This document shows positions 1 through 64,000 of a stretch of DNA of 64,000 nt, piece by piece. Below the pieces are notes generated by a model. That model did not search any database, had not been told where the DNA came from, and worked only from the letters and a program-made list of their open reading frames with translations. Origin of the DNA: a candidate division FCPU426 bacterium (lineage in GTDB: Bacteria; Oederibacteriota; Muellerivitia; Muellerivitales; Muellerivitaceae); the NCBI GenBank assembly GCA_027452205.1, contig DAIDGV010000024.1, positions 94,750-158,749 of the forward strand, in the 5' to 3' direction. Made by a program: the position numbers and the translations under genes. Numbering within the stretch: the first letter of the stretch is position 1; the number at the start of each line of letters is the position of its first letter.

Positions 1-564
1 GACCTGCAGCGCGTAAAGGGAAAGATGCTCCGGGCTTAAGGCCAGGACCTTTTCAAGGGATTCTTTGAAGTGGGCAAAGCTTTGTCCCGCCAGGCCGAAC
101 ATGAGGTCGATATTGATGTTCGTGAAGCCCGCTTGGCGGGCGTCCTGATAGGCCTTTTCCACCCGGGCCCAGTCATGGCCCCGGCCCAGGCGTTTGAGGA
201 TCTCAGTTTGGGAAGCTTGGGCGCCGAAGCTGAGCCGGTTCATGCCCAATTTTCGGTAAGCGGAGAGCCTTTCCAGATCGACGGTTTCGGGATTGGCTTC
301 CATAGAAATTTCGATGGTCGAATCAAAAGCGGCTTTATCTTTTAGGGACTTCAAGAGGGTCTCAAGCTGCGCGGGCGGCAAGAGTGAAGGCGTGCCGCCG
401 CCGAAATAGACCGTGCGCAAGGGACCGGCTAGGTCCGAGTCGGCGATCTCGGCGCAAAGCGCGTCGATGTATTGGGCGATCTTGCCTTCTTGGCCCGCAA
501 AGGAAGTGAAATCGCAATAGTTGCAAATGGAGGTACAAAAAGGGATGTGCAGGTAAGCGTTCAT
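1..564 (-). CDS. hemW: HemW-like radical SAM protein, N-terminal part (cut by window edge)
   Basis: The minus strand reads from an ATG at 564 to the window edge without a stop (188 codons). The start gives MNAYLHIPFCTSICNYCDF, in which the CxxxCxxC triad (C-T-S-I-C-N-Y-C) binds the radical-SAM [4Fe-4S] cluster. It is followed by YFGGGTPS, an EANPET segment and NRLSFGAQ, the usual order in HemW / oxygen-independent coproporphyrinogen oxidase-like proteins. HemW proteins have the extra conserved Cys-rich start seen here and act as haem chaperones rather than as true HemN oxidases; that assignment is family knowledge, not something the fragment proves. There is no strong ribosome-binding site before the ATG. 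The C-terminal HemN domain lies outside the window. Confidence 0.88.
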   Translation of the reverse strand, partial: MNAYLHIPFCTSICNYCDFTSFAGQEGKIAQYIDALCAEIADSDLAGPLRTVYFGGGTPSLLPPAQLETLLKSLKDKAAFDSTIEISMEANPETVDLERLSAYRKLGMNRLSFGAQASQTEILKRLGRGHDWARVEKAYQDARQAGFTNINIDLMFGLAGQSFAHFKESLEKVLALSPEHLSLYALQV

Positions 565-580
565 GGCCGCAACCCCGCGG

Positions 581-660
581 AATTTTGAATTAATAATTTT
601 GAATTAATAATTAAAAAGATCACTTCTCACCTAAATTCATCATTCATAATTCTTAATTTT
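581..660. repeat. AT-rich intergenic repeat region between hemW and lepB
   Basis: The 14-mer AATTTTGAATTAAT occurs twice in tandem (581-594 and 595-608). A second AT-rich block at 634-660 differs from the block at 26054-26079 at one of 26 positions. The right block overlaps the stop codon of lepB (659-661). It appears to be a dispersed intergenic repeat. No gene is visible here. Confidence 0.6.
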
Positions 661-1363
661 ATTTCACCATGTGGAACATGCGGCTGAAGTCGGGATGGAA
701 GTTGTTGCTGTGCCAATAGATCATCCAAGCCTTGCCCTTGATGAGCTTCTCGTCCAACTGGCCCCAGTAACGGGAGTCATAGCTGTTGTCGCGGTTATCG
801 CCCATCATGAAATAATGCCCCGCGGCCACGGTGACCGGGCCGAAAGTATCACGCTTGCCGCCCATATATTCGCCTTCCGGATAGATCTGCGGATCGGTGT
901 GAATGATATAGGGCTCGTCCTGCTTGATCCCGTTCACATAAAGCACTTTTTTCTTTTCTTGGATCACATCGCCCGGCAGGCCGATGCAACGCTTGATGTA
1001 ATCCTTGCTATGGTCCAGGGGGAACACGAACACCATGATGTCGCCATGTTTGGGTTTGTTGAACTCAAGGAACCGGTCCGTGGCATTGAGCAACGAATAA
1101 CCGTACTCGAACTTATTGACCAGGATGTAATCGCCGATCTCCAAGGTGTCTTCCATGGAACCCGAGGGGATGGTGAAGGGCTGGACCAGGACCGCCTTGA
1201 TGGAGAGCGCCACCACCATGGCCACCCAGAGCGAATCGACCGTTTCAATGATGCCCGCGTGGGCCGGATCCTTGCGCACCTTGGGGAAGATGAACCAAAG
1301 GATGAGTTGGACCACCGTGAGGATGGCCGCACCGATGTAGAGATATTGATTCAGGTTTTCCAT
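659..1363 (-). CDS. lepB: Signal peptidase I
   Basis: Membrane-bound serine protease (S26 family) that removes signal peptides from exported proteins. I chose the ATG at 1363 (MENLNQYLYIG, 234 residues), which has AAGGA eight bases upstream. A longer frame to 1429 exists, but its extra part runs through an intergenic repeat and is not credible. Two hydrophobic segments come first (about residues 8-27 and 45-60). Box B reads IPSGSMEDTL with the catalytic Ser near residue 69, box D reads DYIKRCIGLPGD with the general-base Lys near 124, and box E reads MGDNRDNSYDSRYWG. All catalytic elements are present. It lies just after lepA on the same strand, as the two genes often do, but here a repeat element separates them. 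Confidence 0.95.
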   Translation of the reverse strand: MENLNQYLYIGAAILTVVQLILWFIFPKVRKDPAHAGIIETVDSLWVAMVVALSIKAVLVQPFTIPSGSMEDTLEIGDYILVNKFEYGYSLLNATDRFLEFNKPKHGDIMVFVFPLDHSKDYIKRCIGLPGDVIQEKKKVLYVNGIKQDEPYIIHTDPQIYPEGEYMGGKRDTFGPVTVAAGHYFMMGDNRDNSYDSRYWGQLDEKLIKGKAWMIYWHSNNFHPDFSRMFHMVK

Positions 1364-1393
1364 TTTTATTCCTTTAAAGTTCGAAGGCTTTTG

Positions 1394-1512
1394 AACCACT
1401 AAGGGCACAAAGAGCGCTAAGTAAATCAAACTTCCGTCTTTTTAATCCTCAACCTCAACTCAACAATTCATAAATTCAGACGTTCTTTGTGTCCTTGGTG
1501 CCATTTGTGGTT
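1394..1512. repeat. Inverted-repeat intergenic element, copy A
   Basis: Two 28-base arms (1394-1421 and 1485-1512) pair with about 20 of 28 matches around a 63-base loop. The plus-strand left arm contains AACCACTAAGGGCACAAAG and the right arm contains CTTTGTGTCCTTGGTG. The right arm starts five bases past the lepA stop. Copy B at 21710-21822 has the same design. RNA from the minus strand could fold into a long imperfect hairpin after lepA. Confidence 0.65.
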
Positions 1513-1517
1513 AAAGT

Positions 1518-3317
1518 TTAATCTTCAACCTTTAAAACCGCCATGAAAGCCTCTTGGGGGATCTCCACGGACCCAATGTTTTTCATGCGTTTTTTACCTT
1601 CTTTTTGCTTATCCAACAGCTTCCGCTTACGGCTGATATCGCCGCCATAGCACTTGGCCAGAACGTCCTTACGGCGAGCCCGTACCGTTTCCCGGGCAAT
1701 GACCTTGCCGCCAATGGCCGCCTGGATGGGCACTTCGAACATCTGCTGCGGAATGATCTCTTTTAGTTTCTCAGCGATCTGCCGACCCCGGTGTTCGGCC
1801 TTGTCGCGGTGCACCATGAAGGACAAGGCGTCCACGATCTCGCTGTTCAAAAGGATATCCACCTTCACGATATTACCCTCTTGGTAGCCGATGGGTTCGT
1901 AATCCAGCGAGGCGTAACCCTTGGTGGCGCTTTTGAGCTTGTCGAAGAAATCCATGACCACCTCGGCCAGGGGCAATTCATAGGCCACCACCGCGCGGGT
2001 CGTGTCGATGAAACTGGTGTTCTTATGGATACCCCGTTTTTCCTGGCAGAGGGTCATGACCACGCCGATATAGTCGGCAGGCACGATGATCTTGGCGTCG
2101 ATGTAAGGCTCATAAATAACGTCGATCAAGGAGGGGTCCGGAAGATTGGCGGGATTATCCACCGTGATCTCCTCGCCGTTCGTCTTCTTCACCTTATAGA
2201 CCACGCTCGGCGCGGTGGCGATCAGGTTCAGGTCATATTCCCGTTCCAAGCGCTCTTGAACGATCTCCATGTGGAGCAGCCCAAGAAAGCCGCAGCGGAA
2301 ACCAAAGGAAAGGGCCAGGGACGTTTCCGGCTCGTAAGCTAAAGCTGCGTCGGAAAGTTTCAACTTACCCAAGGCTTCTTTCAGGTCCTGATAATCATCG
2401 GTGCTGACCGGGTAAAGCCCGCAGAACACCATGGGAAGGACATCCTTAAAACCGGGCAAAGCCTCGGGCGTCGGATTGATCTCGTCAGTGACCGTATCGC
2501 CCACTTTGGCGTCGCGGACTTCTTTGATGTTAGCGGCGATATAACCGACCTCGCCGGCGGAGAGACTTTCGGTCTTCTCCATTTTGGGTTTGAACACACC
2601 GATCTCTTCGACCTCGAAAACCTTGTTCGTCGCCATGAACTTCATCTTGGTGCCCTTTTGAATGGAACCATTGATGACGCGCACAAAGATCATCACCCCA
2701 CGGTAAATATCGTACATGGAATCGAAGATCAGGGCTTTCAGGGGTTCCTGGGCCTCCCCCGTGGGGGGCGGCACCAGTCGGACCACCGCTTCGAGAATGT
2801 CCTCGATGCCAATGCCTTCTTTAGCGGAAGCCAGCACCGCGTCGTTGCTGTCCAACGCCAGGGAATCTTCCATCTGCTTTTTGCAGCGCTCCACATCCGC
2901 CGAGGGCAGGTCGATCTTGTTGATGACCGGGATAATGGCAAGCTTCTGGTCCATGGCCAGATAAGCATTGGCCAGGGTTTGGGCTTCCACCCCTTGGGAA
3001 GCATCAATGAGCAGCAGGGCTCCTTCGCAGGCTTTCAGGCTTCGGGATACCTCGTAATTGAAGTCCACATGGCCCGGGGTATCGATGAGGTTCATTTCGT
3101 ACTTATTACCGTCTTTGGCTTTATAGAAGAACCGGACCGCCTTGGCCTTAATGGTGATCCCCCGCTCCCGTTCCAGGTCCATCTGGTCCATCAATTGAGC
3201 GCGCATTTCCCGGGGCGGGATAGCGCCAGTGAACTCCAGAAGCCGGTCGGCCAGGGTGCTTTTTCCGTGATCAATGTGGGCAATAATGCAGAAATTGCGT
3301 ATGTGTTGCAGCGACAA
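1518..3317 (-). CDS. lepA: Elongation factor 4 (LepA GTPase)
   Basis: Ribosome-associated translational GTPase (EF4) that acts in initiation/back-translocation of the ribosome. The best start is a TTG at 3317 with AAGGAG eight bases upstream, giving [20 protein letters not shown] and 599 residues, exactly the usual LepA length. An upstream ATG at 3356 would add 13 residues that include the ribosome-binding site. G1 is AHIDHGKST (residues 13-21), G3 is DTPGHVDF and G4 is NKIDLP. The C-terminal LepA domain carries the conserved [18 protein letters not shown] stretch. Nothing is missing. It precedes lepB on the same strand, separated by repeat copy A. Confidence 0.96.
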
Positions 3318-3544
3318 GGGGTGAACTCCTTCAAAAGTGAGGGCGTAGTATAGCAATCCCGCTCAAAAGTCCAAGAAGGCTGGAAGTTATATAAATCAGT
3401 CTTTTCTATGGGGTTTCACCCCCCGTGACCAAGCTTCTGGCCCTTAAAAAGCGTTAATTCCATCCATCGTTCGGATAATTCAGTCCATAGTACCCAAACA
3501 TATACTGATTTCCCTGAGTGAAGAACGAACCCAGGGATTTCTTC

Positions 3545-6346
3545 ATGGTTCCAACGATTGACATCGGTGGCAACCTGAACGGCGGCAGGCTTTTGCGGTT
3601 CTCTTCCTTAAAACGTTACAAACTCATTTTGATACTCCATACCGCCATCCTTCTTAGCGGCTCAAGCGCTTTTGCCCAATGCGTTTATTTTTCGAACAAT
3701 TACTGGATGACCGGAACCTCTGCCAGCGGCACTACCCCCGCGGGGGATCAAGCAGTGACCACCAATACCGGCACCCCCAATGGTTTCACTCCTACTTCCA
3801 CCCTTTCTTCCACACCGCTCTATTGGTACAGCCCGGCCATGACCGGCTTGTTCAACGCCGGTAGTTATACCCTGACCCTTTGGAGCGATTCACCGGGCGC
3901 CGCCTCGAATGTGACCGTCGAGTTGGGTACTAGTAATCCTAATGGCAGCGGTTTCACTTCCATGGGCACTTTGACCGCCGATGTGAACGGCACTGGCGGA
4001 GGCAACCATGCCACCAATTTTACTTTTAGTTTGGGGGTCTTAAGCCTGACCAATCAGGTCTTGGTCATCAAGATCACTCAGGCTAGCGGTACCCCGGCGG
4101 TCATTGTCTATAACGACGGGACGGACTTCGGTTCGGTCCTGACCATTCCGACAGGTCAAAGTCCGGCTTGCCCTACTTGGACCCCGACCCCCTGCGGCTA
4201 TACCCAGCAAGTGGAGACCGACGGAATCTCGGATAAGGTGATGTATCTAAGCTCGATCGGCGACTCCGAACCCGCCAATTGGACCCTGCCCTCTTTCAAC
4301 TCTTCGGGTTGGTCCAACGCCTCGATCTGGGGTAGCCCCACCGGGGCCGGTATCAGTGGAATCCCCTGGGCCAGTTGGACCTCCGGAGGGACCAGCAATG
4401 GGTCGGACAAAGAACTTGTCATCCATTCTTTCACCCTCCCCGCCGGGGCCACCGTCACATCGGCCACTTTGAACTTAGCGGTGGACGACAATTCCTCTTC
4501 CACCCTCAACGGCACCAGTATCCAATCGGACCCGAACCCGACCACCACCATTACGAACCAAGCGGTGCGCAGTTTCTCGGTACCCACCGGCGCCTTCACT
4601 ACCGGCACCAATATCCTGGCCATCGACAATGCCAGTTCCGTGGCCTCGTTCATCGGTTATGATTTCCAACTAGTCATTTATTACATCATTCCCTGCACCG
4701 CGACCCCCACGGTCACCAATACCCAGACCAGCACTCCCACCAGGAACTTTACCGACACCTCCACCGCCACCAGCACCAATAGCAGCGCTTCGACCCCTAC
4801 CTCGAGCCAGACCAACACCTCCACCATCGCCAACAGCCCCACCAATACCGCGACCAATTCCTCCACCGCCTCCAACACTAATACCGCTACCCACAGTGCT
4901 ACCAGTACCAATACCCAAACGGCCACCTCCACACCGTCCCAGACAGCTACCCAAACATCGACCAACACGCCCACCTTGGTCAATACCGCGACCAACACAG
5001 CCACCTCTACCTGGACCAACACCTCCACCAATAGCGCTACCAGCACGGATACCTTGATCAATACGGCGACCTCGACCCAGACCGAGACATCAACCCCTAG
5101 CGACACCCCGACCAATACCTTCACCCATACCCCAACCAATGCCGAAACCGCGGTCAATAGCTATACCAACACCGCCACTTCGACCAACAGCTCGACCCCA
5201 ACGGCCACCTTTACGAATAGCCCGACCATTTCGAACACCTCGACATCCACCAGTTCTTCGACCAATACCCACACCAGCACGGCGACCGTCACCCATACCC
5301 CCACCCAGACCAACACCATGACCGCTACCCGCACCCAAACATCCACCACGACCAACACCACCACTTCCACCCATAGCCCAACCCCAACGATCACTTCGAC
5401 CTTTACCTTCACGAATAGCCCCACACCGGTAGGGCCCTTCACGGTCAATGTGAATATTTATAACGAGGCGGGCGAGGTGGTGCGGACCATTCTGGTGGAG
5501 CATACTTTCCAACCCGTGGACAACATCTCCCTTTCGGGTTCGGTCATCACCCTCTTGCAAGGACCCGGCAGTACGGTGGATGTCTATTACAGCGGTAGCT
5601 TATTGGGGTCCTGGAACGGCTTGAACAACAATGGCAACCCCGTGTCCAATGGCTCTTACCGCATCCAGGTGGACAATGTGAGTTCGAACGGGTCCGTGAC
5701 CAGCGTGTCCCAGCGGGTTACGGTCAATCGCGCCGCATCCAAGGTCACCGTGCAGGTCTTCAACGAAGCAGGAGAACTGGTACGGACCCTCTATACTTCC
5801 CAAAGCAATTCGTCCGGAGCCAACCTGAACGATGTGATCCTGGCTTCCAATTTCATCAGTCCGGGACACAGTTCCGCCGGCACCCCCAGTCAGGCCCAAA
5901 TCCTCCTTCAGACCTCCAACGGCTCTATGGCCTTGACCTGGGATGGCATGAGCCAGGGCGGTACCTATGTCACCCCGGGCCGGTATGAGATCGACGTGCA
6001 TTGGGACAATGGGCAAAGCTCGGCCTATGACATCCACCGGAGCCTTATCGTTGAGAATACGGTCGTGACCGGCAATTTGGTGGCTGAACCGAACGAGTTG
6101 AAGGGCTCAAATCAAGTGACCACCTTTGACGCTACCGGCGTGGCGGGAGCAACACTTGTAAAAGCGACAATCTATACCCTGAGCGGCCAAAAGGTGGTGG
6201 CGAAACAAGGCCAGCCGGGCACCGCTCAAGCCCAGTGGGACGCTTCGGGCATGGCCAGCGGGATCTATCTCGCCGTGGTCGAAGCGGACGACGCTAACGG
6301 TAACCGGTTGCTGCGGAAAATCCTGAAAGTGATGGTCCTGCGATAG
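3545..6346 (+). CDS. Secreted Thr/Ser/Asn-rich repeat protein with FlgD-like C-terminal domains
   Basis: An ATG at 3545 with AGGGA upstream starts a 933-residue protein; a GTG at 3518 is the alternative. A signal peptide ends near SSAFAQC. About residues 20-200 and 215-385 form two beta-rich regions; the second has a sandwich-like look (SFTLPAGATVTSATLNLAVD). Residues about 385-630 are almost only Thr, Ser, Asn, Ala and Pro (NTPTLVNT, TNTATSTWTNTST), like a mucin stalk. Three FlgD/Ig-like units follow: one starts VNIYNEAGEVVRTI, the next VQVFNEAGELVRTL, and the last has IYTLSGQKVVAK and GIYLAVVEA, as in type 9-type sorting tails. The first two are duplicates. It is probably a cell-surface or secreted structural/adhesive protein; the ligand is unknown. 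It faces the glycan block and shares its terminator. Confidence 0.8.
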   Translation: MVPTIDIGGNLNGGRLLRFSSLKRYKLILILHTAILLSGSSAFAQCVYFSNNYWMTGTSASGTTPAGDQAVTTNTGTPNGFTPTSTLSSTPLYWYSPAMTGLFNAGSYTLTLWSDSPGAASNVTVELGTSNPNGSGFTSMGTLTADVNGTGGGNHATNFTFSLGVLSLTNQVLVIKITQASGTPAVIVYNDGTDFGSVLTIPTGQSPACPTWTPTPCGYTQQVETDGISDKVMYLSSIGDSEPANWTLPSFNSSGWSNASIWGSPTGAGISGIPWASWTSGGTSNGSDKELVIHSFTLPAGATVTSATLNLAVDDNSSSTLNGTSIQSDPNPTTTITNQAVRSFSVPTGAFTTGTNILAIDNASSVASFIGYDFQLVIYYIIPCTATPTVTNTQTSTPTRNFTDTSTATSTNSSASTPTSSQTNTSTIANSPTNTATNSSTASNTNTATHSATSTNTQTATSTPSQTATQTSTNTPTLVNTATNTATSTWTNTSTNSATSTDTLINTATSTQTETSTPSDTPTNTFTHTPTNAETAVNSYTNTATSTNSSTPTATFTNSPTISNTSTSTSSSTNTHTSTATVTHTPTQTNTMTATRTQTSTTTNTTTSTHSPTPTITSTFTFTNSPTPVGPFTVNVNIYNEAGEVVRTILVEHTFQPVDNISLSGSVITLLQGPGSTVDVYYSGSLLGSWNGLNNNGNPVSNGSYRIQVDNVSSNGSVTSVSQRVTVNRAASKVTVQVFNEAGELVRTLYTSQSNSSGANLNDVILASNFISPGHSSAGTPSQAQILLQTSNGSMALTWDGMSQGGTYVTPGRYEIDVHWDNGQSSAYDIHRSLIVENTVVTGNLVAEPNELKGSNQVTTFDATGVAGATLVKATIYTLSGQKVVAKQGQPGTAQAQWDASGMASGIYLAVVEADDANGNRLLRKILKVMVLR
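4700..5430 (+). repeat. Low-complexity coding repeat (Thr/Asn/Ser stalk)
   Basis: About 730 bases made of short imperfect units such as ACCAATACC, ACCTCCACC and ACCGCCACC. They encode Thr at nearly every second position. The units vary in codon choice, so the tract looks maintained as protein rather than freshly expanded. Reverse-strand open frames across this stretch (Val/Gly-rich) are by-products of the composition. Confidence 0.8.
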
Positions 6347-6358
6347 CCTGAAACAAAA

Positions 6359-6380
6359 AAGCCCGGCGGGTGCCGGGCTT
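6359..6380 (-). terminator. Rho-independent terminator closing the glycan block
   Basis: A perfect 9-bp stem, AAGCCCGGC / GCCGGGCTT, encloses the loop GGGT. On the minus strand it is followed by TTTTTTGTTT, a strong terminator 27 bases after the stop of the 57-residue lipoprotein gene. On the plus strand the tail is weaker (GAATGGTTTT), but it may also serve the convergent repeat-protein gene that ends at 6346. Confidence 0.85.
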
Positions 6381-6406
6381 GAATGGTTTTGATCTTCAGT
6401 GAAGGA

Positions 6407-6580
6407 TCAGGGCGTCGGTGTCTTGGTGACCGTCGGTGTGCGGGTAACGGTGGAGGTCAGCATGAAAGTGGTCACGCTGGGTACCTGGCCGGCGCAACCG
6501 GGCAGGATCGACATGATGGTCACGAACATCAAACCCGCCGAGATGCATCCCATAAAACCCAACATCCATTTTTTATTCAT
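6407..6580 (-). CDS. 57-residue predicted lipoprotein with Thr-Pro tail
   Basis: The frame begins MNKKWMLGFMGCISAGLM, has a hydrophobic core to about residue 27, then ILPGC (candidate lipobox, Cys29) and ends in TRTPTVTKTPTP. A strong AGGAGG sits seven bases before the ATG and overlaps the stop of the preceding lipoprotein gene (6591), so translation is probably coupled. The TPTVTKTPTP tail recalls the Thr-rich stalk of the convergent repeat protein, which may mean a shared surface environment. It is the last gene before the terminator. The lipobox Pro at -2 is not typical, so a plain signal-anchored peptide is possible. No family recognised. Confidence 0.7.
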   Translation of the reverse strand: MNKKWMLGFMGCISAGLMFVTIMSILPGCAGQVPSVTTFMLTSTVTRTPTVTKTPTP

Positions 6581-6590
6581 CGCACGCCTC

Positions 6591-7574
6591 CTAGAAGAAT
6601 CTTATCCCTGAAATAGTGTAATTAATAGTGATGAGGCCCGACTGATAAGCGTTTTCTTCGGTCCAGGCAAAGAAAGACAGGCTTTGAAGCTGAGTCCCCG
6701 AGAAAGTAGGCGGGTTGGAAATCGACCCATAACCATACTGTTTCAAATCACCCCAATATTTTTGGATCAAGACCCACTGATTCTTGGGCGTATTGGTATA
6801 GTCATATTCAAAGCCATCATAACAATGGGTATCCCAGGGGTTTGGATCATTGGGCGGGGGGCTGGTCGTATTGATGCAATTACCGCTACCCGTCCCCGAT
6901 GGCACCTGGTCCTGGACATAAGCGTTGAAAACACGGTCCACCGCGCTGTCATTGAGCGCGATAAACACATAAAACTCGATTCCCTGGTAAGGTGAAACAT
7001 CATAGTTCTTGGTGCTGCTAAAACTTAAAGGGAAAACTTCCAATTCCACGTTATCCAGGTTCCCCGCCCCAGGGGGATAAAGCGAACACTCGGGGTCGTT
7101 GATCTCTCCATTGACACTGATACCGTACTGGTCATAACCATCGGTCAATCCGGTCGGCACATAAGAAACGTTATAACCAGTTACGGCGACATTGGTACAT
7201 GGGCCACTATAGACATAATTTTCAGGCGGGGCAGGAGGTGCGCCTGTATTGATTCTTGCGTTGGGGACTAATTCCAGGTTCAGAGCATCTGGGTTATAAA
7301 CAAAGTATCCTGAATTGACCATTTGAAAGGTCGTTGGGTTATTGCAAACCGTTATCGGGGTCGACCAAGAGGTCATTTCAACGGTACTAGAACTGCCCGC
7401 GCCATAGATATTGGAATTGACTGTGGCCTTCGTGCTGGTGATATTCACTAGTTGATAAGTATCTACCGTCGGACCACTCACCGCCGCCGCGGTAGGGTTT
7501 TTGGACGTACAGCCCGCCGAGGCGATCAAAAGGCAAAGACAGAAAACCAAGCAGATCCTAGAATTTGATTTCAT
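6591..7574 (-). CDS. Lipoprotein with a carbohydrate-binding-like beta-sandwich
   Basis: 327 residues. The start MKSNSRICLVFCLCLLIASA leads to a lipobox IASAGC (Cys22). The body is beta-rich with many Asn, Tyr and Pro. The C-terminal half reads like a galactose-binding/CBM-type jelly roll: a GIEFYVFIAL strand, WVLIQKYWGDLKQYGYG, LQSLSFFAWTEENA and a last strand ITINYTISGIRFF. The same closing pattern (a strand ending ..RF/EF-F/Y) occurs in the lipoprotein at 15524 and the protein at 20995. Its start overlaps the end of the preceding porin-like gene by 17 bases. Probably surface- or periplasm-facing; a substrate-binding role is inferred from fold-like features and context only. Confidence 0.7.
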   Translation of the reverse strand: MKSNSRICLVFCLCLLIASAGCTSKNPTAAAVSGPTVDTYQLVNITSTKATVNSNIYGAGSSSTVEMTSWSTPITVCNNPTTFQMVNSGYFVYNPDALNLELVPNARINTGAPPAPPENYVYSGPCTNVAVTGYNVSYVPTGLTDGYDQYGISVNGEINDPECSLYPPGAGNLDNVELEVFPLSFSSTKNYDVSPYQGIEFYVFIALNDSAVDRVFNAYVQDQVPSGTGSGNCINTTSPPPNDPNPWDTHCYDGFEYDYTNTPKNQWVLIQKYWGDLKQYGYGSISNPPTFSGTQLQSLSFFAWTEENAYQSGLITINYTISGIRFF

Positions 7575-10464
7575 AACTCATCTCCACGTATTGAACATTC
7601 ACAGTGCCATTCAAGCTGCCCGTGCCCGCCACGGCGTTCCCCGGTGAGGTAATAATAGCACCATACCCGGCCAAGGTGGTCCCGGGCGCCAACCCGGAGT
7701 AAGAAGCCCCATTATTGGTGCCGGCTTCAAAGCTATAGTCCAAATGCAGTTTGGAATGGTCGTCAAGACTGAAAGTCGTGGATAACAGAATGTCGCTATA
7801 GGCATCGTTCACCGTAAAAGGGGTGTAAGTCCCCAAGTCCTCGTTGTTATAGATATAGCTGTAACGGGCCACGGTCGTGCCGTCGATACCCATATCGGTC
7901 CCTGACGCCGTACGCAACCCTCCGGCCGCAGTCACTTCCCACCAATTGAAAAGACCGATCCTGACACCCGTCAGCCACCAGATATCTTGCAAAGTGCCCA
8001 CTTGGCTGGACGTCGATTCATAACGGATGTTGGTACCCAGTTCTAAAGGCGTTTTCAATTGCAAGGCCGGGCCAAAATCGAAGGAGGGGCCCAAGTTGAC
8101 GTAAACGAAATTACGGACGGGCGAGACGCCGTTATAACCGTCCACCGCGACAGTGGAATTCCCGCCGCTGCTGGCCACCACATTCGGCTCGATCTCACTC
8201 AAGAAATAGACCGACCCGGGCAGTTTAAAGGACTTGTCCGGCAAGGAATTGATATCCAAGTCGAACCCGATCCCCTGGCGGTTCGGGGTGGCCAAGCCAT
8301 AAGGAAAGACGTTGTCTTGGGTACGGTCGTAAAAACTATAGATTGCGTTAGGCCGGGGCACATCGGTGTAATAGGTATTCGCCCCGCCGACAAGCCTTTG
8401 GTCGATCAAGAAATATTGGCCCCTCAAGGGAGCGCTGAAGAGACCCGGGCCGCTGTTAAGTGAGGTCAAAGCTGTTCCGACACTCAGGTCGTCTTGGCGG
8501 GTCTGGGCCAAGGGCGAGTAATAGTTCGGGCCCACGTTCAGATAATCGAAGGTCAGCTTGGTGCCGTCAAATTGGAAATAAGGATTGGCATAGACCGCGA
8601 AGTCGCTGATGGTCCGGGCGCCGTTGGCCTTGTCGTCCTGGTATTCGGAGAAGGACCCCTCATATTGAGCGCCCAAATAAACATCCCCTCCGAAACCGAT
8701 CTTGAGTTCGGGGTTCATGCTGGTAATGCGGTATTGGTGGGCCCAGGTATTGGGATCATGCGGATCGTAAATGTATTCCGTGACCGCCCCTGCCGCATTA
8801 CCCGTTGGATTCCCTGCGTAATTCAGGTACTCGACTTGTTGTCCATAGGGATTCCACAACTCGTCCAAAATGACCAAATAGCCCTTGGCCGAAAGTTGAA
8901 AAGAGAGATCGCCCATATAAAGTTTTTTGAGCTCGATGTCCGCCTTGCCGGCATAGATGAAGTCGGTGAAGAAATTCGTTTGATAGGCCGTATTCGCGTT
9001 GGTCAACGTGCCCGTATTGGCGCTGTTCAACCAACCGTTATTCGGCCAGTCGTTGAAACCGTTGCTGATCATGTGGACAAAGGCCGACACTTTGATACTG
9101 TCCAGCACGTTCGAATCGGGCCAACCTAAAGAGGTGCCGAGACGCACACCGCGGAAAGGCCAATCGGGCTCATGGTTGAAAAAGCTTTCATATTTATATT
9201 CGTCATCGGAGCGCGCGATCGGCTCGGGTTTATAGAAAAGATCCAAGTTGTTTCGGTTCCACATCGTCAAGGGCGTGTAGGACTCATAGAAGTCCCCCAG
9301 GTCCATGGTCATGAAATCCGGGCTGAACTGCATGGCAATCCATCGGAAATTTAAGGTGTCGAAATTAACGTTGTTCGGCGCGCCAAAAGCGTTGTTGTAT
9401 TGGGAATCATGGCTCAAGGGCAGGGCGGAAGTGCCCAATCGGATGATGGAATTCCATTGGAGCTGCTTGGTGATCGTGCCGACCGGGTTCAGGTCCAAGT
9501 AACCGTTCATATATTGGACTTCGGGATAGACATACTGCGGCGCCAGATAAGTGACCGCTTTGGCCCCGATATGGGTCACTGCCGTGGAAGGACCCAGGAA
9601 GGAATAGTTATTGTAGGTCTGTTGGGAAATACCGAACATCCGGCCGATGCCGTAGATCGAAACGTTCGGGGACTCGGTCAAGGACTTCACATCCCGCCAC
9701 AATTGATATTGATCGGCTTCGGCCTTGGTCAGGTCGTCCAACATGACGCCTTTGGCCTGCATGACCGCCTGCAGTTCCACCTCATAAGCCTCGTCCAAGG
9801 ATGTCAGGGCCGCTTCGGCGCTTTGGAGCAATTCGGGATGCTGGGCGTAATTGGGCGTCGGTTTGGCGGGCGGGGCGGCGGGCGGAGGCGTGGCCGCGGC
9901 GGCACTGGCATCGCTGTTCATGACGCTTTCCGACGGCGGAGGCGGGGCGGCATAATTATCATCGTCAGTCGAGGCGGCAGGCATGGCGCTGGTCATGGAA
10001 GGTTCGGCGGTCGGAGCGGCAGTGGCGGTCATGGCCGGCGCGGCGACCGCGGCACCCGGTGAAGCGACCGGTGTTGTAAGATCCGGCAATGGAACATTGC
10101 CGGCAGTGGAAGGAACGGAGGCTGAAAGGGCCGGGGAGGCCATAATGCCCGTCATGTCCGGCATCGGCGGCAAGGTCGTGTCCATCGCGTTGGCGGCCGG
10201 GGCCGGATTGGCGTCGGCTACCACGATGGTGTCATAGTTCTTTTGCGCTTTCAGGATAAGATCCGCCACTTCATAACGGGTCAGGGGCTTGGAAGAACTG
10301 CCTTCAGGCAAAAGCCCAGCGCTTTCCAGGGTCTGAAGCTTGGAATAGGTCGGGTCGTTCGAGGGCACTGACATGAACAGGTCGGCGCTGGCGGACGCAA
10401 GGCATCCTCCCGTCACCAGGAAGAAGGCCGCGGTAATAAGGAAGCGGTTAGAAACGGGCTTCAT
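7558..10464 (-). CDS. Large outer-membrane beta-barrel protein with SLH-like N-terminus (third of three)
   Basis: I chose the ATG at 10464 (MKPVSNRFLITAAFFLVTGG; 968 residues), with GGAG nine bases upstream; it overlaps the previous gene by 17 bases. After the signal peptide comes a short SLH-like unit (YSKLQTLESAGLL then LTRYEVADLILKAQ), an Ala/Pro/Ser-rich linker of about 130 residues, a helical segment (SAEAALTSLDEAYEVELQAV) and about 680 residues of alternating aromatic beta strands ending in SYEIKF. A terminal Phe is the usual signal for the BAM assembly machinery. The design resembles OmpM/SlpA-type porins that bind the cell wall through SLH domains. It is paralogous in layout to the next two genes. 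The transported solute is unknown. Confidence 0.75.
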   Translation of the reverse strand: MKPVSNRFLITAAFFLVTGGCLASASADLFMSVPSNDPTYSKLQTLESAGLLPEGSSSKPLTRYEVADLILKAQKNYDTIVVADANPAPAANAMDTTLPPMPDMTGIMASPALSASVPSTAGNVPLPDLTTPVASPGAAVAAPAMTATAAPTAEPSMTSAMPAASTDDDNYAAPPPPSESVMNSDASAAAATPPPAAPPAKPTPNYAQHPELLQSAEAALTSLDEAYEVELQAVMQAKGVMLDDLTKAEADQYQLWRDVKSLTESPNVSIYGIGRMFGISQQTYNNYSFLGPSTAVTHIGAKAVTYLAPQYVYPEVQYMNGYLDLNPVGTITKQLQWNSIIRLGTSALPLSHDSQYNNAFGAPNNVNFDTLNFRWIAMQFSPDFMTMDLGDFYESYTPLTMWNRNNLDLFYKPEPIARSDDEYKYESFFNHEPDWPFRGVRLGTSLGWPDSNVLDSIKVSAFVHMISNGFNDWPNNGWLNSANTGTLTNANTAYQTNFFTDFIYAGKADIELKKLYMGDLSFQLSAKGYLVILDELWNPYGQQVEYLNYAGNPTGNAAGAVTEYIYDPHDPNTWAHQYRITSMNPELKIGFGGDVYLGAQYEGSFSEYQDDKANGARTISDFAVYANPYFQFDGTKLTFDYLNVGPNYYSPLAQTRQDDLSVGTALTSLNSGPGLFSAPLRGQYFLIDQRLVGGANTYYTDVPRPNAIYSFYDRTQDNVFPYGLATPNRQGIGFDLDINSLPDKSFKLPGSVYFLSEIEPNVVASSGGNSTVAVDGYNGVSPVRNFVYVNLGPSFDFGPALQLKTPLELGTNIRYESTSSQVGTLQDIWWLTGVRIGLFNWWEVTAAGGLRTASGTDMGIDGTTVARYSYIYNNEDLGTYTPFTVNDAYSDILLSTTFSLDDHSKLHLDYSFEAGTNNGASYSGLAPGTTLAGYGAIITSPGNAVAGTGSLNGTVNVQYVEMSYEIKF

Positions 10465-12823
10465 AAGTGAATCTCCATATATCTTCCCAACGGGTGTAAT
10501 TCGGCTGGTCGGTCCAGTTGTATTCGTTGATGAAATAATCACCGTGGAATTGGACGGTCTTGCTCAAGGGATACATGAACCCGAAGGCCCAAGAAGTCTT
10601 GGTAATATCTAAGGGTTGGTAAGAATAGCTGCCGATATTGGCGGTATTACCGATGTAACTATAAGAGGCCAGGGCCGGCGGCGTTCCCAAGGAAGGAACA
10701 TTGCCTAACATGTTGGCCTGGGTGTATTCCTCGCCGTTGGATTGGGCATATTCATAAGCGCCCGAAAGCACCAGCGTGTCAAAACCCGCGATCGGCGGAT
10801 TGAAATCCACTGCTCCGATGAAACTGTTGACCAGATAGCCCGACAGATCGCCGCCCAGATCCGTATATTGGTTCTTATAGTCGAAAGCGATCTTACAAGT
10901 GTGATCGGTCAAGTCGAAGGCTTTGGCGAAATCCACCGTCAAGGCCGCTTCAAAGCCGGAGAAAGTGCGGGCCACCGCCGTATTCGTCGTGCTGTCCACC
11001 GCCACTTCATTACCGGAGGAATTAAAGACCCAATTAGGTGTGATCTCCTGCATTTGGGTCAAGGAAGCCTGGGGTTTGAGCCAACCATGGTTGCCGATAT
11101 CCAAGGTCATGCTCAAAACAAGACCCTCGCGGTTCGGGGTGTCGTCCCCATAGGGGAGGATATTCTCGGTCATACGGTCATAGGGGGCGTAATAAGGACG
11201 GCCCACCCCTTGGAGGGCCTGGAAAGGATAGTTATTCAGATAACCGATCAGGGCCTCGTCCTCCCAATATTGATCGTTGCTGAGATATCCCGGCGCGGTA
11301 GAGACCGGCGTCCAGCGGTTCGTCTGGGCGCCAGGCGAATAGAAAGCCGTGCCGGTGTCCAAGTACTTGGTCTCGAAATGGAACCCCGCGATGTTCAGTT
11401 CGGCCGTGCCCCGGAAAGCGGCGTCATTGGAGACGGTCTGGGTCAGGGCCGCGCTGCCCTGGGCGTTCTCGTTATCGTTATAGTTGCTGTCGGCGCCTTC
11501 GGCGGTACCGGTGACGTTGATGTCCTGGGCGAAGCGGAGGACCAACTTGGAGGAAATACTGCCGATCTGGTATGCCTTCGGAGTATAAAGCGCCTGTTGG
11601 ACCGCCAGGGTGCCCGGGTCGTCCCATAGGGAAAGACCCACGGCCTTGAATTCCAGTCCGTCCTCGAAGAAGCGGATGGCCCCTTCCCCGCCGGCGTAAT
11701 AGCTGCCGAACTGGAAAATATTCTGCTCGGCCAAGGGCCCACCCATGGCTTGCAGGTCGAAACTGCTGATAACGGAACCCTTCTCGAACTTCGGGTAAGT
11801 GAAAAGATTGAACCCGCGCAAGCGCCAGTCGTTGCCGTAGTTCATGGAGACCATTTCTTCAACGTTCATTCGGTTACGGTAATAGGAAGTGGGTTCGATG
11901 AAGTTATAAACAGGCACGTCATAGTTCCACAGGGTCAACGGCGTGTAATGCATCAGGAAGTCGCCGGCGGTAACGCTGAAATAGGGATTGTAGTTGCCCA
12001 GGGACAACCAACGGATGTCGAACAACGTCCCGTCGTTCTTTTCGATCGGGTCCTGGTTGTAGAAACCGATCGTGCGCCATAAACGAATGCGGGCGTCGAA
12101 AAGCACCGAGGGCACCGGCACGCTCTTGAGATCCATTTCCCCGAAAACCGCCGCGTTATAGACCGCCGGACCATACTGGGCCGCGGAGCCAAAACCTCGG
12201 TATTCATTAAAATAGCCCCGGGAGAACCCGGTCACATCCGTGCCCGTACGTCCCATATAAAGCTTTTGGAGGTCGGCCAAGGATTCGTTGTTGTGCTCCA
12301 GGGCGTAAATGCGGTCCTCGATCTGGGCGGTGTTGACCCCCATGGCGGCCAGTTCGCTGCGGAACTCGTCGACTAGCTGTTTCAGGCTTTTACCCGCAGC
12401 CAAGGCTTGGGCCGTGGGCGAGTAACCCGGCAAAAGGGCGCTATTGGGCAAGGGCGAACCCGGGTTCGGCAGCGTGGGGGCGGTGCCATAGGCCGGGATA
12501 TCCGGCGAGGCCGAAGGCAGCATCGAATTCCCGGTCGGCAGGCCCGGCGCGGAGGACATGGGAGGCAATCCGGCGTCGAGGGATGGCGGCGGCAAGGGAA
12601 CCGAATTAGCGGCTTGGGAGGTCAACTGAGCCACCTCCATATTGGATAGCTGATCGATCGGTTTATTGGGGGCATCCACCCAACCTGCGCTGATGAGATC
12701 TTCCAGGTTTTTGTTCAAGGCCGGAGTGCGGTCCGTGGACAAAAGGGTGCCATGCTCCGCCCAGACAGGCGAGGCGACCGCCAGGAAAAGGACCGTTAGG
12801 ATTTTAAAACCGTTCTTCGTCAT
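10448..12823 (-). CDS. Large outer-membrane beta-barrel protein with SLH-like N-terminus (second of three)
   Basis: The ATG at 12823 (MTKNGFKILTVLFLAVASPV) has AAGGAAAGAG upstream and a clean signal peptide ending VWAEH; the product is 791 residues. The SLH-like part (LNKNLEDLISAGWV, then LSNMEVAQLTSQA) is more degenerate than in its neighbours. A Pro/Ser linker and a helix (LKQLVDEFRSELAAMGVNTA; QIEDRIYALEHNNESLADLQ) follow, then a barrel with many Tyr/Trp strands (TPLTLWNYDVPVYNF, WRLRGFNLFTYP). It ends FTYEARF, a typical C-terminal barrel signal. TPLT..WN and the phrase PYG.DTPNR/ATPNRQG are shared with the third protein, so the pair are true paralogs. Probably a porin or solute channel tied to the wall; no substrate can be read from sequence. 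Confidence 0.75.
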   Translation of the reverse strand: MTKNGFKILTVLFLAVASPVWAEHGTLLSTDRTPALNKNLEDLISAGWVDAPNKPIDQLSNMEVAQLTSQAANSVPLPPPSLDAGLPPMSSAPGLPTGNSMLPSASPDIPAYGTAPTLPNPGSPLPNSALLPGYSPTAQALAAGKSLKQLVDEFRSELAAMGVNTAQIEDRIYALEHNNESLADLQKLYMGRTGTDVTGFSRGYFNEYRGFGSAAQYGPAVYNAAVFGEMDLKSVPVPSVLFDARIRLWRTIGFYNQDPIEKNDGTLFDIRWLSLGNYNPYFSVTAGDFLMHYTPLTLWNYDVPVYNFIEPTSYYRNRMNVEEMVSMNYGNDWRLRGFNLFTYPKFEKGSVISSFDLQAMGGPLAEQNIFQFGSYYAGGEGAIRFFEDGLEFKAVGLSLWDDPGTLAVQQALYTPKAYQIGSISSKLVLRFAQDINVTGTAEGADSNYNDNENAQGSAALTQTVSNDAAFRGTAELNIAGFHFETKYLDTGTAFYSPGAQTNRWTPVSTAPGYLSNDQYWEDEALIGYLNNYPFQALQGVGRPYYAPYDRMTENILPYGDDTPNREGLVLSMTLDIGNHGWLKPQASLTQMQEITPNWVFNSSGNEVAVDSTTNTAVARTFSGFEAALTVDFAKAFDLTDHTCKIAFDYKNQYTDLGGDLSGYLVNSFIGAVDFNPPIAGFDTLVLSGAYEYAQSNGEEYTQANMLGNVPSLGTPPALASYSYIGNTANIGSYSYQPLDITKTSWAFGFMYPLSKTVQFHGDYFINEYNWTDQPNYTRWEDIWRFTYEARF

Positions 12824-12839
12824 TTCGCTCTTTCCTTCG

Positions 12840-15503
12840 TTAGAACAAGAACCGGATGGTTGAGTAGATCTGGTCCGCTTGATAGTCATTCAAGGGAACG
12901 TAAGCGTCTTTGAACACTAAGTGCTTATAACGGAATTCCCACTTGGCGCCGCCCCAAGGAACGTCATAGGCGAAACCGCCGCCAATGGAATCGGTGCGAT
13001 AGCTGATATAGGGGTAGGTGTACATGGAATTCCAAAGTTCCAGGCCATAATCGCCCAGGATATTCACGTTGCGGAAGAGCTGGAACATACCCGAAAAATC
13101 GAAGACCGTCTGGTCAAAGAGCTGGGTGCCCGCGCCGGGACCGTTGATGACATTCCCATTGATGGTGACCGGTTGAGGGGAATTACTGGCGGCCACGTTG
13201 TTGTCCGTGAAGAAGAAGGACCCATAGATGGGCGTGGCGATATTCATCAGTTTGTTGAATTGGACCTTGGTCGACAAGGTAATGTAGTTATAACTCTTCA
13301 GGTCGGGGATCACATAGTACTGATTGAGGGTGACCGGATTGCTAGTGCCGATAACAGGTATCACCGCAGTACTGACCGGTTGCTGCACCCAAGTGCCGTT
13401 CTTGGCTTGGGTGACCGCCGCGCCCGGGGCGTAAAGGGTGCCCGCGTTGCTGATGGGAATGATCAAGGGAACCCGTTCGGAGCTGAGGGTATATTGATAA
13501 CGGACGTCATCCCCCGTATCTAAACTGTTGTCATTACGGTAAGCCTCGATATTGGTGATGTAGTTCTGGCGGACGGCGTACCAATTACTAATACCCGAAG
13601 TGCCATAACCGCCCCAGAAGTTTAGGCCCCAAAGCCCTTCATCGTCGGGGTAATAAAGGGAGGTCATGTTGATGGCCTCGACCACGTTATCGCCTTCGTT
13701 GTCATACTCGGCCACATACTCATGTTTTTGACTGACGTTCAAGTTGATCACGATCGCGTCCAAGAAGGAGGGCCAACTCTTCATCCAGGTCTGCTGGCGG
13801 CCGTCCCAGCCAAAATTGACGCGCCATCCGTAACGGTCGCTGACCAAGGTGTCCGCTTCCCCGATCCAACCGTAAGCGTCCATGGCTGTGCTGGGCGAGT
13901 TGGTCAGGCCATATTGGTCGAAGTGAACACCCGCCATGGCCACCTTACTTTGAACGTTGGCGAAGCTATCGCTGATGGCCGTGTAATAGAACCCCAAGGG
14001 ATAATAGGAGATGGAACCTTGCACTGCGGGCGCCTCCAAAGCGGTGTTCGTGGGAGAGCTAGTAAAACCATTAGCTGCGTTCGCTGGCGTATATCCGGTC
14101 AGGAAACTGGAGAACCCGGCCTCGGCATTCACGTTGAACAGGTCCTTCGTGTAATTCAACGTGGCTTGATAGGTCTTGAGGTTCAATTCAGGCCCCGACG
14201 TAGCGACGAAATTGTCGTTCACCCACTCCGTACTGATGTCGCCCCGAAGGCCCGGCAGGATGGTACTGTCGATCTTAGCGCCCTCTTCCCAGCGCTGGCT
14301 TTGCAGTTCGGTGGTTCCCATACGGCCAAAGAGAAGGATCAAGCGGGTATCCCCGCCGATGAAGGGCAGGTTATTCCCAACCCCATAGATACCGTCGAAC
14401 ACACGGTCATAGGTCGAGACGATGTTCCCGCTCGAATAATTCTCCTGGACCGCGGAAAGGTTGGTCATGTAGTCGTCCCAGAGCTTTCCATCCTTGTCGT
14501 CGGTGGAACGGCGCACATCGAAGGGGTTCTGGTCCAGCTTTAAAGAAGAAGGTTGTACCCCTCGGCTGAAATCACCGAAGGTCAAAGCACCAGTGTAGGA
14601 CTCCACGGTCACATGGGTGTTCCAGTCGCCCAGGGGACCGGAGAGCTGCGTGGAAAAGTCGGGATTGAACACGTAGATCGAGGCCGGGAAGCTGTATTGG
14701 CTGTTGGCGTTCCCCACCGAACCGTTGGAATCGGAAAGCATTCCGCCTAGGCCCATCGTGAAGGAACCCGCGCCGCCCAGGTCCGTTGTCATATGTATTT
14801 CGGTCTCTTGGCTTCCCCGGATGGCGTTGGCCGAGGGAATAGGCGCTTGTTGGATACCGTTCAAAGTCGGGGGTGCCGGCGAAGTGGAAGGCCCCGTCAA
14901 GCTGATCTGTTCATAACTGAACCGGGAGATATAGTCAAAGGTTGGCATTTTCATCTTGCCGTTGGCCCCGCGGGCATTGTTGTTCAAGAGGTCCTGGACC
15001 GTATTCAGCGCGTCGATCTCTTTCTGGCGGTCCTTGATCCGTTGATCTTCCTGGCTCCATTGGCTCTTCAATTCACCGGATTCGCTTTTGAGTTCCTTTA
15101 ACAACTGGTCGATCTCCAACCGAACCCGGGGATCCACATAAGGTATGGGGGTAGGCGCCAGGGTTGGCACTTGCACGGCTGTCGGGGTAGTAGACACCGC
15201 GACGGTCGGCACCGCGGTCGGGGCAGGTTCACTCGGCTTACCCAACGATGGGGCTTCGATCCGGGCCTTGGCTCTTTCGGTATAGAAGGCCAATTCCAAC
15301 CGGGTCACATATTTGCCCTCGTCCAATACCGCTTGGTCTTGAGGATCCAACAATCCATATTTTTCGAGGGCCTTGACCCTTTGATAAATGGATTCATCGG
15401 GACCCACGTTGGCCAAAGGATTGGCGTGCGCTAGCGATAGCGGTATCAAGCAGCCGAGTAAAAGCGCCGCGCTAAGGAATAAAAATTGGGTCCGTAAACT
15501 CAA
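12840..15503 (-). CDS. Large outer-membrane beta-barrel protein with SLH-like N-terminus (first of three)
   Basis: The frame is open from 15527, but the likely start is a TTG at 15503 preceded by GAGGA at five bases, giving MSLRTQFLFLSAALLLGCLI and a signal peptide ending AHA; 887 residues. The SLH-like unit is the clearest of the three (IYQRVKALEKYGLLD, then YVTRLELAFYTERAKARI). A Thr/Pro linker (PTAVPTVAVSTTPTAVQV) leads to a long coiled-coil-like stretch (RLEIDQLLKELKSESGELKS and RIKDRQKEIDALN) and a barrel ending YSTIRFLF. The coiled coil could span the periplasm. It follows the lipoprotein gene that ends at 15524 and leaves 16 bases to the next porin-like gene. Confidence 0.75.
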   Translation of the reverse strand: MSLRTQFLFLSAALLLGCLIPLSLAHANPLANVGPDESIYQRVKALEKYGLLDPQDQAVLDEGKYVTRLELAFYTERAKARIEAPSLGKPSEPAPTAVPTVAVSTTPTAVQVPTLAPTPIPYVDPRVRLEIDQLLKELKSESGELKSQWSQEDQRIKDRQKEIDALNTVQDLLNNNARGANGKMKMPTFDYISRFSYEQISLTGPSTSPAPPTLNGIQQAPIPSANAIRGSQETEIHMTTDLGGAGSFTMGLGGMLSDSNGSVGNANSQYSFPASIYVFNPDFSTQLSGPLGDWNTHVTVESYTGALTFGDFSRGVQPSSLKLDQNPFDVRRSTDDKDGKLWDDYMTNLSAVQENYSSGNIVSTYDRVFDGIYGVGNNLPFIGGDTRLILLFGRMGTTELQSQRWEEGAKIDSTILPGLRGDISTEWVNDNFVATSGPELNLKTYQATLNYTKDLFNVNAEAGFSSFLTGYTPANAANGFTSSPTNTALEAPAVQGSISYYPLGFYYTAISDSFANVQSKVAMAGVHFDQYGLTNSPSTAMDAYGWIGEADTLVSDRYGWRVNFGWDGRQQTWMKSWPSFLDAIVINLNVSQKHEYVAEYDNEGDNVVEAINMTSLYYPDDEGLWGLNFWGGYGTSGISNWYAVRQNYITNIEAYRNDNSLDTGDDVRYQYTLSSERVPLIIPISNAGTLYAPGAAVTQAKNGTWVQQPVSTAVIPVIGTSNPVTLNQYYVIPDLKSYNYITLSTKVQFNKLMNIATPIYGSFFFTDNNVAASNSPQPVTINGNVINGPGAGTQLFDQTVFDFSGMFQLFRNVNILGDYGLELWNSMYTYPYISYRTDSIGGGFAYDVPWGGAKWEFRYKHLVFKDAYVPLNDYQADQIYSTIRFLF

Positions 15504-15523
15504 AAGGGTCCTCAGATCAGTTC

Positions 15524-16285
15524 TCAATAGAATTCAACGCGGTCGACCCAATAGTCGACCTTATAAAGTCCTGGCACATTGTTTGTGCCGTTCTCCCACT
15601 TGATGTAGACCACTTCTTTCAAATGGTCCATGAAATCATCCGAGTCCAGGGTCGCGCCCCAGCCTTCTTCGCGATTCAGGCTCTTGAAATCGAAACTTTC
15701 CGCCACCCAATCCAAGGTCGGTTTCAAGAAAACACCAAAATGGTTGCCGCACTGGTCCGTACAGACCCCGCCATCGGCCACCGGGACTGTCGAGGCGATC
15801 CCAAACTCGAAACGGCGGCGGGTCGCTTGGTCGTTCGACTTGTAATAGAACCGCACCCCATGAAAAAGGGACAGATCGTAATAGGTGGTCTTCTTGAACT
15901 TCCCCTCCAAAGCCAGGGTTGGATATTTGCCGTCACCCACATCGTTCAGGTATCCCGTAATGTGGGCCGCCTTGTCGCCGTCCACTCCCCCGGTCGCGAT
16001 GAAATTCGTGTTTGGAATACTGCCATCGGTGGCGATAACTTGCCAATAACCCAGACCCGCCCCATAAAGATAAGGGTCCATATAGACCGTACCGTCGCTG
16101 AAATTAGAGATCTTTCGGTTGTCCGCCGGGATACTGGATTTATGGAGCAATTGGGCGTCCGGAATATGCTCGGCGTAAGAAGACGCTTTTGAACCTTCGT
16201 TGATAAAAACCGCCCCGCAACCGGTCAAGAGAACGAGTCCAAATAATGAGGATAAATGGAGCGCGCGGGCTCTCGTGAAAAGCAT
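15524..16285 (-). CDS. Lipoprotein with a galactose-binding/CBM-like domain
   Basis: 253 residues starting MLFTRARALHLSSLFGLVLL with lipobox LLTGC (Cys23); AGAAAGG lies seven bases before the ATG. From about residue 55 the pattern fits a jelly-roll binding domain: ISNFSDG, YDLSLFHGVRFYYKSN, FEFGIAST, WVAESFDFKSLNREEGWG and the closing strand KVDYWVDRVEFY. This is the same order of strands as in CIA30/CBM11-like sandwiches and in the protein at 20995. A VCTDQCGN pair of Cys may form a disulfide. The gene directly precedes the three porin-like genes, so a role in capturing a ligand at the outer membrane is plausible but unproven. Confidence 0.7.
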   Translation of the reverse strand: MLFTRARALHLSSLFGLVLLTGCGAVFINEGSKASSYAEHIPDAQLLHKSSIPADNRKISNFSDGTVYMDPYLYGAGLGYWQVIATDGSIPNTNFIATGGVDGDKAAHITGYLNDVGDGKYPTLALEGKFKKTTYYDLSLFHGVRFYYKSNDQATRRRFEFGIASTVPVADGGVCTDQCGNHFGVFLKPTLDWVAESFDFKSLNREEGWGATLDSDDFMDHLKEVVYIKWENGTNNVPGLYKVDYWVDRVEFY

Positions 16286-16376
16286 TCAAAACCTTTCTGG
16301 GTGAACAAGGGAAAAAGCCTTGGTATTTTACTAAAAAGGTTTTTAATCGCGAGGTTTTTTTGTGTTTTTAGGGCTT

Positions 16377-16399
16377 CGGGACCTCAAGCGGTTGTCCCG
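16377..16399. other. Short inverted repeat in the gap after the fusion gene
   Basis: CGGGAC and GTCCCG form a 6-bp stem around an 11-base loop within the 163-base gap between the fusion gene (stop at 16449) and the lipoprotein gene. There is no T-run after it on the minus strand, so it is a weak terminator at best. No clear -35/-10 pair was found here, but a promoter for the lipoprotein-porin row could lie in this AT-rich gap. Confidence 0.3.
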
Positions 16400-16448
16400 A
16401 AAAAATCAATGGGTCAATCCCTAGTGTCGCTTGTTGGGAAAAAAGCGG

Positions 16449-19400
16449 TTATTTAGGCAATTGTTCCAAAATGGAGTTCTGCAATATCTTGGAATCATAG
16501 TCCGAACCAGAGGAAGGAGCGGATCCCTGTGTGGGTGCGTTTTCCGGAGCGGCAGGCTGGGCGGGCGCGGCCCCTTGGTCTGGTGAGGCATTTCCCACTC
16601 CGCCCAAAGGATCGTTCGACGCGGCACCACCCGAATAAGGCGAATCCAATTCTCCTTGGGTACCGAGGGGTCCTAGCGAATCACCCACATCGCTGGTCGC
16701 GGGCTTAGCGGGCGCTTGGGCCGGAGCCTGGACGGGCGCGGGCTTGTAAGGCACCATGGGCACTTGGGTACGCGGCGCGGGTTGGGGCATCGCCACCGGT
16801 GCGGGCGCTTTATGGAGGTGATGATGGACTTGCGGTTCCATCGCGGGATGCTCGATGCGCCAAAGTGTCTTCGCTCCTAGGCGATGCACATAATTGAAGT
16901 CGAAAGCGCGGATGTCCGAGTCCGATTGCTCGACCAGGATCGCGGTCATGTAGCGGTTATCCCTTTCGGGCTCCTCATCCTTGGGGATGGTCACGAACAG
17001 GTTCTTGAAACGCAGGATGTGACCTGCGGGCAGGTCGAAGGGACCCACCGTGGCGATATCGGAGGCGTAATTCTTGCTCGTATCCAATTGGTGCAACATC
17101 AACCCCTTCAGGTTGATGTTCGACTGGTTACGCACTTCCACGTTGATTGGCACCGCGACACCCGCGGGGATCTCTTTTGGTTCATCCAAGACCACCTTGA
17201 TGGGCAATACCCCCTCGGCGTTCTTCATGACCGAGAAGGCTTTCCCGCCCGCCACCGTCCATTCCATCGCGCTGTAGGGACCCCTCATGCCGTAAACAAG
17301 CCGGTAAAGGTCGTGCCAGAACATGCCCAAACGGGCGTTCACATCGAACCAGCTACGGAAGGTGTCTGTTTCACGATCATAAAGTTCTTCCGGGCCCGGC
17401 GGATTCAGGGATTTTTGCACCCAGTTGAAGTCCACCATCTCGCCCATCGCGTACATACCGTTGCCCCGGGCCAGGTAATTGGGCCATTGCTTGTTCATCG
17501 TTTGCAGGGTACCGCTGTCACCTTCATAGAGCATGATGTGGTTGAAATTGACGCCCGCGTCCACGAACATCGCGGGGTCCTGGCCATGCTGGTGTCCCTG
17601 CTGCCAACCCAGGGTAAAGGTAAAGACGGGTTTGCTGACTTTCGCCTCATCCAGGATACTCTTCAAGGCCAGGGATACTTTATGGGCGCGCCACCATTCA
17701 AAGAGCGAGATGACCTTGTGGTCCTTGTCGTGTTCCACGGTCTTGGCCAGCCACAGGATGCGCTCATCCTTGTTCATGCTGCCGTACCCCGCCGGGGCGG
17801 GCACATCCAGGTCCTTCATGAACTCATCGACCATCTCATAGCCCGCGAACCCGGTGCGCACATAGTCCAAGCCGATCATATCGATCATGGAATCGTCATC
17901 GAACTTCCTCAGTAGGTCGATCACATCCTGACGGCGTTTGGGATCTTCCAGGGAGATGAACCGGGTTTGTACCACCTGACCGCTGTCCGAATCGTAACCC
18001 AGGGAGAATTGATAAGGGGCTTGGTTCCAGGCGTCGCCTACCACCTTGAAAGTGGTCATATAAGCGGCGAACTTGATGCCCGCCTCGTGGGCAGCCTTGG
18101 CGTATTTATGCGCCACATCGATATCCGAGGGATTGAAGGGAAATTCCCTTGATTCCAAATGGTCCCAGATCGAGGTCTGTCCCGCCAAGTAACAGTAGCA
18201 ATTGGCTCCCATGAACTTAGCCCAGCCGATGGCGTTACCCGGCCGCATGCTCTCGCTACCGTCCACCGCCGGCACCGCGCCATTGATGAGCTGCTTGCCG
18301 CCTTCCATGGTCAGGGTCGCGTAACCCGGATAGAGCCCTTGTGGTTTCAAGGGCGAAATGGTGAAAGCGGAACGGAGGATCTTGGGCGCTTTCCATTCCG
18401 GAGCGGTGACCGTCAAAGTGGCGATATAGGTGCCGGGCTTGGGATTGTAAGGGATCGGCCAATTGCCATAGAGGCGTCGTTCATCGGCGTCTTTCTTCAG
18501 GACCAACCTTTCCGTGCTGCCCACGGTGGTCACCGGCTCACCGTTAAGAGTGATGATCGCCGCGGCTTTCAGTCCACTGAAATTGACCGCCTGGAGCGAA
18601 CGGACCTTGATCTCGAAAGGCACCATTTCATAACGCAGGAAATTGCGGTTCGGCATCACCGCGATCATGTCGGGCAATAATTGGGAATTGGCCGGCACCT
18701 TCGGTGTGCCCATGAGCATCGGCGCGATCTTGGCCGTAGCTAAATAACCGCCAAAAGTCAGGAAGATCGCGGCAAAGGCCAAACGGAAGATGCGGTTCCC
18801 CGCCACTGCGGCCAAGGCCATTTCAAAGGCGGAAAAAGACACTTTCGGAAGGTTGAGAACGAGCCAGGGGACCAGGGGCATTTTCCATTGCGGCAAAGGC
18901 AAAACGAACTTTTTCTTCTCTTTGGCTTCGGGTTTGGGTTCAGGCTCGATCGGGACCGGTTTGGCGTTGCGTTCCTTGACCGCGCTGGAGAGGGAATCCT
19001 TGAGCTGCAGTTCCAGGTCCGCCAGCCGGATCGCGTGGGACAAAAGCTGCGCTTGGGACATCTCGCTCTCGCGCATGGCCCTTTCCAAAGCGCGCTTTTG
19101 TTCTTGTTCTTGCAAATTGGCGGCGACCTGGGCTCGGAAGACCTGGGTCCAATCCCAGAAAGCCACCGACAAACGCCCGATCCCCCTACCCGCGAAGGCC
19201 ACGGCCTTGGCCATAGCCGCGGCGGCCACCCCGACGAAACCGATAAGCGCCGCCAATCCCTTGGCGCTGGACTGACCCCACCGTTCGGACCTTTCCTTCC
19301 AGACCGTTGGATCGAAAGTGTCCGGCGCAGGCGGCTTAGGTAAGCGGAAGGCTTGTGGGTTCACTTTGCCTAATTGGGAGGACACATCCGGCGGCAAAGG

Positions 19401-20837
19401 CGTGTCCCGGGTCAGTCGAACGACCGTTTCCACGTGATAGGTCTGAGGGAACATGTCCAAGGGCTGGGCCCAATCCACCAGGAAACCATGCTGCGCCAAC
19501 AGGGCCAAGTCCCGGGCCAAAGTGGAGGGATCGCAGGAAACATAAACGATGCGTTCGGGATGCAGCGCCGCCACCCGAGCCAGCACTTCAGGGCTGACGC
19601 CCTTACGCGGGGGATCCAGGATGGCCGCGTCGATCTGCACCATACCCTTGTTGCGCAGGTCCAGAAGGATATTGGGCACGTCCCCCGCCACGAAATCCAG
19701 GTTCGTGCGGTGATTGTTCTTGGCGTTGAACTTCGCGTCCTCGACCGCCGGGGCGATCTCCTCGACGCCGATGACATACTCCGCCTTGCTGGATACGCCC
19801 AAAGCCAGCGTACCGATACCGCTGTAAAGGTCCAGCACCGTTCCCCATTTCTTTTTATGGAAGGGATCGCCCAGGGCTTTACGCACAGTTTCGTGCAACT
19901 GGTCCGCTTGAGCGGTGTTGACTTGGAGGAAGGACTGCAGGGAAACCTTCAGCTTGAAGCCGTCGATGACTTCGTAATAGTGGTCCCGACCCGCCAGCAG
20001 TTTGGTTTCTTGGCCGAAAACGATATTGGTACGGGAAGGGTTGATGTTCTGCAGCACGCCCACCAGACCCGGTATCTCGGCCATCAGTTCCTGGGCCAAG
20101 CGCGGCAGGATGTCCGCCAACTCTTCTTTAGGAAGGCCGTGCTTTTGGACCCTTTCCTCGGGCACTGCGGTTCGGGTGACGAAGGCCAGCAGCAATTCCC
20201 CGGTCTTGGTGCCGTGACGCACGCCCAAATGCCGCATAAAGCCCGTATGGCTCTTTTCCTGGTAAGGGGTCAGGCCCGCTTTGTCGATCTTATCGAGGAC
20301 CTTTTTAATGAGATCGTTGATGGCGTCGCTTTGGATAGGACAGGTCTTATAAGGCACCAACTGGTGGGAACGGGGTTCGTAGATGCCGGCCACGAAATGG
20401 TCGTCCCGCATGGAAAGCACCGGCAGCGCTTTATTACGGTAAGCGTAAGGGTCCGGCGAGGGCAGGCAGGGTTCGACCTGGATCCCTTCCAGTTTACCGA
20501 TCCGTTCGATGGCATCCCGGACGAATTGGGCTTTGGTGAGCAATTGTTTGGAATAGTTAAAGTGCTGCCACTGGCAGCCGCCGCATTCCTCGAAGATGGG
20601 ACATGGGACTTCGACCCGGTCCGGCGAGGGACGGAGTATCGCCGCCACTTCCGCCGAGGCGTAATGGTCCTTCACGGAGGTGATCTTGGCGAGGACCCTT
20701 TCGCCGGGCAATGCGCCCCGGACAAAAATGGCGAAGTCGTGGTAGCGTCCCACCGAGTCGCCCCCGAAGGCCATGGAGTCGATCTCGATCTCGACTTGAT
20801 CCCCAAATCGAACGGGTTTGACCGCTTTGGATTTCAT
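16449..20837 (-). CDS. Fusion: RlmD-type 23S rRNA (uracil-5) methyltransferase plus membrane-anchored glycosidase-like domain
   Basis: One uninterrupted 1462-codon frame. Residues 8-70 are a TRAM domain; Cys79, Cys85, Cys88 and Cys166 match the [4Fe-4S] ligands of RlmD. The SAM site is LDLYSGIGTLALG (336-348), and VSCDPSTLARD (432-442) holds the catalytic Cys435. The methyltransferase ends near 477 (YHVETVVRLTR). A linker with an Ala-rich hydrophobic stretch (527-550), a charged helix (570-625) and a Lys/Pro segment leads to one membrane span (about 684-703, positive side before it, so the rest should be outside). Beyond it are an Ig-like part (735-830), a TIM-barrel-like part (835-1200; GLDYVRTGF, FTFTLGWQQG, HIMLYEGDS) resembling GHL10/DUF4434-type hydrolases, a beta domain, and a Pro/Ala tail. 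A cytosolic RNA enzyme joined to an exported hydrolase is very odd. Confidence 0.82.
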   Translation of the reverse strand: MKSKAVKPVRFGDQVEIEIDSMAFGGDSVGRYHDFAIFVRGALPGERVLAKITSVKDHYASAEVAAILRPSPDRVEVPCPIFEECGGCQWQHFNYSKQLLTKAQFVRDAIERIGKLEGIQVEPCLPSPDPYAYRNKALPVLSMRDDHFVAGIYEPRSHQLVPYKTCPIQSDAINDLIKKVLDKIDKAGLTPYQEKSHTGFMRHLGVRHGTKTGELLLAFVTRTAVPEERVQKHGLPKEELADILPRLAQELMAEIPGLVGVLQNINPSRTNIVFGQETKLLAGRDHYYEVIDGFKLKVSLQSFLQVNTAQADQLHETVRKALGDPFHKKKWGTVLDLYSGIGTLALGVSSKAEYVIGVEEIAPAVEDAKFNAKNNHRTNLDFVAGDVPNILLDLRNKGMVQIDAAILDPPRKGVSPEVLARVAALHPERIVYVSCDPSTLARDLALLAQHGFLVDWAQPLDMFPQTYHVETVVRLTRDTPLPPDVSSQLGKVNPQAFRLPKPPAPDTFDPTVWKERSERWGQSSAKGLAALIGFVGVAAAAMAKAVAFAGRGIGRLSVAFWDWTQVFRAQVAANLQEQEQKRALERAMRESEMSQAQLLSHAIRLADLELQLKDSLSSAVKERNAKPVPIEPEPKPEAKEKKKFVLPLPQWKMPLVPWLVLNLPKVSFSAFEMALAAVAGNRIFRLAFAAIFLTFGGYLATAKIAPMLMGTPKVPANSQLLPDMIAVMPNRNFLRYEMVPFEIKVRSLQAVNFSGLKAAAIITLNGEPVTTVGSTERLVLKKDADERRLYGNWPIPYNPKPGTYIATLTVTAPEWKAPKILRSAFTISPLKPQGLYPGYATLTMEGGKQLINGAVPAVDGSESMRPGNAIGWAKFMGANCYCYLAGQTSIWDHLESREFPFNPSDIDVAHKYAKAAHEAGIKFAAYMTTFKVVGDAWNQAPYQFSLGYDSDSGQVVQTRFISLEDPKRRQDVIDLLRKFDDDSMIDMIGLDYVRTGFAGYEMVDEFMKDLDVPAPAGYGSMNKDERILWLAKTVEHDKDHKVISLFEWWRAHKVSLALKSILDEAKVSKPVFTFTLGWQQGHQHGQDPAMFVDAGVNFNHIMLYEGDSGTLQTMNKQWPNYLARGNGMYAMGEMVDFNWVQKSLNPPGPEELYDRETDTFRSWFDVNARLGMFWHDLYRLVYGMRGPYSAMEWTVAGGKAFSVMKNAEGVLPIKVVLDEPKEIPAGVAVPINVEVRNQSNINLKGLMLHQLDTSKNYASDIATVGPFDLPAGHILRFKNLFVTIPKDEEPERDNRYMTAILVEQSDSDIRAFDFNYVHRLGAKTLWRIEHPAMEPQVHHHLHKAPAPVAMPQPAPRTQVPMVPYKPAPVQAPAQAPAKPATSDVGDSLGPLGTQGELDSPYSGGAASNDPLGGVGNASPDQGAAPAQPAAPENAPTQGSAPSSGSDYDSKILQNSILEQLPK

Positions 20838-20895
20838 CTTGATCCTGAAAAGAAATTGCTCGGGGATGTTGCGGGTTATCCCCCGATAAATGAAA

Positions 20896-20929
20896 GGCGG
20901 TTCCTCCAGTCCCCACTGGACGAACCGCC
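20896..20929 (-). terminator. Strong hairpin between the binding-protein gene and the fusion gene
   Basis: GGCGGTTC.TCCAGT pairs with ACTGGA.GAACCGCC around the loop CCCC; 14 of 15 stem pairs match. It lies 66 bases past the stop of the gene at 20995 and 59 bases before the fusion-gene start. The minus-strand tail (TTTCATTTATC) is only modestly T-rich, so it may be a partial terminator, a processing site or a leader structure for the fusion gene. Confidence 0.55.
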
Positions 20930-20994
20930 GCTCATGGATAGGCTTTGCTTATTTTAGCTATTTTTCAGGGAGGGGCAACCAACTACCGGCCCGA

Positions 20995-21621
20995 TCACTT
21001 CTTTTTGACCTCGCCGGGGTCGAATTCCAGGCGCAGATTGTCCAAATAAACCGTTACGGGCTTCGCCCCAGCCATATCCACCCAGAACTGGATGCCGCTG
21101 ATCATCGTCAGGTCCATGCGGGCCTTATCCAGGTCGTCGGTAGAGACGGAAAGATTGGTGACCTTCTTGGACAGCAGGGTCCCCGAGGCCGTGTAGGAAT
21201 AGGCTTTGGAGTCGATAACCTTCAAATGGTAGGTCACCGGCTGGTCCGCCGCGTTGAAGACATCCATCTTGAGGCTCGTGTATTCGGTCCAGTCAAAGAT
21301 CGTCAATTTGGTCACCGAATGGGTATCCAGGGTGGCCACGGGCTGCCAGGTCACGCCCGGGGTCGGGGTGGCCACGAATTGGTCGGACGTATAGAAGGTC
21401 AGTTTGGCGCTGTGCTTGCCGTGGGTGGGATTCTGGGTGGATTGTTCCATCTTGGCGTAACCGCCCGTGGCCCAGTCAAAGTCGTTATTGGCGTCCTCGA
21501 AATCGGAGATCATCGTGGTCTTCTTCACCAGCCCGTGCTTGCGGCTGTGGGTCAGGCCCAAACCCGCGGCGATGGCGTAAAGCAAACCCAAGACGACAAG
21601 GATGATGACGGCGGTTCTCAT
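20995..21621 (-). CDS. Membrane-anchored protein with a CBM-like domain
   Basis: 208 residues. A single N-terminal span (AVIILVVLGLLYAIAAGLGL) is followed by HSRKHG, so it is likely a signal anchor or uncleaved signal. The rest opens with MISDFEDANNDFDWATGG and closes with GAKPVTVYLDNLRLEFD; the opening D-F-E-x2-x3-W and the final VYLDNLRLE strand are typical of CBM/galactose-binding sandwiches that precede or accompany glycosidases. AAAGGA lies six bases before the ATG. It stands between lacI and the glycosidase fusion, which supports a sugar-related role. The charged end KKK is unremarkable. The ligand is not predictable. Confidence 0.68.
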   Translation of the reverse strand: MRTAVIILVVLGLLYAIAAGLGLTHSRKHGLVKKTTMISDFEDANNDFDWATGGYAKMEQSTQNPTHGKHSAKLTFYTSDQFVATPTPGVTWQPVATLDTHSVTKLTIFDWTEYTSLKMDVFNAADQPVTYHLKVIDSKAYSYTASGTLLSKKVTNLSVSTDDLDKARMDLTMISGIQFWVDMAGAKPVTVYLDNLRLEFDPGEVKKK

Positions 21622-21709
21622 GAAGGTCCTTTATGGATACGGCTGATGGAACGGGTGGCATTGTAACAGTCCCCCGGACGCTCCCGCAACTTGAAGACAA
21701 ATACCTTTG

Positions 21710-21822
21710 ACCCCAAAGGGCACCCAGATCACAAAGTTTCAACAAAATAAGGAATATCCGGGACGAGACAACAAGGAATAATGATCCCCTGTTTACTTTG
21801 TGCCCTTAGCGTCCTTCGTGGT
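21710..21822. repeat. Inverted-repeat intergenic element, copy B
   Basis: Arms at 21710-21736 and 21796-21822 (27 bases each, about 19 of 27 paired) flank a 59-base loop. The right arm contains CTTTGTGCCCTTAGCG and sits eight bases past the lacI stop, the same position relative to a gene end as copy A has behind lepA. It fills most of the 208-base gap before the binding-protein gene. Confidence 0.62.
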
Positions 21823-21829
21823 TCAAGAT

Positions 21830-22858
21830 TTACGATCTTGCCGGCCCCGTGGAGCGGCGGATGTTGAGCTGCACCGGCACCAACACCTTGCGGGTCTCCC
21901 AGTTCTCCGGGTTCTTGATCTTCGTCAGCAGGATCTTGGTCCCTTCCATGCTGATCAGGTGGAAGTCCTGCCGGATGGTGGTCAGGGAGTAGGGCTCTTG
22001 GGTCACCTCGGGAATGTCATCGAAACCCACCAGGGAAATATCCTTGCCGATCTTGAGTCCCGACTTCTCGAAAGTATCCCAAGCGCCCAGGGCCATCAGG
22101 TCGTCCGAGGAGAAAATAGCCGTGGGGCGATCCGCCAAGGCGAGGAACTTTTCCGCCGCTATCACGCCGCTCTCCCGGCTGAAACGTCCTTCTTGGATAT
22201 ATCCTTCGGGAATGAGCAGGCCGTGCTTCTTCATCGCTTCTTTGTAACCCGCCAAGCGGTCCTTGGAATCGGAATTGTAATCCAGCGGGCCGGAGATGAA
22301 CCCGATCTTGGTGTGGCCCAAACTGGTCAAATGATCGATCACTTGATGGGCGGCGCCCACGTTGTCGCTGTCGACCGTGTCGATAGGCAGGTCCGGCACA
22401 CGGTGGCCGATGAGCACCATGGGCACCCGGCTGTCGGCCATCTTGAGCAGTTCTTTTTCCTTCAAATAGGGCGAGATAACCAAAATGCCGTCCATCGCGT
22501 TGCGGAAAACCCTTTCATGGATCGCTTCCGGGTCGAAGATACCGGCCACGGTGTTGACCAAAAGGCCGTAACCCTTTTCCTGCACCGCCTCATTCACGCC
22601 GTTGAGGATGCTGACGTACCAGTAATTGCGGAAGTCGCATTTTTTCTCGTACCATGAGAAAAGCACTTGGATGAGGTTCGATTGTTTGGCCACCAGGCCC
22701 CGGGCCAGGGAACTGGGTTTGAAATCGAGTTCCGCGATGGCCAAAAGCACTTTTTGGCGGGTGTCTTCCAGCACGTTGGGGTTCTTGTTCAGCACCCGGG
22801 AGACGGTGGAAATGGAAACTCCCGCTTTGCTCGCCACATCGTAGATCGTACCCGGCAT
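21830..22858 (-). CDS. LacI-family transcriptional regulator
   Basis: 342 residues; the ATG at 22858 has AAGGAG six bases upstream. The helix-turn-helix is IYDVASKAGVSISTVSRVLN (residues 5-24) with the hinge helix at KPSSLARGLV (about 52-61), then a periplasmic-binding-protein-like effector domain (DGILVISPYLKEKEL, GAAHQVIDHLTSLGHTKIGF, IFSSDDLMALGAWDTFEKSG, LTTIRQDF). Such proteins normally sense a sugar or nucleoside and repress nearby genes. It is the first gene of the minus-strand block with the glycosidase-like and binding proteins, so that block is its likely target; the effector is unknown. A candidate operator lies just upstream. Confidence 0.93.
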   Translation of the reverse strand: MPGTIYDVASKAGVSISTVSRVLNKNPNVLEDTRQKVLLAIAELDFKPSSLARGLVAKQSNLIQVLFSWYEKKCDFRNYWYVSILNGVNEAVQEKGYGLLVNTVAGIFDPEAIHERVFRNAMDGILVISPYLKEKELLKMADSRVPMVLIGHRVPDLPIDTVDSDNVGAAHQVIDHLTSLGHTKIGFISGPLDYNSDSKDRLAGYKEAMKKHGLLIPEGYIQEGRFSRESGVIAAEKFLALADRPTAIFSSDDLMALGAWDTFEKSGLKIGKDISLVGFDDIPEVTQEPYSLTTIRQDFHLISMEGTKILLTKIKNPENWETRKVLVPVQLNIRRSTGPARS

Positions 22859-22870
22859 AACGACTCCTTA

Positions 22871-22897
22871 TCGAACCGCTTTCATGGCGCTTTCATG
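22871..22897 (-). promoter_or_regulatory. Candidate LacI-type operator with direct repeat
   Basis: On the plus strand TCGAACCGCTTTCA (22871-22884) has the AA.CG.TT core of LacI-family operators on its reverse. The 10-mer CGCTTTCATG occurs at 22877-22886 and again at 22888-22897, exactly 11 bases apart, i.e. on the same face of the helix. The site abuts the ribosome-binding site of lacI, which fits autoregulation. Symmetry is imperfect, so this is a proposal. Confidence 0.4.
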
Positions 22898-23090
22898 TCT
22901 TCATAGACTTCTGCCCTTCTTTTGATCGTCTTGAAAAAAAGGAGGGAGCGGAGCTTGAAGCGATTGAAAGACCTGGAACCGATCCGGCCAAAGCCGGTAT
23001 CGAGAACAGGATTATCTTAGCATAGGCCGGTCCCTCGTGGACCTTTTGGCTGAATTTGGCTAAAATCCGCCATCTTTTCCAGGAGAATCC

Positions 23091-23918
23091 ATGAGTTCCT
23101 TCCTCAAGACCGCCATCCAAGCCGCCCGTGCCGCCGGTAAGATCCACCGGCAGTTCTATGGCAAAGCGTTGAACATCCAATACAAGGGCCGCAACAACCT
23201 GAACCTGGTCACCCAGGTCGATAAGCTTTCCGAGAAAAAGATCCTCGCCATCCTTAAGAAAAAATTCCCCACCCATGATCTACTCGGTGAGGAAAGCGGT
23301 CTCCAGGACAACAACTCCCCTTACGCCTGGGTCGTCGATCCCCTCGACGGCACCACCAACTTCGCCCACGCTTACCCTTTCTTCTGTGTGTCCATCGCCT
23401 TGCTTCACCGGGGACAACCGCTCGTGGCGGTCGTTTACGATGCCCTGAGGGATGAATGCTTTACCGCTGAAAAGGGCAAAGGCGCCTTTTTGAACGGCAA
23501 GCGCCTGCGGGTTTCCAAGGTGAAAGACCTGGAAAAGAGCCTGCTCTGTACCGGCTTTGCTTACATGGTCCGCGAAACCCATTACAACTTGGACAACTTC
23601 GCCAAGTTCGTGCTGACCGCCCAAGGCGTGCGCCGGGACGGTTCCGCCGCAATGAACCTGGCCTATGTGGCCGCCGGCCGTTTGGATGGTTTCTGGGAAA
23701 GGGGCATCCAGGCCTGGGACATGGCCGCAGGCGTGCTTTTGATCCGGGAAGCGGGCGGCAAAGTGACCGACCTGACGGGAAAGCCTTACGATCTCTTCAA
23801 GCAGAATGCCCTGGCCACCAACGGACCTCTTCATTCAACGCTATTCAAGATCTTGAGCAAGGGCAAGGACGAGAAGAACTGGCTGAGAAAATTCGGGCCT
23901 ACCGGTGTTCCTCACTGA
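23091..23918 (+). CDS. suhB: Inositol monophosphatase family protein
   Basis: 275 residues, Mg-dependent phosphatase of the IMPase/SuhB family, which hydrolyses inositol 1-phosphate or related sugar phosphates. Metal-site motifs are GEESG (66-70), DPLDGTTNF (83-91) and WDMAAG (209-214); RRDGSAAMNLAYVAAGRLDG is the usual core before it. AGGAG lies six bases before the ATG. It diverges from lacI and ends 7 bases inside the convergent thioredoxin gene. A decayed copy of its 3' end lies at 24656-24825. Whether it works in inositol metabolism, on a bisphosphate, or as a SuhB-type RNA factor cannot be told here; the SuhB name is by family. Confidence 0.9.
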   Translation: MSSFLKTAIQAARAAGKIHRQFYGKALNIQYKGRNNLNLVTQVDKLSEKKILAILKKKFPTHDLLGEESGLQDNNSPYAWVVDPLDGTTNFAHAYPFFCVSIALLHRGQPLVAVVYDALRDECFTAEKGKGAFLNGKRLRVSKVKDLEKSLLCTGFAYMVRETHYNLDNFAKFVLTAQGVRRDGSAAMNLAYVAAGRLDGFWERGIQAWDMAAGVLLIREAGGKVTDLTGKPYDLFKQNALATNGPLHSTLFKILSKGKDEKNWLRKFGPTGVPH

Positions 23919-24373
23919 GCTTCCGGTGTCTTTATCGGTTTTTGTTTATCGAAAAAGTGATCGAGATAACTTTTCATTTCTTCCTGGGAAACAAATCCTA
24001 CCCAAGCTTTGACGATCTTGCCGTGATCGAACAAAAGGGCTGTCGGTAAACCTTCAATGCCGATGGCCCGGGATGTTTCCGGGTTTTCATCCACATTCAT
24101 CCGCAACACTTTTAATCGGTCACGGTAATCTTCCGATAACTGATCCACCACGGGGCTGAACATCCGGCAATAACCACACCAAGGCGCCCAAAAATCCACC
24201 AGGACCGGTCTTTTCGACCGGACCACGTTTTTCTCGAATTGAGCGTCGGATACATCGGCGACCGAACCGCTCTTTGAAGTTTCACCCTGGACCGGGGCCG
24301 GAATAACCGAGCCGGCTAAGATCCCAGCGCCCACAAAAAAGATCAAAATTAAGATCCGCCATTGAAAGGACAT
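23912..24373 (-). CDS. Secreted or membrane-anchored thioredoxin-like protein
   Basis: 153 residues from the ATG at 24373 (a TTG six bases upstream is the alternative). A hydrophobic N-terminus (ILILIFFVGAGILAGSVI) suggests export or anchoring. The thioredoxin fold is complete: VLVDFWAPWCGYCRMFSPVV with a C-G-Y-C redox pair near residues 66-69, VNVDENPE-type strand MNVDENPETSRAIGI, and the cis-Pro loop GLPTALLF. The active site has Gly-Tyr between the Cys rather than Gly-Pro, which shifts redox potential in related proteins. Probably a periplasmic disulfide reductase/oxidase. It overlaps the suhB end by 7 bases on the opposite strand. Confidence 0.9.
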   Translation of the reverse strand: MSFQWRILILIFFVGAGILAGSVIPAPVQGETSKSGSVADVSDAQFEKNVVRSKRPVLVDFWAPWCGYCRMFSPVVDQLSEDYRDRLKVLRMNVDENPETSRAIGIEGLPTALLFDHGKIVKAWVGFVSQEEMKSYLDHFFDKQKPIKTPEAQ

Positions 24374-24392
24374 TTTCAAACCGCCTCAAGAT

Positions 24393-24417
24393 CGCGGCCA
24401 AGCCAAGCTTGGCCGCG
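24393..24417. other. GC-rich hairpin between the 43-residue gene and the thioredoxin gene
   Basis: A perfect 10-bp stem CGCGGCCAAG / CTTGGCCGCG encloses CCAAG. It lies 11 bases beyond the stop of the small gene and 19 bases before the thioredoxin ATG. The T-rich side (TTACTTTGTTTTT) is on the plus strand, where no gene needs it; on the minus strand it may act as a terminator/attenuator or as a leader hairpin for the thioredoxin gene. Confidence 0.5.
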
Positions 24418-24428
24418 TTACTTTGTTT

Positions 24429-24560
24429 TTAGAACAAATGCAAAGCCCAATGACCCGCGGCAGCCAAACCACCTAAGATCACGATTCCCATCATCATTTT
24501 TTCATGGACGCACATACCTTTTTTCGCGACGCAAGAATCCATTTTGCACATAAGAGACAT
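24429..24560 (-). CDS. 43-residue Cys-containing membrane protein
   Basis: The minus strand reads MSLMCKMDSCVAKKGMCVHE (Cys5, Cys10, Cys17) and then one membrane span MMMGIVILGGLAAAGHWALHLF. A near-perfect GGGAGG sits seven bases before the ATG, which is strong support for translation. Three Cys, several Met and two His in 43 residues suggest a metal- or redox-active micro-protein. Its neighbour is a secreted thioredoxin, so a link to thiol chemistry is possible. I think I have seen similar short Cys/His/Met proteins with a GHW.LH end in other bacteria, but I cannot name a family. Function unknown. Confidence 0.72.
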   Translation of the reverse strand: MSLMCKMDSCVAKKGMCVHEKMMMGIVILGGLAAAGHWALHLF

Positions 24561-24655
24561 AAACAACCTCCCAATATTGATCGAACTCCAAAGGGGTTCT
24601 AGCAATAGGTACGGCGAACTAAATGAAAAAGTTACGGGGGAATGACTAAAAAAGG

Positions 24656-24825
24656 ACTTGGACTTTGTGACCGAAGGGGTGTTTTTGATCTGGGAATCGG
24701 GCGGTAAAGTGACCGACCTGACGGCAAAACCTTATGACCGCTTCAAACATAACGCTCTGGCCACCTAAAAACCTTTTCATTTGACGCTATTCAAAATCTT
24801 GAGCAAGGGCAAAACTGGCTGAAGC
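24656..24825 (+). pseudogene. Decayed duplicate of the suhB 3' end
   Basis: This stretch is clearly homologous to the last 180 bases of suhB. In frame it reads GVFLIWESGGKVTDLTAKPY, then NALAT, an in-frame stop (TAA), then LTLFKILSKGK. SuhB has GVLLIREAGGKVTDLTGKPY, NALATNGP and LFKILSKGK at the matching places. Relative to suhB there is a 10-base deletion near the end. It has no start, no 5' part and at least one stop, so it is a relic. It lies about 740 bases beyond the intact gene, in the same direction, with the thioredoxin and 43-residue genes between them. Confidence 0.85.
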
Positions 24826-24850
24826 ACTACGACAAAAATTATTTGAACAG

Positions 24851-25207
24851 TTAATTTTGACCAAAAACCTGGTCTTGTTTCGATTCATATTCTTTTTTCA
24901 TTTTCGACATAATAATTACAAAACAAATCATAGAGCCAACACATCCCAATGCGCCAAAAAGCAAACCCAAAAATTTAAGGTTTAAAATACTCGACAATGA
25001 AGAGCTAGGAGGTCGATGAGACCACCTCATAAGAAACAATTCACCTATCCAATCAAGTTGCAAAGGAAGGTAAATAAAACACAACCTCAGCCACGGTGGA
25101 TTGATCTTTTTCAAATTTGAATAAGTAAAAAATCTAGAAAAATAGAAATAAGCGAACAAAATTTCCAAGCACCCATATAAAGATCCCCATATAAGAAACG
25201 GTTCCAC
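24851..25207 (-). CDS. Small hypothetical membrane protein
   Basis: 118 residues from a GTG at 25207, with GGAGG nine bases upstream. Three hydrophobic segments are visible (about 7-25, 40-60 and 78-102: LGLLFGALGCVGSMICFVII), followed by a charged tail MKKEYESKQDQ. No conserved motif or family recognised. The stretch is richer in A+T than its neighbours and lies next to the suhB relic, so it may be a recent arrival. Existence as a gene rests on the good ribosome-binding site and regular membrane pattern. Confidence 0.5.
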   Translation of the reverse strand: MEPFLIWGSLYGCLEILFAYFYFSRFFTYSNLKKINPPWLRLCFIYLPLQLDWIGELFLMRWSHRPPSSSLSSILNLKFLGLLFGALGCVGSMICFVIIMSKMKKEYESKQDQVFGQN

Positions 25208-25242
25208 AGAACATTTCCTCCGAAACTAAATTGAGATCTATC

Positions 25243-26016
25243 TTAAAATATCAGATTAACTTTATCGCCGATCTTCGTTTTCAACACTTTATCCGCCCGG
25301 CCCTGATTGACTGACACTTCCAAATAGCCCGACGAGCCTCCCAGCACCAACAGTTCGCCTTTTTTTGCCTGCGCGTAATGACGACCCACCTTGTCGATGG
25401 TCCTCTTCCCGATCTTGAGCCGAAAAGACACGCTGAGCGTACGGTTACCGAAGTTCGTCACCAAATTGCCGAAATGGTCGATCCACAACACTTCCCCCTC
25501 GAAACCTTCTTTTGTGGGACGAGGCAGCGGCAAAGTTCCCGGCACCAGCTCGTTCAAAGACTTCCCCAATTTCGAGAAAAGAACGCCTTTCGCCAAATGG
25601 GCCGCCACCGGCGCGAAAATGTCCCGGCCATGGAAAGTCTGGCTGACCTTCGCGAGGTGATATTTCTTTTCGGTCAGCTCAATCGCCGCCTCGAAGCCCC
25701 GGTCCCTGAGCGCCGCGGCGAAAAGCCCGTTGTCCGGTCCCACGAAGTAATGGCCCCGGGACTGAATGGCGACGGCCTTGCGGCTGCTCCCTACCCCCGG
25801 GTCGACCACCGTGAGATGGACCGTCCCCTTCGGGAAGTAATTCATTGAGGTCTTGAGCAGGAAGGCCCCGGTCGTGATGTTCTGGGGCGGCACCGCGTGG
25901 GTCAGGTCCACTAATTGGGCTTGGGGGCAGATGGAAAGAATGACGCCTTTCATGGAACCAACATAGGTATCTTGGGTCCCAAAATCGGTTAAAAGCGTCA
26001 CGATCGGTGTTTTCAA
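25243..26016 (-). CDS. SAM hydrolase (adenosine-forming), DUF62 family
   Basis: 257 residues of the family that contains fluorinase/chlorinase and the much commoner S-adenosylmethionine hydrolase, which uses water/hydroxide to split SAM into adenosine and methionine. Seen: VTLLTDFGTQDTYVGSMKG (residues 6-24), VVDPGVGSSRKA, FVGPDNGLFAAA, TFHGRDIFAPVAAHLA, IDHFGNLVTNF and a C-terminal KIGDKV segment, i.e. the full set of family motifs. The halogenase-specific loop is not evident, and most members in ordinary bacteria are hydrolases. The physiological reason for SAM hydrolysis is unclear. An AT-rich repeat separates it from the deacetylase-like gene upstream. Confidence 0.9.
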   Translation of the reverse strand: MKTPIVTLLTDFGTQDTYVGSMKGVILSICPQAQLVDLTHAVPPQNITTGAFLLKTSMNYFPKGTVHLTVVDPGVGSSRKAVAIQSRGHYFVGPDNGLFAAALRDRGFEAAIELTEKKYHLAKVSQTFHGRDIFAPVAAHLAKGVLFSKLGKSLNELVPGTLPLPRPTKEGFEGEVLWIDHFGNLVTNFGNRTLSVSFRLKIGKRTIDKVGRHYAQAKKGELLVLGGSSGYLEVSVNQGRADKVLKTKIGDKVNLIF

Positions 26017-26053
26017 TTTCGGCTCGTTTCTCTGCTTTTGGACTTTAATTCAA

Positions 26054-26079
26054 AATTCATCATTCAAAATTCTTAATTT
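26054..26079. repeat. Second copy of the AT-rich intergenic repeat
   Basis: This block matches 634-659 at 25 of 26 positions (AATTCATCATTCA.AATTCTTAATTT). Like the first copy it lies directly at a gene's 3' end, here three bases past the stop of the deacetylase-like gene on the minus strand. Confidence 0.6.
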
Positions 26080-26081
26080 CT

Positions 26082-26954
26082 TTAGGTGGTCCAGCCTTTC
26101 AAAAAATCCTCGATCAAAAAAGGCAGATCGTCGTGATAACCGCCTTCCAATAAAGTGAACATCGGCACGTGAAAGTCCCGCAGCATTTGGCCCATCCTGA
26201 AATAATCCTGTTTCTTGAGGCCAAACTCGGTCAGGGGATCTTTCTCATAAGTATCGAAACCCATCGAGACCCCGATCAGGTCCGGTTTGAAGTCCCGGAT
26301 CTTTTGCATGGCCATTTCCATCACCGGGAAATAATCCTTTTCCTGGGTGCCCGGCATCAGGGGGTAATTGATGCAGTTCTCGATGGAGGTGCGCCCCGTG
26401 CCCGGATAGGCCGGGAACTGGTGCAGGGAAACATAAAGATATTCGGGCCGGCCCAGGCAAAAAGCCTCGGTTCCGTTGCCGTGGTGGCAGTCCAGGTCCA
26501 GGATGGCGATCCGTTTCGCCTTGCCCTGGCGGATCAAGTCTTCCACCGCCACCGCCATGGAATTGAAATAACAGAACCCCATCGACCGGTGCGGGGTGGC
26601 GTGGTGGCCCGGCGGGCGCATGAGGGAAAAAGCCAAGGCCCCCTTCAGGGCCTCCGCCGCGGCCTGTATCGCCGCGCCCGAGGCAAGAAGACTGGCCGGA
26701 TAGACCTCCAACCCGCCCGGCGTGTCCAGGTCGATGAACTTCTCGCTTTGCACCGCCTCGATCACCGACAGGTCGTGCACCGCGCGGATCTTTTCCATGG
26801 GCGCGGGGGTCGGTTCCTCAAAAACTTGGGGGGGCAGGTGTTTTTTCAGGTGCTCCAGGGACCGAAGGACCCGGCCCGCGTGTTCCGGATGGCCGAGGCT
26901 GTCATAGGCGGCAGCCTTGATGGTGGATAGGACTTTAAGGTTATCGATCGCCAT
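26082..26954 (-). CDS. Histone deacetylase-family (acetylpolyamine/protein deacetylase) protein
   Basis: 290 residues. The start is the ATG at 26954, inside the last codons of the PilZ gene; a longer frame upstream is only the PilZ gene read in another frame. Zn-hydrolase motifs of the arginase/deacetylase fold are present: RPPGHHAT (His117, His118), LDLDCHHGNG (Zn ligands Asp155 and His157), SMGFDTYEKDPL (third Asp ligand) and LLEGGYH. Bacterial members deacetylate polyamines, acetoin-pathway enzymes or other N-acetyl compounds; which applies is open. The 14-base overlap with the PilZ gene implies coupled translation. Confidence 0.9.
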   Translation of the reverse strand: MAIDNLKVLSTIKAAAYDSLGHPEHAGRVLRSLEHLKKHLPPQVFEEPTPAPMEKIRAVHDLSVIEAVQSEKFIDLDTPGGLEVYPASLLASGAAIQAAAEALKGALAFSLMRPPGHHATPHRSMGFCYFNSMAVAVEDLIRQGKAKRIAILDLDCHHGNGTEAFCLGRPEYLYVSLHQFPAYPGTGRTSIENCINYPLMPGTQEKDYFPVMEMAMQKIRDFKPDLIGVSMGFDTYEKDPLTEFGLKKQDYFRMGQMLRDFHVPMFTLLEGGYHDDLPFLIEDFLKGWTT

Positions 26955-27399
26955 TTTGCTTACGGATCTTCTCGGCCAAAAGGAACATATCCAGGCGCAC
27001 CACATCCTCGCTGTTAATCGCGAGGATCTTGATACCCGCCCGGTAATTGGTGCCCGACAAACCCGGTATCTCGGCTTGGTGCGAGACCACCTCCGCCAGC
27101 AGGGTGATCGGCGAGTTGTAGTTGGGCAAGTAAAGTTTGATCTCCAAGGCCATATCCAACGGGAACTCCTGGGGCCCCACCAGGCACATCCCGCCAACCG
27201 AGATATCCTTGGTCACCGCATTGAGGATGGTGGATTTCCGGGACAACTCTTCCAGATGGTCCGCGGTCCAATCCCGGTAGGGTTTATCCGCCAAGGATTC
27301 TTCCAAGGTCATTTTAGGAATGAACCGATAGGCCACACGGATGGAGGTATTGACGCGCTCGTATTGACGCCGCTCGATCCAGCCTTGATGGGAGGACAT
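26941..27399 (-). CDS. PilZ-domain (c-di-GMP binding) protein
   Basis: 152 residues. The c-di-GMP signature is complete: RRQYERVN (RxxxR, residues 10-17) and DISVGGMCL (D-x-S-x-x-G). An insertion of about 35 residues (IPKMTLEESLADKPYRDWTA) sits between the two, longer than usual. The rest is the usual six-strand barrel (MALEIKLYLPN, AEVVSHQAEIPG, YRAGIKIL). It is probably a soluble effector that changes another protein's activity when the second messenger is present. The gene lies 5 bases after the ferredoxin gene and overlaps the deacetylase gene by 14 bases, so these three are co-transcribed. Confidence 0.9.
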   Translation of the reverse strand: MSSHQGWIERRQYERVNTSIRVAYRFIPKMTLEESLADKPYRDWTADHLEELSRKSTILNAVTKDISVGGMCLVGPQEFPLDMALEIKLYLPNYNSPITLLAEVVSHQAEIPGLSGTNYRAGIKILAINSEDVVRLDMFLLAEKIRKQNGDR

Positions 27400-27404
27400 A
27401 AGGT

Positions 27405-27614
27405 TTACGGTTTCCAGTGGATACAGGACACGGGACAGCTATACATGGCGTCCTGGATCTTTTTTTCGGTGTCCCCGTGAGGGTTATAAACCTCGGACAG
27501 GCCGTCCGAGGTCATACGGAAAACTTTAGGCACTTCCACCACACAGGCTTCACAACCCGTGCATTCATTTTGATCGACGTAAGCGATGCGGCTGTTCTTT
27601 TTGATCTCACTCAT
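27405..27614 (-). CDS. Small single-cluster 4Fe-4S ferredoxin
   Basis: 69 residues. Cys18, Cys21 and Cys24 (NECTGCEACVVEVPKVF) and Cys60 (SCP) form one [4Fe-4S] site; Cys64 is extra. Half of a bacterial two-cluster ferredoxin is absent, as in the short ferredoxins of many anaerobes and cytochrome-P450 partners (Fer4_13-like). The protein would carry one electron in the cytoplasm. No oxidoreductase partner lies next to it; the neighbours are an outer-membrane protein upstream and PilZ downstream. Confidence 0.9.
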   Translation of the reverse strand: MSEIKKNSRIAYVDQNECTGCEACVVEVPKVFRMTSDGLSEVYNPHGDTEKKIQDAMYSCPVSCIHWKP

Positions 27615-27634
27615 AATTAGGTCTTTTCGGGGGC

Positions 27635-28618
27635 TTAGAACCCCGCCGCTAAGGTCAAGGTGCCCGCCACATCCGTCCCGTTGGACTCACCCACCATCGC
27701 CAATTGCAGCCCCGGCCCGCCACCCAGGTCCAGCCCCAGCACATACTTGGGTTCCAGCACCACCGGCGCTCCCGTGGAGGAAACCGAAGGGGTGAAGGCT
27801 GTGTTCGGTTCGGACCCGCCCAAGGCCGCCGTGAAGTTACCCGTAAGGGTAGAGGTAATGCTTCCGCTATTCCGTTCGAACCCGACCGCGGCATAAGGAT
27901 AGAGTACTCCCAATTGCTTGCCGATGGTGATCTTAGCGCCCATGGTGCGGGTGACCCAGTTAAGGCTATAGCTGGAATTACCCGTCAAGGTGCCCGTATA
28001 GCTGTTATGGGAAGTCGAGTCGGTATAAGTCACGGTCTGGCTGATGTTAGAAGTGGTCACGTCAAAAGCGCCCGTCATGGTGTCATAGCTGGTGGACAGA
28101 GTCACCGTCGGCACACCCATGCCCTCGAATATCTTGTAGCGCAGGTCGATACCCCAGCCGCTGAAATTGCCACCAAAGCTGCCCGCGTTGATGGGGGGGA
28201 GATAGGTATAACGGAACCCCGCGTCAAATCCATTGAAAAGACCGATCCGGGCCGTCATCACCGGATAAGGCAAAGGTACGCCTGAAGGTAGGCTGAAGTT
28301 AGTGGCCGCGGAGACCACGCTTAATCCGGTCAAATTATTCAAATTGGGCAATCCGATAAAGTCCGCGCCTGCGGCAAAAGAAATGGAAAAATGGGGCCCC
28401 GCAGTTAGATCATAGACCGTCGGATTGGTATTCCACCCTAAACCGGTGAAGAAACCCATGCTTTTGGCAAAAGGGCCATTAACAAAATTAGCGATGGTCT
28501 GCATGTCCGCCGTGGCGGTATTGATGAAGTCCGTCGTGTCCTGACCCGCCCGGGCGGTCGTTTGAAAGCCGCAAAAAAGAATAATAGCGAGACCCAGACT
28601 GATCTTTCGCAATTGCAT
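27635..28618 (-). CDS. Outer-membrane beta-barrel protein
   Basis: 327 residues from the ATG at 28618, which has GAGGGA five bases upstream (a TTG at 28630 overlaps that site and is unlikely). The signal peptide ends TTARAGQ. Strands alternate polar/hydrophobic residues with many Gly, Thr and aromatic positions (FNGFDAGFRYTYLPP, WGIDLRYKIFEG, LNWVTRTMGAKITIG) and the protein ends LTLAAGF with a terminal Phe. The layout resembles DUF6588-like small barrel proteins. Substrate or role unknown. It starts the row that continues with ferredoxin, PilZ and the deacetylase. Confidence 0.75.
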   Translation of the reverse strand: MQLRKISLGLAIILFCGFQTTARAGQDTTDFINTATADMQTIANFVNGPFAKSMGFFTGLGWNTNPTVYDLTAGPHFSISFAAGADFIGLPNLNNLTGLSVVSAATNFSLPSGVPLPYPVMTARIGLFNGFDAGFRYTYLPPINAGSFGGNFSGWGIDLRYKIFEGMGVPTVTLSTSYDTMTGAFDVTTSNISQTVTYTDSTSHNSYTGTLTGNSSYSLNWVTRTMGAKITIGKQLGVLYPYAAVGFERNSGSITSTLTGNFTAALGGSEPNTAFTPSVSSTGAPVVLEPKYVLGLDLGGGPGLQLAMVGESNGTDVAGTLTLAAGF

Positions 28619-28717
28619 GATGTCCCTCAAAATAGGTTTATACAGCTCGAATGTTCAGTTAGGTTATCGCAAATGAAAAGCCCTGTCTATTAAGACCCTG
28701 ACAAAAGGAATTGAACG

Positions 28718-29431
28718 ATGAAATGGCCTGACGGGCCGCTGGTCCTTGGCATCTTTATAGAAAGGCTCCATCGTTTTGGCGCCACCGTTCAGGTCCGAGG
28801 CCGGAAAGAATACTGCCATGTGACCAACTCGGGCCGCCTTCGGGAACTGCTCTGTCCCGGGGCCCAGGTCGCCTTGGTGGACCATGGCAAGGATCCTTCC
28901 CGCAAGACCCGCTATGCCATTCGGCTCGCCTTATATAAGAGGAAGTGGGTCTGCATCGAGGCCAATATCGCGCCCAAGCTATTGATGGAAGCCTGGAAGA
29001 TTGGAAAAGTGCCCAGTCTGAAGGGTTATGACCAGCTTCAAGCCGAGGTGGCCCTGGACCGTCATACCCGTTTCGATTTCCAAGCCCGGAACACCCGGAC
29101 CGGCGAAAAAGCCTGGGTCGAGGTGAAATGCGTGACCCTGGTGGACAAAAAAGGCGTCGGCCACTTCCCCGACGCGCCCTCCGAAAGGGCTTCCAAACAC
29201 TTACGGGAGCTGATGTCCCTTTCCCGCAAGCCCGGAACGAAGTGTTTTGTTTTCTTCATCTTGCAGAACCCGCTGGGAAAAGGGGTCACCCCCAAGGACG
29301 ACACCGATCCGGTCTTTGGAAAGACCCTCCGCCAGACCGCTAAGACCCAGGTGAAGATCGAGGCCTTTAAGGCTCAGATCAGTTTGAAAGACGCACGGCT
29401 GACCCAGGCCATCCCTGTATTGCTCAAATGA
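28718..29431 (+). CDS. sfsA: SfsA-family DNA/RNA-binding nuclease-like protein
   Basis: 237 residues; ATG at 28718 with AAGGA upstream. Family motifs are clear: CHVTNSGRLRELL near the N-terminus, RFDFQA and AWVEVKCVTLV (an Asp/Glu-x-Lys set of the restriction-endonuclease-like fold), then FPDAPSERASKHLREL and FVFFILQ. The usual VEVKNVTL has Cys in place of Asn. SfsA was first linked to maltose metabolism in Escherichia coli, but its true function is unsettled. It ends 9 bases from the convergent P-type ATPase gene, with no clear terminator between. Confidence 0.92.
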   Translation: MKWPDGPLVLGIFIERLHRFGATVQVRGRKEYCHVTNSGRLRELLCPGAQVALVDHGKDPSRKTRYAIRLALYKRKWVCIEANIAPKLLMEAWKIGKVPSLKGYDQLQAEVALDRHTRFDFQARNTRTGEKAWVEVKCVTLVDKKGVGHFPDAPSERASKHLRELMSLSRKPGTKCFVFFILQNPLGKGVTPKDDTDPVFGKTLRQTAKTQVKIEAFKAQISLKDARLTQAIPVLLK

Positions 29432-29439
29432 CTTTCGTC

Positions 29440-31332
29440 TTATAGATCGTGAATGACTTTGGGCGGGAGCGCCGCCCGCAAAGCGTTGAGCATGGCCAGC
29501 ACATCGATCGTTTCTTGAAGGATCGCCCCATTCACTGGGCTTAAATAACCCAAAGCCGCAAAAGCCATTCCGCCCAAGCTCAGGACCATGCCCCCCACGG
29601 CGCTCTGTATGGCGATCGACCTCATTCGGCGGCTAATGTGCATGAACTCGTCCACTTTTTTAAGCGAGTTGTCCATGACCACGACCCCCGCCGCTTCCGC
29701 GGTCACATCACTGTTCTGCCCGATCGCCATGCCCACCGTAGAGGCCATCATCGCCGGGGCGTCGTTGATGCCGTCCCCCACATAAAGCGTCTTGGCCGCC
29801 GCCGTTTCCTTCCGGACGATCTCGAGTTTTTCCTCGGGTTTTTGCTGGGCATAGACCTCCGTGATGCCTACTTGTTCGGCAAGATAACGCACTTCGGATT
29901 CCCGGTCGCCCGAAACGATCAATAAGCGGTTGAACTGATGCTTGGGGCCCAGGTGGCCGACAAAGGACCGGCTTTCCTCCCGGGGCGAATCCCGAAAACG
30001 GAACATCGCCGCATAACGCCCATCCATTACCAGAACGCATTCCAACCCGCCTTCCGTGGGCGGCGGCTGGTTTTCGGCCAGCATTGACGGCGTGAGTTTC
30101 GCGCGGCTGGTCATCAGCAACGAATGGCCTACGATCAGGCCCAAGAGGCCCTTCCCCGGCGCCTCGCTGACATCTTTGGCTTCTTGAAGCGGGAGTGCCC
30201 TTTCCTTGGCGGCCATCAACAAGGCGTGAGCAAGGGGATGTTTGGAGTAGCACTCTAGGCTCGCCGCCAAAGCCAGGACCTGGTCGGGTTCCAGCCCGGG
30301 AGGAACGGATATCTCGGTCAGTTGGGGGGCGCCATAAGTGAGCGTGCCCGTTTTATCGAAGATCGCCGTGCGGCATTGGGTGATCTGTTCCAATACGACC
30401 GGGTTCTTGACAATGACCGCCCGTTTCGCGCACAGGGAGATCGAGCCGATGATGGCGATGGGGATGGCCAAAAGTAGGGGGCAGGGCGTCGCGATCACCA
30501 AGACCGCCAGGAACCGGATCGATTCGCCGCTAAGCGCCCAAGCGAGAAGCGCCAGGGAAAGCGCGACCGGCGTGTAGATGGCCCCCAATTGATCGCCCAA
30601 ACGGCGTAACTGAGGCCGTTGTTCCTCGGAGTCGCGCATGACCTTCATGATCTTCGCGTAACGGGAATCGGCCGCGCGTTGCGTCACTTGAATGGTCAAG
30701 GCCGACTCGCCATTGATGGCGCCGGAGATCACCGACGAACCGGACGTTTTGTTGATCTTGAAGGGTTCCCCGGTCAAATAGGACTCATCCATCATCCCGT
30801 GTCCTTCGATGACCGCCCCGTCCGCGGGACAGATCTCGTGGGGATAGATCACCAGGGTGTCCCCCACCTCGATCTGGGACAGCGCTATATCCGATATATC
30901 CCTTCCGGCCCGTCGGTGGGCCGTCGAGGGCATCCGTTTGGCCAGCGCGGCCAGCACCGAGGAAGCGCTTTGCAAAGCGTAAGTTTCCAGCAGTTGGCCG
31001 CCGGAGAGCATCAGGACAATGATCGAACCCGCCAGGTATTCGCCCAGAACAATGGAAGTGATGATGGAAATACCGGCCAAAAGATCCGAACCGAAATCCC
31101 GGCGAAGGAATCTTCGGACCAGGTCGTAAGTTAGCGGCAACCCGCTGAGAACAAGTAAGACCAGCAAGGGGGACTCATAAACCGCCGAGGTGGTCTTCCA
31201 TCCGAAACGAAGGGCCAGATAGAACAAGATCGCCAAGACCGATAAAACCGTGATGCTGACGGACTTGTAACGCGAGAAAAATGACGGTGATTTTTCTCCG
31301 ACCGCCGGATCATTGTCGAGGGGATTTTTCAT
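29440..31332 (-). CDS. P1B-type heavy-metal ATPase without N-terminal metal-binding domain
   Basis: 630 residues from the ATG at 31332 (AAGGAA upstream); the longer frame to 31431 runs into trmO. The transmembrane metal site ATPCPLLLA (Cys near residue 284, CPx motif), LTGEPF of the actuator domain, DKTGTL (phosphorylated Asp near 326), SKHPLAHAL (HP signature) and GDGINDAPA are all present. The N-terminus before the first span is short and holds no CxxC metal-binding domain. With TPCP rather than APCP and few Cys, it resembles the CadA/ZntA- or CopB-like members; the position at the end of a Cus-type operon favours copper/silver, but cadmium or zinc is possible. It would pump metal out of the cytoplasm. 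Confidence 0.92.
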   Translation of the reverse strand: MKNPLDNDPAVGEKSPSFFSRYKSVSITVLSVLAILFYLALRFGWKTTSAVYESPLLVLLVLSGLPLTYDLVRRFLRRDFGSDLLAGISIITSIVLGEYLAGSIIVLMLSGGQLLETYALQSASSVLAALAKRMPSTAHRRAGRDISDIALSQIEVGDTLVIYPHEICPADGAVIEGHGMMDESYLTGEPFKINKTSGSSVISGAINGESALTIQVTQRAADSRYAKIMKVMRDSEEQRPQLRRLGDQLGAIYTPVALSLALLAWALSGESIRFLAVLVIATPCPLLLAIPIAIIGSISLCAKRAVIVKNPVVLEQITQCRTAIFDKTGTLTYGAPQLTEISVPPGLEPDQVLALAASLECYSKHPLAHALLMAAKERALPLQEAKDVSEAPGKGLLGLIVGHSLLMTSRAKLTPSMLAENQPPPTEGGLECVLVMDGRYAAMFRFRDSPREESRSFVGHLGPKHQFNRLLIVSGDRESEVRYLAEQVGITEVYAQQKPEEKLEIVRKETAAAKTLYVGDGINDAPAMMASTVGMAIGQNSDVTAEAAGVVVMDNSLKKVDEFMHISRRMRSIAIQSAVGGMVLSLGGMAFAALGYLSPVNGAILQETIDVLAMLNALRAALPPKVIHDL

Positions 31333-31342
31333 CGCGGGTTCC

Positions 31343-31780
31343 TTATCGGGCCTTCGTGGCGAACTTCCGAAGCGGGTCTTTTTCCAGCCGGTCCAATTTT
31401 TTGACCCAACTGGGTAATTTACACTTCTCAAGAACTTCCCGTTTGGTATAAGGCTTCACATCCACGATCGGCGTGCCATCCCAGCCGTCGAAACCTTCTA
31501 CCCAAAGGGTCCCGCCCTCACGCTTCAATAGTTTCACCACCGTAAAACCCAAGGGATTGGGTCGGTGGGGCGTTCGCGTGGCGAGGAACCCGATCTTGGA
31601 AATTTTGAGGTCGCCCCGGGGATGGATGAACAAGTCCGGTTTGTGCGCCTTATCCAACCAAAAGAAGACCATCACATGGGAAAAGCCTTCCAAACCCTTC
31701 AAACCGAGAGCCCATTTTTTGTCGATGATCACTTTCCCCTTCCGATAAACGCCGATGGGGCGAAGGCTGTAACTCTTCAT
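31343..31780 (-). CDS. trmO: tRNA (N6-threonylcarbamoyladenosine37-N6)-methyltransferase TrmO
   Basis: 145 residues from the ATG at 31780; the frame runs open to 31963 but the added part is the previous gene read in another frame. TsaA/TrmO motifs are present: LRPIGVYR, GLEGFSHVMVFFWLDK, ATRTPHRPNPLGFTVVKLL (RPNPxG, SAM site) and VDVKPYTKRE. The enzyme methylates t6A at position 37 of tRNA-Thr. The start lies one base after the stop of the methyltransferase gene and the stop is 10 bases before the ATPase ATG, so it is translated inside the metal operon, an unusual place for a tRNA-modification gene. Confidence 0.9.
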   Translation of the reverse strand: MKSYSLRPIGVYRKGKVIIDKKWALGLKGLEGFSHVMVFFWLDKAHKPDLFIHPRGDLKISKIGFLATRTPHRPNPLGFTVVKLLKREGGTLWVEGFDGWDGTPIVDVKPYTKREVLEKCKLPSWVKKLDRLEKDPLRKFATKAR

Positions 31781-31781
31781 A

Positions 31782-32585
31782 TCATTCCGCTTTCTTCCGA
31801 AAAATGAAATAACCGAACTTCTGGTCTTTGCCCCAAGGCGTCCGATGGAGCTCTCCTTCTTCGCGCAAAAACTCGAATTTTTCTCCAAATGGCCGACGGA
31901 TCGATTCCGCGTCATATTGTTGAACAGGCAAGTTACTGCATTGTGTCGGGCCATCCATGGCAAAAGACGCCACGATCAAAACCCCGCCTTTCACTAAAGC
32001 CTGGTAAGCCTTGGCAACATAAGCCTTTCGGTCTTCCTCGTCGGTCAAAAAATGGAATACCGCCCGGTCATGCCACAAATGGTAAGGTTCGGAAACCGTG
32101 AACTTTGTCACATCATCGACGACCCAAGTCACGTTGTTGCCCGAAGCGCCCAACCGCGCTTGGGCATGCCGCAAGGCGTTTTCGGAGATATCCAGCACGG
32201 TCACGTGTTGGTACCTTTTTTCCAGAAGCCGGTCCACCAGGACCGACGCCCCGCCGCCCACATCGATCAGCCGGTTTTCCGGCGAAAGCCCGCGCTCTTC
32301 GATCAACCGCAAGGACATCGCTGGATCTTCCTGGTACCAGCTCATCTCACCCGGTTTTTTCTCGGCATAGATCTTTTCCCAATGCGCTTTTCGATCAAAC
32401 ACCCGAGTTTCTCCTTCCGGACGCTGGTCAGCCTCCATCTTTTTGGATCTCTCCACTGAAAAACGGGTGATCGCCATGTTACAGCTGTTGTTCTGAAGAC
32501 ACCATTGCCGGCATTGGTCCGCCGTTTTTTCATCCCGGTAATGCAGTCCACATTCGGCGCACACGAATAACGTCTCTTTTTGCAT
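31782..32585 (-). CDS. Zinc-finger plus class I SAM-dependent methyltransferase
   Basis: 267 residues from the ATG at 32585. Residues about 5-38 are a small Cys-rich module (VCAECGLHYRD, then QCRQWCLQNNSCN; five to six Cys) that occurs alone in metal-resistance settings. A linker leads to a complete Rossmann methyltransferase (about 65-267): AHWEKIYAEKKPGEMSWYQE, RLIDVGGGASVLVDRLL (SAM site), VTVLDISENAL, VVDDVTKF, WHDRAVFHFLTDEEDR and LPVQQYDAE. Related small-molecule/thiol methyltransferases act on sulfur, selenium, tellurium or metalloid substrates; here the substrate is unknown. Its place between a metal-binding protein and trmO in the metal operon suggests a detoxifying role. Confidence 0.82.
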   Translation of the reverse strand: MQKETLFVCAECGLHYRDEKTADQCRQWCLQNNSCNMAITRFSVERSKKMEADQRPEGETRVFDRKAHWEKIYAEKKPGEMSWYQEDPAMSLRLIEERGLSPENRLIDVGGGASVLVDRLLEKRYQHVTVLDISENALRHAQARLGASGNNVTWVVDDVTKFTVSEPYHLWHDRAVFHFLTDEEDRKAYVAKAYQALVKGGVLIVASFAMDGPTQCSNLPVQQYDAESIRRPFGEKFEFLREEGELHRTPWGKDQKFGYFIFRKKAE

Positions 32586-32612
32586 TTTCAAACCTTGGTC
32601 GACCTTCAATTT

Positions 32613-33095
32613 TTACTTTTTTTCTTTCATTTCCATTCCGCATTTGGGGCACTTTCCCGGATTATCGCTCATTGTCCCGTCCATCGGGCACACATACACT
32701 TGATGGACAGTCGGATCTTTGGAAGACGACAATTTCTGAATGCTTTCTATTTCGATCATGCTCATGCCGTCCTTTTCCAAGAGATGGCCGCTGACCGTGA
32801 CCTTTTCCCCGGCGTAGGCGCTTAACATCGCGTTGGCGCTGGCATGCCCTTCGCCCACCACTAGATAAAGTTTGTTCCCTACTTTCAACCCCATCGGCAT
32901 CCCCTTTTGGAAACACTTTTTGGCGCATTTCGCGTGATCCTCGCCGATACCGTCGTGGGCTAAATAACAAGATACGCAAACCACTTCGCCTGTCAAAACC
33001 TGGTTGGGCGTCGCGTCATCCCCGTGTGCCCACAGTTTTACGCTTATCAAAATCATCAGTGTTACGACCAACAACCCCGTCATTAATTGCCTCAT
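32613..33095 (-). CDS. Secreted heavy-metal-binding protein
   Basis: 160 residues; AAGGAG seven bases before the ATG. The signal peptide ends LWAHGDD. Residues about 30-115 hold a domain with CVSCYLAHDGIGEDHAKC and KKCFQKGMPMG (Cys/His/Met rich), followed by a beta part like an OB fold (VTVSGHLLEKDGMSMIEIES). The C-terminus (VYVCPMDGTMSDNPGKCPKC, then GMEMKEK) is a heavy-metal-binding domain (YHS-like, CPMDG...CPKCGM) as found at the front of CusB and CopA proteins. It probably binds copper in the periplasm and hands it to the efflux pump encoded just upstream. Confidence 0.85.
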   Translation of the reverse strand: MRQLMTGLLVVTLMILISVKLWAHGDDATPNQVLTGEVVCVSCYLAHDGIGEDHAKCAKKCFQKGMPMGLKVGNKLYLVVGEGHASANAMLSAYAGEKVTVSGHLLEKDGMSMIEIESIQKLSSSKDPTVHQVYVCPMDGTMSDNPGKCPKCGMEMKEKK

Positions 33096-33128
33096 GCCCT
33101 TCTCCTTGTTTTTATTTCAACATTGCGC

Positions 33129-36100
33129 CTAACCGATCTTTTTCACCCATCGCCAAAATCCTTTGTGCTTCTCCATTCTGACTTCCGTATTCCATTTCCA
33201 AAACACAAAAAGCGCCGGATACACCAAAAGCTCGAGAACAAAGGATGTAAAAACCCCGCCGACCATGGGCGCGGCAATACGCTTCATCACATCCGCGCCA
33301 ACACCCGCGGAAAACAGGATAGGCACCAACCCGAACCAGGCGGCCGAAACCGTCATCAACTTGGGCCTCAACCGCTTGACCGCGCCATCAATGACCGATT
33401 CTTCTAAATTAGCCAAGTTCTTCATCTTTCCGGCTTCCTTGGATTTCTTATAAGAAAGATTGAGATACAAGAGCATCACCACGCCCGTTTCCGCGTCCAA
33501 CCCGGCAAGCGCGATGATGCCCACCCACACAGGAACGGATGTGTTGTAGCCCAGGATCCATAGGAGCCAAATGGCCCCAATGAGTGAAAAAGGAACCGCC
33601 AGAAGGATCATGACGGTTTCGGTGAAGGATTTGGTATTGAGATGAATGAGCAGAAAAACGAGCAGCAGTGTTAGGGGGATCATGATCCGTAACCTGTCCG
33701 CGGCGCGCTCCAAGTTCTCGTACTGCCCGCTCCAAACCAAGTTGGTCCCTGCGGGTAATTGGATTTTTTGGGCGATCATCTTTTTGGCCGCTTGAACGTA
33801 GGAACCTAGATCGATCCCCTCGGTATCCACGTAGATATAAGCGGCTAAAAGCCCGTTCTCATCGCGGATCATCCCGGGACCCAAGGTGACCTTCACATCC
33901 GCCAATTGGGCCAGTTGAACTTTACTCCCCGATGGTGTGGTCACTAAGATCCGCTTGAGCTTGTCCACGCTGTCCCGGTAATCCTTGGCATACCGGACAT
34001 TGACCGGGTAGCGGGCCCGGCCTTCCACGGTCGTAGTGACAACATCACCCCCTATGGCCATTTCGATGATCTCGTTGACATCCTCCAGTTTCAGGCCAAA
34101 CCGCGCTATTTGGTCCCGGCGCGGTTCAATGTCGATGTAATACCCGCCCGTAACCCGTTCCGCGAAGACACTGCTGGTGCCCTTCACGCCCCGCAAAATG
34201 TCCTCGACTTCAATCCCCACGCGTTCGATGGTCGCAAGATCACCACCCACGACTTTAATACCGATAGGCGTTCTGACCCCGCTGGTAAGCATATTGATGC
34301 GGTTAATGATCGGCATGGTGATGGTATTGGTGTATCCCGTGAATTGAAGGGCCGCGTTCATGTCGTGTAAAAGCTTCTCTTGAGTCATCCCTTTTCGCCA
34401 TTCGCTTTTTGGTTTCAGCCAAATGGTCGTTTCGACCATCGAGAACGGGGCCGGATCCAACGGGGTTTCAGCCCTACCTGCTTTGCCAAAAACCCTCTCA
34501 ACCTCGGGGAACGACTTCAATATCCTGTCTTGTGTTTGCAGGACCCTTGCCGCTTCCGTCACCGAAATACCCGGCAACGTGATCGGCATATAGAGAAGCG
34601 AGCCTTCCCACAACGGCGGCATATATTCGCTTCCCAACCTGCTCAAGGGAAAGAACGTAACACCCATTAGGACTATGGATAGGAGAATGACCTTGCCTTT
34701 ATTCTTCAATACCCATCTGGCGGGCCCCTCATAGAGTTTGGCCAAGAACCGGTTCAGCGGATGTTTATCCTCGGAAACGATCTTGCCCCTCAAAAAAAGA
34801 ACCATTAATACCGGCGTCAGCGTGACCGCTAAAAACGCGGCAAAGAACATGGAGAAGGTTTTGGTATAGGCTAAGGGTGAAAAAAGTTTTCCATCCTGCC
34901 CTTGCAACGCGAACACGGGAAGAAAGCCGACCGTAATGACCAGCAAGGTGAAGAACAACGACGGCCCGACTTCTTTGGCCGCGTTCAAGATCACTTGGAC
35001 CCGTTCCTCTTTTCCGCCTTTCTTTTCCCACTCCTCCAAACGCTTGCAGGCGTTTTCCACCATGATGATGGAAGCGTCCACCATCGCCCCGATGGCTATG
35101 GCGATACCTCCCAGGCTCATGATGTTCGAGGAAACTCCAAAATATTTCATGCTGATGAAAGACATCAAAATGGCCACGGGCAAGGTCAGGATAATGACCA
35201 GCGCGCTGGGTAGGTTCCAAAGGAAGATAAGACAAACCAATGAAACGGCGATCGCCAGCTTGACCAGTTCATGGGTCAAAGTTTTGATCGACTCGTGGAT
35301 CAGCTCCGACCGGTCATAGACCGGCACGATCTCCACACCCGGCGGCAACGAGGGTTTAATCTCTTCTATTTTTTGTTTGACCCTCTCAATGACTTTCAGC
35401 GCGTTTTCGCCGTAACGGGCCGTCACAATACCGCCGACCGCTTCGCCTTGGCCGTCCAGTTCGGCTACCCCCCGGCGAACATCCGGCCCCAATTGGACCT
35501 TCCCGATATCCCGAACCAAGATGGCGGTTCCTTGTTTGTCCCTGCCTACGGCGACTTTTTCTATGTCACCGATCCCTTTCAAATAACCCAAACCACGGAT
35601 CATGTATTCGGTCCCGTTAATATCCAAAAGACGCCCGCCAACTTGTCGATTGGAGTTACGGATCGCGTCCATCACCTGGGCAAAGGTCAGGTTATAAGCC
35701 ACTAACGCGTTGGGGTTGACTTCAACTTGGTATTCTTTGGTCATCCCGCCGACCGTCGAAACCTCGGCGACACCCGGGAGGCTCTGCAACTGATAGCGAA
35801 GGTTCCAGTCCTGGTAACTCTTCAGGTCCGCCAAGGTATGTTGACCGGTCTTATCGACCAGTGCGTATTGATAAACCCATCCCACTCCGGTCGCGTCCGG
35901 CCCCATTTCAACGCTCACTTCCGGCGGCAGCGACCCTTGGACTTTGGATAGGTATTCCAACACGCGGCTTCTCGCCCAATAAACATCCGTCCCATCCTCG
36001 AAAATGACGTAGATATAGCTGAAACCGAAGTCGGAAAAAGCCCGGATGGCTTTCACCTTGGGCGCCCCCAACAAGGCGCGAACGATGGGATAAGCGACTT

Positions 36101-36287
36101 GGTCTTCCAGGATGTCGGGACTTTTCATCCACTTGGCGTAAATGACGACCTGGGTATCCGAAATATCCGGGATCGCGTCCAGGGGAATATTCTTCAACGC
36201 CCAGATCCCCCAAAGGATCAGCACAACCATCCCTAGGGAAACCATGAACTTGTTCTTTCCGCACCACTCAATGATTTTAGAGATCAT
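33129..36287 (-). CDS. cusA: CusA/CzcA-type heavy-metal RND efflux pump
   Basis: 1052 residues. Typical HME-RND sequence: start ISKIIEWCGKNKFMVSLGMV, first span then NIPLDAIPDISDTQVVIYA, porter-domain PDATGVGWVYQYAL and WNLRYQLQSLPGVAEV, GAMVDASIIMVENA in TM4 (proton-relay Asp), LPGISVTEAARVLQTQ, LTSGVRTPIGIKVVGG and WSGQYENLERAADRL. Twelve spans can be drawn in two halves. It exports mono- or divalent metal from periplasm/cytoplasm using the proton gradient. AAGGGGA precedes the ATG and the gap to cusB is 11 bases. GVRTPIG and the CusB/HMBD neighbours favour copper/silver. No defect seen. Confidence 0.95.
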   Translation of the reverse strand: MISKIIEWCGKNKFMVSLGMVVLILWGIWALKNIPLDAIPDISDTQVVIYAKWMKSPDILEDQVAYPIVRALLGAPKVKAIRAFSDFGFSYIYVIFEDGTDVYWARSRVLEYLSKVQGSLPPEVSVEMGPDATGVGWVYQYALVDKTGQHTLADLKSYQDWNLRYQLQSLPGVAEVSTVGGMTKEYQVEVNPNALVAYNLTFAQVMDAIRNSNRQVGGRLLDINGTEYMIRGLGYLKGIGDIEKVAVGRDKQGTAILVRDIGKVQLGPDVRRGVAELDGQGEAVGGIVTARYGENALKVIERVKQKIEEIKPSLPPGVEIVPVYDRSELIHESIKTLTHELVKLAIAVSLVCLIFLWNLPSALVIILTLPVAILMSFISMKYFGVSSNIMSLGGIAIAIGAMVDASIIMVENACKRLEEWEKKGGKEERVQVILNAAKEVGPSLFFTLLVITVGFLPVFALQGQDGKLFSPLAYTKTFSMFFAAFLAVTLTPVLMVLFLRGKIVSEDKHPLNRFLAKLYEGPARWVLKNKGKVILLSIVLMGVTFFPLSRLGSEYMPPLWEGSLLYMPITLPGISVTEAARVLQTQDRILKSFPEVERVFGKAGRAETPLDPAPFSMVETTIWLKPKSEWRKGMTQEKLLHDMNAALQFTGYTNTITMPIINRINMLTSGVRTPIGIKVVGGDLATIERVGIEVEDILRGVKGTSSVFAERVTGGYYIDIEPRRDQIARFGLKLEDVNEIIEMAIGGDVVTTTVEGRARYPVNVRYAKDYRDSVDKLKRILVTTPSGSKVQLAQLADVKVTLGPGMIRDENGLLAAYIYVDTEGIDLGSYVQAAKKMIAQKIQLPAGTNLVWSGQYENLERAADRLRIMIPLTLLLVFLLIHLNTKSFTETVMILLAVPFSLIGAIWLLWILGYNTSVPVWVGIIALAGLDAETGVVMLLYLNLSYKKSKEAGKMKNLANLEESVIDGAVKRLRPKLMTVSAAWFGLVPILFSAGVGADVMKRIAAPMVGGVFTSFVLELLVYPALFVFWKWNTEVRMEKHKGFWRWVKKIG

Positions 36288-36298
36288 GCTTGTCCCCT

Positions 36299-37195
36299 TT
36301 ATTTCGGATCAGAAAAAGCGGCGCTGATCTTGGAATCGGCGTCGATCATAAAGAGGGCTCCATCCACCACGCGGTCGCCTTCCGCCAATCCGGAAGTGAC
36401 CTCCAACAGGTCGTCCCCCTCATATCCGATCGTTACTTTTCGCGGCACAAAAACACCGGGAGCCGTCACGACAAAGACATATCGCTGATCTCCCGTGTCC
36501 ATTACGGCCGACGAAGGTACCGCCAATCGGGGGGACATGGTCGCTCGAATTTCGACATTGGCGTATATTTCAGGGGAAGTCGTTTGAAGTAATTGGATCT
36601 TCGCGCGAACAACGCGTGACTGGGTTTGATCGTAGGGATAAAAAGACACCACCCGCCCTTTTACCGGGGAACCCGTACCGCTCAAGGAAGTCACAATGGC
36701 CTCTTGTCCGATTTTGACAAATGGAAGATCGAGGGCATAAATATCAGCCACCACATAACGACCCGAGGTGCGAAGCGGTTTTCGGGCGTCAAAATCGGCG
36801 GCCAATGCGGCAAAATCTCCATCTCCTCCTCCAAATTGGCCAACTGTTCTGATCGTTCTGGTAACTGGAACTTTATTTACCGTAGCAAATTTCACGTCGA
36901 TCAACTGCTCCTTATACGGACTAATGTGAACCGGAGCCAACCCCTTGACCTCTTCGGGCAGATTGACTTCGCCGGAAATTTCCTTTTCATAGACCGGGAC
37001 ATAGTCCATTCCCATTTCATCCTTCATCGGCTTATCGCTATGCCGATTGGGGTTCATGGGGTTGGCCCAGTATTTGATCTTTTTGCCTGCCGACTCATCC
37101 GCGCGGGAGGCAGTCCAGGAAACCGCCAAGACCAGCAAAATAAGCAAAAAAACCCTTTTCATTTTTTCGGTTGTTCCCGTCTTAAGGTTCTTCAT
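36299..37195 (-). CDS. cusB: CusB-like periplasmic adaptor, shortened (no alpha-hairpin)
   Basis: 298 residues, well below the roughly 400 of CusB. The start at 37195 overlaps the end of cusC; AAAGGA lies eight bases upstream. After the signal peptide comes a heavy-metal-binding segment (KKIKYWANPMNPNRHSDKPM, DEMGMDYVPVYEKE), then VHISPYKEQLIDVKFATVNK and VTRTIRTVGQF. Where CusB has a lipoyl domain and the long alpha-helical hairpin there is only GGGDGDFAALAADFDARKPL. Then the beta-barrel and membrane-proximal parts are normal (ADIYALDLPFVKIGQEAIV; YDQTQSRVVRAKIQLL; DTGDQRYVFVV; GLAEGDRVVDGALFMIDAD). So about 100 residues seem absent, which raises the question how it contacts the outer-membrane channel. 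Confidence 0.88.
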   Translation of the reverse strand: MKNLKTGTTEKMKRVFLLILLVLAVSWTASRADESAGKKIKYWANPMNPNRHSDKPMKDEMGMDYVPVYEKEISGEVNLPEEVKGLAPVHISPYKEQLIDVKFATVNKVPVTRTIRTVGQFGGGDGDFAALAADFDARKPLRTSGRYVVADIYALDLPFVKIGQEAIVTSLSGTGSPVKGRVVSFYPYDQTQSRVVRAKIQLLQTTSPEIYANVEIRATMSPRLAVPSSAVMDTGDQRYVFVVTAPGVFVPRKVTIGYEGDDLLEVTSGLAEGDRVVDGALFMIDADSKISAAFSDPK

Positions 37196-38462
37196 GGCCG
37201 TTTCCTTTCAAATCACCGATCTCGTAATCCAACTGCGCCAAAGCTTTTCCATAGTCCGCTTTTGATTCGTAATAGTTGATGAGGGTTTCCAAATAGGTGT
37301 TGTACGTTTCAACAAAATCGGAAAGCGGCATTTCCTCGTTACGGTAGGCCAACTGACTGGACTCCCAGGCTTTCTGGGTTTGTTTTAATAAACCACCTTC
37401 TTCATAGAGGTTCAAAATTCTCCAAGCGGATTCAGCATTAACGAAAGCGTCTTCCGTCATGTGGATGACCTCGTTTTGTTTTCCCTTCAGGTCATATTCC
37501 GCCGCGGAAAGTTCATCGGAAGCCGCGCCCTCGACTTGGCTTTGTTTGGCGGGAAAGAACAATGGGATAGTGACCCCTAATCGAAAACCATAATCGGAAA
37601 AAGTTCCATCATTTGGATTCCTGACGCCCGACAACCACAAGTCCAGGTCGGGCAAATAATCAAGCGAAGCCATCTGCTGCCCGGCTTTTTTCGCTTCGAT
37701 CACCGAGCCGAAAGCGGAAAGTTCCGAATTTTGCCGAAGCGCTTTCCGGATGAAGACCTCTTCTTTCCCATCAAATGGCGCAAGGACCGGCTCTTCACCC
37801 AAGTGATAAACCGTGAAATGGGGCAGGCTGAAAATATGGTTTAAGTTGGACTGGGAAACCCTGAGGGCGCGGCTGTTTGTCACGAGTTCGTTGACGGACT
37901 TAGCGGTCTCCATCTGCATGCGAACGGCCTTGATGGAAAGCCATTGCCCGCTCAATTCTTTCGATTGAACGATCTGGCTCAAGAACTTCCATTTCGTTTT
38001 TGCGTCTTGAAGGATGGCGTCGATTTTCTGGCGGTAATAAAAATCCCAATAGGCTTCCCGGGCTTGTAACACGACCGACCGGCGCTCATTGTCCGCCATG
38101 GCCTTAGCTTCTTTAGCTTCCGCGCCACTGACATCGGCCTTACTGATACCTTTGCCGGGAAACCCAAGTTTTTCCTCGACCATCCACATCTCCATGCCCG
38201 GGTTGGTCGTGTCGATCATGAACATCGGGTCATCTGGCATAAGCGAAGGCAGTACTCGTTTTTGAGCCGCGCTGGCGCGGTAATCCGCGGCGTGGATATT
38301 GGGATTGCCGGCCAAGGCCAGTTCTTCGGCTTTTTGAAGCGTCAGTTCGATCGTCGTCGGGGAAGAAAGGTCCGCGTTGTTATCCACTTCCTGGGCAAAA
38401 GACCACCCGGCCAAAGCGATCCAAGTAATAAAAATCGAGCCAAGTATTTTGAAAGCCTTCAT
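37182..38462 (-). CDS. cusC: CusC/TolC-family outer-membrane efflux channel
   Basis: 426 residues from the ATG at 38462 (AAGGAG eight bases upstream; the extra 16 codons to 38510 lie before the ribosome-binding site). The signal peptide ends AGWSFAQ. Two repeated halves of long helices and short strands are visible, with family-like segments LTLQKAEELALAGNPNI, WDFYYRQKIDAIL, LGVTIPLFFPAKQSQVEG and YNTYLETLINYYESKADYGK. The protein forms the trimeric outer-membrane duct of the RND pump. The C-terminus is charged (GNGHEEP), as in many family members. It overlaps the next gene by 14 bases. Confidence 0.9.
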   Translation of the reverse strand: MKAFKILGSIFITWIALAGWSFAQEVDNNADLSSPTTIELTLQKAEELALAGNPNIHAADYRASAAQKRVLPSLMPDDPMFMIDTTNPGMEMWMVEEKLGFPGKGISKADVSGAEAKEAKAMADNERRSVVLQAREAYWDFYYRQKIDAILQDAKTKWKFLSQIVQSKELSGQWLSIKAVRMQMETAKSVNELVTNSRALRVSQSNLNHIFSLPHFTVYHLGEEPVLAPFDGKEEVFIRKALRQNSELSAFGSVIEAKKAGQQMASLDYLPDLDLWLSGVRNPNDGTFSDYGFRLGVTIPLFFPAKQSQVEGAASDELSAAEYDLKGKQNEVIHMTEDAFVNAESAWRILNLYEEGGLLKQTQKAWESSQLAYRNEEMPLSDFVETYNTYLETLINYYESKADYGKALAQLDYEIGDLKGNGHEEP

Positions 38463-38555
38463 CGTCACCACTCCTTTGTTCGTATGCGTTTTATGGACGC
38501 AAAAAAGCACAGAACGGATCGATTAACCCGTTCTTACGAGATCAAAAGAAATGGA

Positions 38556-38921
38556 TCAGATCCTTAAGGCGAGGATTCCTCGGGGTGGGGACGACGAAAA
38601 AACCTGAACGGAATGATATGCGCAAACCTGAAGCGGTAACAAAGACCCAACAACCGCGATCACCACAGGCGGTTTTGCGGCCACAACCGAGTTATGAAAG
38701 GCGGGAACAACGGAGGATTGATCCATTACCTTGCAAAATGGTTGTTGCGTCTTTTTCGAATGGCAACAATCGTGTTTACCATCCATCTGCATCATGCAAC
38801 AGGCCTTCATTTCGGACGAGTCGGCCGTTGAGGCATTTCTGCAAATGCCACAGGGGGTCAAGGCGACCATGACGCCCAAAGCTAGCACCATTCGATTGAG
38901 GAAAACAACGAACCGTTTCAT
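38556..38921 (-). CDS. Small Cys/Met-rich secreted protein at the head of the metal operon
   Basis: 121 residues from the ATG at 38921 (MKRFVVFLNRMVLALGVMVA); the frame upstream is open but lies in the promoter. After the hydrophobic start come CGICRN, SSEMKACCMMQMDGKHDCCH and KKTQQPFCKV: eight Cys plus Met and His, a likely copper site. Then a hydrophobic segment (PPVVIAVVGSLLPLQVCAY) and a short tail. Related short proteins occur in front of copper efflux genes, but I cannot name a family. It may be a periplasmic metal chaperone or sensor. A promoter with -10 TATAAT ends six bases before its ATG, so the transcript may begin at the start codon. Confidence 0.72.
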   Translation of the reverse strand: MKRFVVFLNRMVLALGVMVALTPCGICRNASTADSSEMKACCMMQMDGKHDCCHSKKTQQPFCKVMDQSSVVPAFHNSVVAAKPPVVIAVVGSLLPLQVCAYHSVQVFSSSPPRGILALRI

Positions 38922-38927
38922 GTCTTG

Positions 38928-38974
38928 ATTATATCCCTCTTTCCATACCAAAGTTACAAGAGGGGTGATCACCC
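38928..38974 (-). promoter_or_regulatory. Metal-operon promoter with MerR-like spacer and an upstream palindrome
   Basis: On the minus strand -35 TTGTAA (38954-38959) and -10 TATAAT (38928-38933) are 20 bases apart, the long spacing typical of MerR-family promoters. A dyad CCCTCTT / AAGAGGG (38935-38964, 16-base interior) fills the spacer. Just upstream is a perfect 12-base palindrome GGGTGATCACCC (38963-38974). No MerR/CueR gene is in the window. Confidence 0.55.
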
Positions 38975-38988
38975 TTATATGGCGACCG

Positions 38989-39342
38989 TCATAGTGGGGA
39001 GCGGGGAGCCTTATTTCGGGCCTTTTCGGTGATATGCCCGCATTTCCCGCATTCATAGACGAGCACCCAGACCTGGTGCGCTTCATCGAAGCGGGTGGCT
39101 TTGGCGCTCACGCGGTTGAGACAATAAGAACAATGGGTCTTTTGCCATTTAGGCCGGGTGGTCCCCCACAAAAGCCCGATGCCGGTAGCGAGGACCAAGA
39201 GAAGCAAAGGCCCGAGGGTCCTCTCGGTAAAACCGTAGCTGAGCCATAAAAGGCTGGAGCCCATCACGACGCCCAGGAACCACAGCAGGAAAAATTTTCC
39301 CCAGGGCACGCGGTCGAGAAAAGCTTTTACTTGAACTTGCAT
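38989..39342 (-). CDS. Two-span membrane protein with a C-terminal zinc ribbon
   Basis: 117 residues. Two membrane segments (FFLLWFLGVVMGSSLLWLSY and LGPLLLLVLATGIGLLWGTT) are followed by a ribbon with HCSYC and YECGKCGH (CxxC...CxxC), a likely zinc site on the cytoplasmic side. The start overlaps the end of the VOC gene by 16 bases. No family recognised. It ends before the metal-operon promoter, so it is not part of that operon. Confidence 0.7.
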   Translation of the reverse strand: MQVQVKAFLDRVPWGKFFLLWFLGVVMGSSLLWLSYGFTERTLGPLLLLVLATGIGLLWGTTRPKWQKTHCSYCLNRVSAKATRFDEAHQVWVLVYECGKCGHITEKARNKAPRSPL

Positions 39343-39680
39343 AACTGGATCAAGTTCCCATCGGGGTCGCGCAGACTGCCCGTCTCGCCCCAGTCATGGG
39401 ACTCCCGTTGGACTTCCACGCCCTTGGCCCGCAGGTTCTCCGAAGCCACGTCCACATCCGCCACGTTCAAACGGATGATGAAAGGCGGCACCGGTCTTTT
39501 GCGTACTTCCACCGGGGCCGGCTCGCCCTTTTCCAGGATGATATAGCCGTCGCCGAAACGGAAATTGGTGAGACTTTCTTTTTGGAAACGGACCGGCAGG
39601 TCCAGCTTTTCGGAATAAAAGGCCACGCAAGCCTCATAATTTTCGACCCAGATCAAAAAACCCGGCTGTTGGATCTTCAT
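39327..39680 (-). CDS. VOC-superfamily (glyoxalase-like) protein
   Basis: 117 residues with one beta-alpha-beta-beta-beta pair: FLIWVENYEACVAFYSEKL, FRFGDGYIILEKG, FIIRLNVADVDVASENLRAK and LRDPDGNLIQLCKF. The RDPDGNLIQL end is the common metal-site strand of VOC proteins. Metal ligands cannot be assigned surely. Substrate unknown. Overlaps the next gene by 16 bases. Confidence 0.85.
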   Translation of the reverse strand: MKIQQPGFLIWVENYEACVAFYSEKLDLPVRFQKESLTNFRFGDGYIILEKGEPAPVEVRKRPVPPFIIRLNVADVDVASENLRAKGVEVQRESHDWGETGSLRDPDGNLIQLCKFK

Positions 39681-39751
39681 GTTGCTCCTGACCTTTTGGA
39701 ATGGTGAATGGCCCTAGCATATAGGAAACCGGTTCAAAAAACGAAACCGCC

Positions 39752-41914
39752 TTAAGGCGCCTTGGGCGCTAGCCGGGTGCTTCTTTCCAGCGCGGTGCGG
39801 CAGATCATCACGTCCCTTTGGGCCAAAGGAGATTCGGGGAACAAGGCCAGCGTCCTTAAAGCGCAATCCAAAGCCCGGGAATAATCACCACTATTGAAAT
39901 AGAACCTCACTAATTTGGCGCAATTCGGGGCTTCTGGATCGGACCCGATCGAGTGTTGATAGGCCACCTCCGCTTCCTTTCTCATCCCCCGGCCCATCAA
40001 ACTATCGCCCCATCCCTCCCAAATCCGACTGATCAACTTCGGGTCGACCGCTTGGTCTAACGCTTTTGGGTAATAACCATCCGCGCGGGGTCCCTGTCCG
40101 GAACGGCTGCAATATTCCGCCGCGTTGAAAAAAGCCTGGGCCTGGCTGTCGAACAAGATGGCCATTCCGCCTTCGTTCTCCACGTTACCACGGGCCGGAC
40201 GCACCCTGAACTGGTCGAGAATTCCCAACCCTTCTTCCTTCGGGGACAACATCAAGGTCGCTCCATAGGGAGTTAGCAGTTGGAAAAGATCACCGGTTTT
40301 TTCAACCTTCGGTTGATGTGAAAAAAAGCAGCGGTCCAATAAGTCTAGATAGGACGAGAATTGGAGGGGACGTTGGCCGCCGTTCTGATGTCGGATGTCT
40401 TGCATTTCATTGAAAACTTTTTCACCCCTCGAGGAAAATCCCCGACCCGAAAGATCAGGACTGAGGGGGCCCAATTTCTCTTTCAATGCCGGGGTCCCCC
40501 AGTCGGTCCAAAGATAATCCGCCGGGACTAAGGTAACGTCCTGCCGCCGGTGCAGGGCGGCTTGGAAATAAGAGACCGGGAAGATATTGTTGTCCCCTTC
40601 CGCGAAAAAAATGGCGCTCCTCTTGAGGGACCGCATCAGGTCCGAACCGTCTTCATAGGCCGCAGTTTGGCCGCTTCGATCGTTGGTCCCGTAGTTTTCG
40701 GACAATGACCAAAAGGGGATGAACAAGGCCGTCCCCAGCCCGATCCACCGCCAGACTTTCCTTTGGCTGATGGACCAGGACCCCAGGCCCACACCCAGGG
40801 CAATGGCCAGGAAAACATTGGCCGGGACCAAGAACTTATCAAGGCACCAAAGGTTCTCCGGCTCGAAATAAAAAAGGAACCCGCTCATGAGCGCCAATAA
40901 AAGGACCGTCATGGACCCAAGGAACAACCAGGTTGTTTTCCCTTTTTGATAAAAAAAGAAAAGCCCCCAGAGAATGGGGATCCAGGCCCAAGCGCTCAGG
41001 TCGAAGATCAAGTGCCGGGAAACGCGGTCGAATTGAGGACCCAATCCCAAGATCTGTTGCCAGGCTTCATTCCAGTCCTGGCTGTTGGTAGAGAATTGGG
41101 CCAGATCCTTGAAAAGCTTCAGGCCCATCTCGCTTCGTTTATCCACAAAGAACAAAAATTGGAGGAATTCCCGCCAATGTTTTGTATCACCCCAGACCAA
41201 GATCTGACCCGGCCGCAAAGGCAACGAAAGATACAGACTGGCCCCGACCATGAAAAGGCTCAATGAACGGATCAGTTCTTTTGCCCCTGAAACAAAGCGT
41301 TTTTTTTGAAAGGACCCGTTCAGCGCAAAATAGATCCCTCCAACGAAAACATATACGACTGTCATTTCCAGCCCGTTGGCCGCGCCGGATCCCAAGATCA
41401 ATCCAAGCAGCAAGGCTATCCCCGGTCTTTTCTTCCTCCCGGCCAACTCTGAAAGGATCTCCACGCAAAGAACACCACCCAGGAAGACGAAAGATTGAAG
41501 GATGTAAATTCCGCCTTTGGCGGTCACGGACTGGGCCCAATAAGTCTTGGAAAAAGCTAGGGCGAAGGCGCCGGCCAGTGCGGCCAAAATAGCGCCACTA
41601 CGATCATTCGTGCCGAAAGCTCGCATCTTTTGATAGAGATAAAGCCCGATCAATACAGTGCCCCAAGCGCCAAAGAAAGCCGCCATAACATTCAAACGAA
41701 AGACGGGACTGCCCAAGGGTATGTGGATCGCTAGGGAACCTAAGAGGGTGTAAAGGCAATATCCGGATGGGTGCTGGGGGGTTAAGGTCGCGCAAGCCGC
41801 GGCGGTTTCAGCCGAATCGTCCGGTTGGAAAGAAGGATTGAGGGTGGCGAGATAAACGGAAAAACTGAAGAGAAAAATAAAGGGAAGGACTCCCGCATAA
41901 AAAGCCCGTGGCAT
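39752..41914 (-). CDS. DUF2723 multi-span membrane protein (GT-C-like) with TPR-like tail
   Basis: 720 residues from the ATG at 41914, with GGAGG five bases upstream. The N-terminus has the DUF2723 signature: YLATLNPSFQPDDSAETAAA followed by TPQHPSGYCLYTLLG. DUF2723 resembles protein O-mannosyltransferases, where an early Asp lies in the first outer loop (here Asp in QPDDSAE). About 11 to 12 spans extend to about residue 420, followed by a periplasmic part and helical repeats of TPR type near the end (GDSLMGRGMRKEAEVAYQHS, FNSGDYSRALDCALRTLALF). A role in moving sugars from lipid carriers to proteins or glycans is likely by family, not shown. Confidence 0.85.
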   Translation of the reverse strand: MPRAFYAGVLPFIFLFSFSVYLATLNPSFQPDDSAETAAACATLTPQHPSGYCLYTLLGSLAIHIPLGSPVFRLNVMAAFFGAWGTVLIGLYLYQKMRAFGTNDRSGAILAALAGAFALAFSKTYWAQSVTAKGGIYILQSFVFLGGVLCVEILSELAGRKKRPGIALLLGLILGSGAANGLEMTVVYVFVGGIYFALNGSFQKKRFVSGAKELIRSLSLFMVGASLYLSLPLRPGQILVWGDTKHWREFLQFLFFVDKRSEMGLKLFKDLAQFSTNSQDWNEAWQQILGLGPQFDRVSRHLIFDLSAWAWIPILWGLFFFYQKGKTTWLFLGSMTVLLLALMSGFLFYFEPENLWCLDKFLVPANVFLAIALGVGLGSWSISQRKVWRWIGLGTALFIPFWSLSENYGTNDRSGQTAAYEDGSDLMRSLKRSAIFFAEGDNNIFPVSYFQAALHRRQDVTLVPADYLWTDWGTPALKEKLGPLSPDLSGRGFSSRGEKVFNEMQDIRHQNGGQRPLQFSSYLDLLDRCFFSHQPKVEKTGDLFQLLTPYGATLMLSPKEEGLGILDQFRVRPARGNVENEGGMAILFDSQAQAFFNAAEYCSRSGQGPRADGYYPKALDQAVDPKLISRIWEGWGDSLMGRGMRKEAEVAYQHSIGSDPEAPNCAKLVRFYFNSGDYSRALDCALRTLALFPESPLAQRDVMICRTALERSTRLAPKAP

Positions 41915-42047
41915 GACCACCTCCTAACGGACATTCTAAAGGACCGGGCCTGTTTCTCATTCCTTTTCGTGATCGACAGGGCCGGGGAAATGGGGGCTGG
42001 AATTGGATCGTTTACTTGGAAAAGCGGGGGAGAAAGAACTGACGGCT

Positions 42048-42374
42048 TTATCGGAAATGGCACAAGCGGACCCGGTTGCCGTCCGGGTCCCATAGGTCGC
42101 GGAAATCCGCCCAATCCGTCGAATAGATCGAACCGCTCCGGGCCTTGCTTCCCAGTTCCAGGTTGTTCGCGTTGATCCAAAGAATGAAAGGTTCTGTGCT
42201 TTTCGGGCCCGCGGAGGTCTTTTTTTGTAAAAGAAGATGGTCTTGCCGGAACCCCAGGTCCGCCCGCTTTTCGTCGCGTGAGAGAAGGGTGAGGCGGAGG
42301 GCTTTTAAGTAAAAGTCCACACATTGGTCGTAATGCTCGACCTGCAACAAGATGCCGCTTGCTGGGTCCTTCAT
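42048..42374 (-). CDS. Second VOC-superfamily (glyoxalase-like) protein
   Basis: 108 residues: GILLQVEHYDQCVDFYLKAL, LGFRQDHLLLQKK, PFILWINANNLELG and FRDLWDPDGNRVRLCHFR. It resembles the VOC protein at 39327 in its end (DPDGN..(I/V)(Q/R)LC(K/H)F), so the two are paralogs flanking the DUF2723 gene. Substrate unknown. Confidence 0.8.
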   Translation of the reverse strand: MKDPASGILLQVEHYDQCVDFYLKALRLTLLSRDEKRADLGFRQDHLLLQKKTSAGPKSTEPFILWINANNLELGSKARSGSIYSTDWADFRDLWDPDGNRVRLCHFR

Positions 42375-42446
42375 GAGGAAACCTCGCCGACGCGAATAAG
42401 AACATCCAGCTATCAGCCTAAACCCAAGTCGGCCCCAAATGCCAGC

Positions 42447-43691
42447 CTATTTGATCTTTGGCTTTTGGAAGGAAGAGGCCCCGAATTTTTCAGCCTGTTT
42501 ATCTTCCCGGGGGTCCAAGGAAGCGGCTTTTTCCAGTTTGTGGAACCCATACTTGCGCTTGATGGCGTCCACGCTTTGGTAAAGATCGTCCTTCTTTTTC
42601 GAGCTCATCTCGGGGAAAAGCCAATCCTCCCCTTCCCCATTCTCGAACTTGGAAAGGGACACCCCTAAAAGCCGGATCTTGCGGCGGCGGTTATGGGCCT
42701 CCTCGAAAAGCGCGTAGGCGGTCTTCATGACCACCGTGTCGTCATTGGTCTCCGGGATGGTGACCGCCTTGGTCAGGGTCTGGAAATCGTCATAGCGCAG
42801 CTTCAAGGTGACCGTGCGGGCTTTCTTACCGATACGCCGCAATCGGTAACAACCCTTTTCCGAAAGCCAAGCCAGGGTCTGGTGGATCTGCCAGGCATCG
42901 TCCGTGTCCTTCTCGAAGGTGGTCTCGTGACCCACGCTTTTGGCGAAATGGAAAGGATGCACCTCGTTGGACCCCATGCCCCGGGCCGCCTCATAAAGCC
43001 AGCTGCCCGCCGAGGGCCCGAAGGACTTTTGTAGGGTGGTCAGGGGAATGTTGAGAATGTCGCCGATCTTCTGGATCCGCATTTCCTTGAGCCGGGGCAA
43101 GGTCTTTTCCCCGGCGCCATGGAGCCGCTCCACGGACAGGTTCGTCAGGAAAGTTTGTTCTGTTCCCTCGGGTACCACGATGGTCCCCGTGAGTGAACCC
43201 GAGGAAGGCTTCACGGTCTTACCCGCGATCTTCGCCACGTATTTATTGGTAGCGATAGCCACCGAGCAGGAAAGCTTCGCCCTGTCGAAGATACTTTCCT
43301 TGACCCGTTTGGCCATCGCTTCCAGGTCGTGGCCGTAAAGCGCCTCGCAGCCGGTGAAATCCAGGTAGAACTCGTCGATGGAAGCGTACTCCACCACCGG
43401 GGCGATCCGGCGAAGCAGCACATAGATCTTTCGGGAATACTTGGAGTAAAGCTTATGGTTGCCCGGCACGAAGATGGCTTTGGGGCAAAGCTTTTCGGCG
43501 GTCATGATCGGCATGCCCGACTTCACGCCGAACTTGCGCGACTCGTAAGAGGCCGAGGCCACCACGCCCCGTTCGCCCCGGCGTCCTCCCACTACCACCG
43601 GCTTTCCCACCAAAGACGGGTCCACCAATCGTTCGCAGGAGACAAAAAAGGAATCCATATCCACATGGGCGATGATCTTGGAAGAAGGCAT
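42447..43691 (-). CDS. dinB: DNA polymerase IV (Y-family)
   Basis: 414 residues; AAGGGG five bases before the ATG. Catalytic parts: HVDMDSFFVSCERLVDPSL (Asp in VDMD), VVGGRRGERGVVASASYESR, YASIDEFYLDFTG (second metal site; the family mostly has SIDEA(Y/F)LD, here SIDEFYLD), then helix-hairpin-helix KEMRIQKIGDILNIPLTTL and the little-finger region (SVGHETTFEKDTDD). Error-prone polymerase for bypass of lesions, usually SOS-controlled. The C-terminus lacks an obvious beta-clamp motif beyond KFGASSFQ. A palindrome just upstream may be its operator. Confidence 0.95.
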   Translation of the reverse strand: MPSSKIIAHVDMDSFFVSCERLVDPSLVGKPVVVGGRRGERGVVASASYESRKFGVKSGMPIMTAEKLCPKAIFVPGNHKLYSKYSRKIYVLLRRIAPVVEYASIDEFYLDFTGCEALYGHDLEAMAKRVKESIFDRAKLSCSVAIATNKYVAKIAGKTVKPSSGSLTGTIVVPEGTEQTFLTNLSVERLHGAGEKTLPRLKEMRIQKIGDILNIPLTTLQKSFGPSAGSWLYEAARGMGSNEVHPFHFAKSVGHETTFEKDTDDAWQIHQTLAWLSEKGCYRLRRIGKKARTVTLKLRYDDFQTLTKAVTIPETNDDTVVMKTAYALFEEAHNRRRKIRLLGVSLSKFENGEGEDWLFPEMSSKKKDDLYQSVDAIKRKYGFHKLEKAASLDPREDKQAEKFGASSFQKPKIK

Positions 43692-43708
43692 GAGGTCCCC
43701 TTAAAAAT

Positions 43709-43724
43709 GTATACATAAGTATAC
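43709..43724 (-). promoter_or_regulatory. Palindromic candidate operator before dinB
   Basis: GTATAC, four bases (ATAA on plus), then GTATAC: a 16-base inverted repeat 17 bases before the dinB ATG, next to its ribosome-binding site. Its position would block transcription or early elongation. A LexA-type role is an inference from gene function; the bases differ from the known Escherichia coli and Bacillus boxes. Confidence 0.4.
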
Positions 43725-43858
43725 CTATTGAAACAGAAAACTTTCTAGCTTTTTATGTTTAACCCTCATTATGCTTACCGGGTTACATCCATGGTGACAG
43801 GGTTTCTCTGACCGATACCGTTGGAAAAATACAATTCGCCGATAAGAACAAAACCATC

Positions 43859-44599
43859 ATGTTCAAGAACAAGACCCTATATCGCCTTTTATTTATCTTG
43901 TCGTTCCTCTTGGGGGGACCCGCCTACGCTAAAGATTTTTCTCCCGTCGATACCGACACTTCCGTTTTTCACCTGCCCGCCAAAGCCCTGGAGGACCTGC
44001 CGAGTTTTTTCACCGTTGATAACGGTTTGATCGTTTTAACGGGCGGGTCCCTGACGGCCTTGGATTGGACTTGTCTCGACCATGAAAATGCCTTGGCCTA
44101 CCAATTAAAGAACTTGAACATCCAACCCCTATTTGATTTTGGGAATATTTACGGACAACCCATTTTGTGGATCGTCGGCTCACTGGGAACCTGGGAAACC
44201 GGGGCTTTGGTATCGGATCCTAAGATCCAGCAATTTGGCCGCGACTTGACCGAAGCCCTCGTCATGGAAGGCGTCGCGGGGTACGCGATCAAATTTTCCG
44301 TCGGCCGCACGGGCCCTAACGGGGAGGCGGATTCCTTTCCGTCGGGCCACTCCAGCACCGTTTTCGCGGCCGCTCCGGTCATTATGAAGTATTGGGGGGT
44401 TGAAGCCGGGATCCCGGCTTACGCTTTAGCGGTATTGACCGGATTTTCCAGGGTGGAGGGTCAATGGCATTATCTGTCCGATGTGTTGGCGGGGGCGACC
44501 CTGGGCACCGTCATCGGTAATTCGGTGGTTTCCCGTTCCAGTGGTCTATCGGTAACGGCCATTCCAGGCGGGTTGGATCTCTGCCTCAAATTCGATTAG
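43859..44599 (+). CDS. PAP2-family phosphatase, exported
   Basis: 246 residues; signal peptide ends GPAYAKD. The three acid-phosphatase motifs are present: KFSVGRTGPNG (K-x5-R), FPSGHSSTVF (PSGH) and SRVEGQWHYLSDVLAGATLG (SR-x5-H-x3-D). Few membrane spans are visible beyond the core, so it may be periplasmic or an outer-membrane-linked enzyme. PAP2 enzymes remove phosphate from lipids such as undecaprenyl diphosphate, phosphatidic acid or lipid A. No strong ribosome-binding site is seen at 43859. It faces the epimerase gene with a 53-base gap holding only a weak GC-rich repeat. Confidence 0.88.
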   Translation: MFKNKTLYRLLFILSFLLGGPAYAKDFSPVDTDTSVFHLPAKALEDLPSFFTVDNGLIVLTGGSLTALDWTCLDHENALAYQLKNLNIQPLFDFGNIYGQPILWIVGSLGTWETGALVSDPKIQQFGRDLTEALVMEGVAGYAIKFSVGRTGPNGEADSFPSGHSSTVFAAAPVIMKYWGVEAGIPAYALAVLTGFSRVEGQWHYLSDVLAGATLGTVIGNSVVSRSSGLSVTAIPGGLDLCLKFD

Positions 44600-44652
44600 C
44601 CGGAAAATTATCCGGGCCGTTCCTCAAAACATCCGGCCGGACGCGATAAAAC

Positions 44653-45576
44653 TTATCGATCGTGGGAACGATAATATTCGACCGTCTCCCTCAAACCTCT
44701 TTTCAGGTCATAGGCCGGCTCCCATTTCAAAAGCTTTTTCGCCTTTGAGATGTCCAAAACGCTTTTTTGCAGGTCGCCCAAGCGCGGTTCAACTTTCCGG
44801 GGCGGTTCCTGATAACCTGTCGCTTCCGCCAAGTCCTTGAAAAGATCATTGGTGCTGGTGCTGACACCCGTCCCGATATTAAAGGTGTCGTTATGGGGAT
44901 GATCCAGCGCGAGAAGACTGGCCCTCGCCACGTCCTTGACATACACGTAGTCACGTATATTGGAACCGTCTCCGAAGATCTTGAAGCTTTCATGGTGCAG
45001 CATGCCGTGGGTGAAGATGGCCACCACGCCGCCTTCGCCCTTGGCGTCCTGGCGGGGGCCGTAAACATTGGCGTAGCGAAGGACAACGAACTCCAATCCG
45101 AAGCTTTGGGCGAAAATATCGGCGTAGATCTCGACCACGTATTTACTTCCACCGTAAACGGAAAAAGGCCTGGAGTGGGTCGTTTCCGGGAATGGGCCTT
45201 TGTCCGCCTCGCCATATTGCGCCCCACCGGAAGAGGCATAGATGAACTTTTTGACCTTGGCGTGGCGGCAAGCGTCCAAAAGGATGACGGAACCCAACAC
45301 GTTCAGCTTCACGTCATGCGCCGGTTTTTCCAAGGACGCTTTCACCAAAATATGGGCCGCGTGATGGTTCACGACCTCGATCTTCTCATCGTTCAAGATC
45401 GCCGGAAGCCTCTCGTCAAAAAGGCTCATTTCATGGAATTTCGCCTTGGGGTTCAGGTTTTCTTTTTTACCGGTCGAGAGATCGTCGATGACAACAACCT
45501 CATGCCCCGCGTTCAAATAAGCGTCAACCACATGGCTTCCGATGAACCCCGCCCCACCCGTGACCAATATTTTCAT
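44653..45576 (-). CDS. NAD-dependent sugar epimerase/dehydratase (UDP-glucose 4-epimerase-like)
   Basis: 307 residues, extended SDR fold. NAD site MKILVTGGAGFIGSHVVDAY, then VVIDDLSTGKKENLNP, VVNHHAAHILVKASLEKP (usual form HLAAQ.SV..S), KFIYASSGGAQYGE (Ser) and SVYGGSKYVVEIY (Tyr-x3-Lys), VLRYANVYGPRQDAKGEGG and RDYVYVKDVARA. GalE-type proteins act on UDP-sugars; the HHAAHILVKAS segment differs enough that the exact reaction (4-epimerase or 4,6-dehydratase) is open. It belongs with the exopolysaccharide cluster. Confidence 0.88.
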   Translation of the reverse strand: MKILVTGGAGFIGSHVVDAYLNAGHEVVVIDDLSTGKKENLNPKAKFHEMSLFDERLPAILNDEKIEVVNHHAAHILVKASLEKPAHDVKLNVLGSVILLDACRHAKVKKFIYASSGGAQYGEADKGPFPETTHSRPFSVYGGSKYVVEIYADIFAQSFGLEFVVLRYANVYGPRQDAKGEGGVVAIFTHGMLHHESFKIFGDGSNIRDYVYVKDVARASLLALDHPHNDTFNIGTGVSTSTNDLFKDLAEATGYQEPPRKVEPRLGDLQKSVLDISKAKKLLKWEPAYDLKRGLRETVEYYRSHDR

Positions 45577-45707
45577 TTACCGGATCTTTCCCATGATTTT
45601 GATGTTTGAAGTCCCACAAGATGCTGAAAAATGATCTTTACCCTGTCAACAACCGCAGGTTGTGTGCCGTTACAGATCACCCGCGTCCATAAAGAAACAC
45701 GACAACG

Positions 45708-46664
45708 TTACCGTCTTAATCGCCCGGCGGCTCTCTCTTCCAAGTAATTTTGATAGGTTTTATGGACGCCCTCCGGCAGGCTGATCGAAGCCTTCCAGCC
45801 CATCGCGGTCAATTTGGAAACATCCATTAATTTCCGGGGTGTGCCGTCCGGCTTAGAACTATCCCATCGGATCTCCCCTGCATAACCGACCGTGGACGCC
45901 ACTAAAGACGCCAATTCCTTGATCGAAACATCTTCTCCGACGCCCACATTGATCCAGTCCGCTGGACTATCCAATTTCAATAAGAACGCGCAAGCGTTCG
46001 CCAGGTCATCCACATGAAGGAATTCCCGCTTCGGCGATCCCGTCCCCCACAAGACGACGGCCGATTCGTTCTTTTCTTTAGCCTCATGGAATTTCGCGAT
46101 CAAAGCGGGCAGCACATGGGAATTTTGGGGATGGTAATTGTCGCCCGGGCCGTAAAGATTGGTCGGCATGGCCGAATAATAAAGCGCTTTGTACTGCCGG
46201 CGGTAAAACTGGCAAAGCTTGAGCCCCGCGATCTTGGCGACCGCGTAAGCCTCATTGGTCGGCTCCAAGGGGCCGGACAACAAGCAATCCTCCGGCATCG
46301 GTTGGGGCGCCATTTTGGGATAGATACAAGAACTGCCCAAGAACAAAAGCCGCTTCACACCGGTTTTCCAAGCGCCGTCGATCGCGTTCGACGCGATCAT
46401 CAGGTTTTGATAGAGAAATTCCGCGGGATAGGTATTGTTCGCCAAGATCCCGCCCACCTTCGCGGCGGCCACGAGAACCACATCCGGTCTTTCTTTTTGG
46501 TAAAAATCCAAGACCTTTTTTTGATCGGTCAGGTCCAATTCGGCGCGGCTCCGAAGGATCAATTCGACCTCTTTTTCTTTTTCGAACCGGCGAACCAAAG
46601 CCGAACCCACCATCCCGCCGTGTCCCGCGATGAATAATTTCAAAGGAGCCCTCTTGGTTTCCAT
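45708..46664 (-). CDS. fcl: GDP-L-fucose synthase
   Basis: 318 residues. Fcl/WcaG marks: [19 protein letters not shown] (NADP site), [76 protein letters not shown] (Tyr/Lys pair) and [20 protein letters not shown]. It converts GDP-4-keto-6-deoxymannose to GDP-L-fucose by epimerisation and reduction. The gene starts 3 bases after gmd, so the two make GDP-fucose together. Confidence 0.95.
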
Positions 46665-46667
46665 GGT

Positions 46668-47714
46668 TTATGAAACGCTCTTTTTTTCTTTCTTGGCCAA
46701 TTCAAAGTCATGATCTACCATGCGTTCGACCAATTGCTCAAAAGTGGTCTCATTATGCCAGCCAAAAGCCTTCTTGGCTTTTGAGGCATCGCCTAATAGG
46801 TAATCGACTTCCGACGGCCGTAAATAACGCTCGTCGAATTTGACATGCTTTTTCCAATCAAGACCGGCATAGCCGAAGGAAACTTCCAAAAACTCTTTGA
46901 TCGAATAGGTCTTACCTGTCGCGATCACATAATCATCCGCTGTTTTTTGTTGCAACATCATCCACATGGCTTTCACGAATTCCTTAGCGTCGCCCCAATC
47001 CCGTTTCGCGTCCAAATTGCCTAGATAAAGGCTTTTTTGCAGTCCCACCTTGATCCTCCCGATGGCCCTTGTGATCTTACGGGTCACAAAGGTTTCTCCA
47101 CGCCGTTCGCTTTCATGGTTGAAAAGGATCCCATTGGAAATATGGAGCCCATAAGCTTCTCGATAGTTTTTCGCCGCCCAGAAGGAATAGAGCTTCGCGA
47201 CGCCGTAAGGACTGCGGGGATGAAAGGGGCTCTTTTCGGTGTAACCTTTTGGGGGACAATCCAACCCACCGTAAAGTTCCGAACTGCTGGCCTGATAGAA
47301 TCGGGCTTTGGGACAAGTTTCCCGCATCGCTTCCAATAGTTTGATCGTCCCAACACCCGTCACTTCACCTGTATATTCGGGCTGGTCAAAAGAGACGCGA
47401 ACATGGCTTTGAGCGCCCAGGTTGTAAATTTCATCGGGTTTAACTTGGGATAGAAGCTTGAACAATCCGGATGAGTCGCTGAGATCCCCATAATGCAGGA
47501 ACAAGTGAACCCCATGAATGTGAGGGTCCTGGTAAATATGGTTGATCCGTTCCGTGTTGAACGACGAAGCACGACGGATCAAACCGTGAACTTCGTATCC
47601 CATCCCTAAAAGAAAATCGGCCAACCAAGAGCCGTCTTGGCCGGTTATCCCGGTAATGAAAGCTCTCTTGGGTTTATGAGTCTCTTTTGGATGAACGGTC
47701 TTTGTTTTTTTCAT
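46668..47714 (-). CDS. gmd: GDP-mannose 4,6-dehydratase
   Basis: 348 residues from the ATG at 47714 (AAAGG upstream); an ATG at 47747 would add 11 residues. Family marks: [20 protein letters not shown] (NADP site), [81 protein letters not shown], and [20 protein letters not shown]. It performs the first step to GDP-fucose/GDP-rhamnose-type sugars. The second step enzyme, fcl, follows directly. Confidence 0.95.
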
Positions 47715-47868
47715 TTGGTCGTGCCTTTGAAGTAAATATTCCGACATAAAAACTAGATCGGCGAAGAATTATAAGTGACTAAATCGAATTTGTGGGAAAC
47801 CTCATGATGATTTATTGCCCTAAACTAAGCGATCCATTAAACCCCGTTTTAAAGGACTTTGATCGACT

Positions 47869-48483
47869 TCAGATCATATGCGGGGGCCAATGGTCGACGC
47901 CCACCCAGGACAGGCCGATCCTTAAAAGACTTCCCCAAAGTTTGACGTATTCATACCAAAAAGCCCTGCTCCATAACCAGCCTTTGGGGGGATCATCCGC
48001 CGGAAATGGATAAACTTTTATGGAAGTACTCAGTAAATAAAGACGGGTCAAGAACAAAGCCCGCGGCATGTGGAACCAGGAAGTGACCAGCACGACATTT
48101 TGAACGGGAAGTTTTTTTATTATTTCAGACGTAAACCGGGCATTTTGATCGGTCGTTTCCGCTTGGCCTTCTAGGATGATCTTGGCGCCTCCCGGACGTC
48201 CATATTGTTGAATTTCCGTTCGAAAGTCGGTCAACCCTTTGTCGGTAACCATTAAATAAGCCGCTTTGGACTTTGCGGCCAAACGGATCCCCGTGGGCAC
48301 GCGAACCGGATCATTACTAAAAACCAAAACCACGTCGTTTTTTTGTGGAACCGCCGCTTTGTCGGCAATGGTTTTAAAGGAATAGAACCATTGAACGAAC
48401 AGAAGAAGAAAAATAAAAAAAATCGTGACTTTCAACGCAAGAAAATTTTTGAAAACACACCTCTCATTCACTTTAAAACGCAC
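47869..48483 (-). CDS. DUF218 (YdcF/SanA/ElyC-like) membrane-anchored protein
   Basis: 204 residues. One N-terminal span (FLALKVTIFFIFLLLFVQWF), then a Rossmann-like domain with VLVFSNDPVRVPTGI, ETTDQNARFTSEI and VVLVTSWFHMPRALFLTR, the DUF218 set. Related proteins influence cell-envelope polymers (ElyC, SanA) in enteric bacteria. The gene diverges from the GT-flippase fusion; the intergenic gap is at most about 30 bases. Confidence 0.85.
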   Translation of the reverse strand: MRFKVNERCVFKNFLALKVTIFFIFLLLFVQWFYSFKTIADKAAVPQKNDVVLVFSNDPVRVPTGIRLAAKSKAAYLMVTDKGLTDFRTEIQQYGRPGGAKIILEGQAETTDQNARFTSEIIKKLPVQNVVLVTSWFHMPRALFLTRLYLLSTSIKVYPFPADDPPKGWLWSRAFWYEYVKLWGSLLRIGLSWVGVDHWPPHMI

Positions 48484-48514
48484 AATCCTACCAAATTATA
48501 AAAGACAATTTGAT

Positions 48515-50665
48515 ATGATAGATCCGTTCAAAACCGAATCTCGATTCAACCATCCAATGGAAGAATCATATGAAAGACCCTTTTTTAACATGTCCTCAAA
48601 ATACACCGTTCTCGTCAACTCCTCGGATGGTTTCGAGGATTGCTGGGAACCTTTTTTTAAACTTTTCAATAAATACTGGCCTTCTTGCGATGCCCCTATC
48701 CTGCTCAACACCGAAAAAAAGGAATGGTCTTTCCCCGGCTTAACCATTCATTGCAGCCAAGTTCAAGGTGATTCTAAATCCAGACTGACCTGGAGCGAAT
48801 GTTTACTAAAAGCCCTGGATCAAGTCAAAACCCCATTGGTCCTTTATTTCCAAGAAGACTATTTCATCCATCAACCTGTTCGGGCCGATATCGTCGAGAC
48901 TGCAGCCAATTACATGATGGCTCATCCTGACATCAAACATATCGCGTTAACGAAGCACGGCAGCCATGGGCCTTTTGAGCGTCATTCGGAGGATTGGCTG
49001 CAAACCATCCGTCAAAAAGCCCGCTACCGCATTTCAACCCAAGCCGCGCTTTGGCGGGTTGAAACGCTCAAATCTTATCTTCGCGCCAAAGAAAATGGAT
49101 GGATGTTCGAGATCTACGGCACTTGGCGAGCCCATAAAATAAAAGAAACTTTTTTAAGCGCCAAGTTCGATCAAGCCCACGGTGGCCCCGCTATTGATTA
49201 TCTGCATACTGGCATCATCAAGGGAAAATGGCTCAAAGCCATTCAGCCTGTATTTGAAAAAAACGGGATAAAAATAGACTACAGCCTGAGGGGTTTTTAT
49301 ATTCCAAAACACCCGCTCGTTCGCAAATTCGAGGTCCTTAAAAAATTAATTGAAAACTCCTGGCTTTTCGATCAAACCGGGGCTATCAAGATATTCCGTT
49401 CTTCTCTTTTGGTCACTTTATTGACTTTAAGTGGCAGCGCGCTCGGCTTCTTTGTCCAATTGCTTATTGCCAAACATTTCGGAACCAAGGTTGATGTTGA
49501 CGCTTATTTCTTCGCCCTCAGCGCACCCATTTTTTTGGCTGGCATGATAGCCGCCATGTTGAGCTATATTGTCGTCCCTCGCCTCGTCGCCCTCGAGAAA
49601 GACGTTCAACATCAACGCCATTATATGGGATCACTTTTATGGACCATCTCGATCCTTTCTCTAGTTTTTGGGCTGATCGGTTTTTTTGTTTTTCCAATCC
49701 AAAAAAGTTTATTGCCAACAACTTCAAAAATTATTTCTTATCCTAATCTTCAGTTTTTGATCGTTTTGACATGGTTCACAGGAGCATTCCAAATATTATC
49801 CGGCCTGCTGACAGCTTGTTTGAACTCAGTCCGAAAATATTCCACCGGAGCGATACTAGGCATTCTCCCCTATATCGGCATGTTGATCCTGCTTGGAATT
49901 GGCGGCAACAACGCAACCATCGCTTTGGTTCCCTTGGGAATGTTAATCGGAACGATGACCGCCACCGGGCTTGGCCTTTATTGGCTAAGAGATTATTTAT
50001 TTCCATTGGAGCTTAATAATTTTCTAAAGAATGAGATCAAGGAACTTCTTCTTCATTCACCTTACGTCGTCATCGCCATGAGCTGTTTTTCAGCTTACTC
50101 CGTCATAGATTCCTATTGGGCTCCTCGCGCTGGTGATGGGGCTTTGGCCTCGTTAGGGTATTCTCAGCGTCTCATTATTGCTTTAGGCAATCTTGCCGTT
50201 GCTGGACCCTCTGCCGTACTAGTACCTCATTTTGCTGAATTTATTCGTGACAAAAATGTTACTGGTTTTCGACGATTCCTTGTACGATCACTTTTGGTCG
50301 TCGGAGGAATATCCACCCTTATTGCTTTATTTTTAGCTGCGTTTTCTGAAAAATTGATCCACATCTTGTTCGCTCGCGGTGCTTTTGGCGATCAACAAGT
50401 CGTACTTGTTTCCAGCGTTTTACGTCACATGACACCAGGCATGGTATGCATGTTGATGTCTGTAATCGCATTAAGAGCTCTTTTTTGTACCGAAAATTCA
50501 AAAAAAATAGCTGCCATCTTAGGTTTTTCATGGATGGTCTTATATTTTATAACTTCCTATTTTTTATACCCCGCAGGCGCTGCTAGTTTAGCTTGGGGTT
50601 ACAGCATAGTTTGGCTCGGCTATCTTACATTCATCTGCTTCATTCTTTTTAAAAGGAACTCTTGA
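48515..50665 (+). CDS. Fusion: glycosyltransferase-like domain plus MurJ/Wzx-type flippase
   Basis: The frame is open from 48425, but that ATG lies inside the divergent gene; 48515 is my choice (716 residues), 48590 is also possible and no site has a good ribosome-binding site. Residues about 25-270 are soluble with a GT-A look: TVLVNSSDGFEDCWEPFFKL, then LVLYFQEDYFIHQPVRADIV (EDYF as a DxD-like site), YRISTQAALWRVETLKSYL and GPAIDYLHTGIIKGKW. From about 300 on, 12-14 spans form an MVF-family flippase: LGFFVQLLIAKHFGTKVDVD, AYFFALSAPIFLAGMIAAML, YIVVPRLVALE, SYWAPRAGDGALASLGYSQR and ILFARGAFG. There is no Met near the join. A single protein could add a sugar and flip the lipid-linked product. 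The gene is AT-rich. Confidence 0.82.
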   Translation: MIDPFKTESRFNHPMEESYERPFFNMSSKYTVLVNSSDGFEDCWEPFFKLFNKYWPSCDAPILLNTEKKEWSFPGLTIHCSQVQGDSKSRLTWSECLLKALDQVKTPLVLYFQEDYFIHQPVRADIVETAANYMMAHPDIKHIALTKHGSHGPFERHSEDWLQTIRQKARYRISTQAALWRVETLKSYLRAKENGWMFEIYGTWRAHKIKETFLSAKFDQAHGGPAIDYLHTGIIKGKWLKAIQPVFEKNGIKIDYSLRGFYIPKHPLVRKFEVLKKLIENSWLFDQTGAIKIFRSSLLVTLLTLSGSALGFFVQLLIAKHFGTKVDVDAYFFALSAPIFLAGMIAAMLSYIVVPRLVALEKDVQHQRHYMGSLLWTISILSLVFGLIGFFVFPIQKSLLPTTSKIISYPNLQFLIVLTWFTGAFQILSGLLTACLNSVRKYSTGAILGILPYIGMLILLGIGGNNATIALVPLGMLIGTMTATGLGLYWLRDYLFPLELNNFLKNEIKELLLHSPYVVIAMSCFSAYSVIDSYWAPRAGDGALASLGYSQRLIIALGNLAVAGPSAVLVPHFAEFIRDKNVTGFRRFLVRSLLVVGGISTLIALFLAAFSEKLIHILFARGAFGDQQVVLVSSVLRHMTPGMVCMLMSVIALRALFCTENSKKIAAILGFSWMVLYFITSYFLYPAGAASLAWGYSIVWLGYLTFICFILFKRNS

Positions 50666-51991
50666 TTGATTGCCGGAACATTTTTGTTATTAAGTATCGG
50701 ATTAGTCATTGGACAATATTTTTACGACGGGAAAAGATTTGATATTTTCAATCCAAAAAATTTGTTTCAAGTCTATTTCATTATTCAATTACCATTGGTT
50801 TTATATCTTGGGACAACTTACGATCTTCCTGGCTTTAAACTTCTATCCCCAAATACTTCGAGTGATGAAATATTAATGTTAGCGAGTTTATTCTTTTTCT
50901 CTCAACTTCTAATGGTTGTTGCTTACTATTTTTTTGCCGGTACAAAAACATTACCAATAGCATGGAGTCAAAAATATAACTGGAACTATGCTCGCGTAAA
51001 AACCATTTGCATACTTTTATTTATTTTAGGCTACTTTTCTTTTTTTTATTTAATGCAAATAAATGGAGGCTATGACGAATTTGTAAAAAATCGTGAAATT
51101 TGGCGTGCTGGTGGTATGACCGGTCAAGGCTGGTTAATTTTCCCTGCAACTTCCATGTTGTCAATAGCTGCTATTGCTTTTTTAATTGTTTCAAAAAATA
51201 CATTTCAAGGCAAACACAGTTATTTGAAATTAATGCTGTTAATTATTTTTACAGTTCTACCTGCGACACAATTGGGCTTCAGAGGATTTATACTATTACC
51301 AATCATACAAATCGTTTTTATTTATCACATGAGAATAGAAAAATTAAAAATAAAAAAAATAGTCCCTATTTTTTTATTTATCATCCTTTCTTTTACAACT
51401 TATGGCATTTATCGCGAAAGTGTCGTTTCGATGACAAAGGGCTTTGATTTAGATGTCGCAATAAATTACATCGAACAACATCCAGAATCGGTTTATGACA
51501 TATTTTTAAGGTCAAAGGGAGCCGACGTCGTTGCAGTCGTAATCGATAGAACATATGGGATCCAAGATTATGTTTTATTTGTGCCTTCCATTATTGAATC
51601 CTTAACAATTGTTATCCCGCGGGCCATTTGGCCAAATAAACCCATTCCATTATCGGTAAGATTTTCAGAACTTTTCTTTGGAATTGGCGGTGGTATTTCT
51701 CCGACAATCGTTGGCGAAGCATATTGGCAGGGTGGTTTAATTGGGGTTTTTTTAACAATGATTGTTGTCGGTTTTGTTTTCCGGTATTACTTCAACACCG
51801 TTCTAGCTTCTACAAATAACAATTCATCTATATTTACACTAACAGTAATTTTCCCATCTTTAGTCATGATGGCGGAAGCGATTCAAGGTTACCTTAATGG
51901 AATTGTATATCAACTGATCTTTTGTGCATTTATGGTTTTTGTTTTCTCTCTAAATTCAAAAAAAACAATAAATAGAACCCCAAAAACATGA
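50666..51991 (+). CDS. Wzy-like O-antigen/oligosaccharide repeat-unit polymerase
   Basis: 441 residues from a TTG at 50666, right after the previous stop, with AAGGA nine bases upstream. About 11 spans with one large loop are visible. A central QLGFRGFILLPIIQIVFIYH and a later loop RAIWPNKPIPLSVRFSELFF, then GISPTIVGEAYWQGGLIGVF, match the layout of Wzy/oligosaccharide repeat-unit polymerases, whose Arg and Gly positions are conserved rather than long motifs. It would join lipid-linked repeat units in the periplasm. Strongly AT-rich, as wzy genes often are. Confidence 0.82.
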   Translation: MIAGTFLLLSIGLVIGQYFYDGKRFDIFNPKNLFQVYFIIQLPLVLYLGTTYDLPGFKLLSPNTSSDEILMLASLFFFSQLLMVVAYYFFAGTKTLPIAWSQKYNWNYARVKTICILLFILGYFSFFYLMQINGGYDEFVKNREIWRAGGMTGQGWLIFPATSMLSIAAIAFLIVSKNTFQGKHSYLKLMLLIIFTVLPATQLGFRGFILLPIIQIVFIYHMRIEKLKIKKIVPIFLFIILSFTTYGIYRESVVSMTKGFDLDVAINYIEQHPESVYDIFLRSKGADVVAVVIDRTYGIQDYVLFVPSIIESLTIVIPRAIWPNKPIPLSVRFSELFFGIGGGISPTIVGEAYWQGGLIGVFLTMIVVGFVFRYYFNTVLASTNNNSSIFTLTVIFPSLVMMAEAIQGYLNGIVYQLIFCAFMVFVFSLNSKKTINRTPKT

Positions 51992-53106
51992 AAGCCTTAC
52001 TAGTGCTACGTTCAGCAGCTTTAGGTGACTTTATTCTCTCCGCGCCAGCTTTTGATCAACTTAGAAGAGTTTTTCCACATAACAAGATCATTTTTGTAAC
52101 TACCCAATCTGTTAGTAAAAAACAACGCATTAAAGTGGCCGACTATGCAGGAAATACCATTAACATTCCTTGGGTTGATATGGCGATACCACATTTGATC
52201 GATGAAACTTTTGTCATTGATAATGTTCTTAATTTTTATTCACTGTGGGCCCTACGAAAGAAACTAAAAACTTATGACTTTGAAACAGCTATTCTCATGG
52301 TCGACCCCTGCGCACCGTGGTTAGGTCGTATCAAAAAACTATTGCTCATCTATTTCTTGGTCGGTTTTATTCCAACCTTGGGATGGCGCAGCCAGGGTTC
52401 CCTAAAAGGTAATCTTTCGGAATTAAACCGAAAAGGTTTATTAAAACATCACGTTTATGGGCCTTTACAATTTTTAAGCGAAATCACCCCTGCAAAAATT
52501 TGCAGAGAAGAAGAAATAGTTTTCGACTTAAAACCCGGTAAGGAAGCGGAAGATTGGGCTGAAAATTGGATAAAAACGAATCAATTAGAGAACCGACCGA
52601 TTATTGCCGTAGCTCCTGGAGCAATTCACGCCCATAAACAATGGCCCGTTGAATCTTTTAAAGAACTCATCCATCAATTGCTTGACCGCTATCCAAACAA
52701 TGTTCTTGTAGTTTTAGGGTCGCCCAAAGACCGATCCATCGGCGAGGAATTAAAAAGAAGTCATCTGGAATCCATTTTTAATCTAGCGGGCGAAACTTCC
52801 ATTTCTCAATCTGCCGCTTTGTTGAAAAAATGCGCTCTTTTGGTTGGCAACGATGGGGGGGCGATGCATCTAGGCGACGCTATGGGCTGTAAAGTTGTTT
52901 CGATAATCCCGGGCATTGAATACCCCGACTCGATCGAACCTTGGCACAATAAGGACCTGGCGGTCCGGCACCCGGTTCCCTGTGCGCCTTGTTATTCTTT
53001 CACTTATTGCCCTGAAAAACACAATAAATGTATGACTGAATTATCAGTGGAGTCGGTTTTTGAAAAATGCCGACGAGTTTTGGACAAAACTAGATTGGAA
53101 ATATAG
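51988..53106 (+). CDS. Glycosyltransferase family 9 (heptosyltransferase-like)
   Basis: 372 residues; ATGA overlap with the wzy-like gene. GT9 marks: ALLVLRSAALGDFILSAPAF (phosphate-binding Gly-Asp), PIIAVAPGAIHAHKQWPVES, FKELIHQLL, FNLAGETSISQSAALLKKCA, LVGNDGGAMHLGDAMGCKVV. The end has a Cys cluster (VPCAPCYSFTYCPEKHNKC), seen in many heptosyltransferases. It probably adds a heptose or other sugar from a nucleotide donor in the cytoplasm. Its last 17 bases overlap the convergent GT2 gene. Confidence 0.9.
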   Translation: MKALLVLRSAALGDFILSAPAFDQLRRVFPHNKIIFVTTQSVSKKQRIKVADYAGNTINIPWVDMAIPHLIDETFVIDNVLNFYSLWALRKKLKTYDFETAILMVDPCAPWLGRIKKLLLIYFLVGFIPTLGWRSQGSLKGNLSELNRKGLLKHHVYGPLQFLSEITPAKICREEEIVFDLKPGKEAEDWAENWIKTNQLENRPIIAVAPGAIHAHKQWPVESFKELIHQLLDRYPNNVLVVLGSPKDRSIGEELKRSHLESIFNLAGETSISQSAALLKKCALLVGNDGGAMHLGDAMGCKVVSIIPGIEYPDSIEPWHNKDLAVRHPVPCAPCYSFTYCPEKHNKCMTELSVESVFEKCRRVLDKTRLEI

Positions 53107-53848
53107 GGCGCTTTTGCTTTTGAAAGCTTTTCAAAACATAGATGAAAAAATAGAACCCTCTTTCAAGTCCTCTCAACCCCAGTTCACTTCGCAACAATTC
53201 CCAGCGTTGAACCATGATCTTAAATTTGTTTCTGCCACGAGATCTTGGAACTAGCCGATAAAAAGCGGTTTCCTTTGGCATACAATCAACAACAAAACCT
53301 CTTGAAGTCAATTCACACCACAGAAGAAAGTCTTCGATCGGCTTATCTTTAAAAACAATGTCTCCGACCTGACTACGGTCCACCATCATTGTCAAACACC
53401 CGACACTCGATCCCATTAGGATTCTGTTTGTCGTCTTCAATGGAAATTTAATCGGAGCACTCAAAAGCATTCCGCTCGAATCCATATTACGATAGTAGGT
53501 ACAGCAGAGAGCTGATCCGTGGCTTTTAATGAATTCCAATTGCCATTCCAATTTTTCCGGGACCCATAAATCATCCGCGTCAATGAAGGCCAAATAGCGG
53601 CCTTGGGCCCACCGAATGCAAAGATTTCGAGCCTGAGAAGGCCCGGTCTTGCCTGTTGACCGACGCACTTTAATTTTCGAATTTGATTTTTCCAATTCTT
53701 CCAAAAAAACCGAGGTGCCATCGGTTGAACCATCATCGCAAATAATCCATTCCCAATCTTTATAGGTTTGGTTTAAAACGGATTGAGCTGTGGTTGGCAA
53801 ATATTGAATTGCATTGTAACAAGGGGTAATGATCGAAATTTCCGGCAT
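53090..53848 (-). CDS. Glycosyltransferase family 2
   Basis: 252 residues: ISIITPCYNAIQYLPTTAQS, DWEWIICDDGSTDGTSVFLE (nucleotide-binding Asp pair), GPSQARNLCIRWAQGRYLAF and the DxD site FIDADDLW. The later part (IEDFLLWCELTSRGFVVDCM) includes the ED that often holds the catalytic base. It is an inverting GT-A enzyme with a typical length for the short GT2 group. Four bases separate it from the wbaP-like gene, so it is part of the export operon. Confidence 0.93.
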   Translation of the reverse strand: MPEISIITPCYNAIQYLPTTAQSVLNQTYKDWEWIICDDGSTDGTSVFLEELEKSNSKIKVRRSTGKTGPSQARNLCIRWAQGRYLAFIDADDLWVPEKLEWQLEFIKSHGSALCCTYYRNMDSSGMLLSAPIKFPLKTTNRILMGSSVGCLTMMVDRSQVGDIVFKDKPIEDFLLWCELTSRGFVVDCMPKETAFYRLVPRSRGRNKFKIMVQRWELLRSELGLRGLERGFYFFIYVLKSFQKQKRPIFPI

Positions 53849-53851
53849 AAA

Positions 53852-55291
53852 TCACCGCGCGCCTTTGGCCATAGCGATGACAGTTCTTAAAATAATGGAG
53901 AGATCGAACGCCAGGCTGTAATTGCTGACATAATAAAGATCATAAGAAAGTTTGGTCTTGGTGTCTTCATGGCTGGACGCGTATCGGTAACGGATCTGCG
54001 CCCAACCCGTCAGCCCCGGCTTGACCAGGTGCCGCAGATGATATTGAGGTAATTGTTTCTCTAACTGGGTGACGAACTCCGGCCTTTCCGGCCGTGGACC
54101 CACGAAAGCCATATCTCCCCTCAAAATATTCCAAAATTGGGGCAGTTCATCCAGTCGGCTTAAACGAAGGAATTTTCCGATCGGGGTCACCCGATCGTCG
54201 TTCTTTTTCGCCCAGACCGCGCCATTCTTTTCCGCGTCAATCCGCATAGTCCTGAATTTCCAGATATCGAACGATTTTCCATACTGACCCACTCGTTTTT
54301 GGCTGTAAAAAATCGGCCCGGGCGAGAATATCTTCATTAAAACGATAATGACCAAACCAACGGGCAAGCTGGCCAAAAGACCGATCACCGCCAAGAAGAT
54401 ATCCAAGCAACGTTTATCCCATTGTCCCGCGTAGGTCCCGGTGCAAAAGCCATGAATCCTCAACAATTGTCGATCCGTCAAGGTGTTCAAGTCGATCTCG
54501 CCGAATATCTTTTCTTTGAATCGGGAATAAGGCCGAATCAAACAACCTGATTTGCTGATCTCCAAATAATGGTCCATTACCCAATTAGCAGCCTGGGAAT
54601 GATCTTCGACAATGACCTCATGAGGATTCAACGTCCTTAAAACCTGCGGCAGTTCGGCCTCGAATTCGGCCAACGGTGTTTTTTCCGTGACCGGTAAAAA
54701 AAACGCTGGCAGGAAAAAATTCGAGAACGATGCTTCGATGCGGGCATTCATTTCCTCGAATACCGAGGGGCGTCCGACAAAAACCACCAGGTGGCGGGCC
54801 CGGGCCACCCAGCCCCGGGTGACGATGCGGAATAGGACTGTCAGCACCACGCAAAATAAACCTGAGTAAAAAATGATATACCGACCAACTTGATCATGGA
54901 CCGTCCAAGTAGTCGCTATTGTCAAAATGGCCATGGCGCTAAAAGTCGAGATCAAGGACGTTCCTAATATCCTCGAGACCGAATTGAGGTGCACAAAATC
55001 ATGGGAATCCAGGATGTGGCGGAAACAAGCCATAAAAAATCCAAAGATCAAGCCCAACTTGAGGGGGCTATAAAAGATCGGAAGACCGTTGTAATAGGAT
55101 GGCGAAGCCCAATGGGCTAAAAGAAAGGAAACAAGCCCGATGAGGACATCGAAAAAGATCCAGACCCATGGCGGAAGGTAAATGATCGTCCGGGCGATCG
55201 GCCTGAAAAATCTCAAGCGCTTGTGGGAAGTGCGGGAACCCCTGACATAGGATGCGGTATTTTTTTCGGTCTCTTTGACGGCGGTATTCAT
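53852..55291 (-). CDS. WbaP/WcaJ-type initiating polyprenyl-phosphate sugar transferase
   Basis: 479 residues. Four to five N-terminal spans (YLPPWVWIFFDVLIGLVSFL and following) lead to a Rossmann-like part and then the catalytic PF02397 region: CLDIFLAVIGLLASLPVGLV, FSPGPIFYSQKRVGQYGKSF, WKFRTMRIDAEKNG, RLDELPQFWNILRGDM, VGPRPERPEF and KPGLTGWAQIRYRYASSHED. It loads the first sugar phosphate onto undecaprenyl phosphate. Eight bases follow the kinase gene, so the two are co-transcribed. The donor sugar cannot be inferred. Confidence 0.94.
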   Translation of the reverse strand: MNTAVKETEKNTASYVRGSRTSHKRLRFFRPIARTIIYLPPWVWIFFDVLIGLVSFLLAHWASPSYYNGLPIFYSPLKLGLIFGFFMACFRHILDSHDFVHLNSVSRILGTSLISTFSAMAILTIATTWTVHDQVGRYIIFYSGLFCVVLTVLFRIVTRGWVARARHLVVFVGRPSVFEEMNARIEASFSNFFLPAFFLPVTEKTPLAEFEAELPQVLRTLNPHEVIVEDHSQAANWVMDHYLEISKSGCLIRPYSRFKEKIFGEIDLNTLTDRQLLRIHGFCTGTYAGQWDKRCLDIFLAVIGLLASLPVGLVIIVLMKIFSPGPIFYSQKRVGQYGKSFDIWKFRTMRIDAEKNGAVWAKKNDDRVTPIGKFLRLSRLDELPQFWNILRGDMAFVGPRPERPEFVTQLEKQLPQYHLRHLVKPGLTGWAQIRYRYASSHEDTKTKLSYDLYYVSNYSLAFDLSIILRTVIAMAKGAR

Positions 55292-55298
55292 CGAAAAC

Positions 55299-57011
55299 CT
55301 AGTTCAATTTATTCAGGGTGACTTGGTCATTTTTTTGTTTTGCGTCGTGACCATAGCCATAACCGTAGCCGTAACCATAGCCGTAGCCGTACGAACTTCT
55401 ATTCATGTCCACACAGTTCAAGGCCGACCCTAAAACCGGGGCATTCACCGCCTGCAAAAGTTTGGCGGCGCGGTGGATCTCGGAACGTCTTGTCTTGTCA
55501 TATCGGCCCATCAGAACCACACCATCCAAATAAGTCGCCAAAACCACCGAATCCGTCACGGGAAGAATAGGAGCCCCATCAATGACGATATAATCGAATT
55601 CTCGTTTGAGGTCTTGAATGAGTTTTTTCATGGTCGAAGAGCCCAAAAGTTCCGCCGGATTCGGGGGAATGAACCCATTCGGCAAAACCCAAAGGTTTTC
55701 GGGGCCGAATTTGACGATCATATCTTCAATATCGCCTTTGCCCGCCAAAAGCATGGGTAACCCGATCGTCTTGTCCACTTTCAGGCCAAAAAGGATGCTG
55801 ATGGAGGGTTTTCGAAGGTCCGCGTCGATCAAGAGGACTTTTTTACCGGTGTGGGAAAGGCTCAACGCCAAGTCGGAATTAACCAATGTTTTGCCTTCTT
55901 CCGGATTGGAAGAAAAAACGCTGATCGCTTGGAGCTTTTGATCCACATGGGAAAAAGTGAGGTTGGTTCGGAACACTTTGAAGCTTTCGCGGTAAGCCGA
56001 AAATTCAAAATATGGATTATCGATCAGATACTTTGGCGAGAACCGTTCGGTGGTTGAGAACGCGTCTTTCCCATCTTTTTGGCGGAAATTGGGAATGATC
56101 GCCAAAGGCGTCAAATTGGTCGCCCGTTGGATATCGTCCTCTTGTTTGACCCGGTCCTGCATTTTTTCGCGCAATAAGGCCAAAACGATCCCCCCGAAAA
56201 GTCCGACCATCAAACCTAAAACCAGGGTCAAGCCGATCTTGGGTTTTAACCTCAGGTCCGGCGGCCGAGCCGCGTCCATGACCACAATACCCGAGTCATC
56301 CACATTCGCCGCGATCCGGGCTTCCTGGTCCTGTTCCAAAAGCCACTTGTAGTTGATCTCGTCCGCCTGGGCCTCGTGCGTAGGATCGAGGTAATTCTTT
56401 TCCAGCGCTTCATCCGACACCAACTTTTGTTTCATTTCGGTCAGTTGTTCATGGATGAATTGATAACGGTTCTGAGCGCTTTCTCGGCTTAACTCCAAAT
56501 TCACCTGGATGAACCCTTCGGCCCAAGTATTGGCCAATTGCGCCGCCGCGGAAGGTGTACCCGCGTCCGCTTGGACCGTTATGACGTTCGATTGTTTGGC
56601 GTTCCCGACTTTGACGTTTTTCTGCAAGGCACGGATCAGTTTTTGGCCCGTGGGGTCATTGAAATGCAAATATTCGGGAAATTCAGTATTGGAACCCAAT
56701 TTTAGTTTTTGGATCGTATATTCCGCCACGGAGCGGGCCTGAGCGATCTGAAGATAAGTCTCAATGGGGTCGCCGCCCGTCGGCATCATGGCTAATTGCC
56801 GGATAGCGTTACTGGTAGACTGGGTTGATTCCGGGACCTTGACCGTAGTGACGGCTTCGAACGTCGGCGGCCATAAAAAAGCGTAAAGGGCCGCCAAAAC
56901 AAAACAGCCCAAAACGACTTTCAAGACAAAAAAACGATGATGATATAAGACCCGCGAGACTTCTTTAAAATCGATCTCTGCGTCATTCTCTAAAATTGTT
57001 TGGCTTTCCAT
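55299..57011 (-). CDS. Wzc-like bacterial tyrosine kinase and chain-length regulator
   Basis: 570 residues. Wzz part: IDFKEVSRVLYHHRFFVLKV, first span, FEAVTTVKVPESTQST, coiled stretch, second span (LKPKIGLTLVLGLMVGLFGG). Kinase part: Walker A FSSNPEEGKTLVNSDLAL, Walker A' VLLIDADLRKPS, Walker B FDYIVIDGAPILPVTDS. The tail reads RSSYGYGYGYGYGYGYGHD: seven Tyr alternating with Gly, in place of the usual loosely spaced Tyr cluster. In Wzc the phosphorylation state of this tail controls oligomer state and polymer export. ATG follows GGGGAAAAC; 24 bases separate it from the wza-like gene. Confidence 0.95.
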   Translation of the reverse strand: MESQTILENDAEIDFKEVSRVLYHHRFFVLKVVLGCFVLAALYAFLWPPTFEAVTTVKVPESTQSTSNAIRQLAMMPTGGDPIETYLQIAQARSVAEYTIQKLKLGSNTEFPEYLHFNDPTGQKLIRALQKNVKVGNAKQSNVITVQADAGTPSAAAQLANTWAEGFIQVNLELSRESAQNRYQFIHEQLTEMKQKLVSDEALEKNYLDPTHEAQADEINYKWLLEQDQEARIAANVDDSGIVVMDAARPPDLRLKPKIGLTLVLGLMVGLFGGIVLALLREKMQDRVKQEDDIQRATNLTPLAIIPNFRQKDGKDAFSTTERFSPKYLIDNPYFEFSAYRESFKVFRTNLTFSHVDQKLQAISVFSSNPEEGKTLVNSDLALSLSHTGKKVLLIDADLRKPSISILFGLKVDKTIGLPMLLAGKGDIEDMIVKFGPENLWVLPNGFIPPNPAELLGSSTMKKLIQDLKREFDYIVIDGAPILPVTDSVVLATYLDGVVLMGRYDKTRRSEIHRAAKLLQAVNAPVLGSALNCVDMNRSSYGYGYGYGYGYGYGHDAKQKNDQVTLNKLN

Positions 57012-57035
57012 GTTTTCCCCGAATTTTGTTTAAAC

Positions 57036-57746
57036 TTATTTATAAACCGTCACGAAAACCACCGCCGCGGTGGACAAGATGCTGGCGATGACAGCCCACT
57101 CTTCGATCGAAGGCAATCCGCTCTTCGGGACCATTAACACATCGCCCGGATAAAGAAGCGGTTCATCGCCCTTGTAATTTTCATTTCTCAAATAGTCGTT
57201 CAAATTGAACCGGCTCTTTTTCTTACCATGAATGATCACCGCACCGCCCAAATCGGCGTCTTTAGAAGGCCCACCGGCTTGGGCGAGGATCGAGACCAAG
57301 GAGGGGTCCCCCTCGATCATGAATTTGCCCGGATGATTGACCTCACCCAAGACCGAAACTTTATAATTTGCCGAGTTACTGATCAACACGGTCACTTGGG
57401 GATACTCGATATATTTACCCAGTTTTTTCATGAGCAGTTCGCTGGCTTGTTCCGGGGACATTCCTGAAATTTTCACTTCATGCAGGAAGGGGAAAAAGAT
57501 CTTCCCGTCCGCATCCACCAAATAATCGGAAGGCAATTGGCCGTTCGTCGCCATTTTTCCCTGGGCCAAGGCCGCGGAAGGCGCCGATGAGTGGTTGTAA
57601 ACCAAGATCGACAAATGGTCCCCCGGGCCGATGAGCAACGGGGGATAATTAGTTGGTTTCGCCAAGAGTGTCGCAACAGGCCCACCCCACACCAAAACGG
57701 TTATCAGACCCAGGCAAAGAACTTTTCGAATGATCTTGAATGGCAT
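57036..57746 (-). CDS. Wza-like polysaccharide export protein (short OPX form)
   Basis: 236 residues from the ATG at 57746 (MPFKIIRKVLCLGLITVLVW); the frame extends to 57920 but the added part has no ribosome-binding site. Poly_export region: LLIGPGDHLSILVYNHSSAP, LVDADGKIFFPFLHEVKISG, EYPQVTVLISNSANYKVSVL. SLBB region: GEVNHPGKFMIEGDPSLVSI, LAQAGGPSKDADLGGAVIIH, LLYPGDVLMVPKS. A C-terminal span (WAVIASILSTAAVVFVTVYK) replaces the usual helical barrel. No lipobox Cys is obvious. Short forms without the barrel rely on another outer-membrane protein, and two barrel proteins are encoded just upstream. Confidence 0.9.
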   Translation of the reverse strand: MPFKIIRKVLCLGLITVLVWGGPVATLLAKPTNYPPLLIGPGDHLSILVYNHSSAPSAALAQGKMATNGQLPSDYLVDADGKIFFPFLHEVKISGMSPEQASELLMKKLGKYIEYPQVTVLISNSANYKVSVLGEVNHPGKFMIEGDPSLVSILAQAGGPSKDADLGGAVIIHGKKKSRFNLNDYLRNENYKGDEPLLYPGDVLMVPKSGLPSIEEWAVIASILSTAAVVFVTVYK

Positions 57747-57889
57747 CGAATCTCTCGCAATGTATTTAAATTTGCTTGATAAAAAGCCGCGCTCTTTTGA
57801 GCTTTGGAGTAACCAAGCAGAAACCGGAGTAAATATTATCAAATTTGCTAATTTTTTTATTAAAACCTTTAACTCAAACCAAAAACGTT

Positions 57890-58780
57890 TTAAGGGTCGA
57901 AAAAGAGCCCAATTCCCCAATGATTATCACTTTGTTGAATGAACTGCCCATAAGGGTTGTTGCCGTTGGCATAAGTCAGGGCCAATCGAAGACTGCGTTC
58001 ATGATCCTTTTCCCATTTCCACTGAAAACCCAGCTCAAAATATTGATCCAAAACATTGGCTACTTCATCGTTCACTTTTAAGTCGTAAGTGAAATAAAGA
58101 CGTAAAGGCGAACCGATAAAATCCACGGTGTCCGAATGAAGTTCGATCCCCGAATGTAAATAAAGAGGTGGATTGCCCGGCGGGGTCATGTTGGTCCAAT
58201 AGCCCAATCCGACATAAGGCCGAAAATAATGGGAATCTTCAAAAGAAAGGAGCCACTGAAAACCCGAACGGGTATAAGGAATTCCGGTTCCATATAAATG
58301 ATCATTGATGCCAACAAAATTATCCGAATCGCCAATTCCATCGCCGAAATGGGCCCCCATCCCCATCCATTCGATTCGGTTCGCGAAAACCGCCGTTGAT
58401 TCCGCCAAATAAAAACCCCAATACCAATCATCAGCCAAAACCGAATAGCTGGCCCATTGCCAACGATCGAGCAGGAGATGCCCCGCCCCCAGGGCCCCTA
58501 AACTCCAGCGATAACCATCGGCGGTATCCAACTTGAACAGATCGACGCTGGCGCCAAGAGCCGTATAAACATTTTGGGAATACTCTTTGAAGTTGGTGTC
58601 CGGAATAATGTAGCAAGCCGGTTCTAAAGGATCCCCGATCAGGGGGGCGAATACATGACCCGACGGCAAAAAGGAGACCGTCTCTTGGGCAAGACACGTT
58701 TGTGAAAAAATGGAACTAACGATCAAGACAAGGGCTAAAAAAAGCGTTTTCTTAAGATCGATTCCAGGTTCAAGGATCAT
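57890..58780 (-). CDS. DUF1207-like outer-membrane protein (second of a tandem pair)
   Basis: 296 residues; the ATG overlaps the end of the previous gene by 11 bases and AGGGG lies seven bases upstream. Signal peptide ends CLAQET. The start of the mature protein (FAPLIGDPLEPACYI) and the end (QFIQQSDNHWGIGLFFDP) match those of its neighbour (FHPIIGNPLEAQNRL; QLYMQQVDHWGLGVYYDP), with aromatic beta strands between. DUF1207 is named from memory for this pattern; the role is unknown. Its position before wza suggests an outer-membrane partner for export, yet this is inference. Confidence 0.75.
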   Translation of the reverse strand: MILEPGIDLKKTLFLALVLIVSSIFSQTCLAQETVSFLPSGHVFAPLIGDPLEPACYIIPDTNFKEYSQNVYTALGASVDLFKLDTADGYRWSLGALGAGHLLLDRWQWASYSVLADDWYWGFYLAESTAVFANRIEWMGMGAHFGDGIGDSDNFVGINDHLYGTGIPYTRSGFQWLLSFEDSHYFRPYVGLGYWTNMTPPGNPPLYLHSGIELHSDTVDFIGSPLRLYFTYDLKVNDEVANVLDQYFELGFQWKWEKDHERSLRLALTYANGNNPYGQFIQQSDNHWGIGLFFDP

Positions 58781-59603
58781 AATAAACCCCTAAACCCCAA
58801 TGATCGACCTGTTGCATATAAAGCTGCCCGAAATTGACGCTGCCTTGATAGTGAACGACGGCGAATCGGATGGTTTGGCCGTTTTCCTGACCCTTGAATT
58901 GCAGTCCTAATTGGATCGTTTGATTGTTCGAAGAGGTTTCGTTGTCGATTTCCAAATGGTAAGTGCCATATCCCCGCAGGTTCATTCCCAAAAATTTGAA
59001 AGAAGACGAGTAAATTTCCATTCCAGCAAAGGGGAAAAGTAAATTATCCGGTGTTGGAGAAGCGCTATCCTCCCATCGGCCCAATCCGGCATAAAACCGT
59101 AACCAAGATTTCGGGTAAAAAGAAGCCGTCAGATTGGTGTTTTCCCGGCTGTAATAGGTGTAATACCAGCCGCCCGGTTGCTGCAATTCATCGCCCAAAG
59201 TTCCCTTATAGTGGATCCATTCGCCTTTGAAAGCAAAAGCCCCGGTTTGTTCGCTTAAATAAACACCCCCGAACCAATCCAACGCCTCAAAATTCATGGC
59301 CGTTGGGGCGGAATTGTCCATGAGGAAATAAGCGTCCGCCGTGATCCCGACACCCCATTGCACATCCGGGTTCGACTTCCACCTTAAGAAATCGACCGTC
59401 CCCCCTACCGAACCCTCTGTTTGACCGTTGTCAAAAAAAGTCAGCCGGTTCTGGGCCTCAAGCGGATTACCGATGATGGGATGAAAAAGAGGCGCCCATA
59501 ACGAGCAAAGCACCGGATCGCCTTCAGCTAAGAGCGGTTTTGTTGGCAACAACAAGAAAAGAGAAAGAAGAACGGAACTAAGAAGGCTGATCGAATATCT
59601 CAA
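58770..59603 (-). CDS. DUF1207-like outer-membrane protein (first of a tandem pair)
   Basis: 277 residues from a TTG at 59603, the only start in the leader that keeps a full signal peptide (SLLSSVLLSLFLLLPTKPLL). The ribosome-binding site is weak (GAGG, 14 bases). Mature part opens with LWAPLFHPIIGNPLEAQNRL and shows strands such as WFGGVYLSEQTGAFAFKGEW, WLRFYAGLGRW and MNLRGYGTYHLEID. It is the paralog of the next gene, which starts inside its last codons (coupled translation). Likely first gene of the wza-wzc-wbaP operon; the 149-base gap before it diverges from the phosphatase gene and should hold promoters. Confidence 0.75.
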   Translation of the reverse strand: MRYSISLLSSVLLSLFLLLPTKPLLAEGDPVLCSLWAPLFHPIIGNPLEAQNRLTFFDNGQTEGSVGGTVDFLRWKSNPDVQWGVGITADAYFLMDNSAPTAMNFEALDWFGGVYLSEQTGAFAFKGEWIHYKGTLGDELQQPGGWYYTYYSRENTNLTASFYPKSWLRFYAGLGRWEDSASPTPDNLLFPFAGMEIYSSSFKFLGMNLRGYGTYHLEIDNETSSNNQTIQLGLQFKGQENGQTIRFAVVHYQGSVNFGQLYMQQVDHWGLGVYYDP

Positions 59604-59752
59604 GATTGATTCACGGACCTCAAATTTTTTCCAATCTTACTTTATTCTTGGGAAAACGTGGGGACTAAGGTGTAAAAAAACAACCGCCAATACCAATATA
59701 AAAAAGTCTGATAAAATGGCTTCATTCTGAAGACAGGATCGAAAACCCTCTT

Positions 59753-60418
59753 ATGATCTATGCTATCGGCGACATCCACGGATGTTTAAAACCCCTCAAA
59801 TCATTGATCAACAAATTACCCCTAAAATCCCAGGATGAACTGGTCTTTGTCGGGGATTACATTGACCGAGGTCCTGAAAGTAAAGAAGTCGTCGATTTTC
59901 TATTGTCCGACCGGAAACCCAATTGGCGGTTCTTAAAGGGCAATCATGAACAAATGTTCCTGGATTGGCTTAAGACCTCGGACTCCACCGCCGCATCGAA
60001 TTGGCTTTTGAACGGAGGATACGAAACCCTGAAGTCCTATCTTTCGATCGATGCCTTGGACGAGATCCATGGACAGGACATTAAAGCGCTTTTAAAACCT
60101 GTTCTTCCAGAGGAACACATCAGGTTCTTTGAGTCACTTTCTTTGACTTATGAAACATCGGATTATTTTTTCTGCCATGCGGGAGTAAACCTCGATAAAC
60201 CCCTGAATGCCCAAGAACCCGAGGATTTATTGTGGATACGGCGCAAATTTTTGGAGGATCCGAGACCCACCCCTAAATTGGTCATTCACGGCCACACACC
60301 GATCGAAAAGGTCGACCTTTCCCGTGATCGGATCAATTTAGATACGGGTTGTGTTTATGGCCGCGTTTTGACCGCGGTTTCCCTGCCAAATAAGAAGGTT
60401 TATCAGGTGAAAAAATGA
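59753..60418 (+). CDS. Ser/Thr-type metallophosphatase (PrpE/ApaH-like)
   Basis: 221 residues; calcineurin-like motifs in order: GDIHG (7-11), GDYIDRG (33-39), GNHEQM (63-68), FCHAGVN and LVIHGHTP, supplying both metal sites. Small size and motif spacing match bacterial serine/threonine phosphatases and diadenosine-tetraphosphate hydrolases; the substrate is undecided. It diverges from the DUF1207 pair and converges with the TPR gene, 26 bases away. Confidence 0.92.
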   Translation: MIYAIGDIHGCLKPLKSLINKLPLKSQDELVFVGDYIDRGPESKEVVDFLLSDRKPNWRFLKGNHEQMFLDWLKTSDSTAASNWLLNGGYETLKSYLSIDALDEIHGQDIKALLKPVLPEEHIRFFESLSLTYETSDYFFCHAGVNLDKPLNAQEPEDLLWIRRKFLEDPRPTPKLVIHGHTPIEKVDLSRDRINLDTGCVYGRVLTAVSLPNKKVYQVKK

Positions 60419-60444
60419 TGGAAGCCTGTTTTCCCTATTTAAAC

Positions 60445-62406
60445 TCAAGGCTTGGAAAAAGAGTTTAAGCGGCCCATGGCTTCTTGGAGCTTTTCTTTGA
60501 CGTTCTTGTCTCCCGGCGTCAGTTCGTCGGCCTTTTTCAAGGCGCTCACCGCCCCGGCGAAATTACCGACGCTCAGGTAAGTGTCCCCCAAGCCAAACCA
60601 AGCGGTGGCGCTGCGAGGGTCCAACTCCAGGACCTTTTGGTACCAGTTGACCGCCTGGGCCCATTGCCGGGTCTGTTGATAGGTCGAGGCCAGGTCCAGC
60701 GGATATTGGCTATTGGCAGGGTCCCGGTCAATGGCTTGTTGGAAAGCGTCCACCGCCAGCGAAGATCGCCCGGTCTCGGCGTAACTGACGCCCAAAGCGG
60801 CGAACCCATCGGCCTGCTGAGGGTCCAAGCGGGTCTCTTTTTGGATCTCCGCCAGGGCCTCGGCCTTCATCCCTTTTTTCCGGTAAGCCATCCACAAGTT
60901 GTAATGGGCCAAGGCGTAATCGGGCTTCAGCTCGACCGCGGTCTTGAATTCTTGGATCGCGTCGTCCACGGACCCCAGGGCGAACCAGGCCATCCCCCGG
61001 CCGTTATGGGTATAGGCTTCCGCCGGAGGGATGAGCAGGGCCGTGTCATATTGCCGTAGGGCTTCCGGGTATCGTCCCGCTTGATAGTAAGCGTCACCCA
61101 AGTTTTTGTGGGCGACCTGCGATTGTCCGGGAAAGTTCTGTGTCACGCATTCCCAAAAATGGATCGGGTCTTGCCACACCGCCAATTGATTCCAGGTCAA
61201 GGTCCCCAGGACGATCGCCAGGACCAAGGTCAGGACCCGGCGCAGACCGGTCCTTTCTTTCAAACCAAACGCCAACCCCCATCCCAAGGGAAGGAAAAGG
61301 GCCAGGCTGGGCAGATAGGTATAACGGTCCGCCATGCTTTGACTACCCACCTCGACCAGGCCGAGGACCGGCATCAACGTGATCAAATAAAAAAGGAGCG
61401 CGGTCAAAACTGCGGGCATCTTGCGGCGCTGGGTCCAAGCGAACAACAGTGAACCGATCACCAACAAGATCGCCAGGTCATTGACCCGGTAATAGAAATA
61501 ATCCGCCGTGCGGGGAATGGGATAGAAGGGCACCAACCCGATAGGCAGGATCATTTTCCCCACATAGAGGACCAGCGCGCGGAACGCGTTCATCACCCGG
61601 AAAGCCGTCGTCAGCCCCGTGGCCGTGGGAAAAGCCTGGGCCTCGCCCTGGGCGAGCAGGGTGATGAGCCCGCAAACCAGGGCCAGAAGGAAGAAAGGCA
61701 CTTTCTCCAGCAACGACTTTTTCCATTCGCCCTTCTTCCAACGCTTCAAAGGCCAAAGGTCGAGGAGCAACAACACCACCGGCAAAGTGACCGCCATGGG
61801 CTTGGCCATCAAGGCCAGCGCGAAAAGCCCGCCGCAGGCCCATAAACGGGCGGTTATTTTCAGCGGGTCCGCCGCGTAACGAAGATAGGCGATCAAGGTG
61901 GCCAGATAAAAGAAAGCGCAGAGCACATCCTTGCGTTCGCTGGCCCAAGCCACCGACTCCACATGGATCGGATGCAGGGCGAACAAAAGGGCCGTCAAAA
62001 AAGCCGCCGGCGCGTTTACCTTTTCGTCCTTTTTCACCAGGTCCAAGAACCGGTGGACAAGGACGAGGACCAAAAAGCTGTTGAGCGTATGCACGATCAG
62101 ATTGGTGAAATGATATCCCTGCGGGATGAGACCATAGACCTGATGGTCCAAGGCCAGCGAAAACCAGGTCAGGGGGATCCAGTTGCCGGTCAAAAAAGTG
62201 GTGAAGGCCCAATGAAAGAAGTCCCCGTCCAGGGACCGCAGATGGGGATTGTCCACGATGACCACCGGGTCGTCCCAGGTCACGAAGCCGTTGCGCCAGA
62301 GGGGCAGGTAGAAAAAGAATGTGCCCGCGGCCAGGAGTGCCGCGGACGGCCAAAAGGAAACCCCGGCTTGGGTCGTTTTGGATCGCGGGACGCGTTTGGG
62401 TTTCAC
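60445..62406 (-). CDS. TMTC-like multi-span membrane protein with TPR domain
   Basis: 653 residues. About 10-11 spans in the first 430 residues, opening with FFFYLPLWRNGFVTWDDPVV (Asp-Asp in the first outer loop as in GT-C enzymes), HFTNLIVHTLNSFLVLVLVH, LLFALHPIHVESVAWASERK (the PIH.E..AW..GR-type motif of TMTC proteins). From about 435 come five to six TPR units (GDAYYQAGRYPEALRQYDTA, AWFGLGDTYLSVGNFAGAVS). TMTC proteins O-mannosylate proteins in animals; bacterial homologues are unassigned. With the DUF2723 gene it is the second GT-C-like/TPR protein of the window. Confidence 0.85.
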   Translation of the reverse strand: MKPKRVPRSKTTQAGVSFWPSAALLAAGTFFFYLPLWRNGFVTWDDPVVIVDNPHLRSLDGDFFHWAFTTFLTGNWIPLTWFSLALDHQVYGLIPQGYHFTNLIVHTLNSFLVLVLVHRFLDLVKKDEKVNAPAAFLTALLFALHPIHVESVAWASERKDVLCAFFYLATLIAYLRYAADPLKITARLWACGGLFALALMAKPMAVTLPVVLLLLDLWPLKRWKKGEWKKSLLEKVPFFLLALVCGLITLLAQGEAQAFPTATGLTTAFRVMNAFRALVLYVGKMILPIGLVPFYPIPRTADYFYYRVNDLAILLVIGSLLFAWTQRRKMPAVLTALLFYLITLMPVLGLVEVGSQSMADRYTYLPSLALFLPLGWGLAFGLKERTGLRRVLTLVLAIVLGTLTWNQLAVWQDPIHFWECVTQNFPGQSQVAHKNLGDAYYQAGRYPEALRQYDTALLIPPAEAYTHNGRGMAWFALGSVDDAIQEFKTAVELKPDYALAHYNLWMAYRKKGMKAEALAEIQKETRLDPQQADGFAALGVSYAETGRSSLAVDAFQQAIDRDPANSQYPLDLASTYQQTRQWAQAVNWYQKVLELDPRSATAWFGLGDTYLSVGNFAGAVSALKKADELTPGDKNVKEKLQEAMGRLNSFSKP

Positions 62407-62512
62407 GAAGTTCCTTTTCCTGCCATCGATGGGCTAATTCTGGGGCCCGGCCGCAAGCCTGTCCATTTAAATTTAGAAAGGGAAAATCGGGGCCTTGGGA
62501 TAAACTAGGGCC

Positions 62513-64000
62513 ATGAACGACATCGGCTCCTTCCTTCAAGACTTCGCCCTGGTCCTGTGCGTTGCCGCGGTCACGACCATCGTTTTTCACAAGCTCAAAC
62601 AGCCAACGGTGCTCGGTTATTTGCTGGCGGGCCTCATCCTGGGGCCCCATGTGGAGATCCCCCTTTTCGCCCACGAGAATACCGTCAAGACCCTGGCGGA
62701 GCTCGGTGTCATCCTGGTCATGTTCTCCATCGGGCTCAAGTTCAGTTTGCGCCGCCTCATCCGTGTCATCCCCACCGCGGGGCTCACCAGCCTTATTGAG
62801 ATCAGCGTCATGATGTGGCTGGGCTATACCGCCGGGGAATTCATGGGTTGGACCCATCTGGAATCCATCTTCACCGGCGCTATCGTGGCCATGTCCAGCA
62901 CCATGATCTCTTCCAAAGCCCTGATGGACCAAAACCAGGACGAGAAACTGACCCGGGGTGTTTTCGGCATCCTCGTCGTGCAGGACTTAGTCGCGGTGCT
63001 TTTGGTCGCCATCCTGACTCCCCTGGCTGCCGGGGCCCAGCTTTCACTTTCCTCCTTGCTCATGACCAGCGGTAGTCTATTGGGTTTCCTGGGCGCCCTT
63101 TTCTTGGTCGGTTATTTGGTCATTCCCTTCATCGTGCGCCATGTGATCCTTCTTCGGAACGACGAAACCTTGCTGGTAACGACCGTGGGGCTTTGTTTTG
63201 CCATGGCCCTTTTGGCCCAAAAGGGCGGTTATTCGGTGGCTTTGGGCGCTTTTTTAGCGGGAACCCTGATGGCCGAGGCGGGCTTCACCCATGAGATCGA
63301 GCGGCTCATCAATCCGTTAAAGGATATCTTCTCCGCGGTCTTCTTCGTGGCCGTGGGCATGTTGGTCAATCCCAACGCCCTGGTCCAGCACTGGCGGGCC
63401 ATCCTGCTTTTGACCCTGGTCGTCATTTTTGGGCAGGTCATCAGCGTGACCTTCGGCGCCTTCTTGAGCGGCCGGTCCCTCAACACCGCCCTTCGCACCG
63501 GCATGAGCCTGGCGCAGATCGGGGAATTTTCTTACATCATCGCCCAGGTGGGCACCGCCCATGGCAATGTGGGCGGCCACATCTATGACGTGGTCGTGGC
63601 GGTCTCCGTCGTGACCGCTTTCACCACCCCTTGGCTCATCCGCATCTCGGATCCCATGGCCGAATGGGTGGACAGCCGTTTGCCCAAACCCCTGCAGACC
63701 TTCACTTCCCTCTACGGCTCTTGGCTCGAAAGCCTTCGCCACGGCGGTAATGAGGAGACCATTTGGAACAAATCCCGCCGGTTGGTGCGCAAACTGGCCA
63801 CCGATGGTTTCATCCTGGCGGTCATCGTTATCTCTACCGCGGCCACCATCGACAAATGGGTTCCCGATCTTCAGAAGTTCCTGGACCTGTCGGTCCTGGG
63901 CTGGCACATCCTTCTGATCACCGCGGGCTTCACCCTGGCCCTGCCCTTTTTGATCGGCGTTTTCCGCTGCGCGCGCATGCTGGCAGGCCTCATCGCCAAC
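62513..64000 (+). CDS. Kef/CPA2-type cation:proton antiporter, N-terminal part (cut by window edge)
   Basis: The ATG at 62513 opens 496 codons up to the window edge without a stop. CPA2 marks: KQPTVLGYLLAGLILGPHVE, LAELGVILVMFSIGLKFSLR, FTGAIVAMSSTMISSKALMD, FGILVVQDLVAVLLVAILTP (Gln-Asp ion site), GGYSVALGAFLAGTLMAEAG and SLAQIGEFSYIIAQVGT. After about 12 spans the chain continues with a charged linker (NKSRRLVRKLATDGF) and further hydrophobic segments (LAVIVISTAATIDKW; LLITAGFTLALPFLIGVF), an added membrane part beyond the standard transporter domain. A TrkA-N domain, if any, would be outside the window. Likely K+ or Na+ exchange for protons. Confidence 0.9.
   Translation, partial: MNDIGSFLQDFALVLCVAAVTTIVFHKLKQPTVLGYLLAGLILGPHVEIPLFAHENTVKTLAELGVILVMFSIGLKFSLRRLIRVIPTAGLTSLIEISVMMWLGYTAGEFMGWTHLESIFTGAIVAMSSTMISSKALMDQNQDEKLTRGVFGILVVQDLVAVLLVAILTPLAAGAQLSLSSLLMTSGSLLGFLGALFLVGYLVIPFIVRHVILLRNDETLLVTTVGLCFAMALLAQKGGYSVALGAFLAGTLMAEAGFTHEIERLINPLKDIFSAVFFVAVGMLVNPNALVQHWRAILLLTLVVIFGQVISVTFGAFLSGRSLNTALRTGMSLAQIGEFSYIIAQVGTAHGNVGGHIYDVVVAVSVVTAFTTPWLIRISDPMAEWVDSRLPKPLQTFTSLYGSWLESLRHGGNEETIWNKSRRLVRKLATDGFILAVIVISTAATIDKWVPDLQKFLDLSVLGWHILLITAGFTLALPFLIGVFRCARMLAGLIAN

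Follow-up and report, generated by a model that had tools for sequence, protein, structure and literature searches.

The RNA methyltransferases closest to the first half of the protein described here are RlmD/RumA (TIGR00479) and RlmCD (SP_1029; PDB accession numbers 5XJ1 and 5ZQ0), which share with it a TRAM domain joined to a SAM methyltransferase domain, and a catalytic Cys and Glu. Known members of the RlmD and RlmCD groups end at about residue 450–480. In the window, by which is meant the whole stretch of 64,000 nucleotides analysed from a candidate division FCPU426 bacterium, the chain goes on from this point into a linker, a putative internal signal peptide and a predicted exported protein (Table 1). 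A second point of reference is FbcH, the cytochrome b/c1 precursor of Bradyrhizobium, in which one chain carrying an internal signal peptide is cut by signal peptidase to give two proteins. To our knowledge, it is very rare for a bacterial gene to yield two unrelated proteins from a single chain by means of an internal signal peptide. The parts of the present fusion are of known kinds; their combination is without description in the open literature searched, where no fusion architecture of this sort was found.

Table 1. Location of the fusion gene, its segments and neighbouring genes in the window (residue numbers are those of the fusion protein)
Feature	Position	Strand	Basis
Fusion ORF, 1462 aa	16449..20837	(-)	RlmD + linker + putative internal signal peptide + predicted exported glycosidase-like protein
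RlmD-type 23S rRNA m5U methyltransferase, residues 1-477	19407..20837	(-)	TIGR00479, PF05958, PF01938, residue check
Variable linker, residues 478-684	18786..19406	(-)	Length survey, dN/dS
Extra hydrophobic Gly/Ala-rich linker segment, residues 528-546	19200..19256	(-)	Hydropathy scan
Putative internal Sec signal peptide, residues 682-702, predicted signal peptidase I cut after A702	18732..18794	(-)	Alignment, rule scan
Predicted exported product (inferred mature form), residues 703-1462	16452..18731	(-)	Homology to free-standing secreted proteins
N-terminal Ig-like domain, residues 720-830	18348..18680	(-)	AlphaFold2 model
Glycosidase-like TIM barrel, residues 831-1212	17202..18347	(-)	AlphaFold2, Foldseek, alignment
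C-terminal Ig-like domain, residues 1213-1322	16872..17201	(-)	AlphaFold2 model
Pro/Ala-rich C-terminal tail, residues 1323-1462	16452..16871	(-)	Alignment; relatives without it
Four envelope-protein genes (7558-10542, 10448-12889, 12840-15527, 15524-16285)	7558..16285	(-)	Neighbourhood comparison
lepA (EF4)	1518..3356	(-)	TIGR01393, E 2e-302
lepB, signal peptidase I, candidate processing enzyme	659..1429	(-)	TIGR02227, E 5e-46

The fusion frame comprises 1462 codons, uninterrupted from ATG to stop, in a host assembly that is near-complete (99.4%). Its two halves share one stop-free frame in all nine genomes of the order (candidate division FCPU426), the eight relatives compared being seven of the same family and one of another family in the same order. 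The frames of these relatives are 1153–1527 amino acids long, two being clipped by contig ends. The arrangement is kept across two families and six genera, and a split version was seen in none. The initial annotation had proposed an in-frame fusion and pointed to related genomes as the check on it; all eight relatives in the order keep the fusion, and an adjacent gene pair with a stop between the halves was found in none of them. A search for further copies showed the fused gene to be the only RlmD in each genome of the order. The idea that the fused RlmD is redundant beside an ordinary second copy was considered and dropped, these genomes giving just weak Rossmann methyltransferase matches.

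Among the relatives the linker measures 98–379 amino acids, and neither its sequence nor its length is conserved among the fusions; stops occur in the other frames and none in the fusion frame. Purifying selection acts on all segments of the fusion, with pairwise dN/dS values of 0.22–0.41 for the linker, 0.03–0.16 for RlmD and 0.08–0.21 for the exported part, and because of its values the linker is judged to evolve as translated coding sequence. Since the order relatives keep one stop-free frame, and given the linker dN/dS, a sequencing error can be dismissed for the clade as a whole. The main alternative named in the initial annotation, namely that an assembly or base-calling error erased a stop codon and so created the fusion, might appeal to the fact that every genome whose record title is known is metagenome-assembled, but the fusion is conserved in nine separately assembled genomes from two families, whose linkers differ in length and sequence and are all stop-free, and this alternative is rejected as exceedingly improbable. 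On comparative sequence evidence the fusion is a real gene, conserved order-wide. It is also quite unlikely that ribosomes initiate within the frame just upstream of the signal peptide as well, giving two proteins. The linker does contain in-frame ATG codons, and the gene's own start has just a four-base Shine-Dalgarno match; weak sites may suffice. None of the linker ATGs, however, lies at a conserved place among the relatives or has a good Shine-Dalgarno sequence ahead of it, and at the two closest to the signal segment (residues 653 and 673 in G000) a Shine-Dalgarno match is absent altogether, which agrees with the earlier remark that a convincing internal start is absent. The linker further holds an extra hydrophobic segment (residues 528–546), present in several relatives, weaker or absent in some and missing from G008; it is possibly a membrane-surface helix.

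The methyltransferase half was correctly recognised from the start. Residues 25–470 match TIGR00479 with 400.8 bits against a curated cut-off of 183.55 (E-value=6.8e-120), and a Pfam search places the TRAM domain at residues 12–64 (PF01938). The Fe-S cysteines (C79, C85, C88 and C166) are retained in every fusion that covers them, whereas they are absent from aligned RlmCD. The SAM motif (336–344), DPPR (408–411), the nucleophile C435 and the general base E470 are all present, and D336–G340, D408–R411, C435 and E470 are intact in each of the nine order fusions. Among solved structures, pneumococcal RlmCD comes nearest (E-value=7e-69), for which reason either U1939 or U747, or the pair of them, may be the target.

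The hydrophobic segment that precedes the exported part covers residues 685–702, with a hydrophobic core of approximately 10–13 residues and, in eight of nine fusions, an Arg at 685 ahead of that core. Over 40 alignment columns G696, A700 and A702 are the sole positions invariant in all nine fusions, which are mostly fairly close relatives with G008 as the single more distant check. AxA following a helix-breaking Gly (G-x3-A-x-A) is the textbook recognition pattern of signal peptidase I, although AxA also arises by chance in Ala-rich hydrophobic helices. A rule-based scan, home-made and distinct from SignalP, finds the 682–702 site in nine of nine full-length fusions and one extra site, in G000 only; the same scan gives 0.13 sites per protein in shuffled proteins, and false hits in 2 of 23 free-standing RlmD proteins and 1 of 32 exported domains. 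In the free-standing homologues of the exported part, too, the corresponding Ig domain is immediately preceded by a signal peptide, which there is N-terminal. What had been described as a membrane span looks more like an internal Sec signal peptide, because its core is short, an Arg precedes it, the G-x3-A-x-A is invariant and the free-standing homologues have signal peptides.

For the exported half, Ig domain, TIM barrel and second Ig domain (residues 720–1322) were modelled together using AlphaFold2 (pTM 0.72). Foldseek with this model returned glycosidases as all of its best matches (E-values down to 6e-12), with low TM-scores; a barrel-only model was poorer (pLDDT 60), and its nearest folds were again glycosidases or glycan hydrolases (E-value=2e-7). 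The structure model, which had been suggested as a check, and the Foldseek matches bear out the proposal of an exported glycosidase-like part with a TIM barrel. Residues 720–1322 gave no Pfam or NCBIfam family above cut-off, fell into no named GH family and matched no PDB sequence significantly, and naming the domain by sequence was given up. Because the TM-scores are low, the model-based assignment is held at glycosidase-like, with no firmer class. The invariant residues of the barrel are E845, D991, E1001, H1052, D1087, D1136, D1176 and E1192, and several of the invariant Asp and Glu residues (D991, E1001, D1087, D1136, D1176 and E1192) are candidates for a catalytic acid pair.

In the remainder of the phylum, a secreted protein of its own, approximately 600–690 amino acids long, corresponds to the exported part, and RlmD is encoded at another place. 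The gene lepA lies directly downstream of the free-standing gene, on the same strand and after a gap of 19–468 bases, in 20 of 21 phylum genomes examined (the single exception being G012), and some of these loci continue after lepA with lepB and hemW-like genes. In the six fused genomes where it is visible, lepA is found on the same strand 10–13 kb downstream of the fusion. The four envelope-protein genes between the fusion and lepA, for which there was no Pfam match, keep their order throughout the FCPU426 order. Since lepA is near both the free-standing and the fused genes, RlmD appears to have joined an old exported gene at the latter's own locus, signal peptide included. The linkage to lepA is suggestive, although it may reflect nothing more than a long-lasting neighbourhood.

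Eight distant homologues outside the phylum (G102, G110, G173, G115, G164, G158, G208 and G061; L115–L122) are free-standing, with neither lepA nor rlmD adjoining. Within the phylum, the gene of the exported protein is tied to that of a translation factor (lepA/EF4). An additional record beyond the 21 genomes, L039, also has lepA directly downstream of the free-standing gene. It is titled Candidatus Methylomirabilis and falls, by its exported protein and by the surroundings of lepA, among the Goldbacteria-type genomes (G039); it is probably misnamed or misbinned. In the window itself, nucleotides 3518–6346 of the plus strand specify a 942 amino acid protein, probably exported, with folded parts on either side of a long low-complexity stretch rich in Thr, Ser, Asn and Pro.

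A decayed version of the fusion was found in G013, a genome of another family (L047:123–3566). Here an RlmD-like domain is almost directly joined to the same exported protein in a frame of 1148 amino acids, with the signal or membrane segment lying between the two. The four Fe-S cysteines are kept, but the SAM-loop, DPPR and catalytic residues are all gone except one Gly: DPPR is lost, C435 is replaced by Glu and E470 by Arg. The exported part retains its invariant residues, and the equivalent of the signal peptidase site is just A-F-G. An intact RlmD was not found in this 89%-complete assembly. The exported-domain tree joins G013 to the FCPU426 fusions with support of 87/91 (not starred, and with long branches), and the RlmD tree does not reject that grouping (p-AU 0.46). 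On these long branches the FCPU426 and G013 fusions may stem from one origin or from two.

The fusion gene probably encodes a two-product polyprotein that is exported by Sec and cut after Ala702, a reading favoured by the invariant G-x3-A-x-A signal peptide, the result of the scan and the presence of lepB in the window. One message would be translated into one chain, of which the RlmD domain would be made first, fold in the cytosol and methylate 23S rRNA there. The former N-terminal signal peptide of the exported protein (682–702), now internal, would then bring the chain to the Sec translocon, where signal peptidase I would cleave after Ala702. This would yield the exported glycosidase-like protein (703–1462) and an RlmD extended by a tail of 225 residues; this tail, with the rest of the signal peptide at its end, may keep RlmD at the membrane temporarily or be trimmed off. 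Since E. coli RseP is reported to clear the membrane of signal peptides (PMC8144685), the RlmD tail may, by analogy, be freed by an RseP-like removal in this organism. We infer from these comparisons that the chain is translated in full, exported and cleaved, that both halves are active enzymes and that the RlmD tail has one of the fates given above. The earlier suggestion that the product may be cut in two is thus favoured by the internal signal peptide, the cleavage itself being predicted only. Against it, segment 528–546 complicates the topology in G000, and the equivalent site in G013 reads just A-F-G.

The initial annotation had also suggested that the protein is membrane-anchored and that methylation is tethered there; the hydrophobic segment is real, but with its short core and invariant G-x3-A-x-A it is best read as a signal peptide rather than an anchor. 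The main rival to the polyprotein, though a doubtful one, is that the full-length protein stays intact, with cytosolic RlmD permanently tethered through a membrane span and rRNA methylated at the membrane. One open frame, an Arg on the cytosolic side of the hydrophobic segment and a long, flexible linker would suit such a protein, as would the linkage of the fusion gene to lepA, since most of the E. coli LepA is found at the membrane (PMC4245954). The core, however, has fewer residues than a span would normally need and is closed by the invariant signal peptidase motif; the aligned free-standing relatives show no span apart from their N-terminal signal peptide; and the linker is unconserved in sequence and length. 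A possibility to be taken seriously, if not quite an even one, is that the fusion is real and probably processed, yet the pairing has no purpose; this is compatible with a polyprotein, and the confidence placed in the two overlaps. The fast drift of the linker fits such neutrality, as does G013, where RlmD lost its catalytic residues while the exported part kept its invariant ones; retention across both families and all six genera, with no split observed, speaks against it. Finally, ribosome maturation or translation might be coupled to the envelope, a lepA-tied exported protein having been joined to RlmD so that the methylase is brought to or held at the Sec translocon, with the RlmD of G013 acting as a non-catalytic RNA- or ribosome-binding anchor; we regard this as speculative and unlikely.

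If the gene does specify a polyprotein, the order's only RlmD would supply a conserved example of a cytosolic rRNA enzyme that is able to act together with its exported partner or to be set free from it. For telling a function of the pairing from a frozen accident, two natural comparisons are at hand: the linkage to lepA in the rest of the phylum, and the fusion of a pseudo-RlmD in G013.

By fold, GH2, GH66, GH123, GH20, GH35, Cwp19 and PgaB have the same TIM barrel flanked by Ig-like domains as the exported half, which differs from them in showing approximately 10% identity and TM-scores below 0.5 and in matching no hydrolase family of Pfam or NCBIfam. The Goldbacteria-type free-standing proteins are nearer, with the same Ig-TIM-Ig layout, 31–36% identity and the same invariant acidic residues, but unlike the fusion they possess their own N-terminal signal peptide, are unfused and are encoded directly upstream of lepA. 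FbcH and the fusion are both single bacterial chains with an internal signal peptide, that of the fusion being putative and its cleavage predicted only. Whereas the products of FbcH belong to one membrane complex, the fusion would pair a cytosolic rRNA enzyme with an exported glycosidase-like protein.

Follow-up and report, generated by a model that had tools for sequence, protein, structure and literature searches.

Predicted fusion of a glycosyltransferase-fold domain to a Wzx-type flippase in a polysaccharide gene cluster of a candidate division FCPU426 bacterium

The gene cluster

The window analysed here is a stretch of 64,000 nucleotides from a candidate division FCPU426 bacterium (assembly GCA_027452205.1, contig DAIDGV010000024.1, positions 94,750 to 158,749). 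Its predicted genes make the locus a Wzx/Wzy-dependent polysaccharide cluster. A fused open reading frame on the forward strand (48515..50665, +), which encodes a predicted glycosyltransferase-fold domain followed by a putative flippase, is succeeded by a Wzy polymerase gene (50666..51991, +; PF14296 6e-7, TIGR04370 3e-16) with AAAAGGA before its TTG start, and by a GT9 (heptosyltransferase-type) glycosyltransferase (51988..53106, +; PF01075 3.4e-26). The genes on the opposite strand encode a TuaG-like GT2 glycosyltransferase (53090..53848, -; PF00535 2.9e-36; NF047683 1.4e-56, under its cut-off), a polyprenyl-phosphate sugar-1-phosphate transferase as the priming enzyme (53852..55291, -; PF02397 9e-69, TIGR03025 over cut-off), a Wzc-type chain-length regulator with tyrosine autokinase (55299..57011, -; PF02706, TIGR01007 over cut-off), and an outer-membrane polysaccharide export (OPX/Wza) protein (57036..57920, -; PF02563 2.7e-19). 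Upstream of the fused frame are found a GDP-mannose 4,6-dehydratase gene, gmd (46668..47747, -; PF16363 1.5e-134), an NAD-dependent epimerase gene (45708..46664, -; PF01370 2e-59) that is probably fcl-like (GDP-fucose synthase) from its position and sequence, and a gene for a DUF218 protein. Beside the OPX gene, two adjacent overlapping frames (57893-59603, -) both match DUF1207 and are likely a tandem pair.

The TGA stop of the flippase passes directly into the TTG start of Wzy in the same frame (50663-50668), so that readthrough would yield a glycosyltransferase-flippase-polymerase protein. Promoter and terminator scans gave no signal above that of shuffled sequences.

Extent of the fused frame and its junction

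An earlier note on this DNA, made from the letters alone, had taken the frame to run from 48515 to 50665. The frame itself is sound, with no stop across its 716 codons; the start is probably further downstream. ATG 48590, which gives 691 rather than 716 amino acids, is the more likely start, since stand-alone relatives of the N-terminal domain have their first residue where the fused frame has Met26 (48590), and since the gap to the divergent gene (48483) is then 106 bp, compared with 31 bp from ATG 48515.

Alignment with a split pair of homologous genes in Arcticibacter svalbardensis (locus L003) places a linker of seven residues, DQTGAIK, at residues 286-292 (49370..49390, +), and the fused frame has ATA (Ile293) where the flippase gene of the split pair has its ATG start. 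The observation that no internal Met lies near the join is correct, because codons 197 to 299 contain no ATG, GTG or TTG, and because TTG 299 and TTG 303 are located at or within the predicted first transmembrane (TM) helix, with no Shine-Dalgarno-like sequence upstream.

The N-terminal domain

Residues 26-285 (48590..49369, +) form a soluble domain distinct from the flippase. Stand-alone relatives of this domain exist, and it is 69% identical to a protein of genome G001 and 51-52% identical to the Arcticibacter homologue. When the domain was searched alone, as the earlier note had proposed, profile and structure tools gave different answers. No credible family was found for it in Pfam, NCBIfam or PHROGs, nor in Pfam or PHROGs over 25 relatives; the GT2 profile (PF00535 and its relatives) gave no match at E up to 10, and a sequence search of the PDB returned no credible match. 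An AlphaFold model built on 25 sequences has high confidence (pLDDT 88.7, pTM 0.85), and the structures closest to it are GT-A enzymes. In VIA, B4GALNT1 ranked at the top (Z 17.0, rmsd 2.9, 179 residues), followed by GnT-I (Z 14.3), a Leptospira glycosyltransferase (Z 13.9), and WrtF (Z 13.8), while RmlT, TarS, TarP, and SpsA, all GT-A, scored lower (RmlT and TarS in the group of Z 13-14). Foldseek matched the model to GT-A enzymes with E-values down to 1e-7, WrtF being the best, and a viral library gave the same GT-A result. The model thus supports a GT-A glycosyltransferase fold for the domain. The fold is in common with GT-A enzymes of known structure (B4GALNT1, GnT-I, WrtF, TarS, SpsA) over about 180 residues, although the identity is 8-15% and no common sequence family was found. 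The guess of a GT-A-like domain, and against it the concern that the first 270 residues might prove unrelated to glycosyltransferases, had both been raised beforehand; since the fold matches GT-A enzymes, it is the former that gains support.

Three acidic residues, Asp38, Asp115, and Glu199, are invariant in 24 aligned relatives (alignment A4; 716-aa numbering) and several Trp residues are near-invariant; all three acidic residues and the conserved Trp are intact in the fused protein. Asp38 (48626..48628, +; D13 in domain numbering) lies in a VNSSD segment after strand 1. Asp115 belongs to the EDYF motif (E114-F117; 48854..48865, +), which follows strand 83-88 in the numbering of the domain model. 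The end of that strand is the usual DxD position in GT-A enzymes. The alignments contain one invariant Asp at this expected strand end, within ED.F or DD.F, and the EDYF site that had been noticed earlier is therefore part of a conserved ED.F site. A full DxD is absent from some GT-A enzymes. Glu199 (49109..49111, +), in a WMFE segment, may be the catalytic base. Comparison with the G001 protein gave a dN of 0.21 with saturated synonymous sites, which indicates that the domain is under purifying selection. We know of no activity for any member of the family. Judged from the model and from the profile libraries used, none of which names it, the domain would represent an uncatalogued glycosyltransferase-fold family. 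A fucose donor was considered, as suggested by the neighbouring gmd and fcl-like genes and by the best Foldseek E-value, that of the fucosyltransferase WrtF; it was set aside, as many GT-A enzymes score alike.

Distribution and possible origin of the N-terminal domain

Relatives of the domain were gathered from genomes and viral contigs. Of 395 Bacteroidia genomes, 19 have the domain, as do five more genomes in an Arcticibacter-family sample (301 genomes), and many phage contigs from the rumen and from environmental samples also encode it; in a domain-wide sample of 384 genomes, it was found only in the source genome and in the family member G001. At the bacterial loci examined, it occurs as stand-alone frames of about 264-297 amino acids. 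Overall, these sequence matches describe a widespread unnamed family of stand-alone proteins of about 270 amino acids in Bacteroidia polysaccharide loci and in rumen and environmental phages. It is thus a sizeable glycosyltransferase-fold family of Bacteroidota and phages that is absent by name from the profile libraries used. In IMG/VR contigs (L007, L008, L031-L056) members are common and often about 219 amino acids long. Phage multi-glycosyltransferase proteins (L008, L031, L051; about 780 amino acids) carry the same family at their N-terminus, but its partners in the L008 protein are GT2 and GT4-like domains, not a flippase.

In a phylogenetic tree, the N-terminal domains of the fused frame and of G001 cluster with those of Arcticibacter (L003) and G878 (L089), with support of 100/99. 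The stretch from the fusion through Wzy to GT9 has GC contents of 45, 43, 33, and 42%, compared with 52% for the window. Together, the tree and the low GC content would fit a transfer from Bacteroidota. The lowest value is that of the Wzy gene (50666-51991), which suggests that this part of the cluster was acquired recently.

The flippase half

Residues 293-716 (49391..50662, +) comprise the predicted flippase domain. Residues 293-714 match the Pfam MurJ family PF03023 with 90.5 bits (cut-off 27.4, E 1.2e-25), and the half is 30% identical to the L003 flippase (E 3e-52). In a sequence search of the PDB, MurJ was its sole match. Against TIGR01695, the MurJ lipid II flippase equivalog, it reached 82.3 bits, under the cut-off of 235.6. 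MurJ has 14 TM helices. Hydropathy, by a simple predictor, gave 12 TM helices in the flippase half, below the number of MurJ and compared with 14 in its split relative of L003. About 12 TM helices, together with neighbouring genes for Wzy, a priming enzyme, Wzc, and OPX, are as expected of Wzx. Since the half scores far under the MurJ equivalog cut-off and since a separate canonical MurJ is encoded elsewhere in the genome (G000:C3, E 6e-109), sequence comparison assigns it as Wzx-type and not as the lipid II flippase of this genome. The earlier description, a complete MurJ/Wzx-type flippase, therefore holds for the in-frame join and for the family (PF03023), whereas the half is complete only as a 12-TM Wzx by hydropathy.

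Like the MOP-superfamily Wzx/MurJ flippases (PF03023), the flippase half exceeds the Pfam cut-off and is located in a polysaccharide cluster; the fused frame differs from them by its extra N-terminal glycosyltransferase domain and by its score under the MurJ equivalog cut-off. A full-length model was poor in the flippase (mean pLDDT 62, pTM 0.47) and too weak for the orientation of the domains.

Split relatives and the search for the same fusion

In A. svalbardensis (L003), a gap of 1 bp separates the homologue of the N-terminal domain (5995-6804) from a MurJ-like flippase downstream (6806-8353). The two families and their order are those of the fused frame, with identities of 51-52% for the N-terminal halves and 30% for the flippase halves. 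The L003 locus likewise belongs to a polysaccharide cluster: OPX- and Wzz-like genes precede the pair, and a membrane protein is encoded after it, in the position of Wzy. It differs from the fused frame in that the two genes, 1 bp apart, are in different frames and the flippase has 14 predicted TM helices. Such an adjacent pair of the same order is what a fusion between two co-transcribed genes would lead one to expect. In most relatives, the glycosyltransferase domain stands alone and is not beside a flippase, and no flippase was recognised within the 19 kb examined in G001, the nearest relative of the N-terminal domain. Therefore, the pairing of the two does not appear to be fixed.

The same fusion was sought in other genomes with a profile or the full protein, and it was not found beyond the source genome in 45 genomes of its own phylum, 395 of Bacteroidia, 384 domain-wide, and 301 of the Arcticibacter family, these samples overlapping. 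A peptide-pattern scan of 84,980 species genomes, which reaches close relatives only, returned one relative, L003. Among plasmids and phages, no fusion was found; the matches were weak ones to MurJ, a weak one to a Parabacteroides plasmid, and one gut contig with the N-terminal domain. Two sets of apparent fusions were rejected. In G011 and G012, the long MurJ frames consist of a canonical MurJ preceded by GC-rich DNA that stays open in frame over a long distance, and of the 949-aa open frames of G1097 and G1148, the DNA has a stop in the former and a 510-aa Wzx in the latter. The earlier note had feared that the fusion might be both unique and broken; it is unique among the genomes searched, and no break is visible. 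Since relatives encode the two parts as separate genes, the fused protein looks like a real, intact, single-case join of a glycosyltransferase-fold domain and a Wzx-type flippase. The architecture is new within what was searched, and its parts are of known kinds.

Other fusions of a flippase and a glycosyltransferase

The earlier note knew of no standard family with this order, which holds for the exact fusion in everything searched; as a kind, however, it has company, since fusions of the opposite order occur in two genomes. An 894-aa protein (L061, 5061-7745) has an N-terminal Wzx (Polysacc_synt_3, 1.5e-78) and a C-terminal GT61 domain (5e-24), and an 883-aa relative (L100, 1456-4107) is 47% identical to it over its length. 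A split version also exists in a third genome, with Wzx and GT61 as adjacent genes separated by a stop (L107, 683-2254 and 2309-3523). These proteins resemble the fused frame in having a flippase and a glycosyltransferase in one chain, but the order is reversed and the families, Polysacc_synt_3 and GT61, are other than those of its two domains. It therefore appears from sequence comparison that flippases and glycosyltransferases were joined at least twice, with parts from different families. Literature searches of limited coverage, with few subscription papers, found no account of a protein that joins Wzx or MurJ with a glycosyltransferase.

Proposed function

The explanation that we consider the most probable, with some reserve, is that the protein tethers a glycosyltransferase, on the cytosolic side, to the flippase of its own Wzx/Wzy pathway and derives from the fusion of neighbouring, co-transcribed genes. 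The GT-A fold, the conserved acidic site, the flippase family, the cluster, and the split relatives of the same order, on which it builds, are observed or strongly indicated. MurJ has a cytoplasmic N-terminus. The N-terminal domain would therefore be cytosolic, on the same side as the nucleotide sugars and the growing lipid-linked unit. With a nucleotide sugar as donor, it would add one sugar to the repeat unit carried on undecaprenyl diphosphate, the flippase would carry the lipid-linked units to the periplasmic side, and the Wzy encoded next door would polymerise them in the periplasm. In origin, two neighbouring co-transcribed genes, a state kept in Arcticibacter, may have been joined by loss of the stop codon and of the flippase start codon. 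The fused enzyme would supply a sugar needed for efficient flipping, with the tether holding producer and transporter together and presumably placing the product at the flippase entrance. That the added sugar is the last one, and that the unit is then handed to the flippase, is plausible. Against this tethered-enzyme explanation stand the single occurrence of the exact fusion and the stand-alone position of the domain, away from flippases, in most relatives, including G001 within the 19 kb.

Previous studies showed that the efficiency of Wzx depends on terminal side-branch residues, its selectivity being treated as a checkpoint (PMC6436433), and that incomplete units are flipped poorly (PMC4863624); a checkpoint role of the fusion would fit both. 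A comparable system that has been described is PssJ of Rhizobium leguminosarum, a terminal GT-A galactosyltransferase that completes a Wzx/Wzy unit with its last sugar, for which contacts with membrane proteins of the pathway were proposed and, when tested by two-hybrid, were ambiguous (PMC7589315). PssJ differs in being a separate protein, and the likeness drawn here is one of described role.

The main and serious rival is a neutral operon fusion, in which the stop between neighbours of one pathway was lost, the halves function as before, and the tether is without effect. The same gene order with a spacing of 1 bp in L003, the singleton status of the fusion with both domains viable separately elsewhere, and the short linker with no added domain are all consistent with it. 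However, ATA now stands at the internal start and no other usable start codon has taken its place, and the unrelated Wzx-GT61 fusion, found in two genomes at 47% mutual identity, suggests that joining is either tolerated over time or useful. On balance, we regard a neutral fusion as possible but rather unlikely. An unlikelier alternative is that the flippase mainly serves as a membrane anchor for a glycosyltransferase that would otherwise be soluble or peripheral, in which case the added sugar need not be the last. At the C-terminal end of the stand-alone relatives is a basic stretch (5-10 K/R) that could bind membrane, and in the fused protein this stretch runs straight into the first TM helix. 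Its retention in the fusion means, however, that anchoring was already available, and its amphipathic moment does not clearly exceed that of shuffled sequences (reached by 0.04-0.4 of shuffles). It is very improbable that the GT-A domain is catalytically dead and now serves as a substrate-recognition module for the flippase; the DxD-like site (ED.F) has just one invariant Asp and no activity is known to us in the family, but D38, D115, E199, and the conserved Trp are all kept, and the purifying selection seen against G001 (69% identity, dN 0.21) argues against such decay. An assembly or sequencing artefact is the least credible of all, for although no second genome searched has the fusion, the contig is 700 kb long with the locus in its interior and belongs to a genome of 28 contigs and 99.4% completeness, the halves share one frame with no shifted stretch, and a single base error could hardly delete both a stop and a start codon.

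Beyond the tethered enzyme, a wider proposal may be put forward tentatively, and we would not expect it to hold in full: fusions of glycosyltransferases and flippases could be a device that has evolved repeatedly and independently to couple completion of the unit to its flipping, with two inventions (GT-A-Wzx and Wzx-GT61) and with the N-terminal domain as an uncatalogued family. The fused enzyme would then add the very residue for which the flippase checks, so that only finished units exit the cytoplasm.

How the flipping of unfinished lipid-linked sugars is avoided is an open question; the selectivity of Wzx is regarded as a key checkpoint, and the physical mechanism behind it is under debate (PMC6436433). 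A transferase and a flippase in one chain offer a direct test system, as the two could be unlinked and a leak of unfinished units looked for. If the N-terminal domain adds the last sugar, the fusion would also identify an enzyme-flippase pair directly, a task that usually proves difficult in polysaccharide clusters.

Some further arrangements were also seen. At L061, a stand-alone member of the N-terminal domain family is located immediately after the Wzx-GT61 gene. Two other proteins, in two genomes (L095, 2-2725, -; L096, 6119-8989, -), combine a MurJ-like flippase with an N-terminal polytopic membrane domain of about 470 residues that has no Pfam match. DUF6492 proteins occur near MurJ-like flippases, directly upstream at L093 (8206-9075, -) and one gene further upstream at L003 (5142-5990).
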